DNA of 61,792 bases from NCBI GenBank assembly GCA_015061295.1, contig SUWU01000012.1, positions 1 through 61,792 of the forward strand, in the 5' to 3' direction. The translations under genes were made by a program, and so were the position numbers. Positions 1 to 61,792 of the stretch are shown in pieces (position 1 is the first letter of the stretch; every line of letters starts with the position of its first letter). Source of the stretch: Lentimicrobiaceae bacterium. Lineage in GTDB: Bacteria; Bacteroidota; Bacteroidia; Bacteroidales; F082. The notes beneath the pieces are model-generated. The model did not search any database. It was not told the origin of the DNA and saw only the letters and a program-made list of their open reading frames with translations.

Positions 1-85
1 ATATATTCATTATTACAATAACGAACGTATTAAATTAAGATTAAACGGAAAGAGTCCAGTGAAATACCGAACTCTTTGTATGTAA
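1..85 (+). CDS. IS3-family transposase OrfB, C-terminal tail (partial)
   Basis: Reading in frame from base 2, 27 codons run to a TAA at 83-85; the gene is cut by the window edge. The visible peptide contains YYNNERIKLRL followed by NGKSPVKYR. This is the characteristic end of IS3-family OrfB, the DDE integrase-core protein that moves the element. It is too short for a catalytic residue to be visible, since all three lie upstream. An IS3-type terminal repeat follows 15 bases after the stop, which supports the call. Whether the copy is intact cannot be told from this window. Confidence 0.82.
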   Translation, partial: YIHYYNNERIKLRLNGKSPVKYRTLCM

Positions 86-100
86 ACTTTTTTATTAACC

Positions 101-125
101 TGTCCAACTTTTTGGGGTCAGATCA
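101..125 (+). mobile_element. IS3-family terminal inverted repeat (right end)
   Basis: The stretch TGTCCAACTTTTTGGGGTCA plus GATCA, read on the minus strand, begins TGATCTGACCCC and continues AAAAAGTTGGACA. That is the usual form of IS3/IS150-group ends, which start TG and end CA. It lies 15 bases after the transposase stop, so the element extends left out of the window and bases from about 126 are chromosomal flank. The exact boundary (120 or 125) needs the left end and target duplication. Confidence 0.7.
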
Positions 126-159
126 CATTCTTTCATTTTCAATGGTATTGTTGATACGT

Positions 160-206
160 CTCTACATTGTTAATTGTCAATTGTTAATTCTCAATTCTTA
201 ACTAAC
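160..206. repeat. Short-period AT repeat (TTAATTGTCAA type)
   Basis: Imperfect copies of a 7-8 base unit (GTTAATT, GTCAATT, TTCTCAATT) fill the spacer between the IS end and the calcium ATPase and run over that gene's stop codon. Similar low-complexity strings with different units occur in many other spacers of this window. Confidence 0.6.
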
Positions 207-2944
207 TTCTTTATCGCTCTCATCGCTTCTCCTATGAATAACACAGGGAATGTTCCGACGATGATATAAAGCCAATCGTTCCATGACATCGGAGCTACGT
301 TAAACATCTCGCCGCCTAATGTCACAATCAGATATTGACCTCCGAATATCACGAGCAACGCCAAGCCGAAACCTGCCAAGACATCTTTTCTTAACAAGCC
401 TTTCAATGCAGAACCATCGCTGTGGAATGCCTTAGCGTTAAACAAATTCCAGAACTGCAAGAAGACGAATATCGTGAAGATGTAAGTCTGCTCTATCGGC
501 GAGATAGCGTGTGAAGCGATATTGAAGTTGAAATAATTTCTGAAATATTCAGCGAATGAGAAGTCGGCTAATGATGTAATGTCGGCATGTTTGAAATATT
601 GGACGAGACCGAACATGAAGAGGACGAATAAAATACCTACGCCAAAGATTTGCCACATCATAGGTTTAGTAATAATGTTAGCTTCTCTGCTACGTGGTTT
701 TTCTTTCATTACCATTTCTGATGGTGGCAACGATGCTAAAGCTAAAGCTGCGAATGTATCCATGATAAGGTTCACCCAAAGCATCTGTGTCACAGTGAGA
801 ACCATCTCTGTTCCCAACAATGCGCCGAGCATCACGATGAGACATGCAGCCACGTTGATAGTCATCTGGAAGACGACAAATCTCTGAATGTTGATATACA
901 ACGATCTTCCCCACATCACAGCACGAGCGATACTATTGAATGAGTTATCGAGAATCGTGATGTCTGATGCTTCTTTAGCCACCGTCGTACCGTCGCCCAT
1001 CGAGAGGCCTACCTGAGCCGCTTTCAAGGCTGGAGCGTCGTTAGTACCGTCGCCTGTGACAGCCACGACTTCACCTTCGCTTTGTAACAATCTCACAAGA
1101 CGTTCCTTATCCATAGGACGCGCCCTCGACATAATCTTAATCTTATGAATTATTTTAAGAGCTTCTTCATCAGAAAGCGCTTCCCAATCTTTACCTGTAA
1201 TATGGTTGACTTCTTTAGAGTCGGTGCCGAGCCACAGACCAAGCTGACGACCTATCTCTATGGCAGTACCTGGAGTATCACCGGTGACGATCTTAACGTC
1301 GATGCCTGCCGACATACAATTCTTGACAGCTTCTGCCACATCGCCACGGATAGGGTCAGCGATGGCGACAACACCTAATAATATAAAGTTTTCTGCTACG
1401 AGGTCATCGGTATTAGGATCAAAGGATTGTTCGTTAGGGTCGCCCACTTTATAAGCGAAAGCGAGAGTACGCATCGCCTTACCTTGATATTCCAAAAGTT
1501 GTTTCTCAACATCTAAGCGATAAGGAGTAATATCGACATTACCTTCTGGAGTAGCTATCTTGTTACAATGTTTCAACAAGATTTCTGGAGCGCCTTTAAC
1601 ATAGAATATCGGTTTTCCCATCGCCGGCGACTCTACTATAGAAGCCATGAATTTATACTTCGTCGAGAAAGGCACCTGCTGATACATCTTAACTCCTTCT
1701 CTAAGCTGCATATAATCGACGCCTTGTTTATTTAACCAAAGTAACAAAGCACCTTCTGTTGGATTGCCGATAGCTTTTATCTTCTTCTCATCACTGAAGT
1801 CTAAGAATGCTGTCGTGTTAAGGGCGAGACTTTCTTTGATAAGGTTACTTATTTCATTATTGGAGAGTTGTTTTTCTGGAAGAGCAGGGAAACTCATATC
1901 GTTGACACTCATCTGGTTTTGAGTAAGCGTTCCTGTCTTGTCGGTACAGATAACTGTGGCAGCGCCCATAGTCTCGCAAGCGTGCATCTTTCTCACGAGA
2001 TTGTTAGCTGTAAGCATACGTTTCATACTCAAGGCGAGGCTCAATGTCACGCTCATCGGGAGACCTTCTGGCACAGAGACGACGATAATAGTGACAGCCA
2101 TCATCAAGGTATTGAGAAGATAATGAGCGAAGCTAAGCCACTCAAACGACTCGCTTTCTCCTGAAGTAAAATACATCACGAGACGCATCACGAGAATTAC
2201 ACCTGCTATGATATAACTTGCTACGGTGATAATTTTTCCGAGATGATCAAGTTGATTATCAAGAGGAGTTTTAATATTGTTATCAATTTGCGAGCCTTGA
2301 TAAACCTTACCCCATTCTGTTGCGTCGCCTACTTTATCTACTATCATCACGCCATGACCGTCGATGACCTTACTTCCACGGAGGACATAGTTTGAAGGAT
2401 AAGTAGCGTCTTTCTTGAAATCTTTAGGGTCGATGGTTTTCGTTGCCATTGGTTCGCCTGTCAAATCCGACTCATTGACTTGAAGAGAGAAAGCGTCGAT
2501 AAGTTCGCCGTCGGCAGGTACTTCGTCACCGGTTTCGATGATAACGACATCGCCTACGACTATTTCCTTACGGCCTATGACGGTGATGTTTCCATTACGT
2601 ACCACCTTCACCTCTTCGTCGTCACTAACTTTATTAAGGACTTCAAATTTCTTGTTAGCGCTCACTTCAAAGGCGAAGCCGATGCAAGTAGCAAGCATGA
2701 TAGCCACGAAGATGCCGATAGGTTCAAACAAGACTGCTATACCCTCATCGGTGGTAAAATACTGATAGAGAGAGACGCCCACTGAAAGTGCCAACGCTAT
2801 CAACAAGATTCTGATGATAGGATCTTTAAATTTTTCTAAAAACTGGTGCCAAAGAGATTCTTTTTCTGGCGGAGTCAAAACATTGGAGCCGTGTTTCTTA
2901 CGACTTTCTTCAACCTGTTGATTGGTTAGTCCTTTGTGTATCAT
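191..2944 (-). CDS. Calcium-translocating P-type ATPase (PMCA/SERCA type)
   Basis: A P2-type ATPase that should export Ca2+ from the cytoplasm at the cost of ATP. The 917-residue length suits the family. Visible motifs in order: cation ATPase N-terminal domain (1-60), an LTGEP actuator loop (161-165, for the usual TGES), the membrane motif VPEGLP (291-296) that helps bind Ca2+, phosphorylation site DKTGT with Asp335, and the GDGTNDAP hinge in the last third. About ten membrane helices are expected and hydrophobic blocks fit this. The C-terminal segment is short, so there is no calmodulin-type regulatory tail. It lies 3' of the LPP20 operon with 36 bases between, so some read-through is possible. 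Ion specificity is inferred from the family and not proven. Confidence 0.9.
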   Translation of the reverse strand: MIHKGLTNQQVEESRKKHGSNVLTPPEKESLWHQFLEKFKDPIIRILLIALALSVGVSLYQYFTTDEGIAVLFEPIGIFVAIMLATCIGFAFEVSANKKFEVLNKVSDDEEVKVVRNGNITVIGRKEIVVGDVVIIETGDEVPADGELIDAFSLQVNESDLTGEPMATKTIDPKDFKKDATYPSNYVLRGSKVIDGHGVMIVDKVGDATEWGKVYQGSQIDNNIKTPLDNQLDHLGKIITVASYIIAGVILVMRLVMYFTSGESESFEWLSFAHYLLNTLMMAVTIIVVSVPEGLPMSVTLSLALSMKRMLTANNLVRKMHACETMGAATVICTDKTGTLTQNQMSVNDMSFPALPEKQLSNNEISNLIKESLALNTTAFLDFSDEKKIKAIGNPTEGALLLWLNKQGVDYMQLREGVKMYQQVPFSTKYKFMASIVESPAMGKPIFYVKGAPEILLKHCNKIATPEGNVDITPYRLDVEKQLLEYQGKAMRTLAFAYKVGDPNEQSFDPNTDDLVAENFILLGVVAIADPIRGDVAEAVKNCMSAGIDVKIVTGDTPGTAIEIGRQLGLWLGTDSKEVNHITGKDWEALSDEEALKIIHKIKIMSRARPMDKERLVRLLQSEGEVVAVTGDGTNDAPALKAAQVGLSMGDGTTVAKEASDITILDNSFNSIARAVMWGRSLYINIQRFVVFQMTINVAACLIVMLGALLGTEMVLTVTQMLWVNLIMDTFAALALASLPPSEMVMKEKPRSREANIITKPMMWQIFGVGILFVLFMFGLVQYFKHADITSLADFSFAEYFRNYFNFNIASHAISPIEQTYIFTIFVFLQFWNLFNAKAFHSDGSALKGLLRKDVLAGFGLALLVIFGGQYLIVTLGGEMFNVAPMSWNDWLYIIVGTFPVLFIGEAMRAIKKLVKN

Positions 2945-2980
2945 TTAATTAATAATTAATTGTTGTTTATATTTCAAATA

Positions 2981-3460
2981 TCATTCTGATAATAATTTCT
3001 TAAATTTCTGTCTATCCTTATCATTATTGATATTCAACATTTCACCTATAGCATCAATACTAATCTCTTTAGTTACATATGTAACATATGAATTATCAAT
3101 AAGTTTTGTCTTAGATTGACAAACAGTTCTAATATCTTTTAATATTTTATATGAGGAAATGAGCGTTGTATCGATATATTTAGTCAAAAACTCTCCATCA
3201 TTCATCGTCATAGATTCGGTCACACGAGTTACTACAGAGTTCACCATTTTAGCCAATTCTATTTCTGCTATCAAGTTAGCTATCTTTCTCGACTCATTTA
3301 TTGCCTTAGAATGATTTCCATTCACGACATCTTGATAAGCAAAAGCCGTATATCTCAGGCATGTGTTATCCGATTTATAATCCAAGCAATTATTTTCTTG
3401 AGCATTCATTGCGTTAACACATAGAAATATCAATATGCAAAGATACATCTTTTTCATCAT
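2981..3460 (-). CDS. Secreted LPP20-like small protein
   Basis: Last gene of the seven-gene envelope set. The ORF can open at 3475, but ATG at 3460 overlaps the preceding gene's stop as ATGA, the usual sign of translational coupling, so I use 3460 (159 residues). The N-terminus MMKKMYLCILIFLCVNAMNAQ is a Sec signal peptide ending in a probable AxA-like cleavage. The middle (ESRKIANLIAEIELAKMV) parallels the 187-residue lipoprotein two genes upstream (ARSMAATNARAELAAMV), and both end in a charged KFKK tail. The two are therefore probably diverged duplicates of an LPP20-like domain. No catalytic motif is visible and the function is unknown. Confidence 0.7.
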   Translation of the reverse strand: MMKKMYLCILIFLCVNAMNAQENNCLDYKSDNTCLRYTAFAYQDVVNGNHSKAINESRKIANLIAEIELAKMVNSVVTRVTESMTMNDGEFLTKYIDTTLISSYKILKDIRTVCQSKTKLIDNSYVTYVTKEISIDAIGEMLNINNDKDRQKFKKLLSE

Positions 3461-4368
3461 TCTATTATCTCCCAATTTGCGTATAACTTATTATTTTTCA
3501 ACGAAAGAGACATTAAGGAACATGATACTTTTGTTTTTATCACCCTTCTTATTATATCTTGTGATTTTTCTCCAAAGTCCCCATCTGTCTCGAGTGAAAT
3601 ATGTCGTGTCGAGTTTTTCAGTACAATATTTGTCGGTTCAAAGTTTGACACCGCTTGAAAGAAATTATCTATATAACTATTCCACAAGCCATAACGAATG
3701 TCAGAAAACACCATATTATCATCAACGGTACCATAATCTTCATAAATACTGACCACATTTTTCAACCTATATAAATTATCATTAACAGAGGTTTCTTTTT
3801 GTGTTATATTTTTATCAATCAAAGAGTTCCATTTCAATGAGTCTATCATATCAGGACACGATATTAAAAGTAGTTGTTTTTCACCATATTCCACCTTTCT
3901 ATTCATGTAATCGTAATGATACATAAAAGAACCTGCTATTGAAAGTTCGTTATCAGCGGAGGCGTCATCGGTGACATTGATCAAAACAACAATCTCATTA
4001 TATTTTGTATATAATATCTTCTCTATTGAATATGAATAATTTTCAAGTTTAGATTCGAAGTCAGCGATCCAATGTGATTTTTTATTATTACAATGTACAT
4101 CAACGTCATCATCTATATAATAATACTCATACACTGACGATATTTCCATATTTTGATTTAAGGCATAGAAAGCGAGAGCTCTCTGTACAGCTTGATTTAA
4201 AGCTACTATTGTATCAGATATTGGATCTGATATCCCTATATATTTTGATTCTATTAAGTTCTTTTCCTCATCACTATGACAAGATACGGGGGAAAAAGAC
4301 ATTTCCCCCGTAACATCATTCAGAACATTTGCTTTCAAAAAAAGCAGTAAAACAAATAATGTTTTCAA
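3457..4368 (-). CDS. Secreted protein of LPP20 operon, unknown function
   Basis: A 303-residue protein with a hydrophobic start (MKTLFVLLLFL) that probably acts as a signal peptide, although no clean cleavage site stands out. A segment near residues 40-75 (YIGISDP, then ALNQAVQRALAFYALNQN) has the aligned-helix look of LPP20-type domains, where repeated Ala/Gln helices follow a signature about GxSxP. The remainder looks like mixed beta strands. It starts 12 bases after the upstream lipoprotein gene and overlaps the next gene by ATGA, so it is surely co-transcribed. I do not recognise a named family. Confidence 0.6.
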   Translation of the reverse strand: MKTLFVLLLFLKANVLNDVTGEMSFSPVSCHSDEEKNLIESKYIGISDPISDTIVALNQAVQRALAFYALNQNMEISSVYEYYYIDDDVDVHCNNKKSHWIADFESKLENYSYSIEKILYTKYNEIVVLINVTDDASADNELSIAGSFMYHYDYMNRKVEYGEKQLLLISCPDMIDSLKWNSLIDKNITQKETSVNDNLYRLKNVVSIYEDYGTVDDNMVFSDIRYGLWNSYIDNFFQAVSNFEPTNIVLKNSTRHISLETDGDFGEKSQDIIRRVIKTKVSCSLMSLSLKNNKLYANWEIIE

Positions 4369-4380
4369 TGTTAAGATTTT

Positions 4381-4944
4381 TTATTGTAATTTGCTCATTT
4401 CTTCGTCAAGAACTTTTTTGAATTTCTCATATTCAAAGTCTGTTCTTAATTTTTCATCGTTTGAGATTTGTGATGCGATACCATCTAACACTGATTTACC
4501 TGTCAATTCAACGCAAGCGAAGCAGATTGTATTACCTGGTTGGCTTCCTGGCATTCTACCTTCACAGATAACAGGAGTACCTGTAACTTTTTGGTTTATC
4601 ACTGTGCGAGCGATATCTTGAACACGTTGTTTAAAGTCGCTTTCATTACCATTTATATACTCGCTAGTATAGTTGTCAACAACACGTTTAACAGTTGCTT
4701 CCACCATTGCTGCCAATTCTGCACGAGCATTTGTTGCTGCCATTGAACGAGCTTGTTGAATTTGTCTGTCTCCAGTTGCTGTATGTTGTCCTAAGTAACG
4801 GAATACATCTGTTGTTGCTGTACATTCAGGACAAGGGAAATTTGATGCTGCTGGAGCTGGGGTTGTCACTTGTTTTTCTGAACCGCAAGAAGCCATCACT
4901 AATACCATTAATGCTGCTCCTAATAATGAAGTAATCTTTTTCAT
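4381..4944 (-). CDS. LPP20-like lipoprotein
   Basis: 187 residues with a lipoprotein signal: hydrophobic stretch then lipobox MASC at Cys20, so the mature protein should be lipid-anchored, by Bacteroidota rules probably in the outer membrane. A Pro/Ala linker (TTPAPAA) precedes a CPEC pair and the domain YLGQHTATGDRQIQQARSMA, typical of the LPP20 fold in which a helix follows the signature and packs on a small sheet. There are several cysteines (CPEC, CEG, CFAC), unusual in a mature envelope protein and possibly disulfide-bonded. It follows a 71-base gap after the first half of the operon, so it may have extra transcription of its own. Confidence 0.7.
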   Translation of the reverse strand: MKKITSLLGAALMVLVMASCGSEKQVTTPAPAASNFPCPECTATTDVFRYLGQHTATGDRQIQQARSMAATNARAELAAMVEATVKRVVDNYTSEYINGNESDFKQRVQDIARTVINQKVTGTPVICEGRMPGSQPGNTICFACVELTGKSVLDGIASQISNDEKLRTDFEYEKFKKVLDEEMSKLQ

Positions 4945-5015
4945 TGTGATTAATTTTTTTTTAAATTATGCCTACTCTTGCTTTTCGGCTTCCGCATATT
5001 AATTATAAATATAAA

Positions 5016-5633
5016 TTATTTCCAATCTATCGGTAAGTTTCTCATCTCTATAGTACAACCATCTATCTTAAACGATATCGCTGTCAATTTAGAGTTTTTA
5101 GATGGCAACATCTGACCTATCTTCCAACTTGTCTTCTGTTTAATGTCTGTCAATGTTGTAAAGCTTCCGACACTCCATGTTGAGAAATGATCACCTTCCT
5201 CGTTATAAGCATTAGAATCCCTGATATAGACAGTCTTGTTTATCTGATGATTTGTAAAAGCAACCGTTATTGTAACTATCTGTGACGCTCTATTGCCTTC
5301 TAATGAAACGAGTTCAACGCTCAAGTCATCGGAACATGGATTACTGATAGTAACACTTGGTTGGTTAACAGGCTTTTCCTCTTTAACAACTTCTTTTTGC
5401 TTTGTCTGTTCTTTTGCCTTATTGACAATATTTTGTGTTTGTACTGGTTGTTGTTTCTTTTTCTTATTAAGAGCCTCTTCGTGTTCTTTACTCCATTTAT
5501 TATGCTCAACTTTCTTTTTAGAATCAATAGACTGATTTGACTTACTCGATCCAATACGATTCTGAGCCATACATTCATCAACACTCAATAATGAGACGAA
5601 GAGCATTAATGCAATAAAAAATATCTTCTTCAT
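5016..5633 (-). CDS. Secreted protein with Lys/Gln linker and beta-sandwich domain
   Basis: 205 residues: signal peptide MKKIFFIALMLFVSLLSVDECMAQ, then a disordered, strongly basic Lys/Gln/Glu linker (about residues 28-92), then a compact C-terminal beta domain beginning PCSDDLSVELVSLEG. The alternation of strands (IVTITVAF, KTVYIRD, LTAISFKIDG) suggests an Ig-like or similar sandwich. The linker could span the periplasm or bind peptidoglycan, but that is inference. Its start is 3 bases from the stop of the upstream LPP20-like gene, which indicates tight coupling. No family recognised. Confidence 0.62.
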   Translation of the reverse strand: MKKIFFIALMLFVSLLSVDECMAQNRIGSSKSNQSIDSKKKVEHNKWSKEHEEALNKKKKQQPVQTQNIVNKAKEQTKQKEVVKEEKPVNQPSVTISNPCSDDLSVELVSLEGNRASQIVTITVAFTNHQINKTVYIRDSNAYNEEGDHFSTWSVGSFTTLTDIKQKTSWKIGQMLPSKNSKLTAISFKIDGCTIEMRNLPIDWK

Positions 5634-5636
5634 ACC

Positions 5637-6578
5637 TTATAAATTTATACGAATTTTCTTAACTAATCTTTTTTTACCTATATTAAATCTTACTTCAACA
5701 TAATTGTCATCTTGCTCGTAACAATCGAAAGTATTGAAGGTGATTTCAACTCTGTTACCGATATGTTTTGTACTGAAGTCTCTTGCACATTCGCCTCTCA
5801 ACTTTGGCAATGAAGAAGTTTTCATCACCACATCATCATTCACCAACTGTATAATCAAGACATCCTTTTTATTTTCAACAACATGAATATCAATATTATC
5901 TACAAATTGTTCATATTGTTTCACAACGTTAGAAAGTCGAGCATATTTGAAATCATCTTCACCTATCTCTTTCATAAGAAGTTTCATATCATCTATGTTA
6001 GTGAGAAGTTTAGAGACATCATCAATACCATCTAACTGATTTCTAAAATCATCAATCTTATCATTTAAAGCTTTCTCTTGAGCATTATAAGAATCGATGA
6101 GTTGTTGCAATTCAAATGTTGAAAAAGGATAGAGAATATAATAATCGTAATAGGTTTCTTTAGTTTTCTTATCAGTATATTTTTCCCAATATATTTCGGC
6201 TTTAGACAAGCTGACACCTTGTAATGCAGGCATTTTTGCGATTTTTACACTTGTATTAGTCTCGACTTTCTGCACATATTCGTCTCTAGTCATTCCACCA
6301 AGATCTACGGTCGTCCAGTCGATAATATTTTTCGTCTCGCCTGTCACTTGTACCGCCACTGCTGAAGCTATCTGATTAAGTAGCGTTGTCATGACATTAT
6401 TTTGTCCTTCTTCAAGGGTAGCTACTTTATTAGCTTGAATGAAATATGTCTCTGTATAAGAGCCATCTGTCATCCACTTTGGCTTATTCTTAGAACTTTG
6501 ATCAACGAGTTTATAGTTCTGTGAACAAGCAAATAACGGCAACAATAGCAACAATATAAATAAATATCTGTTTCTCAT
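5637..6578 (-). CDS. LPP20 family lipoprotein
   Basis: 313 residues. A leucine-rich signal with lipobox LFAC puts the acylated Cys at 18. The mature part opens NKPKWMTDGSYTETYFIQA, close to the LPP20 motif in which a KPxW element precedes a short strand and a long helix (LEEGQNNVMTTLLNQIAS). The second half contains a coiled-coil stretch (YNAQEKALNDKIDDFRNQL, about residues 165-185) and a final beta domain with Cys-rich positions. LPP20 proteins in other bacteria are outer-membrane lipoproteins of unclear role. Spacing of 9 bases to the upstream gene supports one transcript. Confidence 0.72.
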   Translation of the reverse strand: MRNRYLFILLLLLPLFACSQNYKLVDQSSKNKPKWMTDGSYTETYFIQANKVATLEEGQNNVMTTLLNQIASAVAVQVTGETKNIIDWTTVDLGGMTRDEYVQKVETNTSVKIAKMPALQGVSLSKAEIYWEKYTDKKTKETYYDYYILYPFSTFELQQLIDSYNAQEKALNDKIDDFRNQLDGIDDVSKLLTNIDDMKLLMKEIGEDDFKYARLSNVVKQYEQFVDNIDIHVVENKKDVLIIQLVNDDVVMKTSSLPKLRGECARDFSTKHIGNRVEITFNTFDCYEQDDNYVEVRFNIGKKRLVKKIRINL

Positions 6579-6587
6579 AATTCTGCT

Positions 6588-7268
6588 TTATTCGTTAATC
6601 CATGAAACATCCGGTGTTTCGTTCTTTATATTGTTATTTGATTTTTCTTGCTGTTCAGCAGATATTTTACTTAGAATATCTATTGAATTTTTGTAACAAT
6701 CCAATTCTGTTTCAATATGAGGGATAGCGTTAAGTTCGTTAAGAGCTTCATCGTACATACCCATCTCAATGTATGTATTGATTGTTTTTACGACATTATC
6801 ACATTCTGTATTATAATATTCAATGATTCTATTTTTACCGTTCACAATCATTTTCTTGAGTTTAGGATCACGAGCTTTTAACGACTTTATAGCTTCGATT
6901 ATAGCTTTTTTCTCATTATCAGCCACACCTTTTTTCGTCAATATCTCTTGTGCCATGATAAGTTGTTTATTATTATCCACGAGGTACAAGGCTATCTCTA
7001 ACTCTGCAACATAATTTATTGGAGCTGTAGCTGTAGGCTCTATCGATACTACGGTTACATATGGTACCAATAAAAATTTATTACTATTATCAATTGATGC
7101 TATACCATTGAGTGACACCATCTGATTAAGTCTATCGTACAACATGTTAGCTGCTTTTGCATCGATATTAGACAATGACGATGAGACCACATTAATATAT
7201 TGTGCATTTGACTTTAATGACAACAAGCACAACAAAGATGCTAACAATATCAGTCTTAATTTTTTCAT
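6588..7268 (-). CDS. Secreted protein of the DUF6175/LPP20 operon
   Basis: 226 residues beginning with signal peptide MKKLRLILLASLLCLLSLKSNAQ. A first domain (about 24-115) reads as alternating strand and helix (YINVVSSSLSN, FLLVPYVTVVSIEPTA), similar in pattern to CsgG or TolB-N-like folds that occur with LPP20 proteins, but no signature settles it. The second half is helical with a TPR-like stretch (YIEMGMYDEALNELNAIP). The gene starts one base after the preceding stop. Likely envelope role by context; biochemical function unknown. Confidence 0.62.
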   Translation of the reverse strand: MKKLRLILLASLLCLLSLKSNAQYINVVSSSLSNIDAKAANMLYDRLNQMVSLNGIASIDNSNKFLLVPYVTVVSIEPTATAPINYVAELEIALYLVDNNKQLIMAQEILTKKGVADNEKKAIIEAIKSLKARDPKLKKMIVNGKNRIIEYYNTECDNVVKTINTYIEMGMYDEALNELNAIPHIETELDCYKNSIDILSKISAEQQEKSNNNIKNETPDVSWINE

Positions 7269-7269
7269 A

Positions 7270-8268
7270 TTACTTCTCTCCTATTATTATCCAGACTTCA
7301 CCGAGTCCACGTTCATACATTTTACTTTCTATCAAGAATGGCTCTTTTTTAAGATAGCTTCTAAGTCCATTCATAAAGCCACGTGTATCAAGAGCCGATT
7401 GTCTTCCATTACGTTCTCTATACAAAGGGATGCGCACTTGTTCGAATGTCATGAAATTCTCACTTGCCCCAGTGCGTGTAGGTGCATGATTTACAGTGTT
7501 ATCTTCCATCCAATAAGAGATAATATCTGCCAACTCTAAGTAATCATCCTCAAAATCAAACTCAGTCTCAAAGTTAACATCAGAGTTATCCCACACTTTA
7601 AATTTCACTACCACTTCTCGACCGTTATTAGCCATATCTTCAAAGTGTGACATCAGCTGAGCGCAGAAAGAATCCATGTAATTGAGAACTGCTTCTTCAA
7701 GCAAAAGGTTTATAGGTGCCGATGTCGAAGGGTTACCGAGTCCTGAGTTAGCTGCAATCACTTTATTAGTATAAGCATCTAAGCCTCTCATATTGTATGA
7801 TATGTAACGCTGAGGACCTTTCTTCATAATAGTGTAGTCGAGGTCTAATATAATATCAGCCTTTGCTGTTCTCTTCACCTTATCAAGCATCGACTCTGTA
7901 ACATAAGAACCAGATGATGAACTCTCCAATAGGCTCATCTCTACTGACTCTTGTTGAATAGATTTCAATGTCTGCTCTAAGTCTTTCAGAGGGAAACCAC
8001 GCTCTGCCATAATCTTAGACAACTCAGATATGACTAAACGCAGATCCTCCACATCTTCCTTCTTAAAGATATTGGCGATATCTGGGACTGTGTTCTTAAC
8101 TCCATTCTCATCTACCCATTCCGTAGTATAACCATTCTTAATACAATATGTATCTGATGGTATCACCATAATAGTTGGCTTCTTGGCTTGCGCCATTGCT
8201 GTTATAGTCACCACAACAACAAACAAAACTGACAATAAAACTTTTTTCATACTCAAATATTTTCTCAT
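7270..8268 (-). CDS. DUF6175 family secreted protein
   Basis: First gene of the envelope operon. The ORF stays open to 8331, but a good promoter (TTG 8329-8327, TAAATTTG 8306-8299) puts the transcript start near 8292, inside that extension. Translation must therefore begin at ATG 8268 (MRKYLS) or 8250 (MKKVLLSVLF). The signal peptide ends TAMAQA. The mature part begins KKPTIMVIPSDTYC and has the strand/helix order of DUF6175, with a long helix (LRLVISELSKIMAERGFPL) and a segment about TAKADIILDLDYTIM. The family is Bacteroidota-specific and uncharacterised. Co-occurrence with LPP20 lipoproteins suggests an outer-membrane assembly, by inference. Confidence 0.75.
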   Translation of the reverse strand: MRKYLSMKKVLLSVLFVVVVTITAMAQAKKPTIMVIPSDTYCIKNGYTTEWVDENGVKNTVPDIANIFKKEDVEDLRLVISELSKIMAERGFPLKDLEQTLKSIQQESVEMSLLESSSSGSYVTESMLDKVKRTAKADIILDLDYTIMKKGPQRYISYNMRGLDAYTNKVIAANSGLGNPSTSAPINLLLEEAVLNYMDSFCAQLMSHFEDMANNGREVVVKFKVWDNSDVNFETEFDFEDDYLELADIISYWMEDNTVNHAPTRTGASENFMTFEQVRIPLYRERNGRQSALDTRGFMNGLRSYLKKEPFLIESKMYERGLGEVWIIIGEK

Positions 8269-8298
8269 TATACGACTCCCGTTGGTGTATATGGATTG

Positions 8299-8329
8299 CA
8301 AATTTAAAACATTCTTTCTAAAAAACAAC
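8299..8329 (-). promoter_or_regulatory. Promoter of the DUF6175/LPP20 operon
   Basis: On the minus strand TTG (8329-8327), 20 bases, then TAAATTTG (8306-8299), matching the Bacteroidota sigma-A consensus TTTG/TAnnTTTG. It decides the start of the DUF6175 gene because the predicted transcript begins downstream of the longest ORF start. Confidence 0.7.
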
Positions 8330-8335
8330 ATTTTT

Positions 8336-8376
8336 TGAATAAAAAAAAAGAAGACGTATCATTTTCATGACACGTC
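8336..8376 (-). terminator. Rho-independent terminator after DUF4251 gene
   Basis: On the minus strand a 10-bp stem (GACGTGTCAT / ATGATACGTC, one G-U pair, loop GAAA) at 8376-8353 is followed by a run of T at about 8350-8336. It lies 26 bases after the DUF4251 stop and upstream of the DUF6175 promoter, separating the two units. Confidence 0.8.
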
Positions 8377-8402
8377 TCAGCAATTTATTATCAGTCAAAA
8401 CT

Positions 8403-9056
8403 TTACGGCAGAGGATATATAGTCGAAGCATTTTCTGGTGAGACAATATCTCCAGTAAATGTTGCCTGACCTCCGTCGTTAGAATAAAATATCACACGTC
8501 CTGTTCCATTTTGTTGGACATAGATTTTAAAATTGACAGGAATAACTCCCGTCCATGTTCTGAATGAACCTGTTATGACGTAAGGTCCTTCGGGTTGCGA
8601 CATATCAACGCTGTATGACGTTAATGTTGCTGGAGTGTTAGGCGTATCCCACGACTGCCAATTCCATCCAGGCCAACCTGGAGCATTGTAACCAGGAGCT
8701 AATCCAGGGACGCCAGGTCCATACCAAGACAATGGAGCATAAGACGAACCTAAGCCATTAGGATTATTGAAAACAATGCTTATTGCCATCTTGTCTTTTA
8801 TGATAGCAAAATAATTCTGAAAAGAAGACACTGGCGACTCCTGTCCAAAAGGACCAATGAAAGTATTGGCTTCCAATACAAAGGTAGTATCTTTAACCAA
8901 CTTCATCATCTCGGCACGCGACTGTGCCAACTCCAACGCCTGACGTTGCCTACGCTCCGCCCTGCGTTCCATTCTCTCTGTCTTGGCAGCACTCTGCGCA
9001 AAGAGACTGCCGCCCAAGATCATAAGTAATGTCAATGTTAAAAATCTTGATTTCAT
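8403..9056 (-). CDS. DUF4251 domain secreted protein
   Basis: 217 residues from ATG 9056 (MKSRFLTLTLLMILGGSLFAQ), a good signal peptide. A longer reading from 9089 exists, but the promoter -7 element covers 9087-9094, so that start would not be transcribed. After a basic helix rich in Arg/Glu (about 20-45), the DUF4251 core reads TTFVLEANTFIGPFGQ through AISIVFNN and ends with paired beta hairpins (GPYVITGSFRTWTG, GTGRVIFYSNDGG). A Trp/Pro/Gly-rich insertion (PGWPGWNWQSWDTP) is prominent. Periplasmic or outer-membrane associated; molecular role unknown for the family. Confidence 0.78.
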   Translation of the reverse strand: MKSRFLTLTLLMILGGSLFAQSAAKTERMERRAERRQRQALELAQSRAEMMKLVKDTTFVLEANTFIGPFGQESPVSSFQNYFAIIKDKMAISIVFNNPNGLGSSYAPLSWYGPGVPGLAPGYNAPGWPGWNWQSWDTPNTPATLTSYSVDMSQPEGPYVITGSFRTWTGVIPVNFKIYVQQNGTGRVIFYSNDGGQATFTGDIVSPENASTIYPLP

Positions 9057-9086
9057 AATACTTGATGTTTTTTTTCCACTAAACAC

Positions 9087-9118
9087 CAAATATCGGTTTT
9101 TGTTTTAACGTATGACAA
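9087..9118 (-). promoter_or_regulatory. Promoter of DUF4251 gene
   Basis: TTG (9118-9116), 21 bases, then GATATTTG (9094-9087) on the minus strand, one base off TAnnTTTG. It places the transcript start near 9080 and rules out the ATG at 9089. Confidence 0.6.
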
Positions 9119-9190
9119 TGACTCTAACTATGACACTGACCATGACAACTTCTGCGTCAAAGTCAGTGTCAGTATCAAAGTCAGTATCAA
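9108..9190. repeat. Degenerate hexamer repeat (GTCAGT/ATGACA)
   Basis: About a dozen imperfect copies of a six-base unit (ATGACA, GTCAGT, GTCAAA) fill the spacer and overlap the end of pepE. The same unit appears at 19920-19970, 10 kb away, in another spacer. Confidence 0.7.
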
Positions 9191-9948
9191 ATAACAAAAT
9201 TCGTCACATCTGAATTAGGTTCTACTTCAATAGGATCTACGCCATATTTGAAAACGACCATTTTCTTTCCACCTTTTAATATATACTTATCATCTACAAC
9301 CCATATAGCAGATGCCTCACGGAGTCCGACCACCTTCATATCTTGATGAACAGCAAGATATTCATTGATACGATCTTGACGTGTCTCTCCTCCATGTTTT
9401 ATCATCTTATCAATTTCAGGATGCGGGTCAAGATAATGTGGATTTATCTGGAATGGAACTAAATTTAAAGTATTAAACGAAGCTGGCTGAACTATAGGCA
9501 TATCATTGGTTGTACATAATGTAGGACATGCAATGTTAGAACCTGCGCTCCAGCCTATGTATGGAGTACCATTCTTCGCAGCCTTTGCAATAGCTTCCAT
9601 CAATCCATATTTATGAAGCTCTGCAACAAGATGAAACGTATTACCACCTCCAACAACGATACAATCTGCTTCTCCAACAAGCTGTATCTTATCTTCAACT
9701 TCATGAACTGAAACAAAGTTGTTAAGACCCAACTTATCTGCAAATACATTCTTAACTCTCGTCGTATAAGCATCATAACTCTGCGGATATGGATTACCAC
9801 CAATGAAGACTCCTGCAAAGGGAACAAAGACAACCTTACTATCCGACTTCAGATTATTTTTCTCACAAAATGACTCTAACTGTGTCATTGGCCATGCTAA
9901 ATATGGCTCACCAAAATTTGTTGAATTACTTATCAATAATAGGTTCAT
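9187..9948 (-). CDS. pepE: Dipeptidase E (alpha-aspartyl dipeptidase, peptidase S51)
   Basis: Cytosolic serine peptidase that hydrolyses dipeptides with N-terminal aspartate. 253 residues against about 230 for the E. coli enzyme. Motifs: start MNLLLISNSTNFG with the family's first strand, VVFVPFAGV, the acidic GGGNTFHLV segment (about residue 100), and the nucleophile elbow GWSAGSNIA with catalytic Ser. A following HxDPH sequence (NPHYLDPHPE) also matches. The gene faces GH97 divergently, with overlapping promoters in the 78-base spacer. Confidence 0.93.
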   Translation of the reverse strand: MNLLLISNSTNFGEPYLAWPMTQLESFCEKNNLKSDSKVVFVPFAGVFIGGNPYPQSYDAYTTRVKNVFADKLGLNNFVSVHEVEDKIQLVGEADCIVVGGGNTFHLVAELHKYGLMEAIAKAAKNGTPYIGWSAGSNIACPTLCTTNDMPIVQPASFNTLNLVPFQINPHYLDPHPEIDKMIKHGGETRQDRINEYLAVHQDMKVVGLREASAIWVVDDKYILKGGKKMVVFKYGVDPIEVEPNSDVTNFVI

Positions 9949-9965
9949 ATTTTCATTTTTTTATC

Positions 9966-9998
9966 TTGCCAAAGTTAAACATTTTTTTCGTATCTTTG
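9966..9998. promoter_or_regulatory. Overlapping divergent promoters, pepE and GH97
   Basis: Plus strand: TTG at 9966-9968 and TATCTTTG at 9991-9998 serve the GH97 gene at 10027. Minus strand: TAACTTTG at 9977-9970 serves pepE. The two elements interleave, so polymerase binding at one should exclude the other. Confidence 0.6.
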
Positions 9999-10026
9999 GA
10001 AACATCTTTAAATAAATTTCATCATT

Positions 10027-12021
10027 ATGAGAAAAAGCATAATCATAACTATTATATTATTTTTTAACGTCGTTGTTTGCACTGCTCAGAAGAAATATAC
10101 TTTAACATCACCTGATAAAAACATTAAAATAGACGTCACTGCTGGCAAAGAAATTCTCTCTTATTCTGTAACACATAACAACATCGTGATAATAAATGAT
10201 TCACCTATAACAATGGAACTAAGCGACGGAACAATATTAGGACAGAAACCCGTTGTAAGAAGCTATAAGACTACAAGTAAGGAAGATCTTATCAAAAGTA
10301 ATTTCTACAAAAAAGAATATGTTGAAGATTGTTATAATGAATTAACACTATCACTTAAAGGCAACTTCAATCTACAATTCAGAGCCTATAACGATGGCGT
10401 AGCCTACCGTTTCTGCACAAAAAATTCTAACACACAGCTAACTATTGTAAAAGAAGAAGTTACATATAACTTCAACAACAATCATAAAGTATATATTCCA
10501 TACGTCAATGCTGGTAGAAGCGATGAAACCGATGTCATAAAAAAACAGTTTTTCAACTCTTTTGAAAATATTTATACCATTTGTAACATCTCTGAACTTG
10601 ATACTAATAAATTGGCATTTCTTCCTATACTGATTGATTTAGAAGATGGTAAGAAAGTCGTCATCACCGAGTCTAATGTTGAAGATTATCCTGGAACATA
10701 TATCAGAAAAGGCGATGGTAATAGCCTCATCGGCATTCAGGCATCATATCCTAATAAAGAGGAACAAGGTGGATACAACATGTTACAAAAAATGGTAACA
10801 GTAAGAGAAGATTATATTGCTAAAGTCAATGGAGAGAGAGACTTCCCATGGAGATGTATGATTATCACCGACGACGACAAGGATCTTCTAAACAACGATA
10901 TGGTTTATAGATTAGCATCACCATCACGTATCGATGACGAAAGCTGGATAGTTCCAGGCAAGGTAGCTTGGGAATGGTGGAACGCATGGAACATCAAAGA
11001 TGTTGACTTTGAATCTGGTATCAACAATGAGACTTACAAACACTATATCGACTTTGCTTCTGAATATGGGATAGAATATGTCATCTTAGATGAAGGCTGG
11101 GCTGTCAATAAAAAAGCCGACTTATTCGATGTCGTTCCTGAAATAGACCTCATTGATTTGACAGAATATGCTGACAACAAAGGTGTTGGCATCGTATTAT
11201 GGGCTGGATACTACGCCATAGATCGAGACATGGATTCTATCTGTAAATATTATTCAGAGATTGGCATCAAAGGTTTTAAAGTCGATTTCATCGATAGAGA
11301 CGATCAGGAAGCCGTAAATTTTTATTATAAGATGGCGGAGACTGCAGCTAAATATCATCTCATCATCGACTTCCATGGAGCGTATAAGCCAACAGGTTTA
11401 AACCGTACGTTCCCTAACGTCTTGAACTTTGAAGGCGTTTATGGCTTGGAAAACCTAAAATGGAATCAAGATATTGATTTGGTAACATACGAAACGACTA
11501 TTCCATTCATAAGAATGCTTGCTGGTCCGATGGATTTCACACAAGGTGCAATGCGCAACGCTAACAGAGATAATTACAGGGCGGTGTGGAGTGAGCCTAT
11601 GAGTCAAGGCACACGTTGTCGTCAACTCGCAGAATATGTGATATTTGAGTCTCCATTCAACATGTTATGCGACAGTCCAAGTAATTATAGAGACGAAAAC
11701 GAATGTACTAAATTCATAGCAGATATTCCAACTATATGGGATGAGACTATAGCATTAGATGGCAAAGTAGGAGAATATGTCGTCATAGCTCGTCGCTCTG
11801 GCGATAGATGGTATGTTGGAGGGATAACAAATTGGGATGAGCGCGAGATTGAGCTCGATTTATCAGAACTGCGACTTAAAACGAGACAAGCGACAGAGTT
11901 CCGCGATGGAGTCAATGCCAACAAGATAGCAGAAGATTACAAGAAAAATATCATCACGATAGACGACAACATCTACAAAGCACGAATGAGTAATGGCGGA
12001 GGTTTCGTACTTATTTTTTAA
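10027..12021 (+). CDS. Glycoside hydrolase family 97 (alpha-glucosidase or alpha-galactosidase)
   Basis: 664 residues with a signal peptide (MRKSIIITIILFFNVVVCTAQ), so the enzyme acts in the periplasm or outside. Three GH97 parts are visible: N-terminal beta-supersandwich (TLTSPDKNIKIDV), a TIM barrel from about residue 280 (WEWWNAWNIKDVDFE), and a C-terminal beta domain. Barrel signatures include YVILDEGWAV, GFKVDFIDRDDQE, LIIDFHGAYKPTGL and NFEGVYGLE. GH97 contains inverting alpha-glucosidases (SusB) and retaining alpha-galactosidases; the KVDFIDRDDQ strand and following EGVYGLE are shared by both, so specificity is left open. It stands alone, without a SusC/SusD pair. Confidence 0.92.
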   Translation: MRKSIIITIILFFNVVVCTAQKKYTLTSPDKNIKIDVTAGKEILSYSVTHNNIVIINDSPITMELSDGTILGQKPVVRSYKTTSKEDLIKSNFYKKEYVEDCYNELTLSLKGNFNLQFRAYNDGVAYRFCTKNSNTQLTIVKEEVTYNFNNNHKVYIPYVNAGRSDETDVIKKQFFNSFENIYTICNISELDTNKLAFLPILIDLEDGKKVVITESNVEDYPGTYIRKGDGNSLIGIQASYPNKEEQGGYNMLQKMVTVREDYIAKVNGERDFPWRCMIITDDDKDLLNNDMVYRLASPSRIDDESWIVPGKVAWEWWNAWNIKDVDFESGINNETYKHYIDFASEYGIEYVILDEGWAVNKKADLFDVVPEIDLIDLTEYADNKGVGIVLWAGYYAIDRDMDSICKYYSEIGIKGFKVDFIDRDDQEAVNFYYKMAETAAKYHLIIDFHGAYKPTGLNRTFPNVLNFEGVYGLENLKWNQDIDLVTYETTIPFIRMLAGPMDFTQGAMRNANRDNYRAVWSEPMSQGTRCRQLAEYVIFESPFNMLCDSPSNYRDENECTKFIADIPTIWDETIALDGKVGEYVVIARRSGDRWYVGGITNWDEREIELDLSELRLKTRQATEFRDGVNANKIAEDYKKNIITIDDNIYKARMSNGGGFVLIF

Positions 12022-12130
12022 ATCATTGATATTTAACATTTTCATTTGAAAAATTATTTAATGAATTTCGGTTTATAATTGAGGATTTTTTTGCAAATTT
12101 GCACCTTCAAAAAAAGTAAAAAACGACATC

Positions 12131-13474
12131 ATGAGTGAACCGAAAGGAGCGTTATTATTAGGAACAGAAGACGTTGGCAAGCTACTGAAGAAATATGCCA
12201 CGCCTGCCATCATAGCGATGACAGCATCGTCGCTATACAACATGGTTGATAGCATCTTCATCGGGCAGGGTGTCGGACCTTTAGCTATTTCAGGATTAGC
12301 TATCACTTTCCCATTCATGAACTTAGGCGCTGCCATTGGTGCTATGGTAGGTGTAGGAGCCTCTACAGTAACAGCCATGGAACTAGGAAAGAAGAACTAT
12401 CCCAAAGCATGTAGAGCCTTGGCAAACACCGTAATGCTCAACATATTCTTCGGAATCATATTCACCGTCGTATGTCTCGCATTTTTAAAACCAATACTTT
12501 TCTTCTTCGGTGCAAGCGAACAAACGTTACCTTACGCCTATGAATATATGCAGGTAATCTTGCTCGGCAACATAATAACACACTTATATCACGGATTAAA
12601 CTCGGTATTAAGGGCATCAGGTCATCCCAACGAAGCCATGATAGCTACCATAATCACCGTTGTCGCTAACGTCTTCTTAGATTGGCTCTTCATCTTCCCT
12701 CTCGACATGGGAATACGCGGTGCCGCAATAGCTACCGTCTTAGCACAAACCATTCCTTTAATATATCTTTTCAAACTATTTACAAACAAGAATGAATTAG
12801 TACATTTCGACAGAAAAGACTTTGTCTTCGACATAAAAATCATCAAAGATATACTCGCCATAGGATTATCACCATTCTTATTAAACTCAGCTTTATGCGT
12901 TATCATCATTTTAATTAATAATGGATTAAAGAGATACGGAGGCGACTTATCGGTGGGTGCATACGGCATCGTTAACCGTGTGGCATTTTTCTTTACTATG
13001 ATAGTCATGGGGATAACTCAAGGCATGCAACCTATTGTAAGTTACAACTACGGAGCGCGTCAGTTTGGACGAGTAACGGAAGCCTTAAAGAAAGCGATAA
13101 TATTAGCTGTCATCACATTATGTCTCGGCTGTCTTATCGGAGAGACCATACCAAGATTTGTATGTGCGCTTTTCACTACAGATGAAGAATTATTAAACTA
13201 TTCTGTCGATGGCATGAGAATCGTCATGGCTACATTCCCTATCATAGCCTTCCCTATCGTCATAGGTAACTTCTTCCAGAGCATCGGCAAGGCTAAGAAG
13301 TCGATAGTATTGTCATTATCGCGACAAGTCTTATTTCTTATACCTTTATTATTAATATTACCGAATTTCCTCGGCATCAAAGGTGTATGGTGGAGCATCC
13401 CGATCTCCGACGTCATCGCGACGATACTATCTATAATAATGATTGCGAGATATTATAAATACGATGTAAAGTAA
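12131..13474 (+). CDS. MATE family multidrug/cation antiporter (1)
   Basis: 447 residues with about twelve membrane helices in two six-helix bundles, the MatE layout. The start (VGKLLKKYATPAIIAMTASSLYNMVDSIFIGQGVG) is typical of the DinF/NorM-like group, as are GLAITFPFMNLGAAIG and the second-half GITQGMQPIVSYNYGAR. It should export cationic organic compounds in exchange for Na+ or H+. Gene runs convergently into truA with 14 bases between. It is only distantly similar to the second MATE gene at 29.7-31.1 kb, so they are not a recent duplication. Confidence 0.9.
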   Translation: MSEPKGALLLGTEDVGKLLKKYATPAIIAMTASSLYNMVDSIFIGQGVGPLAISGLAITFPFMNLGAAIGAMVGVGASTVTAMELGKKNYPKACRALANTVMLNIFFGIIFTVVCLAFLKPILFFFGASEQTLPYAYEYMQVILLGNIITHLYHGLNSVLRASGHPNEAMIATIITVVANVFLDWLFIFPLDMGIRGAAIATVLAQTIPLIYLFKLFTNKNELVHFDRKDFVFDIKIIKDILAIGLSPFLLNSALCVIIILINNGLKRYGGDLSVGAYGIVNRVAFFFTMIVMGITQGMQPIVSYNYGARQFGRVTEALKKAIILAVITLCLGCLIGETIPRFVCALFTTDEELLNYSVDGMRIVMATFPIIAFPIVIGNFFQSIGKAKKSIVLSLSRQVLFLIPLLLILPNFLGIKGVWWSIPISDVIATILSIIMIARYYKYDVK

Positions 13475-13488
13475 TAGTTTAGGTAGAG

Positions 13489-14220
13489 CTAATACTCCAC
13501 GTCTTCTAAGAAAAGAGCATGGGCAGGCATAGAAGTTCCTGCTGAACAGCGGTTTTTATTCTCTATAACATCACGAAATTGTTGCAAGGTAAGTTTTCCT
13601 TTTCCTACTTCCAATAGCGTTCCAACCACAGCTCTCACCATATTACGCAAGAATCTATCCGCCTTAATCTCAAATACCAACAATTCATCATCTTCATAAA
13701 AACGAGCCTCCATTATCTTGCAGTTATTAGTCTTTACTTGCGTGTGAAGTTTAGAGAAACTCGTAAAGTCAGTATAATCGAATAAGATATTAGCAGCTTC
13801 CTGCATCAATTCGATATCTAATTTCCCATAATAATAAAAAGCATCATTAGTATGAAAAGGATTCTTTGTCCTTGTAATATAATAATGATAAGTCCTTGAC
13901 TTTGCATCGAAACGTGCATGAAAATCGGCATCTACTTCCCAACATTTATACACGACAATATCATCTGGCAAAAAGATATTTAATCTATAAACAAAATCGT
14001 CGCAATTTGATATAGACTTCTCGGTATCGAAATGAGCGTAGAAATTACGAGCATGAACTCCTGTGTCGGTACGACCACAACCTGTGACGCCGATCTTCTC
14101 TCCGAGTTTAAGGCTCAAACATTTTTCCAATTCTTCTTGTACAGAAATAGCATCTGGCTGAATCTGCCATCCATGATATTTCGTTCCGTTGTATGCGAGA
14201 TGCAAAAAGTATCTTTTCAT
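13489..14220 (-). CDS. truA: tRNA pseudouridine(38-40) synthase
   Basis: Converts uridines 38-40 of the anticodon arm to pseudouridine. The 243-residue length is normal. Motifs: start KRYFLHLAYNGTKYHGWQIQP, the catalytic-Asp motif GRTDTGVHA (Asp about residue 51), and the C-terminal FLRNMVRAVVGTLLEVG. Cytosolic, single gene, transcribed from the spacer shared with the type IX protein gene. Confidence 0.96.
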   Translation of the reverse strand: MKRYFLHLAYNGTKYHGWQIQPDAISVQEELEKCLSLKLGEKIGVTGCGRTDTGVHARNFYAHFDTEKSISNCDDFVYRLNIFLPDDIVVYKCWEVDADFHARFDAKSRTYHYYITRTKNPFHTNDAFYYYGKLDIELMQEAANILFDYTDFTSFSKLHTQVKTNNCKIMEARFYEDDELLVFEIKADRFLRNMVRAVVGTLLEVGKGKLTLQQFRDVIENKNRCSAGTSMPAHALFLEDVEY

Positions 14221-14280
14221 AATGCAAAAGTATAAAAATTACTATTGCATTTCACTAAATTATATGGGAATTTGTATAAC

Positions 14281-14312
14281 AAAAAAGAGACTGCCAAAAT
14301 TATGACAGTCTC
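14281..14312 (-). terminator. Rho-independent terminator after type IX cargo gene
   Basis: Minus strand: GAGACTGTC, 8-base loop, GGCAGTCTC then TTTTTT. The stem is 14312-14287 and the T run 14286-14281. It separates the surface protein gene from truA. Confidence 0.82.
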
Positions 14313-14344
14313 CTAATATCTAATATCAGAGTCTAATTATTATA

Positions 14345-16561
14345 TCATTTTACGACTGTGACACGTCTTACAGCCACGCCATCTTCTGTTGTAACGTTTA
14401 TCATATAAATACCACATTCAAACTGAGTCATATTGATGACTTCATTATCTGAATTGACATTTGCATCATAAACGACTTGTCCCAATGTATTAGTGATAGT
14501 TATACGTTTCATATTTTCAGCGGTAATATTCAAGTTGCCACGTGTTGGGTTAGGATATATCATCATACCTTTAACGTCATTTTCACCGACTGAAGTTGCG
14601 TCAATAACTATATAATTCAAGCTATTATTTTCGTAAGAATAAGCAGGTTCAGATTCACATTCTATACCATTTTCAGAATATGTAGCTGTAACTTGGTAGT
14701 AATAAGTACCTTCTTCCACTTCGTCGAAATAAGTCTTATCGGTAGTCTTGCCTATTAATTCGAAGTTATCCACCGAAGTGCCGCGATATACGTTATAGTG
14801 TTCAAGTTCTGGTGCTCTCATAGTGTCATCACCCAAGACAAATTCACCTGAGCGACTATCATTGGTTAAGAGGCCTCTGACCATCCACGAGAAGTTGAAA
14901 GCAGAACTTGCGGCGTACATATCGATCCATGCTCCGGTATAGTTAAGCCAGCGGCTATTTGGATCGCCACAATTTGAAGCACATGCTGCAGCATGGTATC
15001 CTGTTTCATTTGATATTACTATCCACAAGTTCTGTGTTGGGTCTATCAAGACAGGTGATTGGAGCTCATAGTTTACGAAGTCATCGACAGGTTCAGCCTC
15101 ATAAGGTTGAGAATATACCAATTCGCCTGGTTCATAATCTCCACCCATATATATTGAAATCTCGCCGAAGGCACCTTGCGATTGCGATGGCATGAACATC
15201 GACACTGTTGAAAGGTACAATCCTTCGTATGATGTCAATGAGGCAGCAGGGAACATGACAGCCCAACTTAGTGGGAAATTACCTACAGACTCTCCTGTAT
15301 ATATGCCATCATCATAACGCAGCCATTCTTCGGTGATGTTATACGACCATTCCAAAGCAGCACCATAATTACCACTTTCGTTTTGTGTATATTCTCCGAA
15401 CAAACTCTTAGGAGCGACGCATTCCACAGGCACTATTACCGTTACTTCTTCAGCGCATGACATTGCATATGGCGTCTCTCCACCATGAACAGCCTTCACC
15501 TCATATGTATATTCGCCAACAGGTAATTTCTTAGTCTCCATACAAGCTGTTCCTACGAAAGGTTCTGGTGTAAGAAGGTTACCATCGCGATATACCATCA
15601 CGCCAATTATATCTCCTTCAGGCATTGTCCATGAAAGTGTGACCTCTCCATCGACAGTAGCATCTGCTCTCAAGTTAGCTACGCCAGCAAACTCTTCGCA
15701 TGAAGTATATGTCCAAGTACATTCCTTTTCATCTATGACATTGTTGCCATCTTTCACGACAATCTTTGTTGTATATTGATTTCCAACTGTCAGGTCTGTT
15801 ACATCCAACAAACATGATGTCTCCTTAGTATTTTGCATGATTGTCTCGCCTTGGAACACCAAATCGTAATTGATGTCTGTCGGCATTGAGCCTAATGCGA
15901 CATTATCTACTATGATCCAATAGTTATCTACGCTGTTGAAGTGACGCAGAGCTATATAAATTTCTTGTCCAGCATATTCACTGAGGTCGATAGTTTTAAG
16001 ATACCAGTTACCGTATGCTCTTGAGTTTCCACGATCACCTTTCACGCCAGAACTCTTAGCTGTCAATGTCTCTTCCCATATTGTTGTAAAGTCGGCTGCT
16101 GAGGTATTTCCTGTTGTTGATATTGCTACACCATAATGTTCTGAAGGCCAGTCAGAATCGCCAGCAGCAACATAAAATGACAATATCGAGCCATCTATGA
16201 TTGAATATTTCTCAGGAGAGACAAAATAGTTATCTGGTGTTAATGGTTCCGTTTCCCATGATTCCGAACCGATAGCATAGTTACTTCCATTATAAGGAGG
16301 GCATAACTTCCACTCGTATCCATCGCCATCAGCATCGATATTTGTCCATCCCATAAAAGTACCGTCTTCAAAACCAAAGGAGAATGTATCACCTTGAAAT
16401 TCTGGTCCTTCGTAGCCCCATACAGCCCAGCCTGATGGCGATACATAAAGGTTTGTTGTTCCAGCAGTTGCATCCTTAGATACGTTTGCGATTTCATCGG
16501 CTTGTATTGCAAATGGAGCAAACATCAATAGTAATAAAAAAGTTGTTAAAAATTTTCTCAT
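14345..16561 (-). CDS. Type IX-secreted cleaved-adhesin/fibronectin III surface protein
   Basis: 738 residues. Signal peptide MRKFLTTFLLLLMFAPFAIQ, then a cleaved-adhesin (gingipain-type) jelly-roll domain about residues 55-230 (FEDGTFMGWTNIDADGDG, VSPEKYS, WPSEHYGVAIS), fibronectin III-like modules (ANLRADATVDGEVTLSWTMPEGD), another sandwich domain, and a C-terminal type A sorting domain starting MMIYPNPTRGNLNI and ending with the usual GIYMINVTT and short basic tail. Such proteins are exported by the type IX system and anchored or released at the surface, often binding host or plant polymers. No catalytic domain is visible. Confidence 0.85.
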   Translation of the reverse strand: MRKFLTTFLLLLMFAPFAIQADEIANVSKDATAGTTNLYVSPSGWAVWGYEGPEFQGDTFSFGFEDGTFMGWTNIDADGDGYEWKLCPPYNGSNYAIGSESWETEPLTPDNYFVSPEKYSIIDGSILSFYVAAGDSDWPSEHYGVAISTTGNTSAADFTTIWEETLTAKSSGVKGDRGNSRAYGNWYLKTIDLSEYAGQEIYIALRHFNSVDNYWIIVDNVALGSMPTDINYDLVFQGETIMQNTKETSCLLDVTDLTVGNQYTTKIVVKDGNNVIDEKECTWTYTSCEEFAGVANLRADATVDGEVTLSWTMPEGDIIGVMVYRDGNLLTPEPFVGTACMETKKLPVGEYTYEVKAVHGGETPYAMSCAEEVTVIVPVECVAPKSLFGEYTQNESGNYGAALEWSYNITEEWLRYDDGIYTGESVGNFPLSWAVMFPAASLTSYEGLYLSTVSMFMPSQSQGAFGEISIYMGGDYEPGELVYSQPYEAEPVDDFVNYELQSPVLIDPTQNLWIVISNETGYHAAACASNCGDPNSRWLNYTGAWIDMYAASSAFNFSWMVRGLLTNDSRSGEFVLGDDTMRAPELEHYNVYRGTSVDNFELIGKTTDKTYFDEVEEGTYYYQVTATYSENGIECESEPAYSYENNSLNYIVIDATSVGENDVKGMMIYPNPTRGNLNITAENMKRITITNTLGQVVYDANVNSDNEVINMTQFECGIYMINVTTEDGVAVRRVTVVK

Positions 16562-16643
16562 AGCATTAATGTGTTGATTAATAAATTATTGATTAAATTC
16601 TGATTTAATTTTCTTCTTAACTTTAATATCATACTCAAGAGAG

Positions 16644-16651
16644 CAAATTTA
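16644..16651 (-). promoter_or_regulatory. -7 element of type IX cargo gene
   Basis: TAAATTTG on the minus strand, 83 bases before the start codon at 16561. No convincing -33 partner. The 221-base spacer 16562-16782 otherwise holds only AT-rich sequence and the aat promoter. Confidence 0.4.
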
Positions 16652-16708
16652 CAAAAAATATCAACGTAAGCCATATGTAAATAAATTAAATTTTGAATAA
16701 ATTTAGTA

Positions 16709-16739
16709 TTGTTTTTCACAAAATTATATCATAACTTTG
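16709..16739 (+). promoter_or_regulatory. Promoter of aat
   Basis: TTG (16709-16711), 20 bases, TAACTTTG (16732-16739): a near-perfect Bacteroidota promoter, giving a leader of about 40 bases to the ATG at 16783. Confidence 0.72.
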
Positions 16740-16782
16740 CGATACAGATTAAGGAAAATATTTCTAACAAAAACTCAATGCT

Positions 16783-17499
16783 ATGTCGATATACTTATTA
16801 GCAGATGATGTATATGACTTTCCGTCTGCGAACCTTGCAAATCAGGACGGTCTCCTTGCTATTGGAGGCGACTTATCTCCCGAACGACTTATTATAGCGT
16901 ATTCTTCAGGCATCTTTCCCTGGTATTCTGAAGGTGAGCCGATCTTATGGTGGTCGCTCGACCCTCGCATGGTGATGAAGCCTACCGAGATGAAGATAAC
17001 GAAATCATTACAAAAGACCATCGACTCAAACAGATATTCATGTTCCATCGACACCAACTTCGACAAAGTCATAGAGATGTGTGCTAGTGTAGAACGCAAG
17101 GATCAAGAAGGCACATGGATCAGCGAAGAGATGATAGCAGCATATAAGGAGCTTCATCGTATTGGCTTCGCTCATTCTGTTGAGACATATTACGATAACG
17201 AATTAGTGGGAGGATTATATGGTGTCTCTATCGGCAGCCTCTTCTGTGGCGAGTCGATGTTCCACACCAAGACCGATGCCTCAAAGGTGGCGCTACACAA
17301 CTTATGCGACTTTCTCATCAGGAACAATTTCGACCTCATCGACGTACAACAAGACACTCCACATTTCAGGACGATGGGAGCATATACCATTCCACGTAAG
17401 GACTTTCTGAAACTGTTGAAAGGCTACGTCAAACGTCCTTCGTTAGTAGGCAATTGGGGTGATGGAAGCGCTTCCTGGAAAGATGTGGTGATAAGCTAA
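16783..17499 (+). CDS. aat: Leucyl/phenylalanyl-tRNA--protein transferase
   Basis: Adds Leu or Phe from aminoacyl-tRNA to proteins with N-terminal Lys or Arg, making them ClpAP substrates by the N-end rule. 238 residues, normal. Family signature SGIFPWYSEGEPILWWSLDPR is near residue 45, then GTWISEEM, GLYGVSIGSLFCGESMFH and DVQQDTPHF. The N-terminus FPSANLANQDGLLAIGGDLS is also canonical. Cytosolic. It ends 8 bases from the convergent Sel1-repeat gene with no terminator between. Confidence 0.96.
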   Translation: MSIYLLADDVYDFPSANLANQDGLLAIGGDLSPERLIIAYSSGIFPWYSEGEPILWWSLDPRMVMKPTEMKITKSLQKTIDSNRYSCSIDTNFDKVIEMCASVERKDQEGTWISEEMIAAYKELHRIGFAHSVETYYDNELVGGLYGVSIGSLFCGESMFHTKTDASKVALHNLCDFLIRNNFDLIDVQQDTPHFRTMGAYTIPRKDFLKLLKGYVKRPSLVGNWGDGSASWKDVVIS

Positions 17500-17507
17500 A
17501 ACATAAA

Positions 17508-19403
17508 TCACCACACACCTAACTCTCTCAACTTCATCAATGCGTTAGCATCATCTTGACGCGCCGCTTTCTTATACCATTCGATGGCTTCTTCTATGTC
17601 TTTACCGACACCTTGTCCTACCTGATAACAGTAAGCCAAGAGACATTGCGCCTTAGCATGACCTTGTTCTGCTGCTTTACGGAACCATTCAACAGCCAAC
17701 TCATAACTCTGCTGTATCCCCTGCCCGTTCTGATAACAATTACCGAGAACACACTGAGCCTCAGCATCGCCTTGTTCCGCTGCCTTCCTATAGAAAAATG
17801 CCGCAGCAGCATAATTCTGTTCCACACCTATGCCGTATTCATAACATGACGCCAACGCAAACTGCGCGTCAACGTTACCTTGTTCTGCCGATTTTCCGAA
17901 CATCTCGACAGCCTTGACATAATCCTTAGGGACGATAGCCCCTCTGTAATAATATTGAGCGATGTTGAATTGTGCCTGAGCATCACCCATCTCAGCAGCC
18001 TTCGAATACCATTCAAAGGCTTTGTTGAAATCCACTTCCACACCTTGACCATTCTCATAACAATATCCTAAAGTATTCTGTGCCCGAGCATTACCATTAT
18101 CTGCCGACAAAGAAAACCACCGTACTGCTTCCTTATAATCACGTTCCACACCATAACCTCGATAATAACAATTACCTAAGTCATATTGCGCATCTTTATT
18201 ATCATGACTTGCGGCTTCAGCAAACCATTGAACAGCATTAACATAAGAAGTATCTACGCCTATACCATCATAATAACATCTTCCAAGTTTATACTGAGCT
18301 TCATCATGCTGTTGATCAGCTGCCATGAGATAATAATTTATAGCTGTCACATAATTTGTGTCAACGCCGATGCCTTCGAGATAACAGTTACCCAACTGGA
18401 ACTGCGACTCTTTATTACCTTGCTCCGAAGCCTTAGTAAACCACTCGACAGCTTTCACATAATTATCTTTTTCTTCAGGTGTAGTAAGATAAAACATACC
18501 TATGGTATTCTGTGCATCTGAGTTTCCATATTCTGCTGCATTCTTATATAATTCCAATGCCTTTTTATTATTCTGTTTAACGCCATATCCATATTGATAG
18601 CAAAGACCCAGATAATATTGAGCATCTACATGTCCCGACTTAGCCGCTGCTGAATAATATTTTGCTGATGTCGCATAATCTTGTTCTACGACAATACCAT
18701 AATAATAGTAATTGGCAATTGCATATTGAGCGGGAGCATCACCTTGATCAGCAGCCTTTTGATACCATTCAATAGCTTTATCATGACTATGGTCAACGCC
18801 ACAGCCCTCTGCATAGCTATAAGCTAAGTTTCTTTGAGACACAGCAGAACCTAAGTCAGCTCCTTTTTGGTACCATACGACAGCCTCTTCATATATTTGA
18901 TCCACGCCATTACCATAATGGTAACAATCACCTATGTATGTATTAGACTCCACATGATTATGCTCTGAGGCTTTATGAAAACATTCTAAAGCAAGGTCGT
19001 AATTCTCTTCCTCATAATATTTCACACCCTGCTCATACTGAAGATTCATATACTCGATGATACTATTCAAGGTCTCATTAACGATAAGTTCCCAGCCTCC
19101 TACAACAAGTGCAGTCTTTGTCGTAGAGAAATAATCAGCTTTCTGCATTGTTATGACATGCTCACCTTGCTCCATCTCCGCTATAGTCAGAGGTGTCTGT
19201 CCCATATAAATGGTATCGATATATACATCGGCCTTCTTTGGGATAGTATTGACTTTAAGAATACCAAAGACTTTCTCTACAACGGTACTATCACTTTCAT
19301 CATTGGCAATGGTATCATTATAAAATTCATCTTGAGCGACAAGATGCGACGAGATTACAGATAATAAAGACACAATAAGTGCAAAACGTGTAAAATGTTT
19401 CAT
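17508..19403 (-). CDS. PEGA plus Sel1-repeat secreted protein
   Basis: 631 residues. Signal peptide (MKHFTRFALIVSLLSVISSHLVAQ), a PEGA-type beta domain about residues 45-115 (GILKVNTIPKKADVYIDTIYMGQTPL), then roughly thirteen Sel1/TPR-like 36-residue repeats of the form A-WYxKAAxQGDAxAQxxLGxCYxxGxGV. The repeats make a superhelical protein-binding scaffold. Secreted Sel1 proteins often act as adaptors, but no partner is indicated here. Repeats are similar yet not identical at DNA level, so copy-number change by recombination is possible. Confidence 0.9.
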   Translation of the reverse strand: MKHFTRFALIVSLLSVISSHLVAQDEFYNDTIANDESDSTVVEKVFGILKVNTIPKKADVYIDTIYMGQTPLTIAEMEQGEHVITMQKADYFSTTKTALVVGGWELIVNETLNSIIEYMNLQYEQGVKYYEEENYDLALECFHKASEHNHVESNTYIGDCYHYGNGVDQIYEEAVVWYQKGADLGSAVSQRNLAYSYAEGCGVDHSHDKAIEWYQKAADQGDAPAQYAIANYYYYGIVVEQDYATSAKYYSAAAKSGHVDAQYYLGLCYQYGYGVKQNNKKALELYKNAAEYGNSDAQNTIGMFYLTTPEEKDNYVKAVEWFTKASEQGNKESQFQLGNCYLEGIGVDTNYVTAINYYLMAADQQHDEAQYKLGRCYYDGIGVDTSYVNAVQWFAEAASHDNKDAQYDLGNCYYRGYGVERDYKEAVRWFSLSADNGNARAQNTLGYCYENGQGVEVDFNKAFEWYSKAAEMGDAQAQFNIAQYYYRGAIVPKDYVKAVEMFGKSAEQGNVDAQFALASCYEYGIGVEQNYAAAAFFYRKAAEQGDAEAQCVLGNCYQNGQGIQQSYELAVEWFRKAAEQGHAKAQCLLAYCYQVGQGVGKDIEEAIEWYKKAARQDDANALMKLRELGVW

Positions 19404-19448
19404 AAAATAATAAATAAAATAACAAAAATTCTAAAAAAAAAAATAAGA

Positions 19449-19895
19449 CTATTCTTCGTCAGTAAGATTATCGAGGTATTCTTCTTCCCAATTATCAGGA
19501 ATGCCTTCAGCCCATTCCTCGTCGTAATATTCTTCTCCAACGAGTTTCTTATCTTCTTCCACATCGACTTCCATTCCTTTAAAAAGCTGTTTCATCATCT
19601 TAGCTGGTATCGGCAACATCTGCCCTTCATCTCCTGACGATATTGCAATGCCGATGTTATCTTCGTGAAGCTCATTCATCCAGCCGACGAACTCATCGAC
19701 ATTCATACTCGCTACGTTATACTCTTCCCAATCATCACTGATGTTGTTCTTAGCAGCTTCTTCATCAGCCCAGACAGGGATATATGAATTTTCATTAGCA
19801 TCTTCCACCATGGCAAAAAGTCCAGGTTTAGCTTCAAGCAACCATAAAGTATTGCTTTCCTTTACGTTTAAAATAAATTGTCTTAATTCTTCCAT
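19449..19895 (-). CDS. DUF2750-like small acidic protein
   Basis: 148 residues, cytosolic, very acidic (long Asp/Glu tail EEEYLDNLTDEE). The pattern LRQFILNVKESNTLWLLEAKPGLFAMVEDANENSYIPVWADEEAAKN matches DUF2750: a helix, two strands and a conserved WxxxxxA region, then a helix-strand unit with DEFVGWMNELHEDNIGIAIS. Proteins of this kind are sometimes immunity-like or stress proteins, but function is not known. It lies between the Sel1 gene and the ABC-F gene, all minus strand. Confidence 0.65.
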   Translation of the reverse strand: MEELRQFILNVKESNTLWLLEAKPGLFAMVEDANENSYIPVWADEEAAKNNISDDWEEYNVASMNVDEFVGWMNELHEDNIGIAISSGDEGQMLPIPAKMMKQLFKGMEVDVEEDKKLVGEEYYDEEWAEGIPDNWEEEYLDNLTDEE

Positions 19896-19904
19896 ATCTT
19901 TCTT

Positions 19905-19970
19905 TTGTCTAATGTCTAAAGTCCAATGTCAGTGTCAATGTCAATGTCAATGTCTGTGTCAGTATCAAAT
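19905..19970. repeat. Hexamer repeat (GTCAAT/GTCAGT)
   Basis: At least seven tandem copies of a six-base unit (GTCAGT, GTCAAT, GTCTGT) between the DUF2750 start and the ABC-F stop. It uses the same unit as 9108-9190. Confidence 0.75.
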
Positions 19971-21848
19971 CTCATCAAGTTCAAGCCATCGCATCTCTTT
20001 CTCATCAAGGAGATCGTTAATCTCGTTTAATCTTTTTCCTAATTTCTCAATCTCCTGATAATCCATTTGTTCTTGCATCTTAGTCGCTATTTCCTCCTTC
20101 TCTGCTTCCAAGGCTTCGATGTCTTTAGCGAGCTGCTCATATTCCTGCTGTTCTTTGTAAGTCCTTTTCTTCTTACGTTCGGTAGCCTTAGGTTTATCGA
20201 CACGAGCCTCTTGTTTCTGGGCAGCAATCTCTCTTCTCTCTTCCTTATTCTTCTCTTCAAGATAATCGTGATATTGAGAGTAGTTACCCATAAAACCTTT
20301 CACCTTGCCGTCGCCCTCAAAAACGAACAGCTGATCGACAGTTTGGTCTAAGAAATATCTGTCGTGAGAAACGACAAGCAGGCATCCTTTATAAGTCTGA
20401 AGAAAATCTTCCAACTTCTGCAATGTCAACAAGTCGAGGTCGTTAGTCGGCTCATCGAGTATCAAGAAATTAGGATTAGAGACGAGCACCGTCAAAAGGT
20501 AGAGGCGTCTTTTCTCACCGCCGCTCAACAGCGAGACCGGCTGACGATGCATGGAGTACGGAAACATGAAATGCGCCAACAGTTTATCAGCGGTATATAC
20601 ATTATCTTTACCATAATGAATCACTTCCGCAATATCTTGTATCGTTTCTAAAACCGTCTTACGCTCATCGAATTTAATTCCTTTCTGAGTATAATATCCG
20701 TAAGCCACAGTCTGTCCTGTGACAACAGTTCCCGAGTCAGGTTTTTCATTTCCTGTTATCATATTTAAAAAGGTAGATTTCCCGATACCGTTTTTACCTA
20801 TGATGCCGATGCGTTCACCTTTTTTAAATATATAGTCGAAATCTTTAAGTATCGTCATATCGCCATAAGATTTCGACACTCTGTCCATTTCAAGTATCTT
20901 ACCGCCGAGACGTTGCATATCGGAGCCGAACTGCAGTTCGTTATTGTCGCGACGCATCTTAGCCTTCTCTTGAAGGTCGTAGAAAGCGTCGATGCGAGCC
21001 TTAGCCTTACCGGTGCGAGCCTGTGGCGTGCTGCGCATCCATTCCAACTCATGTTTCAGAAGCTGCCCTGCACGTTCAGCAGCGATGCGTTTATTCTCCT
21101 CGCGTTCACGACTCTTACGAACATAATAGTCGTAGTTGCCGTTATGAGTGTACATATTCCCTTGATAAAGCTCAAAAATCTTATTACACACTCTGTCAAG
21201 GAAATAACGGTCGTGCGTCACCATAAACAAAGTCTTCGTCGATTGAGTGAGATATTTCTCGAGCCATTCTATCATTCCCATATCGAGATGGTTAGTAGGC
21301 TCATCGAGGAATAAAATATCCGGGTCGTCGAGAAGCACCAATGCGAGAGCGAGGCGTTTCACCTGACCGCCTGATAGAGTTCCTACCCTCTGACTTAAAT
21401 CGGTGATTTCAAAGGTATAGAGAAGCTGTTTAAGTCGTTGTTCATAAGACCAAGCTTGCAGTGAATCCATTTGCGAGATGGCGTCTTCCAATTCTTTTTT
21501 AGTAGTGAGATTATTATCATCGACATGATTCAGCAAGGCGTTTTCATAACGTTGTATGACATTCATGATGTCGGTATGACCCGTAGATATCACATCTTGT
21601 ATTGTCAGTTCAGGATTGAATTGAGGCAGCTGTTCGAGATAACCTATTCTGATATTTTCGTTATAAGCTATTGATCCTTTATCGCTTTCTTCCTTACCAA
21701 CGAGTATCTTCATCATAGTAGATTTTCCTGTACCATTGGCAGCCACGAGAGCAGTCTTCTCCCCTTTCTCAATACCGAAACTGATATTTTCAAACAAAAG
21801 TTTATCGCTAAAAGCCTTAGATATATTGTCGATAGAGATATAATTCAT
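19965..21848 (-). CDS. ABC-F family ATPase (Uup/EttA-like)
   Basis: 627 residues with two nucleotide-binding domains and no membrane part. First: Walker A AANGTGKST (about 35-43), signature LSGGQVKRL, Walker B DILFLDEPTNHLD. Second: GKNGIGKST, LSGGEKRRL, LILDEPTNDLD. A linker helix pair between them carries the ribosome-contacting arm (about 235-300), and a Lys/Glu coiled coil ends the protein (from about 540, RKKKRTYKEQQEYEQL), as in Uup. ABC-F proteins of this type act on the ribosome or on stalled complexes; Uup also affects transposon excision. Resistance-type function is not excluded. Confidence 0.9.
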   Translation of the reverse strand: MNYISIDNISKAFSDKLLFENISFGIEKGEKTALVAANGTGKSTMMKILVGKEESDKGSIAYNENIRIGYLEQLPQFNPELTIQDVISTGHTDIMNVIQRYENALLNHVDDNNLTTKKELEDAISQMDSLQAWSYEQRLKQLLYTFEITDLSQRVGTLSGGQVKRLALALVLLDDPDILFLDEPTNHLDMGMIEWLEKYLTQSTKTLFMVTHDRYFLDRVCNKIFELYQGNMYTHNGNYDYYVRKSREREENKRIAAERAGQLLKHELEWMRSTPQARTGKAKARIDAFYDLQEKAKMRRDNNELQFGSDMQRLGGKILEMDRVSKSYGDMTILKDFDYIFKKGERIGIIGKNGIGKSTFLNMITGNEKPDSGTVVTGQTVAYGYYTQKGIKFDERKTVLETIQDIAEVIHYGKDNVYTADKLLAHFMFPYSMHRQPVSLLSGGEKRRLYLLTVLVSNPNFLILDEPTNDLDLLTLQKLEDFLQTYKGCLLVVSHDRYFLDQTVDQLFVFEGDGKVKGFMGNYSQYHDYLEEKNKEERREIAAQKQEARVDKPKATERKKKRTYKEQQEYEQLAKDIEALEAEKEEIATKMQEQMDYQEIEKLGKRLNEINDLLDEKEMRWLELDEI

Positions 21849-21865
21849 CGTAAAAAGAGTTTTGG

Positions 21866-21873
21866 CAAATATA
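21866..21873 (-). promoter_or_regulatory. -7 element of ABC-F gene
   Basis: TATATTTG on the minus strand, 18 bases before the start codon, so the leader is very short. Confidence 0.5.
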
Positions 21874-21928
21874 CATTTTAATTAGAAATTAGGAGTTAGT
21901 AATTACGAATTATTTTTTTTAAAAAATA

Positions 21929-21960
21929 TTGGATAATTACGATAAAAACATGTACATTTG
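21929..21960 (+). promoter_or_regulatory. Promoter of second type IX cargo gene
   Basis: TTG (21929-21931), 21 bases, TACATTTG (21953-21960); start codon at 22005. A short AT repeat (AATTAGAAATTAGGAGTTAG) precedes it at 21880-21912. Confidence 0.65.
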
Positions 21961-22004
21961 CGTAGCGATAAAATATCATTATTATAAATTTAAATTTTAA
22001 AATT

Positions 22005-23705
22005 ATGGGTAAGAAACTTTACTTATTTTTAATCATGATGATCTGCATGTCATCAGTCATCGCGCAAAATCCAGCGATGCTCAGTCGTGTCAAAAAAGAC
22101 AAAGAAAACACCGAGAAGAATAACAGCAGGACAAAAGATGCTCTCAAGAACAATCGTGCTGTCAACCCTTATCACAGAGATGGCGATAATGCTATCGTCA
22201 ACACCACCATACTTGCTGAGGATTTCTCTAAGTTCACAGCAGGTAGCGAAGCCGAGCCAGACGCAACACGTCTCGACGACCCAGAGACAAGTGAGATAGC
22301 CGACACTTACTTCAACACTCCTGGTTGGTTTGGTCTTGAAGTCTATCAAGCAGGTGGCAGCGCATACATCAAGTTCAGCGAAGAATATGGCGAGACAGGT
22401 ATGCTCATCACACCTTTAATCAACACAGCAGGTCCAATAACCATCAAATGTCGTATGAAGAGCGTCAATCCAGAAGGCGACAATATAGGCTACAACATAG
22501 CAAACGGTGATGACTTGGAAATATACGATTCAAACATCGGATACTTAGCAAACGATGAATGGACCGACGTAGAATGGTTCACCACATATGGAGGTGAAAG
22601 TACTTACATATACCTCTTCTCCTACACAGATCCTGTATATATTGACGACATCGAGATTATCCATCATTATATGCCTGTTCCAACAATATTACCTGAGACT
22701 AATGTCACAGAGAACAGCTTCACTGCCAATTGGGAAGCTATTGAGGGAGCCGACGAATACAACTTCTTCTTATATACAGAACATACCGCTGCAACCGATG
22801 AGACTTACAATTTATATAACTTAAACTTCAACGACATAGAATCATCGGGTACAGAAGATGCTCCTGAAGTACCAGAAGAAGGCGACTTCGTATATAACAG
22901 CTGGTACTCTTACCTTCACGTCTTCATCAACGGAGCTTTGGGTATATCGGGAGAAGGCACAGCCTACTATGACTATAGTTATATCTCTTCACCTGAGATG
23001 GATCTCTCATCAGATGATGGCAAAGCTACTTTAACAGTTAAGTTGAAAGCTCACGCAGGCGATGCCATGGAGTTGTTCTTGTACAGTGCAGAAAAAGGTG
23101 GTTACTACGACGTAGTTTACGACGAATACTTCTCAGCAGAAAACGACGAGTGGAATGAATACACATTCGAACTTGAAGGAGGAACAGAGTTCTCTATCAT
23201 AGAACTATGGTACTATGGCTATGGTTACCTTTACATCGATGATATTAAAGTAACACAAAACCTTAAAGCTGGTGACATCAAAAGCTTACTCATAAACGAC
23301 CAACTCACAACTGAAAACAGTATCGATGTCGTCATAGATGAAGCATATAAAAACGATAAGACATATTATAAGCTCTACGGAATAAAATACATCTACGCAT
23401 ACGACCCTTACTATGATGAATATTACATGGCTGGCGGTATCACCAGTGACTTCACCGAGCCAAGATATTCTCCAACAAATGAAGTAGGCGTCAATGACAT
23501 GGAAGCCACATCTTCAGCATCAGCATACTTCAACAACGGAGTTCTCAACGTTTTCAACCCTGACAATGACATTGTATCAGTATATAACGTTAACGGTGTT
23601 TGCCTATTCAACGCACAAATGAATGGCTCAACACAAACCGACTTCGCCAAAGGATTATACATCGTGAAAGTTGGAGATAAAGTAATGAAGGCAGTTAACA
23701 ATTGA
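22005..23705 (+). CDS. Type IX-secreted protein with choice-of-anchor/cleaved-adhesin domains
   Basis: 566 residues. Signal peptide MGKKLYLFLIMMICMSSVIAQ, a Lys-rich linker, then two jelly-roll modules (FSKFTAGSEAEPD...VYIDDIEII; NLNFNDIESSGTEDAP...LYIDDIKVT), each ending in the IDDI strand typical of choice-of-anchor J/cleaved-adhesin folds, with a fibronectin III-like insert between (VTENSFTANWEAIEGAD). The C-terminal 70 residues (GVLNVFNPDNDIVSVYNVNGVCLF, then GLYIVKVGDKVMKAVNN) fit a type A sorting domain. Rich in Tyr and Asp, so possibly calcium-binding. Exposed surface protein; ligand unknown. Confidence 0.82.
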   Translation: MGKKLYLFLIMMICMSSVIAQNPAMLSRVKKDKENTEKNNSRTKDALKNNRAVNPYHRDGDNAIVNTTILAEDFSKFTAGSEAEPDATRLDDPETSEIADTYFNTPGWFGLEVYQAGGSAYIKFSEEYGETGMLITPLINTAGPITIKCRMKSVNPEGDNIGYNIANGDDLEIYDSNIGYLANDEWTDVEWFTTYGGESTYIYLFSYTDPVYIDDIEIIHHYMPVPTILPETNVTENSFTANWEAIEGADEYNFFLYTEHTAATDETYNLYNLNFNDIESSGTEDAPEVPEEGDFVYNSWYSYLHVFINGALGISGEGTAYYDYSYISSPEMDLSSDDGKATLTVKLKAHAGDAMELFLYSAEKGGYYDVVYDEYFSAENDEWNEYTFELEGGTEFSIIELWYYGYGYLYIDDIKVTQNLKAGDIKSLLINDQLTTENSIDVVIDEAYKNDKTYYKLYGIKYIYAYDPYYDEYYMAGGITSDFTEPRYSPTNEVGVNDMEATSSASAYFNNGVLNVFNPDNDIVSVYNVNGVCLFNAQMNGSTQTDFAKGLYIVKVGDKVMKAVNN

Positions 23706-23745
23706 TAGCTAATGGCTAATGGCTAATGGCCAATAGCTAACAATT
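23702..23745. repeat. Heptamer repeat (GCTAATG)
   Basis: Four to five imperfect copies of GCTAATG follow the stop codon directly and lead into the terminator stem. Confidence 0.7.
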
Positions 23746-23749
23746 ATAG

Positions 23750-23790
23750 AGAGACCATCTGACAGTGATGTTAGGTGGTTTCTTTTTTTT
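23750..23790 (+). terminator. Rho-independent terminator
   Basis: AGAGACCATCT, 12-base loop, AGGTGGTTTCT followed by eight T. It ends the type IX cargo gene. Confidence 0.8.
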
Positions 23791-23793
23791 ATG

Positions 23794-23801
23794 TATCTTT
23801 G
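23794..23801 (+). promoter_or_regulatory. -7 element of chromate transporter pair
   Basis: TATCTTTG lies 27 bases before the ATG at 23828 and immediately after the T run of the preceding terminator; no good -33. Confidence 0.5.
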
Positions 23802-23827
23802 CGATGATTTAAATTTAAAGGTTTTTC

Positions 23828-24367
23828 ATGAGAATCTGCTGGCAACTTTTCACTACTTTCTTAAATATTGGAGCATTCACTCTTGGTGGAGGTTATGCCA
23901 TGCTCGACATGATAGAACGCGCTGTAGTGAAGAGACGCAAGTGGATCGACAGCGAAGAGTTCTGGGATTCCATCGCTGTGGTACAGACACTTCCTGGAGT
24001 CTTTGCCGTCAATTGCGCACTCTACGTAGGATATAAAATCAAGGGAACCAAAGGAGCCATCGCCTCTTGTCTCGGCGCCATGATACCATCAATAGTGATA
24101 ATGCTACTCATCGCTATATTCTTCACAGATTATAAAGACAACCCCACGATAGAGAAGATATTCAAAGGCATACGACCATGCGTTGTTGCATTGATATTAT
24201 CTCCGTCGATAAAACTATGTATCACAGCTAAAGTCAATTGGAAGACTGCCATCTTCCCTATCGCGACAGTATTTCTTATCTGGTGGTGTAAAATATCTCC
24301 AGCATACATCATATTGGGAGCGATAGTATTTTGTGTCGGACACGCTTTTATAATTAGAGACAAATGA
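23828..24367 (+). CDS. chrA: Chromate transporter family protein, first half
   Basis: 179 residues, one CHR domain with about five membrane helices. Motif NIGAFTLGGGYAMLDMIERAVV near the start and QTLPGVFAVNCALYVGY are diagnostic. Long ChrA proteins have two such domains; here they are separate genes, the short-chain pair, which act together as antiparallel partners. The family exports chromate, but in anaerobes the natural anion is uncertain. The gene overlaps its partner by 4 bases (ATGA). Confidence 0.9.
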   Translation: MRICWQLFTTFLNIGAFTLGGGYAMLDMIERAVVKRRKWIDSEEFWDSIAVVQTLPGVFAVNCALYVGYKIKGTKGAIASCLGAMIPSIVIMLLIAIFFTDYKDNPTIEKIFKGIRPCVVALILSPSIKLCITAKVNWKTAIFPIATVFLIWWCKISPAYIILGAIVFCVGHAFIIRDK

Positions 24368-24903
24368 TATATTTACAACTATTCTGGGTATATTTGAAAA
24401 TAGGTCTTCTGGGTTTTGGCGGAGGTTACGCCATGCTCTCAATGATACAGTTTGAAGTCGTGGAGAAACATGCTTGGATGACGATGAGCGAGTTTGCCGA
24501 TGTAGTGGCACTCTCTCAGATGACACCAGGACCTATCTCCATCAACTGCGCCACCTACGTAGGCTATCAAGTCGGAGGCATCTTCGGCTCCTTATTAGCC
24601 TCGTTTTCAATAGTCTTACCCTCGTTGATATTATTATATTTCGTCTTGAGATATTTATTTAAACATAAAGACAACTTCATCATCAAGACAACATTAAGAG
24701 ACCTTAAGCCATTCATCGCAGGTTTGATATTCGCAGCCGCGATGCTGATGATGAACAAGACGACATTCTCTGATTTCGGTATAGGAGAAAACAACATCAG
24801 TGTGATAATATGCGCTGTGACTTTTGTTGCGATATTCTTCTTCAAAGTCAACCCTATGATAATGATAGCAATCTCTGGCGTAGCTGGATTGGCGTTTTTT
24901 TAA
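24364..24903 (+). CDS. chrA: Chromate transporter family protein, second half
   Basis: 179 residues, second CHR domain: LGFGGGYAMLSMIQFEVVEKHAWM and QMTPGPISINCATYVGY. Start codon overlaps the stop of the first half, so the two are translated in equal amounts and presumably form a heterodimer in the inner membrane. The two domains resemble each other strongly in their first 60 residues, consistent with ancient duplication. Confidence 0.9.
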   Translation: MIYLQLFWVYLKIGLLGFGGGYAMLSMIQFEVVEKHAWMTMSEFADVVALSQMTPGPISINCATYVGYQVGGIFGSLLASFSIVLPSLILLYFVLRYLFKHKDNFIIKTTLRDLKPFIAGLIFAAAMLMMNKTTFSDFGIGENNISVIICAVTFVAIFFFKVNPMIMIAISGVAGLAFF

Positions 24904-24957
24904 AGGAAGCTGAGTATCATTTCAATTATACAAAATAACAATTCATACCAAATTATC

Positions 24958-24988
24958 TTTGAAATCTCAAATAAAATCATCAACTTTG
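24958..24988 (+). promoter_or_regulatory. Promoter of aquaporin gene
   Basis: TTTG (24958-24961), 19 bases, CAACTTTG (24981-24988), one base off consensus. Transcription from about 24995 gives a 60-base leader with the two hairpins listed next. Confidence 0.6.
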
Positions 24989-25006
24989 CGCATCATTTTT
25001 AACTAA

Positions 25007-25047
25007 CGAGGTGCGCCAGATACCTAAACAAATCCGCAGGGCAGCGG
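25007..25047 (+). promoter_or_regulatory. Structured 5' leader of aquaporin gene (two hairpins)
   Basis: Hairpin 1: AGGT (25009-25012), 9-base loop GCGCCAGAT, ACCT (25022-25025). Hairpin 2: CCGC (25034-25037), loop AGGGCA, GCGG (25044-25047), ten bases before the start codon. GCC in loop 1 (25015-25017) could pair with GGC in loop 2 (25040-25042). The stretch is GC-rich against an AT-rich background. I recognise no known riboswitch. Confidence 0.35.
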
Positions 25048-25057
25048 TGTTATTTTC

Positions 25058-25735
25058 ATGAAGAAATATTTAGCAGAGATGCTTGGTACCATGGTTCTAG
25101 TCTTGATGGGCTGCGGCACAGCAGTAAGTCTCGGCTGTACGTCTAACGATCCTGTCATGGCTGCTACTGTAGTAGGAACAGCATTAGCTTTCGGCTTGGC
25201 TGTCGTAGCAATGGCTTACACTATCGGTGGCACGAGCGGTTGTCACATCAACCCGGCTATCACCTTAGGCTGTCTTCTCACTGGACGCATCAGTGGCAAA
25301 GATGCTGCCATGTACATGATTTTCCAAGTCATCGGTGCCGTCATAGGCTCTGCAATTTTATTTGCTTTGACAAGTACAAGTGGCACTGATGTCGTTGGTA
25401 CAGGTGCGAACACATGTCAGCCAGGAGTGTCAGTAATAGGCGGATTATTAGCAGAAATTATCTTTACAGCTATCTTCGTATTTGTAGTTCTCGGCACCAC
25501 TCACGAGACTAAAGGAGCTGGCAAATTCGCTGGTCTCGCCATTGGTCTCGCCTTAGTGCTTGTTCACTTAGCATGTATTCGTTACACAGGAACATCTGTC
25601 AACCCAGCACGTTCAATAGGACCTGCATTATTCCAAGGTGGCGTTGCTTTATCACAACTCTGGATCTTCATCGTCGGACCTTTCATTGGAGCTGCCATTG
25701 CAGCAGGAATGTGGAAGATGATTGAAGAAAAGTGA
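25058..25735 (+). CDS. aqpZ: Aquaporin (AqpZ-like MIP channel)
   Basis: 225 residues, six membrane helices and two NPA half-helices: HINPAITLG (about 66-74) and TSVNPARSIGPAL (about 185-197). The aromatic/arginine filter positions read as in water-specific AqpZ: His in VHLACI, Thr before SVNPAR, and the Arg of NPAR. A water rather than glycerol channel is therefore likely. Inner membrane, single gene with its own promoter and terminator. Confidence 0.9.
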   Translation: MKKYLAEMLGTMVLVLMGCGTAVSLGCTSNDPVMAATVVGTALAFGLAVVAMAYTIGGTSGCHINPAITLGCLLTGRISGKDAAMYMIFQVIGAVIGSAILFALTSTSGTDVVGTGANTCQPGVSVIGGLLAEIIFTAIFVFVVLGTTHETKGAGKFAGLAIGLALVLVHLACIRYTGTSVNPARSIGPALFQGGVALSQLWIFIVGPFIGAAIAAGMWKMIEEK

Positions 25736-25764
25736 CATTCTAACTGTAGGCTTTTGAATATATG

Positions 25765-25794
25765 AAAAAAGACGTGTCATGGCACGTCTTTTTT
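25765..25794 (+). terminator. Rho-independent terminator after aquaporin
   Basis: AAAAAA then an 8-bp stem GACGTGTC / GGCACGTC (one G-U pair, two-base loop AT; 25771-25788), then six T. Symmetric A and T tracts make it usable on both strands. Confidence 0.85.
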
Positions 25795-25825
25795 CATTCT
25801 CATCCCATATAAATCAAAAAAAATA

Positions 25826-25862
25826 AATTCCTCATTCCTCACTCCTAATTCCTAATTATTTC
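25826..25862. repeat. Short-period repeat (CCTCATT/CCTAATT)
   Basis: Five imperfect copies of a 7-8 base unit (CCTCATT, CCTCACT, CCTAATT) end at the parE promoter. Confidence 0.65.
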
Positions 25863-25863
25863 T

Positions 25864-25871
25864 TATCTTTG
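25864..25871 (+). promoter_or_regulatory. -7 element of parE
   Basis: TATCTTTG, 28 bases before the ATG at 25900. The -33 position falls within the CCTAATT repeat and has no TTTG. Confidence 0.5.
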
Positions 25872-25899
25872 CGTTTCACGTAACTTTGAGGAAAAGCAT

Positions 25900-27807
25900 A
25901 TGGAAAATAACGAGTTGGATTTTGTAAACATACCTGTTTCAGAAGATTATAGCGAAGATAACATCAAGCACTTAGAGTGGAACGAACATATCAGGACGCG
26001 TCCTGGAATGTATATCGGCAAGGCTGGCGACGGCTCCGCTCATGATGACGGTATATATATCCTTCTCAAAGAAATAATCGACAACTGCATCGACGAGTAC
26101 GTCATGGGATTCGGCAAATCGGTGGAGATAAGCATCGTCGATGGCACAGTAAGAGTTCGCGACTACGGTCGTGGCATCCCTCTCGGGAGCCTCAGAAGCT
26201 GCGTCGGTCAGATGAATACTGGCGGAAAATACGACTCCAAAGCATTCAAGAAATCTGTAGGTCTCAACGGCGTCGGTACCAAAGCCGTCAACGCCACCTC
26301 TTCACATTTTAAGGCTCAGGCTTACCGTGATGGAAAGACAAAATATGTAGAATACTCAAAAGGCGTGCTTCTGAAAGAGACTGAAATCATTGATACCGAA
26401 GAGAAAAACGGCACAGAGATAACATTCACTCCCGACAAAGAGGTCTTTGGAAATTACCACTACATAATGGAATATGTCGAGGAGATGATTTGGAACTATG
26501 CCTTCCTCAACAGCGGCCTTGCCCTTTATGTCAACGGTCAGAAATATCAAGCCAAGAACGGCCTCTACGATTTGCTCATGCGTAAGATAGGCGGTAAAGA
26601 AGAGACATGCGCCTACCCTATCATACATATCAAAGAAGGTGACTTCGAATGCGCCTTCACCCATTCCAACTTGACATCTAACGAAGAATATTTCTCTTTC
26701 GCCAACGGTCAGTACAACCCTCTCGGTGGCACTCATCTAAACTCATTCCGCGAAGCGATAGCAAAGACCATCAGAGAGTTCTACAACAAAGATTATGAGA
26801 TATCCGACATCCGCTCATCGTTGGTGGCAGCCATCAGCATCAAGGTGATGAACCCTGAATATGAAGGACAGACCAAGACCAAGTTCAGCTCCACATTGAT
26901 GGAACCTGACGGCGTGACGATACGCGCTTATATCACCGACATCATAAAACGACATTTCGATAAGTTCTTACATATCAACTCGGAAGTAGCAGAAGCTCTC
27001 ATGCGCAAGATTCTCCAGAATGAGAAAGAACGTAAGGGCATGGCTAACATCAAGAAACTCGCTAAAGAAAGCGCTAAGAAGGTAAGCCTTAACAACAAGA
27101 AGCTACGCGAATGTCGTATTCATTATAACACAAATCACGAGAAGAGATTAGAGACGACATTATTTATCACTGAGGGCGACTCAGCATCGGGAAGCATCAC
27201 AAAGAGCCGCAACGCTCAGACGCAGGCAGTGTTCAGTCTTAGAGGTAAGCCTTTGAACTGCTTGGGACTGACGAAGAAAGTCGTCTATGAAAACGAAGAG
27301 TTTAACCTTCTACAGGCAGCGCTTAACATCGACGAGTCAATAGAAAATTTAAGATATAACAATATCGTCATAGCTACCGATGCCGATGTCGATGGTATGC
27401 ACATCAGACTCTTGATGCTCATCTTCTTCTTGCAATTCTACCCTGACGTGGTTCGCGACGGACACCTTTATATATTACAGACGCCGCTGTTCCGCGTGAG
27501 AAACAAGAAGAAAACCATCTACTGTTATTCCGACGAAGAGAGAATAGAGGCTATCAAGAGCTTAGGTACTAATCCTGAGATAACACGATTCAAAGGTCTC
27601 GGTGAGATCTCCCCCGACGAGTTCAGTCATTTCATAGGACCTAACATAAGATTGGAGCCTATCATCTTACGCCACGACTCCAGCATCTTAGAATTGTTGA
27701 GATTCTATATGGGAGGCAAGAACCCACCGGAGCGTCAGAAATATATCATCGATAACCTCAGAATGGAAGACGACACCAATATCGATTCATTGGAGTTGAT
27801 AGGATAA
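25900..27807 (+). CDS. parE: DNA topoisomerase IV subunit B (type IIA topoisomerase)
   Basis: ATPase and TOPRIM subunit that, with ParC, decatenates chromosomes. 635 residues. Visible: [12 protein letters not shown]-binding helix [16 protein letters not shown] with the catalytic Asp/Asn, [31 protein letters not shown], then [14 protein letters not shown] and DADVDGMHI. The QTKTKFSS form and short length fit ParE rather than GyrB. ParC usually follows in Bacteroidota; here the next gene is an unrelated convergent nitroreductase, so parC must be elsewhere. Confidence 0.9.
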
Positions 27808-27820
27808 AACCTCCACAAAA

Positions 27821-27856
27821 AAAAGACGCGAAAGAAAATCTTTCGCGTCTTTTTTA
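27821..27856. terminator. Bidirectional terminator, parE/nitroreductase
   Basis: GACGCGAAA (27825-27833), loop GAAAATC, TTTCGCGTC (27841-27849), flanked by A on the left and T on the right. It serves both converging genes. Confidence 0.85.
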
Positions 27857-27882
27857 TATAACTTTCGAAGATTGGATTGTTA

Positions 27883-28497
27883 TTAATATACGTTATACGA
27901 CACCTTATTTGGATCCCATTTGTCTTTAGGAGTATTGTCTCTCTCAGGATAGCCTATAACAATAGTGTTGAGAGGCATCACATTTTCTGGGAGTTGCAAT
28001 ATCTTCGAGATAGCCTCGCAGCGTTCTTTGATAGGATAAGAGCCTGTCCATACCGAGCCGAGACCCATGGCGTTGGCAGCGAGAAGTATGTTTTGTGTAG
28101 CGGCGGAGCAGTCCTGCACCCAATATTCCTGAGCTATTCCTTCTAAGGCTCTGCTGAGGTCGCCGCATACCACTATCGCCAAAGGAGCGTGAGCCGCCAT
28201 ACCAGCATTAGGATTAGCTTCAGAAAGAGCCTCGAGTTTTTGTTTGTCGGTGACAACGACGAAATGCCAAGGCTGTTTGTTCATCGCCGAAGGAGCCGCC
28301 ATGCCAGCGCGGAGCAGCTTCTCTATAGTAGCATCATCGACAGGCTTGTCTAAATAAGAACGTACAGAGACACGAGTTGCGATATTTTCTAATACGACAG
28401 TCTCTTTGCTGTCAGACTTCTGATTTGATGTACATGATGTTATCGTCATAACTGATAAGATTAAAAGTACGATGTAATAAATTCTTGTTGATTTCAT
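27883..28497 (-). CDS. Nitroreductase-family lipoprotein
   Basis: 204 residues. FMN-dependent nitroreductase fold: RVSVRSYLDKPVDDATIEKLLRAGMAAPSAMNKQPWHFVVV (binding-loop region), later AATQNILLAANAMGLGSVWTG and IVIGYPE. Unusually the N-terminus is a lipoprotein signal, with hydrophobic LLILSVMTITSC and lipobox Cys22. The enzyme should therefore sit on a membrane outside the cytoplasm, where an NAD(P)H supply is not obvious. It faces the acyltransferase gene divergently. Confidence 0.85.
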   Translation of the reverse strand: MKSTRIYYIVLLILSVMTITSCTSNQKSDSKETVVLENIATRVSVRSYLDKPVDDATIEKLLRAGMAAPSAMNKQPWHFVVVTDKQKLEALSEANPNAGMAAHAPLAIVVCGDLSRALEGIAQEYWVQDCSAATQNILLAANAMGLGSVWTGSYPIKERCEAISKILQLPENVMPLNTIVIGYPERDNTPKDKWDPNKVSYNVY

Positions 28498-28515
28498 AGT
28501 AAGTAATTTTTGTTA

Positions 28516-28523
28516 CAAAGATA
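28516..28523 (-). promoter_or_regulatory. -7 element of nitroreductase gene
   Basis: TATCTTTG on the minus strand, 18 bases before the start codon at 28497. Confidence 0.55.
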
Positions 28524-28582
28524 AGATTTTTGTCTTTTGCCTTAAAGTTTATTTAAACAAATGTAAAAAACATTGCAAACAA

Positions 28583-28612
28583 TTGGCTGAATTAAAAAAA
28601 AAATTATCTTTG
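28583..28612 (+). promoter_or_regulatory. Promoter of acyltransferase gene
   Basis: TTG (28583-28585), 19 bases, TATCTTTG (28605-28612). The transcript would start within about 10 bases of the ATG at 28627, so the mRNA is nearly leaderless. Confidence 0.7.
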
Positions 28613-28626
28613 CTTCTTTTAAGGAT

Positions 28627-29724
28627 ATGTTAGGGATTGAAGTTGACAATAAGCGCATCTTTGGATTAGATTTTCTGAGAGCATTTGCAATTTTTTGTGT
28701 AGTGCATGTACATGGTAGGCATCTCTTGAATGACTCTTATCTCAGTTTTTTGTCAGGAGTTCCATTACCTCATGGAGTTGACATTTTCTTCGTCATAAGC
28801 GGTTTCCTTATCGGAACATCATTCTTTTCATACGCTGATAAAAACGGCAGAGTCGATATTAGAAAGGTTCTGCGTTTCTATGGTCGTACAGCTTTGAGAA
28901 TATTACCGAATTATATTTTCATGATGATAGTATATTACATACTTGTCAGCACAGATATTGTCAATGGAGACATCAATAAATTCCCGTTATGGAGGTTCAT
29001 CACATTCACACAAAATATTTTCACTCCTTTTTACGGATTCTATTGGGAATCATGGTCATTATCAGTACAATGGTGGTTTTATATTATATTTCCATTATTG
29101 CTATTTATATTCTCTAAAAAAACAGATGTTAAGAAAGTAACTCCATATATATGTTTGTTTTTCATCATTAGTTCCTTCGTATTTCGTATCATAGTGTCAA
29201 ATCACGCCAGCGATGGATTCTGGTGGGATGTATGGATTCGCAAAACAGTGGCATCGCGTCTCGACAATATTTATATCGGAGTAATAGCTGCTTGGATACG
29301 GCATTACACTCCAAGCATCTGGAAATCACATTCAATAACATATCTAATTATAGGAATATTATTGATGATTGTGACATTCGTCTTGCCCCGACATTCTGGA
29401 ACATTCTACGCGAATGTTATATATCTAAGCATTGCACCAATTGCGATTGCCATGTGGCTTCCATATCTAACAAATATTAAAAGCTCAAAAACGGCAGTTG
29501 GTAAAACACTTTCCTATTTCAGCATTTTGTCATATGCTATGTTCCTAATCAACCTTATGGTTATACAAATCATCGACAAAAACTATTCAGAATTTTTCAA
29601 ACAGATTGGTGCATGCGGATACTTAATATATTGGTTTTTTGTGGTAATTGCCTCATATATTTTATATATTGTCATTGAAAAGCAATTTGTTAAAATAAGA
29701 GACAGGGTGATTAAATCTCGTTAA
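28627..29724 (+). CDS. Acyltransferase family 3 membrane protein
   Basis: 365 residues with about ten membrane helices. Family signature at the start: GLDFLRAFAIFCVVHVHGRH, with the catalytic-type His in the first helix pair, followed by VDIFFVISGFLIGTSFF. Such proteins (OafA/NodX-like) transfer acetyl or other acyl groups to sugars of O-antigen or exopolysaccharide. No polysaccharide genes are adjacent, so the acceptor is unknown. Confidence 0.9.
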   Translation: MLGIEVDNKRIFGLDFLRAFAIFCVVHVHGRHLLNDSYLSFLSGVPLPHGVDIFFVISGFLIGTSFFSYADKNGRVDIRKVLRFYGRTALRILPNYIFMMIVYYILVSTDIVNGDINKFPLWRFITFTQNIFTPFYGFYWESWSLSVQWWFYIIFPLLLFIFSKKTDVKKVTPYICLFFIISSFVFRIIVSNHASDGFWWDVWIRKTVASRLDNIYIGVIAAWIRHYTPSIWKSHSITYLIIGILLMIVTFVLPRHSGTFYANVIYLSIAPIAIAMWLPYLTNIKSSKTAVGKTLSYFSILSYAMFLINLMVIQIIDKNYSEFFKQIGACGYLIYWFFVVIASYILYIVIEKQFVKIRDRVIKSR

Positions 29725-29737
29725 CACGTAAGATCAC

Positions 29738-31123
29738 CTACTCCATCGCTCTCATCAACTTCCTAAATCTCAACAAAAATAATGTCGCTGCTAAGATAAG
29801 TCCCGCCATGAAACCTCCGACAATGCCGATGGCTCCGAGACCGAGAGGAAAACCGAGCATGTAACCTACAGGTATCTCTACTAAGATGTAACATATTAAG
29901 GCATAATACATAGGACGTTTTACGTCGGTGAGTCCACGCAAGGCTCCGAGTGCCGTGACCTGTGTTCCGTCGAAGATCTCAAAAAGCGCAACGACCATAA
30001 ACAGCTTCGTCGCTATGGCGATGACATCTTTGTCAGTGCTGAAGATACGTGCTAAGAACTCTCCTCCGAAAGCATATAACAAAGCGAAACATATCATTAC
30101 AGCAATACCGAGATGTATGGCTGAATAAGCGTGATTCTTAATAGAATTAATATCTCTCCTACCATAATCGTGAGAGACGAGAATGGTAGAAGCCGATGCT
30201 ACACCATTAGCGATCATAAAAGAAAATCCTATCATTGTCTGCGCTATCTGATTGGCGGCGAGCGTCTTCTCCCCTAACCATCCCATCATTATCGTCATGA
30301 AGGTAAGAGAGAAAAGCTCCAACGTCATCTGAGCTGCTATCGGAAAACCGACCTTTAATAAGTCGTAAAGTCGTAAAGTCGTAAAGTCGCAAAGTAAATT
30401 CTGACTTTGTCTTGGACTGTCAACATCTTGGTGACTCTGCGACTCTGCGACTCTGCGTCTTTTAAAGTACGGTTTAAATTCTTTCTTAATAAAAATTATG
30501 ATAATGAAAGCTATTGGCATCATGATTCGAGAGATGAGTGTTGCGACACCTGCGCCGGTGACACCGAGTTCCGGTAAGCCCATATATCCATAGATGAAAC
30601 CGACGTTGAGAAATATATTCAAGACATTACAACCTAACGTTATCAGCATCGAATAGAAAGTGTTGCCTAGTCCTTCTAAATATTGTTTGAATGTCAAGAA
30701 GATAAGATAAGGTATCAAGGAGATCGTCACGCTGTAATAGTAGCCGTCTAAAGCATCGAGGACTGACTGCGGCTGACCGAATAAACGTAGCATCGGGTTG
30801 ATAGCGAACAAAAGGCCACATAAAACAGCACTCATTATTATATTAAGTAACAATGAATTTCTAAAGAGCACATTACATTGCGACTTCTCATTTCTCGCGA
30901 AGTGGTATCCTGTCAGAGGAGTGAGAGCCATCGCGATGCCGAGACCAATCATAGTGATATTGGTTATGATGGCACTCGAGAGCGATACCGCCGAAAGCTC
31001 AACGGCACCCAATCTTCCCACCATGATAGTGTCCATCACTTGTACAAGTTGCTGTCCGGCAAACGACAATATCACCGGAAACGCAATGCGGAGATTTTCT
31101 GTGTAATACCTTTTTGCAATCAT
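29738..31123 (-). CDS. MATE family multidrug antiporter (2), with octamer insertion
   Basis: 461 residues, MatE fold. Start KRYYTENLRIAFPVILSFAGQQLVQVMDTIMVGRLG is typical of the NorM group. The central cytoplasmic loop between the two bundles (about residues 222-258) is an unusual low-complexity stretch, RRVAESQSHQDVDSPRQSQNLLCDF, encoded by tandem octamers CGCAGAGT and CGACTTTA. These repeats are of the spacer type seen elsewhere in the window. Expression may be set by a leader peptide and attenuator upstream (31159-31224). Confidence 0.88.
   Translation of the reverse strand: MIAKRYYTENLRIAFPVILSFAGQQLVQVMDTIMVGRLGAVELSAVSLSSAIITNITMIGLGIAMALTPLTGYHFARNEKSQCNVLFRNSLLLNIIMSAVLCGLLFAINPMLRLFGQPQSVLDALDGYYYSVTISLIPYLIFLTFKQYLEGLGNTFYSMLITLGCNVLNIFLNVGFIYGYMGLPELGVTGAGVATLISRIMMPIAFIIIIFIKKEFKPYFKRRRVAESQSHQDVDSPRQSQNLLCDFTTLRLYDLLKVGFPIAAQMTLELFSLTFMTIMMGWLGEKTLAANQIAQTMIGFSFMIANGVASASTILVSHDYGRRDINSIKNHAYSAIHLGIAVMICFALLYAFGGEFLARIFSTDKDVIAIATKLFMVVALFEIFDGTQVTALGALRGLTDVKRPMYYALICYILVEIPVGYMLGFPLGLGAIGIVGGFMAGLILAATLFLLRFRKLMRAME
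30360..30460. repeat. Two octamer arrays inside the MATE gene
   Basis: Plus strand: AGTCGTAA about four times (30361-30395), then GACTCTGC about three times (30433-30456). Units of eight bases are not a multiple of three, so gain or loss of one unit would shift frame in the middle of the gene. Confidence 0.85.
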
Positions 31124-31158
31124 ATCACTAACATTAGTCTTTCGTCATCAATCTTTGT

Positions 31159-31215
31159 CTATAAAAAAAACGTCTTGTTTGACCTTAACTCTTGAATAAA
31201 GAGGACGTCGGTCAT
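31159..31215 (-). CDS. Predicted 18-residue leader peptide of MATE gene
   Basis: ATG at 31215 opens an 18-codon frame (MTDVLFIQELRSNKTFFL) ending TAG at 31159, 35 bases before the MATE start. Its start codon lies in the 5' arm of the hairpin below and its last codons are the T run. Translation of this frame would open the hairpin. Prediction from sequence only. Confidence 0.4.
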   Translation of the reverse strand: MTDVLFIQELRSNKTFFL

Positions 31216-31224
31216 ACAAGACGT
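31170..31224 (-). promoter_or_regulatory. Attenuator hairpin upstream of MATE gene
   Basis: Minus strand ACGTCTTGTATGACC (31224-31210) pairs with GGTCAAACAAGACGT (31184-31170), 14 of 15 positions, followed by eight T: a terminator form located after the predicted promoter and before the gene. The loop contains a second hairpin (CTCTT/AAGAG) and a GACGTC that could pair with the arms instead. Confidence 0.55.
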
Positions 31225-31231
31225 GCGGGTG

Positions 31232-31239
31232 CAAAGATA
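31232..31239 (-). promoter_or_regulatory. -7 element of MATE leader transcript
   Basis: TATCTTTG on the minus strand. The start would fall at about 31225, right at the first base of the attenuator stem. No clear -33. Confidence 0.5.
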
Positions 31240-31295
31240 AGAAATAATTTATTTATATCTTTCATATGACTAAGAATTATCTGCAAAAAAATTGT

Positions 31296-31303
31296 TTACT
31301 TTG
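31296..31303 (+). promoter_or_regulatory. -7 element of CobW-type gene
   Basis: TTACTTTG (one base off TAnnTTTG), 27 bases before ATG 31331. Confidence 0.4.
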
Positions 31304-31330
31304 CATATTGAAATCATATATTTTTAAACA

Positions 31331-32551
31331 ATGAAAGAAACACCAATTTTACTTCTTACCGGTTATCTCGGTAGCGGAAAAACAACATTAGTAAACAACA
31401 TCTTAACAAACAAGAAAGGTATCAAATTCGCTGTCATAGTCAATGATATTGGCGAAGTGAACATCGATGCAGACCTCATACAGAAAGGCGGCGTCGTAGG
31501 TCAGAAAGACGACAGTCTCGTCGCTCTACAAAACGGTTGCATCTGCTGCTCCCTTCAATTCGACTTGGTGGAACAGCTCAGCGATTTGGTAAAAAGCAAC
31601 AAGTACGATTATATCGTCATCGAGGCAAGCGGCATCTGCGAACCTGAACCTATCGCTCGTACCATCGCCTCGATTCCTAATATGGATGAAAAATACAGCT
31701 TACACGGACTGCCGAAATTGGATTGCATCGTAACAGTGGTTGATGCCCTGAGAATGAAAAGTGAGTTTGAATGCGGCAATAAATTAGACAAGAACACTTT
31801 AGAAGAAGACGACATAGAAAACTTGGTAATTCAACAGATAGAATTCTGTAACATAGTCCTTCTTAATAAAGCTTCTGAAGTAAATCGCGACGACTTGAAC
31901 CGTATCAAATCTATCATCAATAATTTACAGCCTGGCGTTGAAATCATAGAATGCGACTACACCAATGTCGATTTTGAAAATATCTTAAATACTAACAAAT
32001 TCGATTATTATAAAGTGGCAGGTGCAGCAGGCTGGATTCGACATATTGAAGACAACAGTCATCATGAACACGAACATCATCATGAACATGAACACCATCA
32101 TCATGATGGAGAAGAGTGTCATGATGAGAACTGTCCTTGTCATCATCACCATCATCATGGTCACAGTCACGGCGATGAATATGGCATCAGCACTTTTGTA
32201 TATTACAGACGTCAGTCGTTCGACACTAATAAGTTCGACAGATATGTCACATCGAAATGGCCTGAGAATGTGATACGTGCGAAAGGTATCTGTTATTTCA
32301 GCGACAACCCTGACATGACATATCTCTTCGAACAAGCTGGCGTTCAAAAAAAATTGACGGAAGCCGGACTCTGGTTTGCCACCGCTCCACAAGATGAGTT
32401 CGAGGAATTGGTACGTCAAGACCCTAGTATATTAAAAGACTGGGACGAGAAATACGGCGACAGAATGGCGAAAATCGTTTTCATCGGACAACATTTAGAT
32501 ACGGAACAAATAAGCAAGGATTTAGACGATTGCCTCGTTGAGATCTTTTAG
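31331..32551 (+). CDS. CobW/COG0523 GTPase metallochaperone with His-rich region
   Basis: 406 residues. G3E GTPase: Walker A GYLGSGKTT (11-19), metal motif GCICCSLQ (CxCC), Walker B-like VIEASG, base-specificity NKAS. Between the GTPase and the CobW C-terminal domain there is an extreme His/Glu tract (about 244-280) with HHEHEHHH clusters, CHDENCPC and HHHHHHGHSHGDE, clearly for storing or binding Zn2+, Ni2+ or Co2+. Such proteins insert metal into client enzymes, often under Zn limitation. No Zur-type site was recognised upstream and the client is unknown. Confidence 0.9.
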   Translation: MKETPILLLTGYLGSGKTTLVNNILTNKKGIKFAVIVNDIGEVNIDADLIQKGGVVGQKDDSLVALQNGCICCSLQFDLVEQLSDLVKSNKYDYIVIEASGICEPEPIARTIASIPNMDEKYSLHGLPKLDCIVTVVDALRMKSEFECGNKLDKNTLEEDDIENLVIQQIEFCNIVLLNKASEVNRDDLNRIKSIINNLQPGVEIIECDYTNVDFENILNTNKFDYYKVAGAAGWIRHIEDNSHHEHEHHHEHEHHHHDGEECHDENCPCHHHHHHGHSHGDEYGISTFVYYRRQSFDTNKFDRYVTSKWPENVIRAKGICYFSDNPDMTYLFEQAGVQKKLTEAGLWFATAPQDEFEELVRQDPSILKDWDEKYGDRMAKIVFIGQHLDTEQISKDLDDCLVEIF

Positions 32552-32600
32552 AATTTGAAAATCTGAGAATCTAAGAAATTCAGGTTCTTGAATTGGGTTT
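32550..32600. repeat. Short-period repeat (GAGAATCT/GAAATTC)
   Basis: Imperfect copies of AATCTGAGAATCTAAG follow the CobW gene and form a weak inverted repeat with TTCTTGAATT. The rest of the spacer to 32725 is AT-rich with a possible TATTTTTG at 32675-32682 for the next gene. Confidence 0.45.
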
Positions 32601-32725
32601 ATTCTTTCGTAGAGATAATTCCCACTTTCGTAGAAAATATCTTATTCAACATTATCTGTTTGAACATTATGTTATATTTTTGTATTTGACAGTAGTGTCA
32701 AACATGATTGTAAAAACAACAAATA

Positions 32726-35700
32726 ATGTACAGAATAGGATTAGATATAGGCTCAACAACAGCCAAGATCGTCGCGATTGATAAGAACGACAATATCATT
32801 TATAACAAATATGAAAGGCATAACGCTCAGATGCTGAACGTTGTGCTTTCCTTTTTAAATGAACTGAAATATATTATCGGCGATGATGATATTAGTTTTA
32901 AAGTCAGCGGTTCCATCGGAATGGGTTTCGCCGAACGTTACGGCATTCCTTTCGTGCAAGAAGTCGTGGCAGCATCTAAAACGATACAACGTTTCTATCC
33001 TATCACCAACACCATGATAGACATCGGCGGCGAAGATGCCAAAATCGTCTTCTTTAAAAACGGCGACACCGACGAACTCAGAATGAACGGCAACTGCGCT
33101 GGCGGCACTGGAGCCTTCATCGACCAGATGGCGATACTGTTGGGAATAACAACTTCTGAATTAAACGACTTGGCTCTCAACGCTCAGAGCATCTATCCTA
33201 TCGCTTCACGCTGCGGAGTGTTCTGCAAGACCGACATTCAAAACCTCATCGCGAAAAACGTAAATCGAGAAGACATAGCGGCATCAATATTTCACGCAGT
33301 AGCAGTGCAGACAGTATCGACATTAGCTCACGGCATCGACATAAAAACCCCTATCCTATTCTGCGGCGGTCCTTTATCTTTTATCCCTGCTTTAAGAAAA
33401 GCATTCATCGACTACTTAGGCATAAATGAATCCGACATCATCATGCCCGAACATGGCGAACTTATAACAGCAACAGGAACTGCCTTGATGAAATCTAAAG
33501 AAGAACAGATTACCTCATTAAACAAGATTATCAATTTATTAAGTCAACATGACATTGTAACTACGAGACAACAGGTTAAGGGACTGAAGCCAATATTTGA
33601 AGATGCAGAATCTTATTCTTTGTGGAAAGAACGTATTTCTAAAAATAAATTAAGTAAAGCCAAATTAAGTAAAGGCAGGCATGATGCTTATTTAGGAATC
33701 GATTCTGGATCCACCACGACTAAGATTGTGGTTCTCAACGACAAGTCAGAATTACTATTTTCTTTTTATAAGAACAACGAAGGCAAGCCTATCGAGGCTG
33801 TCAAGGAAGGACTTTTGTTGTTGAAAGAAGAATGTGAGAGAAACGATGTCGAATTGATTTTCAGAGGCAGCTGCTCAACAGGTTACGGCGAAGATCTGAT
33901 GAAAGCAGCTTTCAAGTTAAATCACGGCATTGTGGAGACTATGGCGCATTATATAGCAGCGCGTCATTTAGACAAAGACGTCTCTTTCATACTCGACATC
34001 GGAGGTCAGGACATGAAAGCGATTTTCGTCAACAAAGGCATCATCGAACGGATAGAAATCAACGAGGCTTGTTCGTCGGGATGCGGCTCTTTCATAGAGA
34101 CCTTCGCTAAGAGTTTAGGGCACAGCACTTCCGACTTCGCATTGAAAGCCACCGAGTCAAAAACGCCATGCGACTTAGGAACACGATGCACCGTCTTCAT
34201 GAACTCTAAAGTGAAACAGGTACTTCGCGAAGGCGCTACCATCAACGACATCTCTGCCGGATTATCATATTCCGTAGTAAAGAACTGTCTTTATAAAGTC
34301 TTGAAAATAAAAGACATCTCAGCATTGGGAAATCATATCGTATTGCAAGGCGGCACCATGCGCAACGACTCCATCGTGAGAGCCTTTGAGATTTTATGCG
34401 AGAAAGAAGTCTCACGCTGCGACTATCCAGAACTTATGGGAGCTCTCGGATGCGCCTTGTATGCTATAAGTCAAAAGAATAACGAGACAAAAAGTCAACA
34501 AGTGGGTCTTGATGATTTATTAAATTTATCTTCTTACTCGACAAAGACGTTGAACTGCAAAGGATGTGAAAACAGTTGCGCTGTAAGATGTTACGACTTC
34601 GGTAACGGAAGAAGATATTTCTCTGGCAACAGATGCGAGAAACATTTCAGCAACGGAGAGTCTGCGAAGAAATCAGGACGTAATATGTATGAAATAAAAG
34701 AACGACTGTTGTTTTCAAATTCAACGCCAAAGTCAGAGTCTATACTAAGCATCGGCATTCCTCGTGTTCTTAATATGTTTGAAGAATATCCTTTCTGGCA
34801 CACCTTGTTCTCATCATGCGGAATAAAAGTTATTTTATCAAATCCATCAAATTATACAAATTACGAGAGAAACGTAAGAATGGTGATGTCGGATAATATC
34901 TGTTTCCCTGCCAAGTTGGTTCACAGTCACATAGAAGATCTTCAGAAACAAAATGTCGATAGGATTTTCATGCCTTTCGTGATTTATGAAAGCGACGACA
35001 AGAAACAGCAGAACTCTTACAACTGTCCCATCGTGACTGGATATTCTACCGTAGTAAAAAATGTTCAGCCGTCCGACATTCCCATCGACACTCCAACTAT
35101 AAGTTTCAAAGACAGAGAGATGCTTTTGAAACAATGCGAGGAATATCTTACATCATTATGCATAAACGATAAAACTATAGAGAAAGCATTTGTCGAGGCT
35201 GAAAAAGAATACCTTAACTTCAAGAAAGAATTGGTAAGACATAATGAAGAGATTTTAAGTTCAGCCACAAGAAACAACGAACTGACGATATTACTTGCAG
35301 GTCGTCCTTATCACAGCGACCCGCTCATACAACATAAAATTTCCAATATGCTCAGCGAGATGGGTATCAACGTCATCACTGACGATATTGTAAGAGATAA
35401 AGACGTGGAAATCAAGGACACACATTTTCTGTCGCAATGGTCATATCCGAACAGAATCATGAAAGCCGCGAAATGGACTGCGAAATATAACGAACAATCT
35501 ACGATGAACAATATACAGTTTGTTCAGATGACTTCGTTCGGGTGCGGTCCCGACGCATTCTTCATCGACGAGATAAGAGATTTATTGTTGAGAAATAATT
35601 GCACTTACACCTTATTGAAATTAGACGACATCAACAATATAGGCTCCATAAAACTCCGTGTCCGTTCTTTGGTAGAGAGTCTGAAATTAGCTAATAATGA

Positions 35701-36970
35701 GAGTCACAGAAAGAATGAAGCCCTTTATTTTCAGACCACGCCTATTTATGACGAAAGATTTAAAAACAAAAAGATAATAGTTCCGTTCTTCACTTCTTTT
35801 GTCTCGCCTCTAATTCCAGCAGTCTTCAGCAACTTAGGATATGACATTGAAAACCTGCCTTTAAGCGACGAAGCCTCCGGCGAATGGGGATTGAAATATG
35901 CAAACAACGAAGTTTGTTATCCAGCGACTTTGGTTGTTGGTGATGTCATCAAGGCATTTAAAGAAGGAAGATATAATCCAGATGAAAGTGTCGTCTGTAT
36001 CACACAGACAGGAGGTCAATGTCGCGCTTCTAACTATCTTCCTTTGTTAAAGAAAGCCTTAGTCGATGCAGGATATTTTAACACACCTGTCATTTCATTT
36101 TCCGTCGACAACGATTTAGACAACAATCAGCCAGCATTCAAAATCAATTGGTTAAAGCTATTGAAGATAGCGATACCTGCGATATTATACAGCGACTGTA
36201 TCAGTAAGTTCTATTACGCTTCTGTTATTAGAGAAAAGGAAAAAGGCAAAGCGAAAATGCTACGCGACAAATATTTAGATTTGGGCGATATGCTGATAAG
36301 AAATCGTCAGAGCGACAAATTATATCAGCATCTCGACATTGCCGCAAAAGATTTCGATTCAATTTGTCAGAATAAAGATACCAACAAAGTCGGCGTCGTT
36401 GGAGAGATTTATCTGAAACACAATTCATTTGCGCAGCGCAACATTTTAGAATGGCTCATAGAGCAAGACATCGAGGTCGTTCCTCCATTGATAATGGGAT
36501 TCTTCATACAGTTTTTCGTCAACAGGAAAGTTAATCAAAAGACATATTTAGAGAAAAGTGAGATCAGCGATGTGATTGTCGATATTTTTTATAAAGTCAT
36601 AAAGAGACATATTAATAAGGTAAATAAAATTGCATCAAAGTTCAGATATTACATTCCATTCAACGACATTTTCGATGAAGCAGAAGAAGCCGCCAATGTC
36701 ATCACCTTGAACGCACAATTTGGTGAAGGATGGCTGCTGCCTGCCGAGATAATCTCGTATATCAACTGTGGCGCCAACAATATAGTAAGTCTGCAGCCTT
36801 TCGGTTGTATCGCAAACCACATCATTTCCAAAGGCATAGAAAAGAGATTAAAAGATTTATATCCAAACATTAATTTACTATCTTTAGACTTTGATAGCGG
36901 AGTGAGCGATGTAAACATCAAAAACAGGCTGCTACTTTTTGTAGAGAAAATCAACAAAACACCTGCTTAA
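32726..36970 (+). CDS. 2-hydroxyacyl-CoA dehydratase activase, double-domain fusion with DUF2229
   Basis: 1414 residues. Two ASKHA ATPase domains in tandem: residues about 1-265 (GLDIGSTTAKIVAID, GGEDAKIV, GNCAGGTGAF, SRCGVFCKTD) and 315-570 (GIDSGSTTTKIVVL, GGQDMKAIF, NEACSSGCGS, TRCTVFMNSK). Each keeps the cysteines that hold a [4Fe-4S] cluster between two subunits in the dimeric activators, so this is a covalent pseudo-dimer. The C-terminal half (DUF2229/HGD-D-like) begins with a Cys-rich segment CKGCENSCAVRC and has DNICFPAKL and ITQTGGQCRASNYL. The family couples ATP hydrolysis to low-potential electron transfer in strict anaerobes. The reductive partner enzyme is not in this window. Confidence 0.88.
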   Translation: MYRIGLDIGSTTAKIVAIDKNDNIIYNKYERHNAQMLNVVLSFLNELKYIIGDDDISFKVSGSIGMGFAERYGIPFVQEVVAASKTIQRFYPITNTMIDIGGEDAKIVFFKNGDTDELRMNGNCAGGTGAFIDQMAILLGITTSELNDLALNAQSIYPIASRCGVFCKTDIQNLIAKNVNREDIAASIFHAVAVQTVSTLAHGIDIKTPILFCGGPLSFIPALRKAFIDYLGINESDIIMPEHGELITATGTALMKSKEEQITSLNKIINLLSQHDIVTTRQQVKGLKPIFEDAESYSLWKERISKNKLSKAKLSKGRHDAYLGIDSGSTTTKIVVLNDKSELLFSFYKNNEGKPIEAVKEGLLLLKEECERNDVELIFRGSCSTGYGEDLMKAAFKLNHGIVETMAHYIAARHLDKDVSFILDIGGQDMKAIFVNKGIIERIEINEACSSGCGSFIETFAKSLGHSTSDFALKATESKTPCDLGTRCTVFMNSKVKQVLREGATINDISAGLSYSVVKNCLYKVLKIKDISALGNHIVLQGGTMRNDSIVRAFEILCEKEVSRCDYPELMGALGCALYAISQKNNETKSQQVGLDDLLNLSSYSTKTLNCKGCENSCAVRCYDFGNGRRYFSGNRCEKHFSNGESAKKSGRNMYEIKERLLFSNSTPKSESILSIGIPRVLNMFEEYPFWHTLFSSCGIKVILSNPSNYTNYERNVRMVMSDNICFPAKLVHSHIEDLQKQNVDRIFMPFVIYESDDKKQQNSYNCPIVTGYSTVVKNVQPSDIPIDTPTISFKDREMLLKQCEEYLTSLCINDKTIEKAFVEAEKEYLNFKKELVRHNEEILSSATRNNELTILLAGRPYHSDPLIQHKISNMLSEMGINVITDDIVRDKDVEIKDTHFLSQWSYPNRIMKAAKWTAKYNEQSTMNNIQFVQMTSFGCGPDAFFIDEIRDLLLRNNCTYTLLKLDDINNIGSIKLRVRSLVESLKLANNESHRKNEALYFQTTPIYDERFKNKKIIVPFFTSFVSPLIPAVFSNLGYDIENLPLSDEASGEWGLKYANNEVCYPATLVVGDVIKAFKEGRYNPDESVVCITQTGGQCRASNYLPLLKKALVDAGYFNTPVISFSVDNDLDNNQPAFKINWLKLLKIAIPAILYSDCISKFYYASVIREKEKGKAKMLRDKYLDLGDMLIRNRQSDKLYQHLDIAAKDFDSICQNKDTNKVGVVGEIYLKHNSFAQRNILEWLIEQDIEVVPPLIMGFFIQFFVNRKVNQKTYLEKSEISDVIVDIFYKVIKRHINKVNKIASKFRYYIPFNDIFDEAEEAANVITLNAQFGEGWLLPAEIISYINCGANNIVSLQPFGCIANHIISKGIEKRLKDLYPNINLLSLDFDSGVSDVNIKNRLLLFVEKINKTPA

Positions 36971-37015
36971 TCTAATTAACTATTCATTATTCATTGTACA
37001 TTATTCATTGATTTC
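36967..37015. repeat. Short-period repeat (ATTCATT)
   Basis: TATTCATT, ATTCATT, GTACATT, ATTCATT in tandem between two convergent genes. No terminator stem. Confidence 0.6.
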
Positions 37016-37895
37016 CTAAAGGAGCGTCATCGAAATTATGTTTCCAGCGGCGATGACTCCAGAGCCAATATGGAGGATTAGATTTAATAGTGTCTTCTAA
37101 GAGTTCTGTGTAACGTTGCATTATCGCGCCATCAGGAAGCTCGCTCGGTTTCTCGCAAATCACCTCCACGTCGATGCGATAATGTCCCCATCTTTCTTTT
37201 ATCACCTTATAATATAATACAGGAAGATCATATTTCCTCGCGAATCCCTCCGAACCTCTGATAAAACCAGTCTTCTGATTCAGGAAATCGGCAACATAAC
37301 AACGTTTTGGGTTACTTGGATTCTGGTCGGCGAGAATCATATAAGCTGCCGGAATATTGTTATCTTCATGATATGACATCACTTCACGAACATTATCATG
37401 AAAGACGACCTGAGTGCCATAGCGCGTCCTCGCACGGTTGATAAGTTTCTCGAACACCTCATTAGTATTATGCGCGCCCACTCCTATCCCGTGATGCTTA
37501 AACTGCATATCCAAACTAAGAACCATCCACTCCCAATTGTTGTAATGACTCGAAGTCAGAATCACGCTCTTGCCTTCATCATAAAATTTATTAACAACTT
37601 CTGGATTAGAACAATGATAACGACGCATAACATTTTTACGCGACATCGAAATCATCTTCAACATCTCCACGCCAAGTTGAACAAGATGCCAATAGAACTT
37701 ATTCCTCAGTCTTTTTATCGATTTAACATCAAGTTCTGGAAATGATTTCAACAAATTACCATCAATAACCTTCTTTCTATAACCAAAGATAAATCGTAAA
37801 ATCAGGTATAAAGGGAATGCGACAGCGTAAAGAACAAACAAAGGCAATATCGATAAAGGGTACAATATCAAGTAAAAAAGTATTCTTGTCAACAT
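37005..37895 (-). CDS. LpxL/HtrB-type lysophospholipid acyltransferase
   Basis: 296 residues. N-terminal membrane helix (LYPLSILPLFVLYAVAFPLYLI), then the LPLAT catalytic motif SSHYNNWEW (H-x4-E form) near residue 115, and LADQNPSNPKRC plus a GFIRGSEGFARKYDLPVLYY segment typical of lipid A acyltransferases. It should add a secondary acyl chain to lipid A at the inner-membrane cytoplasmic face. Aminolipid acylation is a possible alternative in Bacteroidota, where several copies exist. Confidence 0.88.
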   Translation of the reverse strand: MLTRILFYLILYPLSILPLFVLYAVAFPLYLILRFIFGYRKKVIDGNLLKSFPELDVKSIKRLRNKFYWHLVQLGVEMLKMISMSRKNVMRRYHCSNPEVVNKFYDEGKSVILTSSHYNNWEWMVLSLDMQFKHHGIGVGAHNTNEVFEKLINRARTRYGTQVVFHDNVREVMSYHEDNNIPAAYMILADQNPSNPKRCYVADFLNQKTGFIRGSEGFARKYDLPVLYYKVIKERWGHYRIDVEVICEKPSELPDGAIMQRYTELLEDTIKSNPPYWLWSHRRWKHNFDDAPLGNQ

Positions 37896-38006
37896 CTTTC
37901 TAACATTATAAAAACCTCGTAAAATTACGATAATTTAATCAAATTTTATTCTAAAAAAAATATTATTTTTTCACTAAATCGATATTTTTTTATTGATTTA
38001 ATTTTT

Positions 38007-38014
38007 TATCTTTG
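38007..38014 (+). promoter_or_regulatory. -7 element of pckA
   Basis: TATCTTTG, 35 bases before the start codon, in a very AT-rich region (37925-38045). The -33 area is a T run rather than TTTG. Confidence 0.5.
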
Positions 38015-38049
38015 CATTCGCAAAATCAATCATTTTTATTTTTAAAATT

Positions 38050-39672
38050 ATGGCAAAAGACATTTTAGAAATCAAACAAGCACTTGCATCTTATGGTATT
38101 GAAGATGTGAAAGAAGTAATTTATAATCCATCTTACGAAGAGTTATATAAAGACGAAATGAATCCTGAATTGACAGGCTTTGAAAAAGGTGTTGAGACTG
38201 AACTTGGAGCTGTCAACGTTATGACAGGTATCTACACAGGACGTTCTCCTAAGGATAAATATTTCGTCATGGATGAAGTAAGTCGCGACACTGTTTGGTG
38301 GACATCAGACGAATATAAAAACGATAACAAGCCTGTCACTCCTGAAGTATGGAGCGCACTTAAGACAACCGCTGTAAATCAGTTATCTGGCAAGAAATTG
38401 TATGTCATGGACGGTTATGCTGGTGCTAACGAAAACACACGTCTTAAGATTCGTTTCATCATGGAAGTTGCATGGCAAGCTCATTTCGTGAAGAATATGT
38501 TTATCCGTCCTACAGAAGAAGAACTCGCTAACTTCGGCGAGCCGGACTTCGTAGTATATACAGCATCAAAGGCTAAAGTTGAAAATTATAAAGAGTTAGG
38601 TCTCAACTCAGAGACAGCTGTCGTCTTCAACTTAAAAGAAAAAGCACAGATCATTTTGAACACATGGTACGGCGGCGAGATGAAGAAAGGTATGTTCTCT
38701 ATCATGAACTACTTATTACCTTTGAAAGGCATCGCTTCGATGCACTGCTCAGCCAACACCAACGAAAAAGGCGAGACTGCTATTTTCTTCGGTCTCTCAG
38801 GAACAGGCAAGACCACTTTATCAACAGATCCTAAGAGAGCTTTGATTGGTGACGACGAACACGGCTGGGACGACGACGGCATCTTCAACTTCGAAGGCGG
38901 CTGCTACGCTAAAGTCATCAACCTTGACAAAGAAAGCGAACCTGACATCTACAACGCTATCAAGAGAGATGCTTTGTTAGAAAATGTCACCGTAGATGAA
39001 AACGGTAAAATCGACTTCAAAGACAAGAGCGTCACAGAAAACACCCGCGTCTCCTACCCTATCTATCACATCGACAACATAGTAAAACCTGTATCAAAAG
39101 CTCCAGATGCTAAGAAGGTTATCTTCTTGTCAGCCGACGCTTTCGGAGTATTACCTCCTGTTTCAATACTCACTCCTGAACAAACAAAATACTATTTCTT
39201 GTCAGGCTTCACAGCAAAATTAGCAGGTACAGAACGTGGCATCACAGAACCTACTCCAACATTCTCAGCATGTTTCGGTGCAGCATTCCTTTCATTACAC
39301 CCAACAAAATACGCTGAAGAATTAGTGAAGAAAATGGAGAAAGTTGGCGCAACAGCTTACTTAGTGAACACAGGATGGAACGGAACAGGTAAACGTATCT
39401 CCATCAAAGACACTCGCGCCATCATCGACGCTATCTTAGACGGCTCCATCGACAAGGCAGAGACAAAGAACATCCCTTACTTCGATTTCAAAGTCCCTAC
39501 ATCATTGCCAGGCGTAAATCCAGATATTCTCGATCCACGCGACACTTATGCTACAGCAGAAGAATGGAATGTGAAAGCTGAAGACTTGTCATCACGTTTC
39601 ATCAAGAACTTCGACAAGTTCACTAACAACGAAGCTGGTAAGGCTTTAGTCGCAGCAGGACCTAAGATTTGA
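38050..39672 (+). CDS. pckA: Phosphoenolpyruvate carboxykinase (ATP)
   Basis: 540 residues, the ATP-dependent type. It interconverts oxaloacetate + ATP and PEP + CO2 + ADP; in succinate-producing Bacteroidota it runs mainly in the carboxylating direction, yielding ATP. Motifs: TGRSPKDKY (substrate loop), ASMHCSAN, kinase loop [23 protein letters not shown] (metal-binding), and [12 protein letters not shown]. Cytosolic. Codon use is smooth and high-expression looking (many CTC/ATC, few rare codons). Confidence 0.97.
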
Positions 39673-39673
39673 A

Positions 39674-39750
39674 TCTGAGAAACTGAGAAACTGAGAAACT
39701 GAGAAACTGAGAAATTTTTCAAGTTTTCAGGTTTTCAATTTCTCAAGTTT
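39674..39750. repeat. Octamer array (AAACTGAG)
   Basis: About five tandem copies of CTGAGAAA just after the pckA stop, then TTTTCAAG/TTTTCAGG units. The same octamer recurs inverted at 58968-59003. Confidence 0.8.
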
Positions 39751-39751
39751 T

Positions 39752-39786
39752 AAAAAGTCGTTCAGGATTTCTGAGCGACTTTTTTA
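39752..39786 (+). terminator. Rho-independent terminator after pckA
   Basis: AGTCGTTCAG (39756-39765), loop GATTT, CTGAGCGACT (39771-39780), then TTTTT. One G-U pair. Confidence 0.82.
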
Positions 39787-39873
39787 TTATATTTGAAATT
39801 ATTTTAAAATAGTAAAATTTCCATGCAGCGAAATCGTAAAGTCTTCGTTTGTTAATTGAGAAATCAATGAAAT

Positions 39874-40437
39874 ATGTCAAGATTTGAAGAGTTATTGTCA
39901 GGATGCAAGAGACGCAAACAACAGTCGATGATGGAGATGTACAATCTCTGCGCGACACCAGTCTATAACACAAGTCTCCACATCGTGATGAACGAGTTCG
40001 ACGCCGAGGAAATAATGCAAGACTCTATCCTTAAAGCATTCGACAATATCGACAGATTTCTCGGTACAGAGAAAGAGTTCATAGCCTTCGTGAAACGCAT
40101 CGCGATAAACAAAAGCATCGACCTTTTCCGTAAAAACAGCAAGATATTTTTCAGCGATCATCTGTCAGACCTCAGTGAGTTGGAAGTAGAAGAATCAGCG
40201 GATAGCTATCAGTTGAACATCAGCGACGAAGAAGAAAATACATTATCCATAGAAACAATTAAGGAAAAGATAGAACTTCTTCCCTATGGCTACAAGATGG
40301 TTCTGCAGTTACATCTCATCGATGAGTTAGAGTTCAGCGAGATAGCGGAAATAATGGACATAAAACCTTCTTCGGTAAGATCGCAATATGTGAGAGCCAT
40401 TAATAAGTTGAAAGTCAATTTAAATCTGAGAATCTGA
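39874..40437 (+). CDS. ECF-type RNA polymerase sigma factor
   Basis: 187 residues. Region 2: MYNLCATPVYNTSLHIVMNEFDAEEIMQDSILKAFDNIDRF; region 4: IEKIELLPYGYKMVLQLHLIDELEFSEIAEIMDIKPSSVRSQYVRAINKLK with the helix-turn-helix near the end. The linker is acidic. It heads a four-gene set in which the next gene encodes a membrane protein that is probably the anti-sigma factor. The signal sensed is unknown. Confidence 0.9.
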   Translation: MSRFEELLSGCKRRKQQSMMEMYNLCATPVYNTSLHIVMNEFDAEEIMQDSILKAFDNIDRFLGTEKEFIAFVKRIAINKSIDLFRKNSKIFFSDHLSDLSELEVEESADSYQLNISDEEENTLSIETIKEKIELLPYGYKMVLQLHLIDELEFSEIAEIMDIKPSSVRSQYVRAINKLKVNLNLRI

Positions 40438-40460
40438 AAACTGAAAACTGAAAAAAATTA
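40425..40460. repeat. Short-period repeat (TCTGAAAA/ACTGAAAA)
   Basis: Four units of about eight bases span the sigma gene stop and the spacer before the next gene; related to the AAACTGAG family. Confidence 0.55.
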
Positions 40461-40496
40461 GGAATTTACATATCAATAATAACTTAGTGAGATAAT

Positions 40497-41012
40497 ATGG
40501 AAAACTTAATAAAAAATAACAAAGATAAATTCATGGCGGAATTACCTTCGGGACATCAGGAGCGTTTCGCGATGAAGTTGGAAGGTCGCAAGCTCGCAGA
40601 ACCGCAGAGCCGCAGAGCTACATGGTCGGAAGGATTATCAAGGAAATTATGGCTCGGAATACCGTCGGCGGCGGCAGCTATATTGTTAATCTTAATTTTA
40701 ATTAACAAACAAGACGCACTGCAACCTTATATATATAGCGAGAATGAAAAGGTAGCCGAGATGCGCATGATTTACGAGGCTCAAGTTGACAAGACAATAG
40801 CATTATTAGAAAACGTATTGGAAAACGTTGACGACTCTACAAGAAACGAGATAAACAAGGCAATAGAAAATCTAACCTCAACGACTGAAGTCTTCGCTGA
40901 GATAGCACCTCTTCCGGAAGAAAAACAATTGGCTATAACATCTCAGATGTATGACAATCAGTTAGAGACATTACAAATCATTTATAGAAAAATAAGTAAA
41001 GGAGAACAATAA
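40497..41012 (+). CDS. Membrane anti-sigma-like protein
   Basis: 171 residues: cytoplasmic N-terminus (about 1-50) with SGHQERFAMKLEGRK, one membrane helix (about 51-69, LGIPSAAAAILLILILI), and a helical periplasmic domain. This layout and its place directly after an ECF sigma gene suggest an anti-sigma factor, though no zinc-binding HxxxCxxC motif is present. Residues 33-40 (AEPQSRRA) come from an octamer array CCGCAGAG at 40594-40619, like the insertion in the second MATE gene. Confidence 0.7.
   Translation: MENLIKNNKDKFMAELPSGHQERFAMKLEGRKLAEPQSRRATWSEGLSRKLWLGIPSAAAAILLILILINKQDALQPYIYSENEKVAEMRMIYEAQVDKTIALLENVLENVDDSTRNEINKAIENLTSTTEVFAEIAPLPEEKQLAITSQMYDNQLETLQIIYRKISKGEQ
40594..40619. 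repeat. Octamer array (CCGCAGAG) inside coding sequence
   Basis: CTCGCAGAACCGCAGAGC then CGCAGAGC: three units of eight. Same CGCAGAG core as in the MATE gene at 30.4 kb. A one-unit change would shift the frame. Confidence 0.7.
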
Positions 41013-41014
41013 TC

Positions 41015-42043
41015 ATGAAAAACAAACTATTGACATTATTGCTGTGTCTGTTCTCAGCATTAGCATTCGCGGATGGAGACGACTATGAGATCAACATGAA
41101 TCAGTCGTATAAGTATTCCAAGAAAAGAAGCATCGACGCCAATTATGATGCCGGCAAAGACTACACTCTCAAGTTGGAAGGAAAGTTCAGTGATTATAAA
41201 ATCGCCAACTGGAACGAAGACAGAATAAGTTTCCATGTCGAGATAATTGTGAAGTCAAATAAAGAAAGTAATTTAGACAAGATTCTCTCTTCTATTGATG
41301 TTATTCTAAGCGACATTAATAAATCTAAGGCAAGTAAAATTGTTGAAGCCAAGACCAAAATAGACAATTGTAAATTGAATAACGTCAGCATAAGCATTGA
41401 TTATTACATCATGATTCCTAATGATATAGATATTATCATCGACAACACCTATGGTGATGTCGATATACAGTCAGCAAAAGACATCAATATCAAACTCATG
41501 TACGGCGATTCTGACATAAGTTCAGCCGACAATATCGATGCAGAGATTTTATATGGCGACATAACGATAGGAACTGTAAATTACCTTGATGCGGATGTGA
41601 AATATTCCGAGATAGATTGTTCTATGGCAAAGAAAGTCGAGGCAGAAGTCATGTACAGCGACACATATTTCAAAACCGTTGATGAGATAAGAATAGACAA
41701 TATGTATGGCGACCTTGAGATAGAGAATCTTATAAATAAAATAGAATGCAGCTTGAAATATTCCGATATAGAAATAGAGAATGTGGATAAGAATTTCTCT
41801 GATATTATCATTGACGCTATGTATTCTGATGTCAGTATCAGTCTTACAAACGAGCATTGTTTCAGTTACGACATCAGCACACGTTACGGAAGTATTTCCC
41901 CTAAGATATTAAAAGACAATGCAAACAAGTATATAAAAGAATATACAAAAACAAGTGTAATAGGAAATATCAATGACAACGACAAACTGCATAACATAAA
42001 GATTGACGCATTATACGGCGACGTTGAAATAGATTTTGAATAA
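41015..42043 (+). CDS. Secreted DUF4097-like beta-repeat protein
   Basis: 342 residues with signal peptide MKNKLLTLLLCLFSALAFA. From about residue 140 the sequence repeats a 20-24 residue unit with YGD or YSD at its turn (NTYGDVDIQSA, LMYGDSDISSA, ILYGDITIGT, VKYSEIDCS, VMYSDTYFKT, NMYGDLEIEN, LKYSDIEIEN, AMYSDVSIS). This predicts a regular beta-helix or stacked strands like DUF4097 adhesin-type proteins. It starts 2 bases after the anti-sigma gene, so it is part of the sigma operon. Confidence 0.75.
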   Translation: MKNKLLTLLLCLFSALAFADGDDYEINMNQSYKYSKKRSIDANYDAGKDYTLKLEGKFSDYKIANWNEDRISFHVEIIVKSNKESNLDKILSSIDVILSDINKSKASKIVEAKTKIDNCKLNNVSISIDYYIMIPNDIDIIIDNTYGDVDIQSAKDINIKLMYGDSDISSADNIDAEILYGDITIGTVNYLDADVKYSEIDCSMAKKVEAEVMYSDTYFKTVDEIRIDNMYGDLEIENLINKIECSLKYSDIEIENVDKNFSDIIIDAMYSDVSISLTNEHCFSYDISTRYGSISPKILKDNANKYIKEYTKTSVIGNINDNDKLHNIKIDALYGDVEIDFE

Positions 42044-42061
42044 CCAATAAAGAATATAATT

Positions 42062-43084
42062 ATGAAAAGATTAGTATTGATTACATTATTTATGGCGTTG
42101 ACATTAAACGTCACTTCACAAGAGACAAAGAACGATACCATCGTTGTAAACGGCGATAAGGTAGAGATTCTCATCAACAACAATAAGGTAAAGATTTCCG
42201 ATTCGCCCAACGGACTGAAGATTAACGTCTTTTCTATAACAGAAAAAGGCGATGTGGAGAGGAATCCATATTATGAAAGTCGTTATGAAAATGATGTTAA
42301 CAGCGTGACAGAGAAGAAAAACGTCACCATAAATATTCCTATCAAACCTACATTTATCAAAGACGACAAATATGTCACTGATGATAAAGGAACGAAAATT
42401 AAGTTCCGTTATTTCGAACCAATTTATCCTCATATCTACTATGCTTATTCAGCTATGACTCATCCTATTACCAAAAATGATTGGGGAGTGCCTTCACTGA
42501 AAGCGAACTCATTTGAATGGGGATCCTACATCGTGCAATTCGACATCTGTCATAACAAGAGAAAAAGTTTTGGTTTGACAACAGCTTTAGGTATTTCAAA
42601 CACATACAATCATTTCACCAATAGTATCTTAGGTACATCAAGAGAAATTACCAACGGCGCTATGGAATTAACCTATCTTTATCACATCATAACATACGAT
42701 ATACCTATGCCAGATGGCGTTGAAAATCATACAATGGCAATATTAAATGGAGAGTTGGAAGATAGTTTCCTTCGTTATTGGAGTCTTCGTTTGCCAATCA
42801 GCGTTCAGTTTCAATGGAGACTTGGATATAATAAAATGGCATTATCGTTCGGACCTGAATTTGAATGGCGTTTTGCGATGAAGTCGTTTATAGAATATGA
42901 TGGTAATAAATATCTTGTTTCCGACAAACTAGCATATAATCCATTTGGTGTTAACGCCTTGGCCGTATTAAGTTTTAGAGATTTCGTCATCTTCGGAAGA
43001 ACAGGCTTGACATATCTCTTCAACCAAAAACGTAGTCCGGAATATGTTTTGCCTGTCAATATCGGTATAGGATTCAGTTTTTAA
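42062..43084 (+). CDS. Outer-membrane beta-barrel protein
   Basis: 340 residues. Signal peptide MKRLVLITLFMALTLNVTSQ, a charged linker domain about 20-100 (NGDKVEILINNNKVKI), then amphipathic strands of a barrel (SYIVQFDICHNKRKSFGLTTALGIS, YWSLRLPISVQFQWRLGY) and a C-terminal aromatic end GIGFSF, the usual outer-membrane barrel signature. Last gene of the ECF operon and presumably its target or partner. No specific family recognised. Confidence 0.75.
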   Translation: MKRLVLITLFMALTLNVTSQETKNDTIVVNGDKVEILINNNKVKISDSPNGLKINVFSITEKGDVERNPYYESRYENDVNSVTEKKNVTINIPIKPTFIKDDKYVTDDKGTKIKFRYFEPIYPHIYYAYSAMTHPITKNDWGVPSLKANSFEWGSYIVQFDICHNKRKSFGLTTALGISNTYNHFTNSILGTSREITNGAMELTYLYHIITYDIPMPDGVENHTMAILNGELEDSFLRYWSLRLPISVQFQWRLGYNKMALSFGPEFEWRFAMKSFIEYDGNKYLVSDKLAYNPFGVNALAVLSFRDFVIFGRTGLTYLFNQKRSPEYVLPVNIGIGFSF

Positions 43085-43103
43085 CAATTTTTGGTCAGCT
43101 ATT

Positions 43104-43139
43104 AACAATAAAAGGATGCCAAAGCATCCTTTTATTGTT
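43104..43139. terminator. Bidirectional terminator, barrel gene/dnaN
   Basis: Sixteen-base perfect stem AACAATAAAAGGATGC / GCATCCTTTTATTGTT with a four-base loop, between convergent genes. Confidence 0.9.
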
Positions 43140-43158
43140 ATCTGTCAATTCTCAATTA

Positions 43159-44283
43159 TTAGTTTAACATCACAGGCATTAAGAGCATCAAGATGTCTTC
43201 ATCAACATTCTGATTATCGACAGGGGTAATGATACCTGCTCTATTAGGAGCCGACATCTCTAACTGTATTTCTGTCTGATTGAGATTACCCAACATCTCC
43301 TGGAAGAAACGTGAGTTGAAACCTATCTCCATATCATTGCCTTGATAATTACAGCTAAGGCGTTCTTTAGCCTCGTTGTAGTAATCCAAATCTTCTGCTG
43401 TCAAGATAAGTTCCTGACCTGCAATCTTAAAACGAATTTGATGAGTTGCCTTGCTTGAGAATATAGCCACACGACGTATCGCTGAGAGCAAGAGTTGACG
43501 ATCAATAGTCAACTTATTAGGATTTGATTGTGGTATAACAGCGTTATAGTTAGGATATTTACCATCGATGAGACGACATACAAGTTTAAAGTCGGCAAAG
43601 GTAAACGAAGCATTAGTCTTGTTGAACTCCACTATTACAGGTTCATCAGCTTTTCCTGAGAGGGCGTTTTTCAGTTGGTTGATAGGTTTTTTAGGCACGA
43701 TAAAAGAATCTGGTGTCTCTGATTTAATATCTAATCTTCTATAACGAACGAGTTTATGAGCATCTGTTGCCACAAAGTTCAATCCGTCAGCAGTCATCTC
43801 CATGAACACACCTGTCATTACAGGACGTATCTCGTCGTTACCAGTTGCAAAGATAGTTTTCTCGAAACCACAAGCTAGCACATCTGCTGGTATCTCCCAC
43901 TGTGATGCGTTTTCCAAGACAGGCACTTGAGGAAATTCGTCGCTCTTATGACCCACCATTTTATAACGACCTTCGCCAGTCTTAATCTCAATAGCGAGAG
44001 TTTCTTCATCAATATTAAATGATACTGGAATATCAGGGAAGTTCTTTAAAATATCTATAAGCAAACGAGCTGGAATAGTCACCTCGCCACCACCTTCTAC
44101 CATATCAGGTTGTATAGTCACTATCATAGTTGTTTCCAAATCTGAAGCAGTGATCTTCAATGCGTTCTCTGATATATTAAAAAGGAAATCATCGAGGATT
44201 GGCAATGTATTACTAGAATTGATAACGCCAGCAAGCGATTGTACTGCTTTTAATAATTTTAAACTTGAAAGAATAAACTTCAT
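43159..44283 (-). CDS. dnaN: DNA polymerase III beta subunit (sliding clamp)
   Basis: 374 residues, the normal size, forming the three-domain clamp that holds the replicase on DNA. Recognisable segments: LQSLAGVINSSNTLPILDDFLF (domain 1), TVSFNID-like strands, GVFMEMTADGLNFVATDAHKLVRY (domain 2) and the C-terminal ILMLLMPVMLN. It follows plsY by 66 bases on the same strand. Here dnaN is not next to dnaA or gyrB, which is usual in Bacteroidota. Confidence 0.96.
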   Translation of the reverse strand: MKFILSSLKLLKAVQSLAGVINSSNTLPILDDFLFNISENALKITASDLETTMIVTIQPDMVEGGGEVTIPARLLIDILKNFPDIPVSFNIDEETLAIEIKTGEGRYKMVGHKSDEFPQVPVLENASQWEIPADVLACGFEKTIFATGNDEIRPVMTGVFMEMTADGLNFVATDAHKLVRYRRLDIKSETPDSFIVPKKPINQLKNALSGKADEPVIVEFNKTNASFTFADFKLVCRLIDGKYPNYNAVIPQSNPNKLTIDRQLLLSAIRRVAIFSSKATHQIRFKIAGQELILTAEDLDYYNEAKERLSCNYQGNDMEIGFNSRFFQEMLGNLNQTEIQLEMSAPNRAGIITPVDNQNVDEDILMLLMPVMLN

Positions 44284-44349
44284 AACTTTAGTATTTATCA
44301 GTTGGTAAAATTACAAATTTTAATGTTAATATCTCAAATATTTTTAAAT

Positions 44350-44973
44350 TTATTTTTTCTTCAAGAACTTATTTTCTGTTCCATTAAGTAAACGTTTGAT
44401 ATTCTCTTTATGTGTTATTGGAACGAAGATAGCCACTGCTATTGACAATAAAAATAATATTAGATTGTCAGGCATTACGAAGAAATAAGTCACGATAGGC
44501 AGGGTCACTGTTGCTGTGATACTTGCGAGCGACACATAGCCGAAGCACAAGAGCACTATAATAAATATTCCGAGTGCTATCAAAGCTGGTATTGGTATTA
44601 GTCCGAAACCTACTCCGAGTAATGTTGCCACGCCTTTACCACCTCTGAAGCCTGCAAATACAGGGAATATATGACCTATAACCACCGCTGCCGCTGCCAC
44701 TACCTGTACATAGTCGGGCATCTCTATCTCTGGGAAATAACCGAAGATAACCTTCGACATAAAGACTGCGAACCACCCTTTTAAGGCATCTATGATAAAG
44801 ACCGGAACGCCAGCTTTATATCCTAACGTCCTGATAGTGTTCGTTGTCCCAGCATTACCAGAACCATGTTCTCTTACATCAACATCAAAGAAGATCTTTC
44901 CGATCCAAACAGAGCTCGGAATAGAACCTAAGATATAAGCTAATAATATTGTTATAAGTATTGGTAACCACAT
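44350..44973 (-). CDS. plsY: Glycerol-3-phosphate acyltransferase
   Basis: Transfers acyl from acyl-phosphate to glycerol-3-phosphate, the first step of phospholipid synthesis. 207 residues with about six membrane helices. Motifs: YILGSIPSSVWIGK, GSGNAGTTNTIRTLG (phosphate-binding), FRGGKGVATLLGV and the C-terminal HKENIKRLLNGTE. Two bases separate it from prmA. Confidence 0.95.
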   Translation of the reverse strand: MWLPILITILLAYILGSIPSSVWIGKIFFDVDVREHGSGNAGTTNTIRTLGYKAGVPVFIIDALKGWFAVFMSKVIFGYFPEIEMPDYVQVVAAAAVVIGHIFPVFAGFRGGKGVATLLGVGFGLIPIPALIALGIFIIVLLCFGYVSLASITATVTLPIVTYFFVMPDNLILFLLSIAVAIFVPITHKENIKRLLNGTENKFLKKK

Positions 44974-44975
44974 AA

Positions 44976-45806
44976 TTATTTAATGAAGACAGCTGCTGTC
45001 CAATTGTTTTTTGTCACATGATTTACATATTTCAAACCAAGACATTCCGCTTCTTTAGCAATAAGTTTCAAGTCTTCCTCATAGAAGCCGCTGAAGAAAA
45101 TCTTACCTCCATCAACTAAACATTTAACATATTCTTTCATATCTCGAAGGAGGATGTTTCTGTTGATATTAGCAAGAATTATATCGAATTGTCTATTATT
45201 TAGTGAGTTAGCATCACCGAGTTCGACAACGATTTCCGTTTCGTCATTAAGTTTAACGTTATCGAGAGCATTTCTGTAAGCCCATTCATCATTGTCGATA
45301 GCCACCGTCATTGAGGAGCCAAGTTTCTTAGCAAGAATTGCTAACACGCCTGTCCCCGACCCCATATCTAAGACATTGAGTCCTTTGAAATCAGACTGGA
45401 GCATCAGCTCTATGATTTGGGATGTCGTCTCATGATGAGCTGTACCGAACGACATTTTTGGCTCTATGATAAGATCATATTTATACGAGCCTTCCACCTG
45501 ATGAAAAGGAGCTTTTATTCTACACAACTCATTGATGATTACAGGCTCATATGATGCCTCCCACGTAGCGTTCCAATCCTGATCTGGGATAAGTTCTTTC
45601 TTCAACAACTTGACGTTTGAAAATTGTTCCATCTGTATTATCTCGTCAAGTTCAGTTTCATCTAAAGACTTTTCTTGACAATAAGCCTCGAAGCCCTCAT
45701 CGGTATCCATGAAACTATCGAAGCCTGCAGCTCCGAGTAGTTCCATGAGCATATCTTTCAGGGTCTCATTCTCTGGATTGGAAAACGAACATGCGTAATA
45801 ATTCAT
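44976..45806 (-). CDS. prmA: Ribosomal protein L11 methyltransferase
   Basis: 276 residues. N-terminal substrate domain, then an SAM-dependent methyltransferase domain with DLIIEPKMSFGTAHHETTSQ, VLDMGSGTGVLAILAKKLG (motif I) and IILANINRNILL (the NxNR-type active motif). It trimethylates L11 in the cytosol. The start codon lies 6 bases after the tpiA stop. Confidence 0.93.
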   Translation of the reverse strand: MNYYACSFSNPENETLKDMLMELLGAAGFDSFMDTDEGFEAYCQEKSLDETELDEIIQMEQFSNVKLLKKELIPDQDWNATWEASYEPVIINELCRIKAPFHQVEGSYKYDLIIEPKMSFGTAHHETTSQIIELMLQSDFKGLNVLDMGSGTGVLAILAKKLGSSMTVAIDNDEWAYRNALDNVKLNDETEIVVELGDANSLNNRQFDIILANINRNILLRDMKEYVKCLVDGGKIFFSGFYEEDLKLIAKEAECLGLKYVNHVTKNNWTAAVFIK

Positions 45807-45812
45807 AATGAT

Positions 45813-46577
45813 TTATTTAGAAGCCTGTGTTGCTATACTTACGAAGTCTTCTGCTTTAAGAGAAGCGCCACCTATCAATCCACCGTCGATGTCAGGCTGA
45901 GCGAATAAGTCAGAAGCGTTTTTAGCGTTGCAGCTACCTCCATAGAGTATGCGCAATTGATTAGCGATGTCTTCACCATATTTCTCACTAACAAGAGAAC
46001 GGATAAATTTATGAACTTCTTCAGCTTGCGCTGGAGTAGCAGTCTTACCTGTGCCAATAGCCCAAACAGGTTCATAAGCAATGATAACATTTTCCATGTC
46101 GGCAACATCGAGATGGAAAAGACCCTCTTCCACTTGTCTTCTTATGACATCGAAATGAGTATTTGCCTCTCTCTCTTCCAAGACTTCACCAACACAATAG
46201 ATAGGAACTATTTGGTATTCTAATAATTTCTTAATCTTAGCTGCAAGAACAGCATTATCTTCGTTAAAATATTTTCTTCTCTCGCTATGACCAACGATAC
46301 AGAAGTTGGTTCCAAGTGAGTCGAGCATCTTAGCTGAGACCTCACCTGTATATGCACCAGACTCATTCTCATTGACATTCTGTGCGCCCACATAGAAACA
46401 TTGTGTTTCATCAGCCATATCTGTCACCATCTCTAAATAAAGATATGGAGGACAAATAATAACATCACAATCTGGCTGTTTCTCTTCACAAAGGTTAGCA
46501 ATATTTTCTACAAGGTCTTGAGCTTCTTGGAAATCAAGGTTCATCTTCCAATTTCCTGCCACTATTTTTCTTCTCAT
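45813..46577 (-). CDS. tpiA: Triosephosphate isomerase
   Basis: 254 residues. Interconverts dihydroxyacetone phosphate and glyceraldehyde-3-phosphate. Motifs: VAGNWKMN (Lys and Asn of the active site), GHSERR with catalytic His, AYEPVWAIGTGKTATPAQ with catalytic Glu and the phosphate loop, and LRILYGGSCNAKNA. First gene of the tpiA-prmA-plsY-dnaN run, with its promoter facing the Fe-S protein gene. Confidence 0.97.
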   Translation of the reverse strand: MRRKIVAGNWKMNLDFQEAQDLVENIANLCEEKQPDCDVIICPPYLYLEMVTDMADETQCFYVGAQNVNENESGAYTGEVSAKMLDSLGTNFCIVGHSERRKYFNEDNAVLAAKIKKLLEYQIVPIYCVGEVLEEREANTHFDVIRRQVEEGLFHLDVADMENVIIAYEPVWAIGTGKTATPAQAEEVHKFIRSLVSEKYGEDIANQLRILYGGSCNAKNASDLFAQPDIDGGLIGGASLKAEDFVSIATQASK

Positions 46578-46621
46578 ATTTCAATATATTTAAACTATTA
46601 AACTTCTTTACAATCACTTTG

Positions 46622-46629
46622 CAAATTTA
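46622..46629 (-). promoter_or_regulatory. -7 element of tpiA operon
   Basis: TAAATTTG on the minus strand, 45 bases before the tpiA start codon. Confidence 0.5.
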
Positions 46630-46695
46630 AAAAAAATAGGATATAATATCAGCAGTTTTTCAAAAATAATAATGTATAATTTTAAAAAAAATCCC

Positions 46696-46703
46696 TACTT
46701 TTG
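46696..46703 (+). promoter_or_regulatory. -7 element of Fe-S protein gene
   Basis: TACTTTTG, 33 bases before ATG 46736; divergent from the tpiA promoter. Confidence 0.5.
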
Positions 46704-46735
46704 CAAGTGTTATTTTGACCTAACATCTCTTGTAT

Positions 46736-47458
46736 ATGACTGTAGATTTGTTTATATCGTGCATCATGGATCAGTTTTATCCTGATACTGCTAAAAATAT
46801 CGTCAAGATATTGAATGTTGCTGGTATAAATGTGGAATATAATTGTGAGCAGACTTGCTGCGGAAAATTTGCATTCTACAGTGGCTTTAAAGAAGAAGCC
46901 AAAGAACTTGGAGAGAAGTTTCTCAAAGATTTTCCCAACGACAGACCTATTATCGGCGTCAGCGCCTCATGCGTGGCATATATCAAGACCCGTTATCAAG
47001 AGTTGTTCTATAATACAGCATCACATTTAGAGTTTAAACGTCTGGTTCCTAACATATATGAGTTCACCGACTTCCTTGTAAACAAAATCAATCATCTTAA
47101 CTTTGGTTCTGAGTTTCCTCATAAAGTAGTATATCAAGATTGTTGCAGCTCATTACGCGACTTACATCTTCACGATGAAGGTCGCAGACTTCTCTCTGCT
47201 GTGAAAGGATTGGAGCTGGTAGAGATGCAGCGTCCTGAGTTATGTTGCGGCTTTGGCTCTGGTTTTTTCTCCATACAGCACGAAGCCATCTCCGTCGCTA
47301 TGGCTGAACGCAAGATACAAGATGCCATCTCATCAGGAGCAGAATATATCGCCACCAACGATATGGGCTGTCTGATGCAACTAAGCAGCTGCGCAAAGAA
47401 ACAAGGTTATAATATTGAAGTAGTCCACATCGCCGACATCTTGGCTCAGGGAATCTAA
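46736..47458 (+). CDS. (Fe-S)-binding CCG-domain protein (LutA/LldE-like)
   Basis: 240 residues from ATG 46736; a TTG two codons earlier is less likely. Two CCG cysteine-rich domains: VEYNCEQTCCGKFAFYSGF with SASCVAYIK, and VVYQDCCSS with RPELCCGFGSGFFS and TNDMGC. These CX(n)CCG motifs bind an iron-sulfur cluster. The family includes LutA of lactate oxidation and subunits of related oxidoreductases. LutB and LutC are not adjacent here, so a lactate role is only one option. Cytosolic. Confidence 0.85.
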   Translation: MTVDLFISCIMDQFYPDTAKNIVKILNVAGINVEYNCEQTCCGKFAFYSGFKEEAKELGEKFLKDFPNDRPIIGVSASCVAYIKTRYQELFYNTASHLEFKRLVPNIYEFTDFLVNKINHLNFGSEFPHKVVYQDCCSSLRDLHLHDEGRRLLSAVKGLELVEMQRPELCCGFGSGFFSIQHEAISVAMAERKIQDAISSGAEYIATNDMGCLMQLSSCAKKQGYNIEVVHIADILAQGI

Positions 47459-47484
47459 GACCATCAACATAAACTAATCATAAG

Positions 47485-47844
47485 TTGAAAGTCATTCTGA
47501 TTATATTTGGTTCTATCTCATTGATATTAGGCGTTATTGGCATTTTTCTTCCAATATTACCGACGACGCCCTTACTTCTTCTTTCTGCCTGGTGTTATTT
47601 CAAAAGCTCTGAGAAATTATACAACAGACTCATCAACAGCAAGCATTTAGGTTCATACATAAAAAACTTCAGAGAGAACAAGATGATCCCTCTGAAGACT
47701 AAAGTTTATATCATTACATTATTATGGCTCAGCTTGTTATATTGTATCTTCTTCGTTGCAGGCGAAATGCTCTGGCTGCAAATATTACTCGCCATAATAT
47801 TAATAGGAGTCACGATTCACATTCTTTCGTATAAGAGCAAATAA
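47485..47844 (+). CDS. DUF454 (YbaN-like) membrane protein
   Basis: 119 residues, starting with TTG (no ATG fits). Signature LGVIGIFLPILPTTPLLLLSAWCYFKSSEKLYNRL is diagnostic of DUF454, followed by a cytoplasmic loop and two more helices. Function unknown across bacteria. It lies 26 bases after the Fe-S protein gene and just upstream of palindrome R1. Confidence 0.85.
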   Translation: MKVILIIFGSISLILGVIGIFLPILPTTPLLLLSAWCYFKSSEKLYNRLINSKHLGSYIKNFRENKMIPLKTKVYIITLLWLSLLYCIFFVAGEMLWLQILLAIILIGVTIHILSYKSK

Positions 47845-47860
47845 GGTTTCATGTGGATAA

Positions 47861-47888
47861 TCCACACGTCCGTGTGACTCTACGGGAG
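47861..47888 (+). repeat. REP-like palindrome R1
   Basis: CACACG TC CGTGTG with the fixed flank ACTCTACGGGAG. It is the shortest-armed copy (the outer GT/AC pair is lost). It shares a further ~60 bases with R2 (ATTTTAGACATT, CCTTTTGTCGTTAGTC, TTAGACCTAA) and lies 77 bases past the ion channel stop. Confidence 0.85.
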
Positions 47889-47965
47889 ATGAGAATTTTA
47901 GACATTTGCCTTTTGTCGTTAGTCTTTAGTCTTTTGACTTTAGACCTAACATGTCTCGGCCTGCA

Positions 47966-49669
47966 TCAATATCCAAACTTCTTCACTTTCAAATCCGGAT
48001 CGTATTCTTTCCGAACATCGTTTTCAAAGTGCCTTTTGAGCGCGTCGGCTATTGTCTTTGCGATTTCAACACGGCGCGAATCCCAGAGACATGCGCTCCA
48101 GGCTATACGAAGGATTATATTATTGTCGCAACCTTTTCCTTCCTCGTATTTACGAACAAAAAGGTTTGATACTGAAGTGTTATGATAACGCTGATGATCT
48201 GAACTCATATCAAATTTAGATTCCAACTCGGCAGTCAAGTCTTCATAGAACTCACGATATGATTTAGTATCTTTCACGACAAGATTTTCGCCTTCAAAAG
48301 ATTCATCTCCTTTCTTACCACCTATTCCAAAGTGGAATATAGTAGGATATGAAGGCTCGTTTGCGCCGCTCGCCACAAGCGATGTCAAGGTCCAGCTACC
48401 TTCACGTGTCGTTAACTTCTCAAGGTCTTCCATATATAAAGGCAGATTCTCTTCATGATTATATCTATCTCCAAAAGTATAATATGAAGTATAAGGGCGC
48501 AACTCTCCTATCTCACGACTTATATAGTTAAAACCTCCGATAAGTGCCAAATAATATGAGAAGTTACCGATACAGGCATCAACAAGACTTGAAGGTGAAA
48601 CGATAGTTATCTTGGAATTTCTGTCGATGAAATATCCGTAAGGGCGATTCACTATGCAATGTTCTATTGCCAGGCTGTCTTGAGGATGTTCATCGATGGT
48701 TTGTGTCGTCGCGAGATTTATCAAACGGAACTCTTCAGACGATTCAACGGCGTCGAAAATATCATCGGTCTTCATTCCCATGCGAGCCTGAATGTCGCAG
48801 ATAGAAAGATATTGCGGAACAACTTGGAATCCTGTTGGTCTGTCGAGTTTGCGTTCGAAAGCTTTATGAAGTTTTTTGATATTATCTGCCACGTCCTCTT
48901 TATGCAGTTCATTTTCCATCGCCTCAGAAAAGCCTGCTCCTATAAGACCGGCAGGAACAGCGAACAATGCAATTCCTAAGATACCAATGACCGTTGCTAT
49001 CATCTTGCCAGCAAATGTAATTGGAGGAGTGTCAGCAAAACCTCCCGGGTCGCCGATGTATTGCGCAAATGCCCAGACAACAGATTTCCATCCATTGTCA
49101 TAGACATCTGGCTGCACCGCATGTTCATAAAAGAACAAGACAAAAGAAAGCATTATAGTGACAATTGCCAGAAACTGCAACGAAATCAGCATTTCCCTTG
49201 ATTTAGATGAAATGGCAATCTTTAGCAAGCGGAACGAACGCATATATCGGAACACTCGCAAAAGACGTAATACACGCAACGACTTCAAGATATAATACGG
49301 CAAAGGCAAGAATAACGACAGATAGAATGAATATGTCGATATAACATCGATGAATCCGTAGAATGTAAAACAATACCTCACCCTGCCCCAAAAGCCTTTA
49401 TACTTAGGGCTGATTTCATCGGCAGCCCAGATGCGAAGCGTGACTTCTATAGTGAAAACAACTACAGTGAAAATATCTATGACATTGAGTATCTTCTGAC
49501 ATAGAGGAGACACATCAAATGTAGATATGAATACTGAAATTGTGCTTATTACTATCAATCCTATAATAGCGTAATCCACATAATTTTCCCACTGCTTAGT
49601 GCGTAAATTATCATCAAAAACACTTGCTAGTTTCTTCTTAATTTGTTCTTTCTTTGTCATACAATTCAT
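47966..49669 (-). CDS. Ion channel with voltage-sensor-like helices, atypical filter, large C-domain
   Basis: 567 residues. Membrane part 1-250: S1-S3, an S4 with Arg every third position (LKSLRVLRLLRVFRYMRSFR, about 128-147), S5 (LQFLAIVTIMLSFVLFF), pore loop and S6 (MIATVIGILGIALFAVPAGLIGAGF). The filter position reads QYIGDPGGFAD (203-213) where K+ channels have TVGYGD, so selectivity is uncertain. The C-terminal 300 residues form an unrecognised soluble domain (ISPSSLVDACIGN-like segment, many aromatic residues). The gene overlaps pcp by 32 bases; a second ATG at 49660 would shorten this slightly. Confidence 0.8.
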   Translation of the reverse strand: MNCMTKKEQIKKKLASVFDDNLRTKQWENYVDYAIIGLIVISTISVFISTFDVSPLCQKILNVIDIFTVVVFTIEVTLRIWAADEISPKYKGFWGRVRYCFTFYGFIDVISTYSFYLSLFLPLPYYILKSLRVLRLLRVFRYMRSFRLLKIAISSKSREMLISLQFLAIVTIMLSFVLFFYEHAVQPDVYDNGWKSVVWAFAQYIGDPGGFADTPPITFAGKMIATVIGILGIALFAVPAGLIGAGFSEAMENELHKEDVADNIKKLHKAFERKLDRPTGFQVVPQYLSICDIQARMGMKTDDIFDAVESSEEFRLINLATTQTIDEHPQDSLAIEHCIVNRPYGYFIDRNSKITIVSPSSLVDACIGNFSYYLALIGGFNYISREIGELRPYTSYYTFGDRYNHEENLPLYMEDLEKLTTREGSWTLTSLVASGANEPSYPTIFHFGIGGKKGDESFEGENLVVKDTKSYREFYEDLTAELESKFDMSSDHQRYHNTSVSNLFVRKYEEGKGCDNNIILRIAWSACLWDSRRVEIAKTIADALKRHFENDVRKEYDPDLKVKKFGY

Positions 49670-50255
49670 TTATTAAAATTAAAACAGCTTTCACCATATC
49701 TGTCAGATTCAACCTTGGCTTTGATGGTTTCGCCGATGGTTGATCTTCATAAAACGGAAGATGAATGAATATGGCATTCATCGAAGGATTGTTTGAACAC
49801 GCCAGAAGCGCTTCATAATAAAATCTATTACAGACATATAATCCGCATGAATTAGATATCTTCACTTTAATATCTTGGTTCTCGATAGCAGAACATAATT
49901 TCTTTATAGGCAGACTTGTTCTTAAAGCAGCCGGTTTATCTTCATATATAAGTTCTTCGTCAGGACAATAGCCGTCATTGTCGCAAATCTTGGCATCCAT
50001 GAGGTTTAATGCGAAACGTTCTAATTTTATCTTCTCGCTTCCACCCGACTGTCCGAGCAAAATAATCAAATCAGGATTATGATTTGCTATGGCTTTATGA
50101 AGAGCATCAGCGACATGTGAAAAACTGACAGGCATCTGCTCTGTAACAATCTCGAATGCCTCACTTTTATATGAAGACAATATTTTCGCTACTTCCCATG
50201 ATGAATTCTCATGATAGTCCCAATATGGTTCAAAACCTGTTATTAGAATACGCAT
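49638..50255 (-). CDS. pcp: Pyroglutamyl-peptidase I-like
   Basis: 205 residues. Cysteine peptidase C15 that removes N-terminal pyroglutamate. Motifs: ILITGFEPYWDYHENSSWEVA, PDLIILLGQSGG, KISNSCGLYVCNRFYYEAL with the catalytic Cys, and AIFIHLPF with His. The usual Glu-containing segment (about ERFALNLMDAKICDN) is present. Occurrence in an operon with a nuclease and an ion channel is unusual for this enzyme. It ends inside the channel gene's start. Confidence 0.85.
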   Translation of the reverse strand: MRILITGFEPYWDYHENSSWEVAKILSSYKSEAFEIVTEQMPVSFSHVADALHKAIANHNPDLIILLGQSGGSEKIKLERFALNLMDAKICDNDGYCPDEELIYEDKPAALRTSLPIKKLCSAIENQDIKVKISNSCGLYVCNRFYYEALLACSNNPSMNAIFIHLPFYEDQPSAKPSKPRLNLTDMVKAVLILINELYDKERTN

Positions 50256-50272
50256 TTTATACTATTTTAAAA

Positions 50273-52288
50273 TCAAATCATTTCATTAAAATATTCCCAG
50301 ATGAAGACCATCGCGAGAGTGTCTAACTCACAATATCGTAGCAATGCCTCCTCTAAAGCCTTTGTAGCGACGTCATCGCTGAATTGCAGTTTGGAATATG
50401 CAGCCAAGGCCGCTCCTCCGTTGCACACCGACTCGTCTAAAGTGCTTTCATATCTCTTTATCTCGTCTTCATCAACATCCAGAAATTCAGATATTTTCTC
50501 GAGATGTTTGTATGGATTTTCCACATTTCCGTCTTCATCATAACTTATCCAAATCTTAGGATTCGTGCTGTCATAGTTCTGACTTATGATTTCCGTACCA
50601 TAAACAGGTCTCGAATACTTTTCTTTTAAAAGCCTGCTCGAATTAAGCACGGCAGGAAGCACAACCTTAATGGAATTACTTCCTTTCATTGATGGATGAT
50701 AATAGTATTTTTTTACCACATCCCACAAATCTATCATATCCCTCTCGCCCACATGCTCATCCTTATGTGTTATCGTATCAATGAAATCCATCAGCGCATT
50801 CTTATCACACTCTTCGCTTTTGTCGAGTTGTTCATAAATGCATCTGAGGATTGTATTCTCGTGGTTGGAATAACGGAACACCGAACCGTTGTCGTTTTCC
50901 AGCTGACGTTTCAGTTCTCTTATAAATTCAAAGTTAGGAAAGAATCCTTTCTTTGTGTTAAGATATTGACCGATATGTTTTATAGTTCCGTTTTTTTCGA
51001 TGATATGATGTGAAAACTGAAATGCCACTTGTTCATAAGGATGAAGTCCTTTATAGAAAGGTAGAGCTACGGAAGTAGTCTCGAAATCTATCATATGGAG
51101 AGGATACACCCATCCCGACATCTCTTTTCTTAATCCTTCAACGTCGATGTAAGTTCCATCTTTCAGATTAGGTTTAAAAGGTCGCATCATGTTGTCATTA
51201 TTCGTAGCCAACGCTATTTGCAGCAGCTTACGTTCAACATGATGCAATCCCTCAGATTCTTCTGACGGTTTAAAGTCACCTTCCGACAAGTCTTCCAGAA
51301 AATACTTTTCCTCGACGATAAATTTATTTCTTTTTATATATGCGCCCCATAAATCCTTCACAAGCGGTTTTTTAAAGTCTTCGTCTTTAAAACCAGCCAT
51401 CTCTTTCCAGCATTCCTTATAGCCGTCCTTAAGTCCCGACGGCGTTTCGTCTGTGGTATAGAAAGGACAAGAGAAACACTTAGAACCTATTTCTGTTTCG
51501 GCTTTTGTACGATTGCAATAATGCTGCGACATGGCGTTAACGAAAGGCACAAACGTATTGCCCATCACTTTATCCTGTTCGCCAGTCTCCCCTTTTATAA
51601 TCATATCGCAAATCTCATCCACGTCGAATGGCGTAAGTACGTGAGCCGCATTCCTAAGATTTTCTGCATCAGCTGTCCTTTCAATCTTAGACCTGTTATT
51701 TTTATCTTTGACGATGCGGAAACACTGGTTCATACCATCGACATCAGCCACTTTTCCTTTGTCGGCCATCATCAGAAACGCCTTCACTTTAAATTTCTTA
51801 TTAGGATATAAGTCTTTCAAAGCATTCACTACCACCCATTTCTGAAACGCCACATCATACAGATATTCCCTTATGCCGGAAGCCACCTCACCTTTCTTGT
51901 TCAGAAAACTATCTTCTTCAGTCCATGACTTAGCCTTGACCTCAACCAGCTCAATATCAGTTCCTGTTTTCTTCAGTATATCAACACGGACGAAACAGTC
52001 CTTATATCTGAAAGCAGCTTCAGCAATATTTACATCCGATAGCTTCAGACGCTCATTTGTTACATTTATCGAAGACTGATAATCTTTCTCTTTGATGTCG
52101 TTGGCATCATCCACGCCATAATATATTTTAGCCAACTCACCCACTTGGAAGCCGCCTTCCGCAAGAGCCATCAAGAAGCTATCGTCGTTATTTTGATTGG
52201 CATACGATTCATCGCCATAATAATAAAGTTGCCTTGGACATGTCAAGGCAACTTTAAATGCCGATTTTGTAAAAAGTTTCTGTTTCAT
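50273..52288 (-). CDS. DUF2779 protein: Cas4-like nuclease fused to DEDD-type exonuclease-like domain
   Basis: 671 residues. N-terminal part has a PD-(D/E)xK pattern: RVDIL (Asp103) and ELVEVKAK (Glu116, Lys118), with four cysteines for an Fe-S cluster as in Cas4/AddB: Cys17 (LTCPRQ), Cys258 or Cys271, Cys274 (CFSCPFY) and Cys294. The C-terminal part is the DUF2779 RNase H-like domain: MIDFETTSVALPF (401-403 DFE), YSNHENTIL, then MIDLWDVVKKYYYHPSMKGSNSIK. Together these predict a 5'/3' exonuclease acting on nucleic acid. No cas genes or CRISPR array are nearby. Confidence 0.85.
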   Translation of the reverse strand: MKQKLFTKSAFKVALTCPRQLYYYGDESYANQNNDDSFLMALAEGGFQVGELAKIYYGVDDANDIKEKDYQSSINVTNERLKLSDVNIAEAAFRYKDCFVRVDILKKTGTDIELVEVKAKSWTEEDSFLNKKGEVASGIREYLYDVAFQKWVVVNALKDLYPNKKFKVKAFLMMADKGKVADVDGMNQCFRIVKDKNNRSKIERTADAENLRNAAHVLTPFDVDEICDMIIKGETGEQDKVMGNTFVPFVNAMSQHYCNRTKAETEIGSKCFSCPFYTTDETPSGLKDGYKECWKEMAGFKDEDFKKPLVKDLWGAYIKRNKFIVEEKYFLEDLSEGDFKPSEESEGLHHVERKLLQIALATNNDNMMRPFKPNLKDGTYIDVEGLRKEMSGWVYPLHMIDFETTSVALPFYKGLHPYEQVAFQFSHHIIEKNGTIKHIGQYLNTKKGFFPNFEFIRELKRQLENDNGSVFRYSNHENTILRCIYEQLDKSEECDKNALMDFIDTITHKDEHVGERDMIDLWDVVKKYYYHPSMKGSNSIKVVLPAVLNSSRLLKEKYSRPVYGTEIISQNYDSTNPKIWISYDEDGNVENPYKHLEKISEFLDVDEDEIKRYESTLDESVCNGGAALAAYSKLQFSDDVATKALEEALLRYCELDTLAMVFIWEYFNEMI

Positions 52289-52332
52289 ATATAATATATT
52301 ACATTCAGAATCTTCATACTATCATCGAATGA

Positions 52333-52728
52333 TTATTTCCATTCATCTTTTTTGCAGCCGTCGGCTTCGCACTTTCTGTTAAATGAGCTCAAAGTCATAG
52401 CATCGCCTTTTTCTCCTGTATAGAAGCGTTTGCCTTCTGCTGTTGTATAACAAACTTGAGCATAGAGACCGAAGATTTCTTCGAATTCTCTTTCTAATGT
52501 GCGGATAAGCTTATTACCTGTAATAGTGATTGAACCAGGATTATTCTTAGTACGGACTTTAGCGATTGTTTGAGAATAATCGACTTTAGATATTGAACCA
52601 CCTGCTGCTACGGTTTCTTTATCACTCATAGGACAGATAGTCAATCTGAGAAATGGATATTTTTCATTGAATTCTCTAGCGAGAGTTTCTACTTTCTTGT
52701 TACCAGTAACGCTGATTTCTGCTGCCAT
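52333..52728 (-). CDS. Protein with internally duplicated domain, unknown
   Basis: 131 residues without signal or membrane parts. The sequence repeats itself: ISVTGNKKVETLAREFNEKYPFLRLTI (about 5-31) and ITITGNKLIRTLEREFEEIFGLYAQVCY (about 67-94), each strand-helix-strand with a conserved TGNK. This fold is shared by few proteins I know. It ends with a Cys pair CEADGCKKDEW. Between TerB-like and nuclease genes; co-transcribed by spacing (26 and 44 bases). Confidence 0.6.
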   Translation of the reverse strand: MAAEISVTGNKKVETLAREFNEKYPFLRLTICPMSDKETVAAGGSISKVDYSQTIAKVRTKNNPGSITITGNKLIRTLEREFEEIFGLYAQVCYTTAEGKRFYTGEKGDAMTLSSFNRKCEADGCKKDEWK

Positions 52729-52754
52729 AATTATAATATTTTAAAGATTAATAA

Positions 52755-53165
52755 TCAATATGCGAGTTCAATTTCTGGTTCTTCTCTGATAAGGTCAGCG
52801 AAAAGAAGAACTGCTTGCGCTTCATCGAGTCCGAGTGCTGATGCGATAGCGAGGACATTGTCGATTTCCTCAACGCCAACAACGCCGTCAATTGTGATAA
52901 TCTGAAGGGCTGCTTCATAAAGCATTGCTGCTTCATCGTCATCAACTTCTGCTGAATGTTCGAGGATGTAGTTATTAACTTGTTCTTCATCCATTGTTCC
53001 GAGTTCTGCCACAGCTGCGTCAATTTCTTGTGCGAATAAAGCAGCGTCAAGTTCGAAAGCTTCAGCGATTTCTCCTACAACGATTTTTTCTGCCTCGTCG
53101 TATTCTCCGTCAGCCCAGATTGCTGATGCAACTAAAGCTGCAATGTGTTTTATGTCTGTATTCAT
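52755..53165 (-). CDS. TerB-like protein
   Basis: 136 residues, all-helical and very acidic. Motif ALVASAIWADGEYDEAEKIVV (about 10-30) and the second helix pair IITIDGVVGVEEIDNVLAIASALGL match the TerB fold, including the Asp-containing turn that may bind metal. TerB domains occur in tellurite/stress and phage-resistance gene sets. This copy is single-domain; there is no TerC, TerD or TerE nearby, so tellurite resistance should not be assumed. Confidence 0.75.
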   Translation of the reverse strand: MNTDIKHIAALVASAIWADGEYDEAEKIVVGEIAEAFELDAALFAQEIDAAVAELGTMDEEQVNNYILEHSAEVDDDEAAMLYEAALQIITIDGVVGVEEIDNVLAIASALGLDEAQAVLLFADLIREEPEIELAY

Positions 53166-53178
53166 AGTGTTCTGTCTT

Positions 53179-53328
53179 TTACTTAAATAATCTTTTAATT
53201 CTGTTTTTCAAACTGTTTTTCTCTTTACGGGCTTTTGCCATGCGTTCGCAAATAGCTTTACCTTCCTTTGTGCGTTTGTCAACACTACCATCTTTGGTCT
53301 TCTTGACTGTAGTTTTCTTTACTGCCAT
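53179..53328 (-). CDS. Small basic protein, 49 residues
   Basis: Reading from ATG 53328 to TAA 53181-53179 gives a 49-residue, Lys/Arg-rich protein starting MAVKKTTVKKTKDGSV and ending NRIKRLFK. It sits 13 bases before the TerB-like gene and 23 bases after the next gene upstream, in the same direction. The N-terminus looks like a nucleic acid-binding tail. Not recognised. Confidence 0.6.
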   Translation of the reverse strand: MAVKKTTVKKTKDGSVDKRTKEGKAICERMAKARKEKNSLKNRIKRLFK

Positions 53329-53351
53329 AATTTTAATGTTTTATGTGATAA

Positions 53352-53597
53352 TTATTTTCTTAATCTTGCTAAAGATGCCTTAGCGGATTCAATCTCTCGT
53401 TTATATCTTTCGATATCACGGTCGTGACTAGCCGCAGCATCTACTTTAGATTTTCTCCAAGATGCTTTTGAAGATGGAGAGGTTGCACTCTTTATATATC
53501 TTGCATATCTCTCATTATCTCTCTTTTTCTCTTCTTTTTCTCTTGCGATAGCAGCACGCAAGTCGATAATCTTTTTTTTGTAATACTCTTTGCTCAT
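53352..53597 (-). CDS. Small coiled-coil protein, 81 residues
   Basis: A highly charged protein with long helix stretches: MSKEYYKKKIIDLRAAIAREKEEKKRDNERY and ESAKASLARLRK at the end, both heptad-like, joined by a Ser/Ala linker (KSATSPSSKASWRKSKVDAAAS). No membrane segment. First coding gene of the minus-strand accessory set; the RNA below precedes it. Confidence 0.65.
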   Translation of the reverse strand: MSKEYYKKKIIDLRAAIAREKEEKKRDNERYARYIKSATSPSSKASWRKSKVDAAASHDRDIERYKREIESAKASLARLRK

Positions 53598-53639
53598 AAT
53601 ACCCTGTATTTTATGGTTTAATTCATTATCAACATAAAC

Positions 53640-53888
53640 ACAATCTCCAAACTACATCTCTTTTCAGGAAAACACAAAAAAGAAACGTAGGCTCGTAACT
53701 CTTTTCTGATGATAGGTCCTAGGAAAACCGCGACAAGGAAAAAAGCAACAGCCTGCGCTAAAGCCAGCATACGTTGGGATACGTACGCACGAACCAGCGG
53801 AAGCATCTGCCATCTCTTGTCTTAATGAATTTCCTAGGTTCATCATCGAGAATGACAAACACTCACGTGTTAATCGAATTATGCTACA
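53640..53888 (-). ncRNA. Predicted rod-shaped structured RNA
   Basis: The 470-base gap 53598-54067 holds a long imperfect hairpin on the minus strand. Helices: 53842-53847/53708-53713 (GATGAT/ATCATC), 53830-53838/53718-53726 (CCTAGGAAA/TTTCCTAGG, perfect 9 bp), 53816-53821/53732-53737 (GACAAG/CTTGTC) and an 8-bp apical stem 53781-53788/53767-53774 with a 6-base loop. A -7 element at 53902-53895 gives a start about 53888. ORFs in it have no coding character. The rod with internal loops recalls 6S RNA, but I cannot confirm this. Ends are estimates. Confidence 0.5.
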
Positions 53889-53894
53889 CAAGGA

Positions 53895-53902
53895 CAAAAG
53901 TA
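53895..53902 (-). promoter_or_regulatory. -7 element of the structured RNA
   Basis: TACTTTTG on the minus strand, followed after some 10 bases by the region of the rod RNA. The -33 area is a T/A-rich run. Confidence 0.45.
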
Positions 53903-53989
53903 AATAAATATGTATATTTTAAAAATTTCTTTTTAGTTCTTTTTTGATTCTTTTCAGATTAGTCACTTTGTACATTCGGCGAATGAGCA

Positions 53990-54017
53990 GTCACACGTCC
54001 GTATGACTCTACGGGAG
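53990..54017 (+). repeat. REP-like palindrome R2
   Basis: GTCACACG TC CGTATGAC TCTACGGGAG, one arm position changed (G to A). It is preceded by ACTTTGTACATTCGGCGAATGAGCA, shared with R4, and followed by a ~60-base block shared with R1. Fifty bases past the stop of ATPase 1. Confidence 0.85.
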
Positions 54018-54067
54018 GCAAAGATTTTAGACATTCACCTTTTGTCGTTAGTCTTTTGACCTTAGAC

Positions 54068-55339
54068 CTAATAGGATTTATCACACAATAACCATTTCCA
54101 CAAAGGAACAATTTCAACAACTTTGTCATTGACTTCTATCGTTTGTTCTTCATTATAAGTAATTATAAGCAAGCGTTTTGCATTAAGATGCTTAGCGACT
54201 TTCAACAAAGATGAGACTTCACGATTTCTCGTTTCCGCATTTGCTATAGAATAAGCTACTTGTATCAAGCATTCCTGTGATGGAACATAAAAATCAACCT
54301 CAACATTTTTGTTATAGAAATACACCTCATCAAAAAAGTGCTTCTTCAACTCTATCGCAACCCTGTTTTCCAACAATGAAGTTTCTGAATCTATCAGAAA
54401 CAAATTCAATATACCATTGTCACGGAAATAGTATTTTTTCGAGCTCTCTTTTTCCGCGAACTTAGCAGCATAATTCGACATACTAAACAACAACCAACTA
54501 TCTTCCATAAATCGCACATAATCAATCACGGTAGAAGTCTGTATCTTCTGTCCTGCTGATGACACTATATTGGCAAGACGATTGAACGATGAAGGCTGGT
54601 TAATGCTTTCCGACATTTTTTTTACAAGAAGCTTCAAAGAAGTCTCGTTGCGCACTTTATATCGAGCAATTAAATCGCCAAGGAAAATCTTTTGAAAAAG
54701 CACCGACAACCAAGAGCGTTTTTCTACCAAACGGACACTTTCCGGGAAACCTCCGTAATAGAAATAAGATGGAAAAATACGCTGTATATGGTTCACTATT
54801 TCGGAATCATATTCCCAATTATTTTTTAAAATCAAATTATTAGCCTTTAGATATTCCACTAATGAATATGGATAAACTTCCTGAATCATATAACGTCCGC
54901 CCAAAGTAGTGGCGACCTCACTACTCAACATTTTGGCATTGCTACCTGTCAGATAGACTCTGTATTGCTCATTCGCCAATCTGCGAGCGAAATGCTCCCA
55001 ATGTGGTATATTTTGTATCTCGTCTAAAAAAATAATTGGTTTACAATCATTAAGTTGATAATGAGCTTGTAATATCGAATCCAAATCATCAAGAGTTATA
55101 TCAAACAAACGTTCATCATCTAAATTGACATAAACGATCTCATCCATCTGATGTCCGTCACGAAGCAGCTGATGAATCCTCTGATACATCAAATAAGACT
55201 TACCAGCTTGACGAAGACCTACAAACACATAATTCAGATTGTCATCCAATATAATATCACGCTCTACATACTCAATTCTACTTATCAGACGTCTATTGTC
55301 AGTGATGATTTTCTTTAATAACTCTATTTTCATATCCAT
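54068..55339 (-). CDS. AAA ATPase with DUF4143 domain (1)
   Basis: 423 residues from ATG 55339 (MDMKIELLKKIITDNRR). The frame is open to 55405, but the promoter and a tandem duplication lie there. Walker A FVGLRQAGKSYLM, Walker B IIFLDEIQN, then TGSNAKMLSSEVATTLGGRY (sensor region), and a C-terminal DUF4143 nuclease-like domain with VAIELKKHFFDEVYFYNKNVEVDFYV (Asp-Glu-like ExD pattern). These ATPases are frequent in anaerobic bacteria and often occur near toxin or defence genes. Substrate unknown. Confidence 0.85.
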   Translation of the reverse strand: MDMKIELLKKIITDNRRLISRIEYVERDIILDDNLNYVFVGLRQAGKSYLMYQRIHQLLRDGHQMDEIVYVNLDDERLFDITLDDLDSILQAHYQLNDCKPIIFLDEIQNIPHWEHFARRLANEQYRVYLTGSNAKMLSSEVATTLGGRYMIQEVYPYSLVEYLKANNLILKNNWEYDSEIVNHIQRIFPSYFYYGGFPESVRLVEKRSWLSVLFQKIFLGDLIARYKVRNETSLKLLVKKMSESINQPSSFNRLANIVSSAGQKIQTSTVIDYVRFMEDSWLLFSMSNYAAKFAEKESSKKYYFRDNGILNLFLIDSETSLLENRVAIELKKHFFDEVYFYNKNVEVDFYVPSQECLIQVAYSIANAETRNREVSSLLKVAKHLNAKRLLIITYNEEQTIEVNDKVVEIVPLWKWLLCDKSY

Positions 55340-55405
55340 TGTATTTTTATTTTTATGTATTATAACACATAAAATCATTGTATTTTTATACATTATAAAA
55401 CACAA
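55340..55405 (-). repeat. Tandem duplication of ATPase 1 start region
   Basis: TATAATGTATAAAAATACAATG then TATAATACATAAAAATAAAAATACAATG, a 31-35 base unit, each ending in ACAATG. The second ACAATG is the likely start codon context. The upstream in-frame ATG codons (M1, M5, M10) arise from this duplication. Confidence 0.65.
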
Positions 55406-55410
55406 AAATC

Positions 55411-55428
55411 ATACTACAAAAATAGTAT
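55411..55428 (-). promoter_or_regulatory. Palindrome over promoter of ATPase 1
   Basis: ATACTA CAAAAA TAGTAT is a perfect 6-bp inverted repeat with a 6-base centre, overlapping a minus-strand -7 element TATTTTTG (55424-55417). It has the look of an operator for a dimeric repressor. Confidence 0.5.
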
Positions 55429-55495
55429 TTTTTTATTTCCCCGCAAATTTTAAATGGCATTTCTTCCGATTTCCCGCAATTTATAAAAAATTGCA

Positions 55496-55523
55496 GTCAC
55501 ACGTCCGTGTGACTCTACGGGAG
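55496..55523 (+). repeat. REP-like palindrome R3
   Basis: GTCACACG TC CGTGTGAC TCTACGGGAG, perfect arms. Thirty-nine bases past the stop of ATPase 2. Confidence 0.9.
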
Positions 55524-55562
55524 ATGAGGACTTTTTATGAATATACTTCCTTTTTGATTGTA

Positions 55563-56864
55563 TCAAAGTTCATTTATCTTATCCAAAAGAAAATCTTCGA
55601 TATTGATATACTGCACGCCTTTGTCGTCGGTCCATGACAAAACATTATCACGTACCACTACAATTTTAGTATAAGAATCATCTATTCTATTTAAAGAATT
55701 AACTTCTTGCTTACGTTTATCTTCATCAGCCACTGTAAGAGCTGATTGAATATAATATCGTTTCTCCGTTTGATTAACGACAAAATCGACTTCCAACTGC
55801 GAACGTACTTTCTTGCCATTCTCATCTATGTGATTATATTCTACAACACCAACATCAACATTAAAACCTCTCGCAATGAGTTCATTGTAAATGATGTTTT
55901 CCATGATATGATTTTCTTCCTGTTGGCGAAAGTTGAGACGTGCATTCCTCAACCCAATGTCTGTAAAATAATATTTCAGCGGAGTGTCAATATACGAGCG
56001 ACCTTTTATGTCGTAACGATGTGACTTACACAGTATATAAGCGTCAATAAAACAATCCAAATACGTAGAAATAGTTTCATTCTTCACATTTAATCCTTTT
56101 ACAGATTTAAATGTATTTGACAATCGAGTTGGATTAGACAAAGACCCTACTGAAGACGCAACCACATTAAGTAATTCGTCAAGAACTTCAATGTTTGCTC
56201 GCAACCTATTTCGTTCTACTACATCTTTTATGTAAGTCAACCGAAATAATTCCTGCAAATATCTTGATTTTTCTTCATAAGTGCTTTTGTGCAAAACGTA
56301 TGGCATTCCTCCGAAAGTCATATACTCACGCCAAGCGTAACGTTTCTCATTCGGGTATGCAGCGTAAAACTCATCGTAGGTAAGAGGTGTAATATGAATC
56401 TCTTCTCCCCTATCTCTAAAAGCCGTAGCAACATCCGATGAAAGCATTTTGGAATTGCTACCAGTAACATAAACATCAACATGTGACAAACTTCTCAAGC
56501 CTAAAAGAACATCAACAAAAGTTATTTTAGAGTCTGATTCTTTTGGCATATAAGGATTCTTTATAGACTCAACCATCTGAATTTCATCCAACAGGATGTA
56601 ATAATCCATCTCAGTATTGGCAACTTTTTCACGAAGATATGCGCCTAATTCCAACGGATTACGATAACGCACATTAATGTCGTTATCCAATTCAACAGTT
56701 ATAATCTGTTCGGGAAGAACACCTTCTTGCAAAAGATAATCCCGATAAAGCACGCTAAGTAAATATGATTTACCGCAACGCCTAACGCCAGTTATTATTT
56801 TTACCTGACCATTCTTGCGACTATTGATAAGTTTTTGAAGATACCTGTTACGTTCTATTTTCAT
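55563..56864 (-). CDS. AAA ATPase with DUF4143 domain (2)
   Basis: 433 residues. Walker A GVRRCGKSYLLS (about 23-34), Walker B YYILLDEIQMVES, VYVTGSNSKMLSSDVATAFRDRG, middle helical domain, and a C-terminal DUF4143 domain ELIARGFNVDVGVVEYN...SQLEVDFVVN with paired strands and Asp. It is the same family as the neighbour but only about a quarter to a third alike by eye, so not a recent copy. Probably a single gene unit bounded by R3 and R4. Confidence 0.87.
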   Translation of the reverse strand: MKIERNRYLQKLINSRKNGQVKIITGVRRCGKSYLLSVLYRDYLLQEGVLPEQIITVELDNDINVRYRNPLELGAYLREKVANTEMDYYILLDEIQMVESIKNPYMPKESDSKITFVDVLLGLRSLSHVDVYVTGSNSKMLSSDVATAFRDRGEEIHITPLTYDEFYAAYPNEKRYAWREYMTFGGMPYVLHKSTYEEKSRYLQELFRLTYIKDVVERNRLRANIEVLDELLNVVASSVGSLSNPTRLSNTFKSVKGLNVKNETISTYLDCFIDAYILCKSHRYDIKGRSYIDTPLKYYFTDIGLRNARLNFRQQEENHIMENIIYNELIARGFNVDVGVVEYNHIDENGKKVRSQLEVDFVVNQTEKRYYIQSALTVADEDKRKQEVNSLNRIDDSYTKIVVVRDNVLSWTDDKGVQYINIEDFLLDKINEL

Positions 56865-56984
56865 AAATTAAGGGTTATTTTTGCGGTCATCCGCATTTTT
56901 ACCCTGCAAATATATAAAAAAAAAGATTAAATAAAACAAGAAAATACAGTAAAAAGTAAATAAAGATATAATGTCTTTTATACT

Positions 56985-57012
56985 TCGTCTGTCAACGGAC
57001 AACGGTCAACAG
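56985..57012. repeat. Short-period repeat (GTCAACGGACAAC)
   Basis: GTCAACGGACAACGGTCAACAG in the spacer between ATPase 2 and palindrome R4. The rest of the 217-base gap 56865-57081 is AT-rich (TTTTTTTT and A runs at 56915-56940). Confidence 0.6.
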
Positions 57013-57037
57013 ACTTTGTACATTCGATGAATGAGCA

Positions 57038-57065
57038 GTCACACGGACGTGTGACTCTACGGGAG
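57038..57065 (+). repeat. REP-like palindrome R4, inverted core
   Basis: GTCACACG GA CGTGTGAC TCTACGGGAG. The central dinucleotide is GA instead of TC, i.e. the reverse complement, while the flank keeps its direction. It is preceded by the same ACTTTGTACATTCG...GAATGAGCA as R2. Sixteen bases past the kinase stop. Confidence 0.9.
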
Positions 57066-57081
57066 GCGACACTAATTTCGA

Positions 57082-58218
57082 CTAATCATATTTCACCTTA
57101 ACCATATTGACAAATTCGTTATAAAACGCGTTATAATTTGAGGTCATCTCTAAGAAGGCTCTTTGTTTAAGTTCGTCGTCGGTGAGAGTATAAACTTTGT
57201 CGTTCATATATTGGGTATATTCTTCTGCAAATTCAGTCATCAATTTCGAATATTCTGAAAGTTCAATATAACCTTCAGCGTCAGTGTGTGATTTCAAGTC
57301 GTTTATGAAATCTTCAAAAAATGCTCTGATGTCGCTCTTTATCTCAGCAATCTTAGCTTCCTTAACCGCAATTTCTTTTCTCTCAGCATTTTCTTCTGAA
57401 AGATATAGATATGTAGGAAATGCCGCAACTAATAGAATCACAATAACAGCTAAGTTTTTCCAGACTTTATTTCTATCGTTCCATTTTCTTTGCAAGGAAC
57501 TTATATCTGGATAACGACTGCCGACATTTTCTTTTATACATTTATTAATAATACGTTTGTATCTTCCATCAAAAATATCTTGCATGATTATTCCGATGGA
57601 ATAAATGTCGCTGCGAGCGTCGATTTTTTGTTTTGACGTGGCAAGCCGCGTCCTTATATCTTGTGAAAGAAGTTCCGGAGATGCGTATCTCTGCGTGCAT
57701 CCTAATGTCTTCAAGACATAAAAGGCGTCATTGTCGGCGAGGCCGAAGTCGATTATCTTCAACGTGTTATCTGCTCTTGTAATGAGGATATTCTCCGGCT
57801 TCAGGTCGTTGTGTATTATTCCTCTTTTATGAAGATAATTGACAGCAGAGAGCAACTCACCGAAGATTCTCTGTTTTGTCTTCAGCGATGGTTTCTCCAA
57901 AAGGAATTCGTCTAATGTCCTTCCTTCTATATATTCCATCACAATTCCCTCGCCTTCTGGCAGATTTCTCTCGTATGTAAAAACATGCACGATGTTAGGA
58001 TTGTCGCAGCCTATTGAGATTTCATACTCGCGACGAAGCATCTTCTGCTGATACTCGGAATTGTCTTTTGTTGTCTTTATCAAGAAGTATTTTCCATCAC
58101 GACTAACACGCCACAACTTAGAATACGCTGTGGTTTTCAACAATTTATAATCGTGAAAATTATCATTATCTTTTTGTAAAAAGACTTCTTTCTCAAATAT
58201 TCCGCTCTCCTTCGTCAT
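57082..58218 (-). CDS. Membrane-anchored Ser/Thr protein kinase
   Basis: 378 residues. Kinase domain 20-240: VAIK-type Lys48 (YFLIKTTK), Glu64, catalytic loop IIHNDLKPEN (HND instead of HRD, Asp138), metal motif IDFGLAD (Asp157), activation segment TQRYASPEL and DARSDIYSIGII. The glycine-rich loop is poorly formed (LLKTTAYSKLWRV without GxGxxG). A membrane helix at 256-274 (LAVIVILLVAAFPTYLYL) leads to a helical extracytoplasmic domain. It probably phosphorylates regulators in response to an envelope signal. The divergent regulator-like gene at 58350 is the obvious partner. Confidence 0.87.
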   Translation of the reverse strand: MTKESGIFEKEVFLQKDNDNFHDYKLLKTTAYSKLWRVSRDGKYFLIKTTKDNSEYQQKMLRREYEISIGCDNPNIVHVFTYERNLPEGEGIVMEYIEGRTLDEFLLEKPSLKTKQRIFGELLSAVNYLHKRGIIHNDLKPENILITRADNTLKIIDFGLADNDAFYVLKTLGCTQRYASPELLSQDIRTRLATSKQKIDARSDIYSIGIIMQDIFDGRYKRIINKCIKENVGSRYPDISSLQRKWNDRNKVWKNLAVIVILLVAAFPTYLYLSEENAERKEIAVKEAKIAEIKSDIRAFFEDFINDLKSHTDAEGYIELSEYSKLMTEFAEEYTQYMNDKVYTLTDDELKQRAFLEMTSNYNAFYNEFVNMVKVKYD

Positions 58219-58300
58219 GATATATGTTTAGTCTGTCAAAAATAATCATATTTTTGTAATGAAAAAAAATAAATTAAAAACAAAGACAATGTACAATGAA

Positions 58301-58328
58301 GTCACACGTCCGTGTGACTCTACAAGAG
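58301..58328 (+). repeat. REP-like palindrome R5
   Basis: GTCACACG TC CGTGTGAC TCTACAAGAG; the flank differs in two bases from TACGGGAG. It lies in the divergent spacer before the gene at 58350, unlike R1-R4. Confidence 0.88.
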
Positions 58329-58349
58329 TTCGTTGTACCACAAAAAAAC

Positions 58350-58913
58350 ATGACTATAAAAAGCGACATACCTCAGATTTACGCCTTACGTGAGCGTGTG
58401 GAAGAAAAGTTGGGAAAGAAACTTAAAGTTCACTCCGACTTCGTTGAACTTACTTCACTCATCGAGATGGAGTTACGACAGCATATCTCAGAAACGACTT
58501 TGGAAAGAGTCTGGAATTATTCGACAAGAGCATACGATAGCGTCTCGTTAAGAACTCTTAACGTTTTGTCGCAATATGCTTCCAAGATGACTTGGGATTC
58601 TTTTTGCGAGATGTTAAGAAAAGAGAAAAAGATCGAATCGGAAGTCTTTAACGCAGAAATTATCACAACGAAATATCTTAATGTCGGCGACATCGTTCGT
58701 TTCAGTTGGCTTCCCGACAGGATATGCGAGGCGCGTTATCTTGGTAAAGATAGATTTGTCGCCGAGCATTGCGAGAACTCTACAATAAAAGCCGGCGACA
58801 CTTTTGTTTGCTCGCAGTTTATCTTAGGAAAAGAATTGCAAATGAATTTGCCCGACGCCAACATCTACATCGTAGGAAGAGAACATGGTTTGACTACATT
58901 GAGTAAAATCTGA
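58350..58913 (+). CDS. Helical N-domain protein next to kinase, unknown
   Basis: 187 residues from ATG 58350. The frame is open back to 58296 but those codons are palindrome R5 read in frame (HVRVTLQE), so the nearer ATG is used. The N-terminal half (YALRERVEEKLGKKLKVHSDFVELTSLIEMELRQHISETTLERVWNY) resembles the helical domain of Bacteroidota regulators paired with kinases or ATPases; the C-terminal half is a small beta barrel-like domain (VGDIVRFSWLPDRICEARYLG). DNA or RNA binding is plausible but unproven. Confidence 0.6.
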   Translation: MTIKSDIPQIYALRERVEEKLGKKLKVHSDFVELTSLIEMELRQHISETTLERVWNYSTRAYDSVSLRTLNVLSQYASKMTWDSFCEMLRKEKKIESEVFNAEIITTKYLNVGDIVRFSWLPDRICEARYLGKDRFVAEHCENSTIKAGDTFVCSQFILGKELQMNLPDANIYIVGREHGLTTLSKI

Positions 58914-59005
58914 AAAATTGAAAAACTGAGAAGCTGAAAAATTTCTCAGATTCTCAGATTCTCAATTTCTCAAATTCTCAGTTTCTCAGTTTCTCAGTTT
59001 CTCAG
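58905..59005. repeat. Octamer array and imperfect palindrome between convergent genes
   Basis: TCTGAAAAATTGAAAAACTGAGAAGCTG followed by repeated TTCTCAGA/TTTCTCAG units. The first half pairs with the second to make a long imperfect hairpin, and the second half contains CTCAGTTT about four times, the complement of the AAACTGAG array at 39.7 kb. It may end transcription on both strands. Confidence 0.75.
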
Positions 59006-60759
59006 TCTCTAATAACGAAAGTCCAAGCCGCATCGCTCTTCAAGTCGTTATATTTGAGCGGAGTAGTGTCGATAATCATCTTGCCGTCTTCATATCTCCA
59101 TGGTAAGATTTTCTCGCAGCCGAGCATTCTCACGACAGTATTTTCTTTCGGCTGTGGAATTTCAAGCACGAGTTCGTCTTGCGGAAATTCTATCGCGATA
59201 GCATATAAGTCATCGCCTTTTGTTGTGTAACATACGTAAGGTTGCTCGCATTTATATTCTGCTCTGAATCCATTCATCGGCTTTAAGATATATTTCGTCA
59301 TATATTTAGAAGAGACGAAAAGTCGCATCATAGCATCGATGTTTTTCTCCTGATATTCAACTTTGATGTTATAAGGCTCGCCAGCTTTCAGCTTAATCTT
59401 TCCCGATGTTGAGCTCCAGTTTTTCGCCATGTCGGCATCGCTCTGTTGTTCGTTGGCTTTAGTTGGATTATAGTCTATTATCACTTTATCATCGACGGTA
59501 ACTTTTACGTTGTCATCGACTTCTACTTCAAAAGTATATGTAGCAGTTTTTTCAGGGATGAAAATTCCGTTCCATGTAGCGCTGAAGTTATCGTAGCTTA
59601 TCGCTTTATCTGGCGAGTTACGATGCCAATTGAAGTCAATGACGGAGTCTGTTCTTGTGATAGAGACCTCCTTCATCTCGTAGAATTTATGATAAGGACG
59701 CGTCCCGTAGATAGCCTCGCCGTTTATCTCCAACCACTTACCGAGATCTAACAGTCTTTCCTGTTGTAACATCGGTATAATTCCGTCGGCTGCTGGTCCT
59801 ACGTTGAGCGTCATTCCACCTCCGGCAGCGACTGTCTTAGCGAAGTGACGAATCAATTCTTTAGAGGTGAGATAATTGGAGAGCGGCTCATTGCGATTAA
59901 GTGCGAAGGAGCGACCTATGCCGCGACATTCTGCCCAAGGACGATCGGTCTGAGTGATGCCTGCACTATATTCTGGAGTGCGGAATCCATGTTGCGCGCC
60001 GTGGCCCCAGCGGTCGTTGACGATAGCCTCCTCACCCACTGTGTTGTAATACCACGCTATCAGTTCTGCCGAATGCCATTGCTCAGCTGAGTTACGCCAT
60101 TCGCCGTCGGCAAAGATAATAGATGGACGATATTTTGTAACTAACTCCTTGAACTGCGGAATCATGTGGTTATCAACATAATTAGTTATGGAATCGTCTG
60201 GGTCGATATACCAGCGGTGCAAAGGATTAGTCCATTCAGGAAGCGAATAATAGAATCCCATTTTAAGACCTTCGGCCCGCACTGCATCGGTGAGTTCTCC
60301 CACTATGTCACGCTTCGGTCCGCCCACGACGCTGTTCCATTCTGGAGAATATTCGCTGTCCCAGAGACAATATCCGTCATGATGTTTAGTGACGAGAAGC
60401 ACATATTTCGCACCGCTCTTCTTGAATAAGTCTGCCCATTGTGTTGGTTCAAAGAGTTCTGCCTTAAAGAGTTTGTCGAAGTCGCGATAGGTGAAGTCCT
60501 CGCCGTAGTTTCTTTTTTGGAAGTTGATACGCGTCGTATCGCCGTTCATCAAGCCACTGTAATACCATTCGGCGTAGCCTTCGTTAGTAGCGAAAGCTGG
60601 AACGGAATACACTCCCCAGTGAATAAAGATTCCGAGTTTAGCGTCGGAGAACCACTGAGGATAAGCTCGTTGATTTAAAGATTCCCAGGTTGGCTCTACT
60701 TTCTGAGCGAAGCTTGATAATGCCAAGAAGCATATTAATAAGGTAAGGATTTTTTTCAT
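59002..60759 (-). CDS. Alpha-L-fucosidase (GH29) with PA14-like domain
   Basis: 585 residues. Signal peptide MKKILTLLICFLALSSFAQ, so secreted or periplasmic. GH29 barrel: LGIFIHWGVYSVPAF, YVLLVTKHHDGYCLWDS, GFYYSLPEW, and RPSIIFADGEWRNSAEQW with the nucleophile-type Asp in ADGEW. TAADGI-like GGGMTLNVGPAADG closes the barrel. After it a PA14-like module (ATWNGIFIPEKTATYTFEVEVDDNVKVTVDD) and a final beta domain. The enzyme releases alpha-linked fucose from host or plant glycans. No SusC/D pair nearby. Confidence 0.92.
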   Translation of the reverse strand: MKKILTLLICFLALSSFAQKVEPTWESLNQRAYPQWFSDAKLGIFIHWGVYSVPAFATNEGYAEWYYSGLMNGDTTRINFQKRNYGEDFTYRDFDKLFKAELFEPTQWADLFKKSGAKYVLLVTKHHDGYCLWDSEYSPEWNSVVGGPKRDIVGELTDAVRAEGLKMGFYYSLPEWTNPLHRWYIDPDDSITNYVDNHMIPQFKELVTKYRPSIIFADGEWRNSAEQWHSAELIAWYYNTVGEEAIVNDRWGHGAQHGFRTPEYSAGITQTDRPWAECRGIGRSFALNRNEPLSNYLTSKELIRHFAKTVAAGGGMTLNVGPAADGIIPMLQQERLLDLGKWLEINGEAIYGTRPYHKFYEMKEVSITRTDSVIDFNWHRNSPDKAISYDNFSATWNGIFIPEKTATYTFEVEVDDNVKVTVDDKVIIDYNPTKANEQQSDADMAKNWSSTSGKIKLKAGEPYNIKVEYQEKNIDAMMRLFVSSKYMTKYILKPMNGFRAEYKCEQPYVCYTTKGDDLYAIAIEFPQDELVLEIPQPKENTVVRMLGCEKILPWRYEDGKMIIDTTPLKYNDLKSDAAWTFVIRD

Positions 60760-60781
60760 GATTTGTGATTAACAATTTCTA

Positions 60782-60789
60782 CAAAAATA
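60782..60789 (-). promoter_or_regulatory. -7 element of fucosidase gene
   Basis: TATTTTTG on the minus strand, 22 bases before the start codon. No clear -33. Confidence 0.4.
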
Positions 60790-60862
60790 CGATTTTATCA
60801 AGTACGAAGGCTATGAGTTCTAAAATAACCTAAAAATTTATCTCGACACTTATATTTTTTAC

Positions 60863-60870
60863 TAAATTTG
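60863..60870 (+). promoter_or_regulatory. -7 element of tRNA-Ala
   Basis: TAAATTTG, 16 bases before the tRNA 5' end. Confidence 0.55.
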
Positions 60871-60886
60871 TCGCACGAAACACGAC

Positions 60887-60959
60887 GGGGGTTTAGCTCA
60901 TCAGGTAGAGCGTCAGGTTCGCAATCTGAAGGTGGCCGGTTCGAGTCCGGTATCCTCCA
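60887..60959 (+). tRNA. tRNA-Ala(CGC)
   Basis: 73 bases. Acceptor GGGGGTT / ATCCTCC with discriminator A and no encoded CCA; D arm GCTC/GAGC; anticodon stem TCAGG/TCTGA with loop TTCGCAA, anticodon CGC; T arm GCCGG/CCGGT with loop TTCGAGT. The acceptor has G3-U70, the alanine identity pair, which supports the reading of codon GCG. One mismatch (U6-U67) stands in the acceptor stem, which is unusual. Confidence 0.88.
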
Positions 60960-60995
60960 CTTTTATGTGATATCAAATGTTATACTCGTAAATTT

Positions 60996-61035
60996 AAAAG
61001 AGCCCCAAAGTTTTTATCAAACTTGGAGCTCTTTT
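60996..61035. terminator. Bidirectional terminator, tRNA/phosphorylase
   Basis: AAAAGAGC C CCAA A GTTT, loop TTATC, AAAC TTGG A GCTCTTTT: about 16 paired bases with two interruptions, A tract on the left and T tract on the right. Confidence 0.75.
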
Positions 61036-61058
61036 CATTTTTATAGTTTCCTAATTAA

Positions 61059-61792
61059 TTATATCCATTTCACCAAAGCGAAATCTTGTCTGTGTGGTAA
61101 CAAGTCGTTTGTTGGATATATTCTAAAGGTGTAGTCGAAGATACCAGCTTTGTTCAAAGGAAGGTTGATGTAATATCTTGCCCAGCCTTCGCCTGATTCT
61201 ACTAACTGTAATTGTTCAACCTGCATAACCTTGTCGTTGCCGTTCTTATCCTTGCCACCAAAGACTATCTCAACGCCGACGTCTCCCCTGTCTAATCCTG
61301 GTGTCTTCAAGTTTATCTCAGCGATGATGACATCACCGAATGTCAAGGAACGAAGACTTGAATCTGGAATCTTGATAGACTCGACTTCAATCTTATCCCA
61401 GTTAGATTCGACTTTCTTTTTCCATGCTGCAATCTCGAATGCTTTCTGATAACGGTTCTCACGCATAAAGTCGGTTCTCTCAATCAACTTGTTATAATAT
61501 TGAGCGAAATAATCGTCGAGCATTCTCTTCATGGTATAGTTAGGTGCAATCTGCATCAAGTTGTTCTTGACATATTTAACCCATTGTGATGGAACGCCTT
61601 TCTCATTTCTGTCGAAGTACAATGAAACAATTTCGTTTTCGATGAGATTGTAAATCGTCTCAGCGTCTAACTCATCTTGATAACGTTGGTCGCTGTATGT
61701 TCTTTCTTCTTGAAGCGCCCAGCCGGCTTTCTCGCGATAACCTTCTGCCCACCATCCGTCGAGGACCGAGAGGTTCAAGGTGCCGTTCATGA
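61059..61792 (-). CDS. glgP: Alpha-glucan (glycogen) phosphorylase, C-terminal part
   Basis: Partial: the N-terminal part lies beyond the window edge at 61792. The visible 243 residues open with NGTLNLSVLDGWWAEGY, the strongly conserved end region of the Bacteroidota alpha-glucan phosphorylase type, then a helix-rich tail (NEKGVPSQWVKYVKNNLMQIAPNYTMKRML) and a C-terminal beta domain with GRDxGD-like acidic strands and GIFDYTFRIYP. The enzyme uses phosphate to release glucose-1-phosphate from glycogen or starch. The cofactor lysine lies outside the window. Confidence 0.85.
   Translation of the reverse strand, partial: MNGTLNLSVLDGWWAEGYREKAGWALQEERTYSDQRYQDELDAETIYNLIENEIVSLYFDRNEKGVPSQWVKYVKNNLMQIAPNYTMKRMLDDYFAQYYNKLIERTDFMRENRYQKAFEIAAWKKKVESNWDKIEVESIKIPDSSLRSLTFGDVIIAEINLKTPGLDRGDVGVEIVFGGKDKNGNDKVMQVEQLQLVESGEGWARYYINLPLNKAGIFDYTFRIYPTNDLLPHRQDFALVKWI

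Follow-up and report, generated by a model that had tools for sequence, protein, structure and literature searches.

The genes between 48.0 and 58.9 kb of the window, meaning the whole analysed stretch of 61,792 nucleotides from Lentimicrobiaceae bacterium (contig SUWU01000012.1), appear from their sequences to belong to a Bacteroidota gene array of the mix-and-match kind, seemingly not described before and composed of recurring families and neighbour pairs. An anti-phage role is plausible in view of the cargo, and the favoured reading of the array, as a membrane-linked conflict system, is evenly poised in our judgement. The preliminary description had proposed an undescribed system, and the array as a whole indeed had no match in the libraries searched; to judge by titles and beginnings of abstracts, none of the open PMC articles listed deals with it.

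The feature positions are collected in the table. All of the eight minus-strand elements in the preliminary description (seven open reading frames and a structured RNA, with short gaps or overlap) were recovered at or near the positions first given, among them the coiled-coil protein, the basic protein and the duplicated TGNK protein, and the Pcp and channel genes share a 32-base overlap. The limits of the set were drawn too narrowly, as the kinase and the divergent gene also belong to the array; these two genes form its end at 58.9 kb, and the channel forms the other at 48.0 kb. Two AAA_14/DUF4143 genes sit between the kinase/divergent-gene end and the rest; this family was found in 12 of 67 loci, with eight genes on the same strand and nine on the opposite one.

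Features of the array in the window (positions of the whole stretch)
Feature	Position	Strand	Basis or remark
Divergent conserved protein, 'HTH199' family (our label)	58296..58913	+	Conserved family, about 190-240 aa
Ser/Thr protein kinase	57082..58218	-	Pkinase 2.1e-33
AAA_14/DUF4143 ATPase, not core	55563..56864	-	Flanked by repeat copies
AAA_14/DUF4143 ATPase, not core	54068..55405	-	Flanked by repeat copies
TACTTTTG box, TAnnTTTG type	53895..53902	-	Upstream of the RNA
Rod-shaped structured RNA, conserved core	53700..53852	-	Folding, covariation, copies in relatives
Terminator-like segment: arm able to pair with rod 3' arm, then T-run	53676..53693	-	
cc81, 81-aa basic coiled-coil-like protein	53352..53597	-	Family in relatives
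Basic protein, 49 aa, conserved DKRTKEGK core	53179..53328	-	Family alignment
TerB-like protein	52755..53165	-	Pfam TerB 5.1e-5
TGNK protein (T131), two beta-alpha-beta repeats, T-domain family	52333..52728	-	
DUF2779 protein, variable cargo, not core	50273..52288	-	DUF2779 5.4e-27
Pyroglutamyl peptidase (C15), Pcp	49638..50255	-	Peptidase_C15 2.6e-46
Voltage-gated-type channel with C-terminal hydrolase-fold domain	47966..49669	-	Ion_trans 3.2e-21
Palindrome-bearing repeat copy, array 3' end	47863..47888	.	Strand unassigned

A single profile scan with the TGNK protein (T131) yielded 67 Bacteroidota loci, in which the same families recur as a mosaic, mostly same-strand array: the channel in 42, cc81 in 41, TerB in 23, the basic protein in 21 and Pcp in 17. 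Counts of genes on the same and the opposite strand were 69/1 for T104, 55/1 for the channel, 40/0 for T300, 23/0 for TerB and 17/0 for Pcp. Many of the 67 loci end early at contig ends and they are not independent, since L040 is identical to the window and the pairs L058/L063 and L047/L050 are near copies; L040 was left out of the adjacency counts, the inside/outside set and the RNA duplex tests, and family members with long X runs were excluded from the HMMs. One locus, L076, is a partial array from Alistipes sp. An66, presumably a cultured relative. Close linkage was also seen in order-wide samples not anchored on T131. There, a full-length channel occurred in 10 genomes other than that of the window, nine of which carry T104 at a distance of 0.1-6.7 kb, and cc81 was present in 15 of 386 genomes; leaving out that of the window, 13 of 14 have T104 at a distance of 0.09-3.5 kb. 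As an internal control, six genomes carry T104 and only a short channel, and the two shared a contig in none of them. The small proteins, TerB, the TGNK protein, Pcp, the channel and the RNA are thus linked across Bacteroidota, so the scattered arrangement named in the preliminary description as counter-evidence was not observed. The distribution is sporadic, with T104 in 21 of 393 genomes and T131 itself in only three of 393; profile scans of IMG/VR found no T131 relatives. In an empty-site comparison, the flanking gene was located in 10 same-genus loci, in a neighbourhood different from that of the window.

Many of the arrays include a kinase with a divergent neighbour gene, in most cases at the head. 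The window kinase has HNDLKPEN and DFG motifs, a transmembrane-like segment by eye, and a match to PADLOC mad6 (3.6e-40). Two members of the cluster STK look leucine-rich-repeat-like by eye, with T115 or TMYK ends, and kinases were therefore recounted with the kinase domain alone, which gave 27 of 67 loci, 22 of them with the divergent gene within 300 bp. The divergent-gene family occurs in 32 of the 67 loci, with 13 of its genes on the same strand as the anchor and 20 on the opposite one. The window member had no Pfam match, one of 25 family members weakly matched Amidase_6 (0.0035), and profile searches gave weak matches only, including MurR/RpiR-type regulators at 0.3. Translation of the window member probably begins at the ATG near 58350, since the opening codons of the reading frame fall within a copy of the repeat and the consensus of the family starts further in.

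The channel is of the voltage-gated type over residues about 20-265 and bears a C-terminal domain at about 308-552. The filter had been called odd, a remark well borne out by the family: the DPG pore signature was present in 41 of 41 aligned channels and GYGD in none (the L040 row being window-identical), and the TVGYGD-type K+ filter was not found in this family. The C-terminal domain has an N-formylglutamate-amidohydrolase-like fold; Pfam FGase was not listed for the window channel up to E 0.1. H446 is its sole histidine conserved at 85% or more, along with several Asp/Glu residues. No residue-level alignment to FGase is relied on here, because hhalign gave a probability of 0.7% against a thin three-sequence profile. 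The channel gave the only PHROGs match, with a family of unknown function. Peptidases are close companions of the channel: Pcp lies within 300 bp in 17 of the 22 Pcp genes of channel-bearing loci and M42 in 7 of 7, as compared with 0 of 21 for TerB and 0 of 12 for c10; other common neighbours are omp22 (7/9), cc81 (16/42) and mem98 (8/20). Pcp keeps Glu, Cys and His at the positions that we take to be the C15 catalytic triad in an alignment with 1aug. The suggestion that it might be a housekeeping gene caught in the operon was rejected, as all seven copies found in 18 genomes (of the 22 with T104 or a full-length channel) are inside arrays.

The small proteins form a second group of recurring components. 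The window TerB-like protein scored 24.0 bits against a Pfam cut-off of 24.4, just under it, and 23 of 24 family members match TerB, which upholds the original call; a match to 2ou3 (1.2e-4) was also obtained. The basic protein lies within 300 bp of 25 of 28 TerB genes. The T domains had no named family match in Pfam, NCBIfam, PHROG or PADLOC, a PDB sequence search with them gave nothing useful, and Foldseek with T131 against BFVD and PDB returned nothing at E<=0.001. In relatives they occur alone and fused with OmpA, PspC or c15, including T104 with OmpA (2e-18) and a T domain with PspC (4.5e-20); the window has no such fusion. T-domain proteins were also found outside full arrays, at L149, L150 and L151.

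The DUF2779 protein, presumably DEDD-like with a Cas4-like N-terminus, is the only one of the seven window proteins that hardly recurs, and a PDB sequence search with it gave nothing useful. Its presence in three of 67 loci, one being the identical contig, rules it out as the core nuclease and makes it rare cargo; other arrays bear other nucleases. Same-strand nuclease and restriction-type genes recur within arrays, and the cargo of relatives, examined in one representative each, includes PD-T4-3 (1.9e-49), UzuA (5.5e-66), PifA-like KAP (3.5e-30) and a PvuRts1I-type gene (2.4e-78). A PADLOC comparison of unclassified genes revealed no clear difference between 39 inside arrays and 39 outside; all 39 inside candidates were used, the outside genes were the first 39 of 106 in random order with one long gene skipped, and a locus had to contain at least four array genes to be included.

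The predicted rod RNA was well supported. The segment 53640-53890 folds at -86.5 kcal/mol, whereas shuffled versions give -61.8 +/- 4.6 (z -5.4) and none of 200 reaches the native value. The RNA is conserved in 21 of 67 loci and in two of the nine arrays found through T104; hits in L139 and L145 lie outside the model-building set. Compensated changes were seen in 9 of 15 pairs (plain MAFFT alignment, 16 copies); alignment A14 omits six of the 22 sense copies, and the pair counts of alignment A5, which includes antisense rows and is fitted to the model, were excluded from the evidence. At the gathering score Rfam gave tRNA only in the window, and a permissive scan of 47000-59500 listed no match over the RNA. 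A TAnnTTTG box, which we take to be the Bacteroidales -7 element, lies within 90 nt upstream of 15 of 23 RNA copies, against 1.6 expected from shuffles. In about a third of arrays the RNA, with an overlapping terminator-like helix, stands upstream of the first T gene. The terminator arm can pair with the rod 3' arm, with 97.2% of cells paired over eight copies (slid controls 26-50%). In the duplex tests L098 had no T-run under the rule applied, and for the window RNA itself a different pairing partner scored best (p 0.053).

The RNA may be a leader attenuator that would hold the array low until a trigger arrives. The alternative of an independent small RNA, or of a scaffold for an RNP, is a serious competitor, though somewhat short of an even chance: the promoter-like box and terminator-like 3' end of its own, the rod shape and the pseudoknot that the terminator arm could make with the rod all agree with it, whereas the site upstream of the first T gene, on the array strand in 22 of 22 sense hits, and the pairing of the terminator arm with the rod apex, without a local hairpin of its own, speak for the attenuator.

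If the array is a membrane-linked conflict system, envelope-anchored sensors (the kinase, and T-domain or related proteins with OmpA/PspC) might detect membrane or peptidoglycan disturbance, and the T domains, cc81 and TerB might serve as adaptors bringing effectors together there. The effectors would attack invading DNA (DUF2779 here; GIY-YIG, PvuRts1I-type, PDDEXK or KAP elsewhere), and the channel would depolarise the cell once a small N-blocked ligand, made or removed by Pcp or M42 peptidases, was bound by its hydrolase-fold domain. A more detailed proposal is put forward tentatively, as rather doubtful in its entirety: a kinase-headed, RNA-attenuated multi-effector immune array of a new class, in which tandem ubiquitin-like-fold adaptors bring in membrane sensors, KAP NTPases and exchangeable nucleases, and in which a non-K+ voltage-gated-type channel is the signature effector, gated via a dead N-formylglutamate-amidohydrolase domain by an N-blocked glutamate-type ligand under the control of Pcp/M42.

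PspC, TerB and OmpA fit a role in envelope stress equally well. The array might be a Psp/Ter-like homeostasis array, whose kinase, TerB, and PspC- and OmpA-fused T proteins would monitor membrane and wall, with the channel and KAP adjusting the membrane state and the nucleases hitch-hiking. The fusions, the frequency of TerB and the PADLOC comparison are in keeping with such an array, but we consider it unlikely, as nuclease and restriction-type genes keep recurring on the array strand, and the sporadic spread of T104 and the swapping of contents are less typical of homeostasis genes.

The palindromes R1 and R2 had been thought to bracket the set. The repeats are real at its boundaries, but the window contains five copies, not two (47863, 53992, 55498, 57040 and 58303; none in 100 shuffles), and they mark gene-block boundaries beyond the original limits. 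A recombination platform that swaps small genes between palindromic boundaries with no single joint function would account for the mosaic order and for the crowding of repeat copies (five of the genome's eight, at <=2 mismatches) at block boundaries within 10.5 kb, but is improbable, because among the fetched loci the exact palindrome core was seen only in the two copies of this locus, families, strand and neighbour pairs such as TerB with the basic protein and M42 with the channel recur, and T domains are fused with partners.

If the conflict-system reading is correct, a large modular system, met to date almost exclusively in gut, rumen and aquatic Bacteroidota assembled from metagenomes, would be added to those known, together with an unlisted adaptor-domain family and an unlisted structured RNA at the operon head. 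The pairing of a channel-hydrolase fusion with pyroglutamyl peptidase would place a long-known enzyme in signalling or immunity. Testable predictions follow for each part, namely a ligand for the channel, a switch in the RNA and the pairing of adaptors with effectors.

Several known systems resemble the array in part. In the portions of Kaur et al. (2020, PMC7159879) that treat EAD-coupled conflict systems, small non-enzymatic domains, predicted to be adaptors, are repeated and fused to varied effectors, some systems having OmpA-type wall-binding parts. Relatives of the array likewise have, within one locus, stand-alone T domains as well as fusions of this small domain to different partners; unlike the systems in those portions, the window array has a structured RNA and a channel-peptidase pair, and its T domains match no named family. 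No Pfam match to a vWA plus MoxR or GAP1/iSTAND core was seen in the window array proteins, the relatives being scanned in part.

Ter networks combine TerB with membrane-proximal signalling parts. PSP/PspC networks, in the passages of Ravi et al. (2024, PMC11237479) that concern them, contain PspC, OmpA and membrane-proximal signalling parts. The arrays share PspC, TerB and OmpA parts with these networks as so described, but are otherwise made up of a Ser/Thr kinase, T domains, the channel, C15/M42 peptidases and nucleases. For a PspA/Snf7-type core, no PspA Pfam match was found in the window proteins; relatives were scanned in part, one of these scans over the best 25 of 34 families.

Zorya joins an OmpA/MotB-like wall-anchored membrane protein to nuclease effectors. 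T300 of L078 matched ZorB (2.2e-5) in its OmpA part only, and the window has no T300. No ZorA match was found in the window array proteins (for the kinase, among the best 25 of 37 families), and none was listed among nine further proteins and 39 genes scanned in relatives. PD-T4-3, UzuA, PifA/KAP and PvuRts1I-type systems are matched by single array genes of relatives, where they are interchangeable cargo, and are absent from the window array. The window channel itself aligns with Kv7/KCNQ-type channels over residues about 20-265 (1.9e-28), and differs from them in the replacement of the GYGD filter by (G)DPG and in the added hydrolase-fold domain.

The minus-strand set named in the preliminary description, a structured RNA followed by cc81 (an 81-aa coiled-coil-like protein), a 49-aa basic protein, a TerB-like protein, the TGNK protein (T131), DUF2779, pyroglutamyl peptidase (Pcp) and an ion channel, is present as proposed; further upstream, the same strand carries a pair of AAA_14/DUF4143 genes and then a Ser/Thr kinase. 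In its genome, which has 63 contigs and 2.1 Mb, the window is contig C31. A single T131-profile scan of the genome collection returned 67 loci, all bearing Bacteroidota names in the title and nearly all from metagenome assemblies; the window locus recurs at 100% in a contig with the title 'Lentimicrobiaceae bacterium isolate SIG105'. Neighbour families were obtained by ORF clustering and then by family HMMs, and the resulting counts refer to loci that are mutually non-independent and on which the families themselves were defined: T104, a T-domain family related to T131 (54 loci), T300 (39), T120 (38), the channel (42), cc81 (41), the divergent gene (32), kinases (27), TerB (23), the basic protein (21), mem98 (21), Pcp (17) and KAP (16). 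Most of these families keep the strand of the anchor T131 gene (same/opposite: T104 69/1, channel 55/1, cc81 40/1, T300 40/0, TerB 23/0, basic protein 24/0, Pcp 17/0, KAP 17/2), and the suggested linkage of TerB-like and TGNK genes was borne out. Unlike these, the divergent gene (13/20), AAA_14 (8/9) and DUF2779 (2/1) are of mixed strand, and DUF2779, counted in the set by the preliminary description, is better seen as variable cargo of the window.

Features of the array in the window
Feature	Position	Strand	Remark
RNA-to-channel set	53.9-48.0 kb	minus	
AAA_14/DUF4143 ATPase genes (two)	54068-56864	minus	each flanked by repeat copies
Ser/Thr kinase	57082-58218	minus	upstream of RNA
Divergent gene	58296-58913	opposite to kinase	next to kinase
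Repeat copy	58303-58328		overlaps annotated start of divergent gene

Linkage was also assessed independently of T131, which is present in only 3 of 393 genomes sampled across the order. T104 occurs in 21 of these (E<=1e-8) and channel matches in 25 (E<=1e-30), full length in 11 and pore part only in 14. In nine of the ten non-window genomes with a full-length channel, T104 lies on the same contig, 0.1-6.7 kb off; the tenth, G319, has no T104 match. Six of the 14 genomes with only the short form carry T104, on one contig with the channel in none of the six. cc81 was found in 15 of 386 genomes, and T104 accompanies it in 13 of the 14 non-window ones at 0.09-3.5 kb (measured from a partial cc81 match in G479), G464 having no T104 match. 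Pcp, which had been considered a possible housekeeping gene caught in the operon, is a single-copy gene in 7 of the 18 genomes searched (out of 22 with T104 or channel), and all seven copies lie inside arrays, which speaks against that option. Stretches from nine of these genomes (L137-L145), picked since channel and T104 share a contig, contain cc81 (9), T300 (8), Pcp (6), TerB (5), the divergent gene (5) and kinase (4). The T domain extends beyond the array, because in three further genomes (G227, G291 and G207; L149-L151) neither channel nor cc81, TerB or Pcp is present in the T104 stretch; a T300-like gene stands on the opposite strand in L149, and T115 and a GIY-YIG-type gene are found in L150.

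Several submodules recur within the array. Genes within 300 bp of the channel include 17 of 22 Pcp genes in channel-bearing loci and 7/7 M42-like genes, compared with 0/21 for TerB and 0/12 for c10, but omp22 (7/9), cc81 (16/42) and mem98 (8/20) are common there too. By the same 300-bp limit, 25 of 28 TerB genes neighbour the basic protein, and kinase and divergent gene are as close in 22 of 27 kinase loci. TMYK (e.g. L141:12000-12386), a small family in 16/67 loci with a doubled motif, approximately GEYxI...GSIEVYRxYDN..GALREIAE..GF.YD..WNTRQFG, also forms the C-terminus of a PDDEXK27-family protein. A PspC-T domain fusion (L078:3132-3797) and repeat proteins with T115 or TMYK ends, leucine-rich-like by eye (L072:6174-7493, L103:4898-6997), were observed inside arrays.

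Palindromes had been described as bracketing the set. A repeat of 26 bases, palindromic in its core, does sit at block ends, but its five copies mark local insertions, the AAA_14 genes, rather than the array generally. Five of the eight genome-wide copies (22-base part, <=2 mismatches) are in the window, and the exact core occurs in no fetched locus other than two copies of the window locus; AAA_14 genes are found in 12/67 relatives, on either strand. The first 18 annotated codons of the divergent gene (58296-58350) overlap a repeat copy, KSHVRVTLQEF being translated repeat, and similar peptides encoded by the repeat occur in ORFs at 47853 and 55239. Because these codons fall inside the repeat and the family consensus starts later, the true start is probably near 58350. 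Two more contigs of the window's own genome, C51 (L147) and C56 (L148), hold related genes: one, of 5.6 kb, carries a second array fragment with KAP, T104, a T104 fusion, T120 and AAA14, and the other encodes a T104-domain protein of 521 aa. Contig C24 of G052 (L037) is identical (100%) at the window locus and may be mis-binned, since the LutA-like flanking gene has an additional copy, at 75%, on a different contig of that genome.

The predicted structured RNA was upheld: the window copy folds far more stably than shuffles (z -5.4), and relatives were found in other arrays by blastn and nhmmer. A covariance model of 8 copies detected it in 21/67 loci, 8 strongly (the locus identical to the window among them) and 13 at E 2e-8 to 4e-3. 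Among 25 stretches kept out of model building, it was found in 2 of 15 T104/channel stretches (L139, 3.8e-25; L145, 2.9e-6) and in none of 10 from the same genus that had been retrieved for a different purpose; Rfam has no matching family. All 22 sense matches (window counted) are on the array strand, with 6 antisense matches at the same places. The RNA precedes the first listed T gene and often directly follows the kinase, which is located elsewhere in L050, L058 and L063. Double changes affect 11/43 pairs, a level reached by 0/500 shuffles, and a structure-blind alignment of 16 copies shows compensation at 9/15 base pairs, with four pair types at some of them. A TAnnTTTG box lies <=90 nt upstream in 15/23 copies (1.6 expected) and a T-run downstream in 20/21. 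The segment ahead of the T-run can pair with the rod's apical 3' arm (26-50% of cells when slid vs 97.2% unslid in 8 copies, though letter shuffles attain the 97.2% in 75/500). This arm is the best duplex partner in 18/20 copies, the window and L078 excepted, and terminator-like duplexes are better than shuffles at p<0.05 in 17/20 (window 0.053, L085 0.053, L078 0.073). Terminator-like helix and rod apex would be mutually exclusive or form a pseudoknot, which makes an attenuator the likeliest reading.

Cargo was compared using one representative per array family from other loci, with matches to PD-T4-3 (1.9e-49), UzuA (5.5e-66), PifA (3.5e-30) and QatA, and to PDDEXK_4 and GIY_YIG_2. PD-T4-3-type genes occur in 7 of the 67 loci, UzuA in 4, KAP in 16, PDDEXK_4 in 5 and GIY_YIG_2 in 6; one of 39 further array genes is a PvuRts1I/SRA-type enzyme. 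DUF2779 is cargo in the window and inside the L044 array, and lies 8 kb off on the opposite strand in L089. A 62-codon ORF (L036:9950-10129; G053:C81, about 13955-14119), near a different, longer DUF2779-type gene, retains residues 1-22 (91%) and 634-668 (71%) of the window DUF2779 and looks like a deletion relic. In PADLOC, cc81 and TerB weakly match PDC-S66 (0.0017) and PDC-S48 (1.9e-4), respectively. PADLOC matches are not clearly commoner among unclassified genes inside arrays than outside (39 vs 39 genes), so the defence reading rests on cargo type and sporadic distribution rather than on gene count. An envelope-linked conflict system is our best reading, held at about even confidence; envelope-stress homeostasis is the rival explanation and seems rather unlikely.

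Judged from sequence, the array is real, recurrent and modular, and none of the libraries used describes it as a system, in agreement with the preliminary description. Among the open papers searched, none is about it by title or abstract start, and an earlier description in a preprint or subscription paper is possible. No named system with its core is known to us or was found. Closest to it in logic are the EAD-coupled conflict systems (Kaur et al., 2020, PMC7159879) and the PSP networks (Ravi et al., 2024, PMC11237479).
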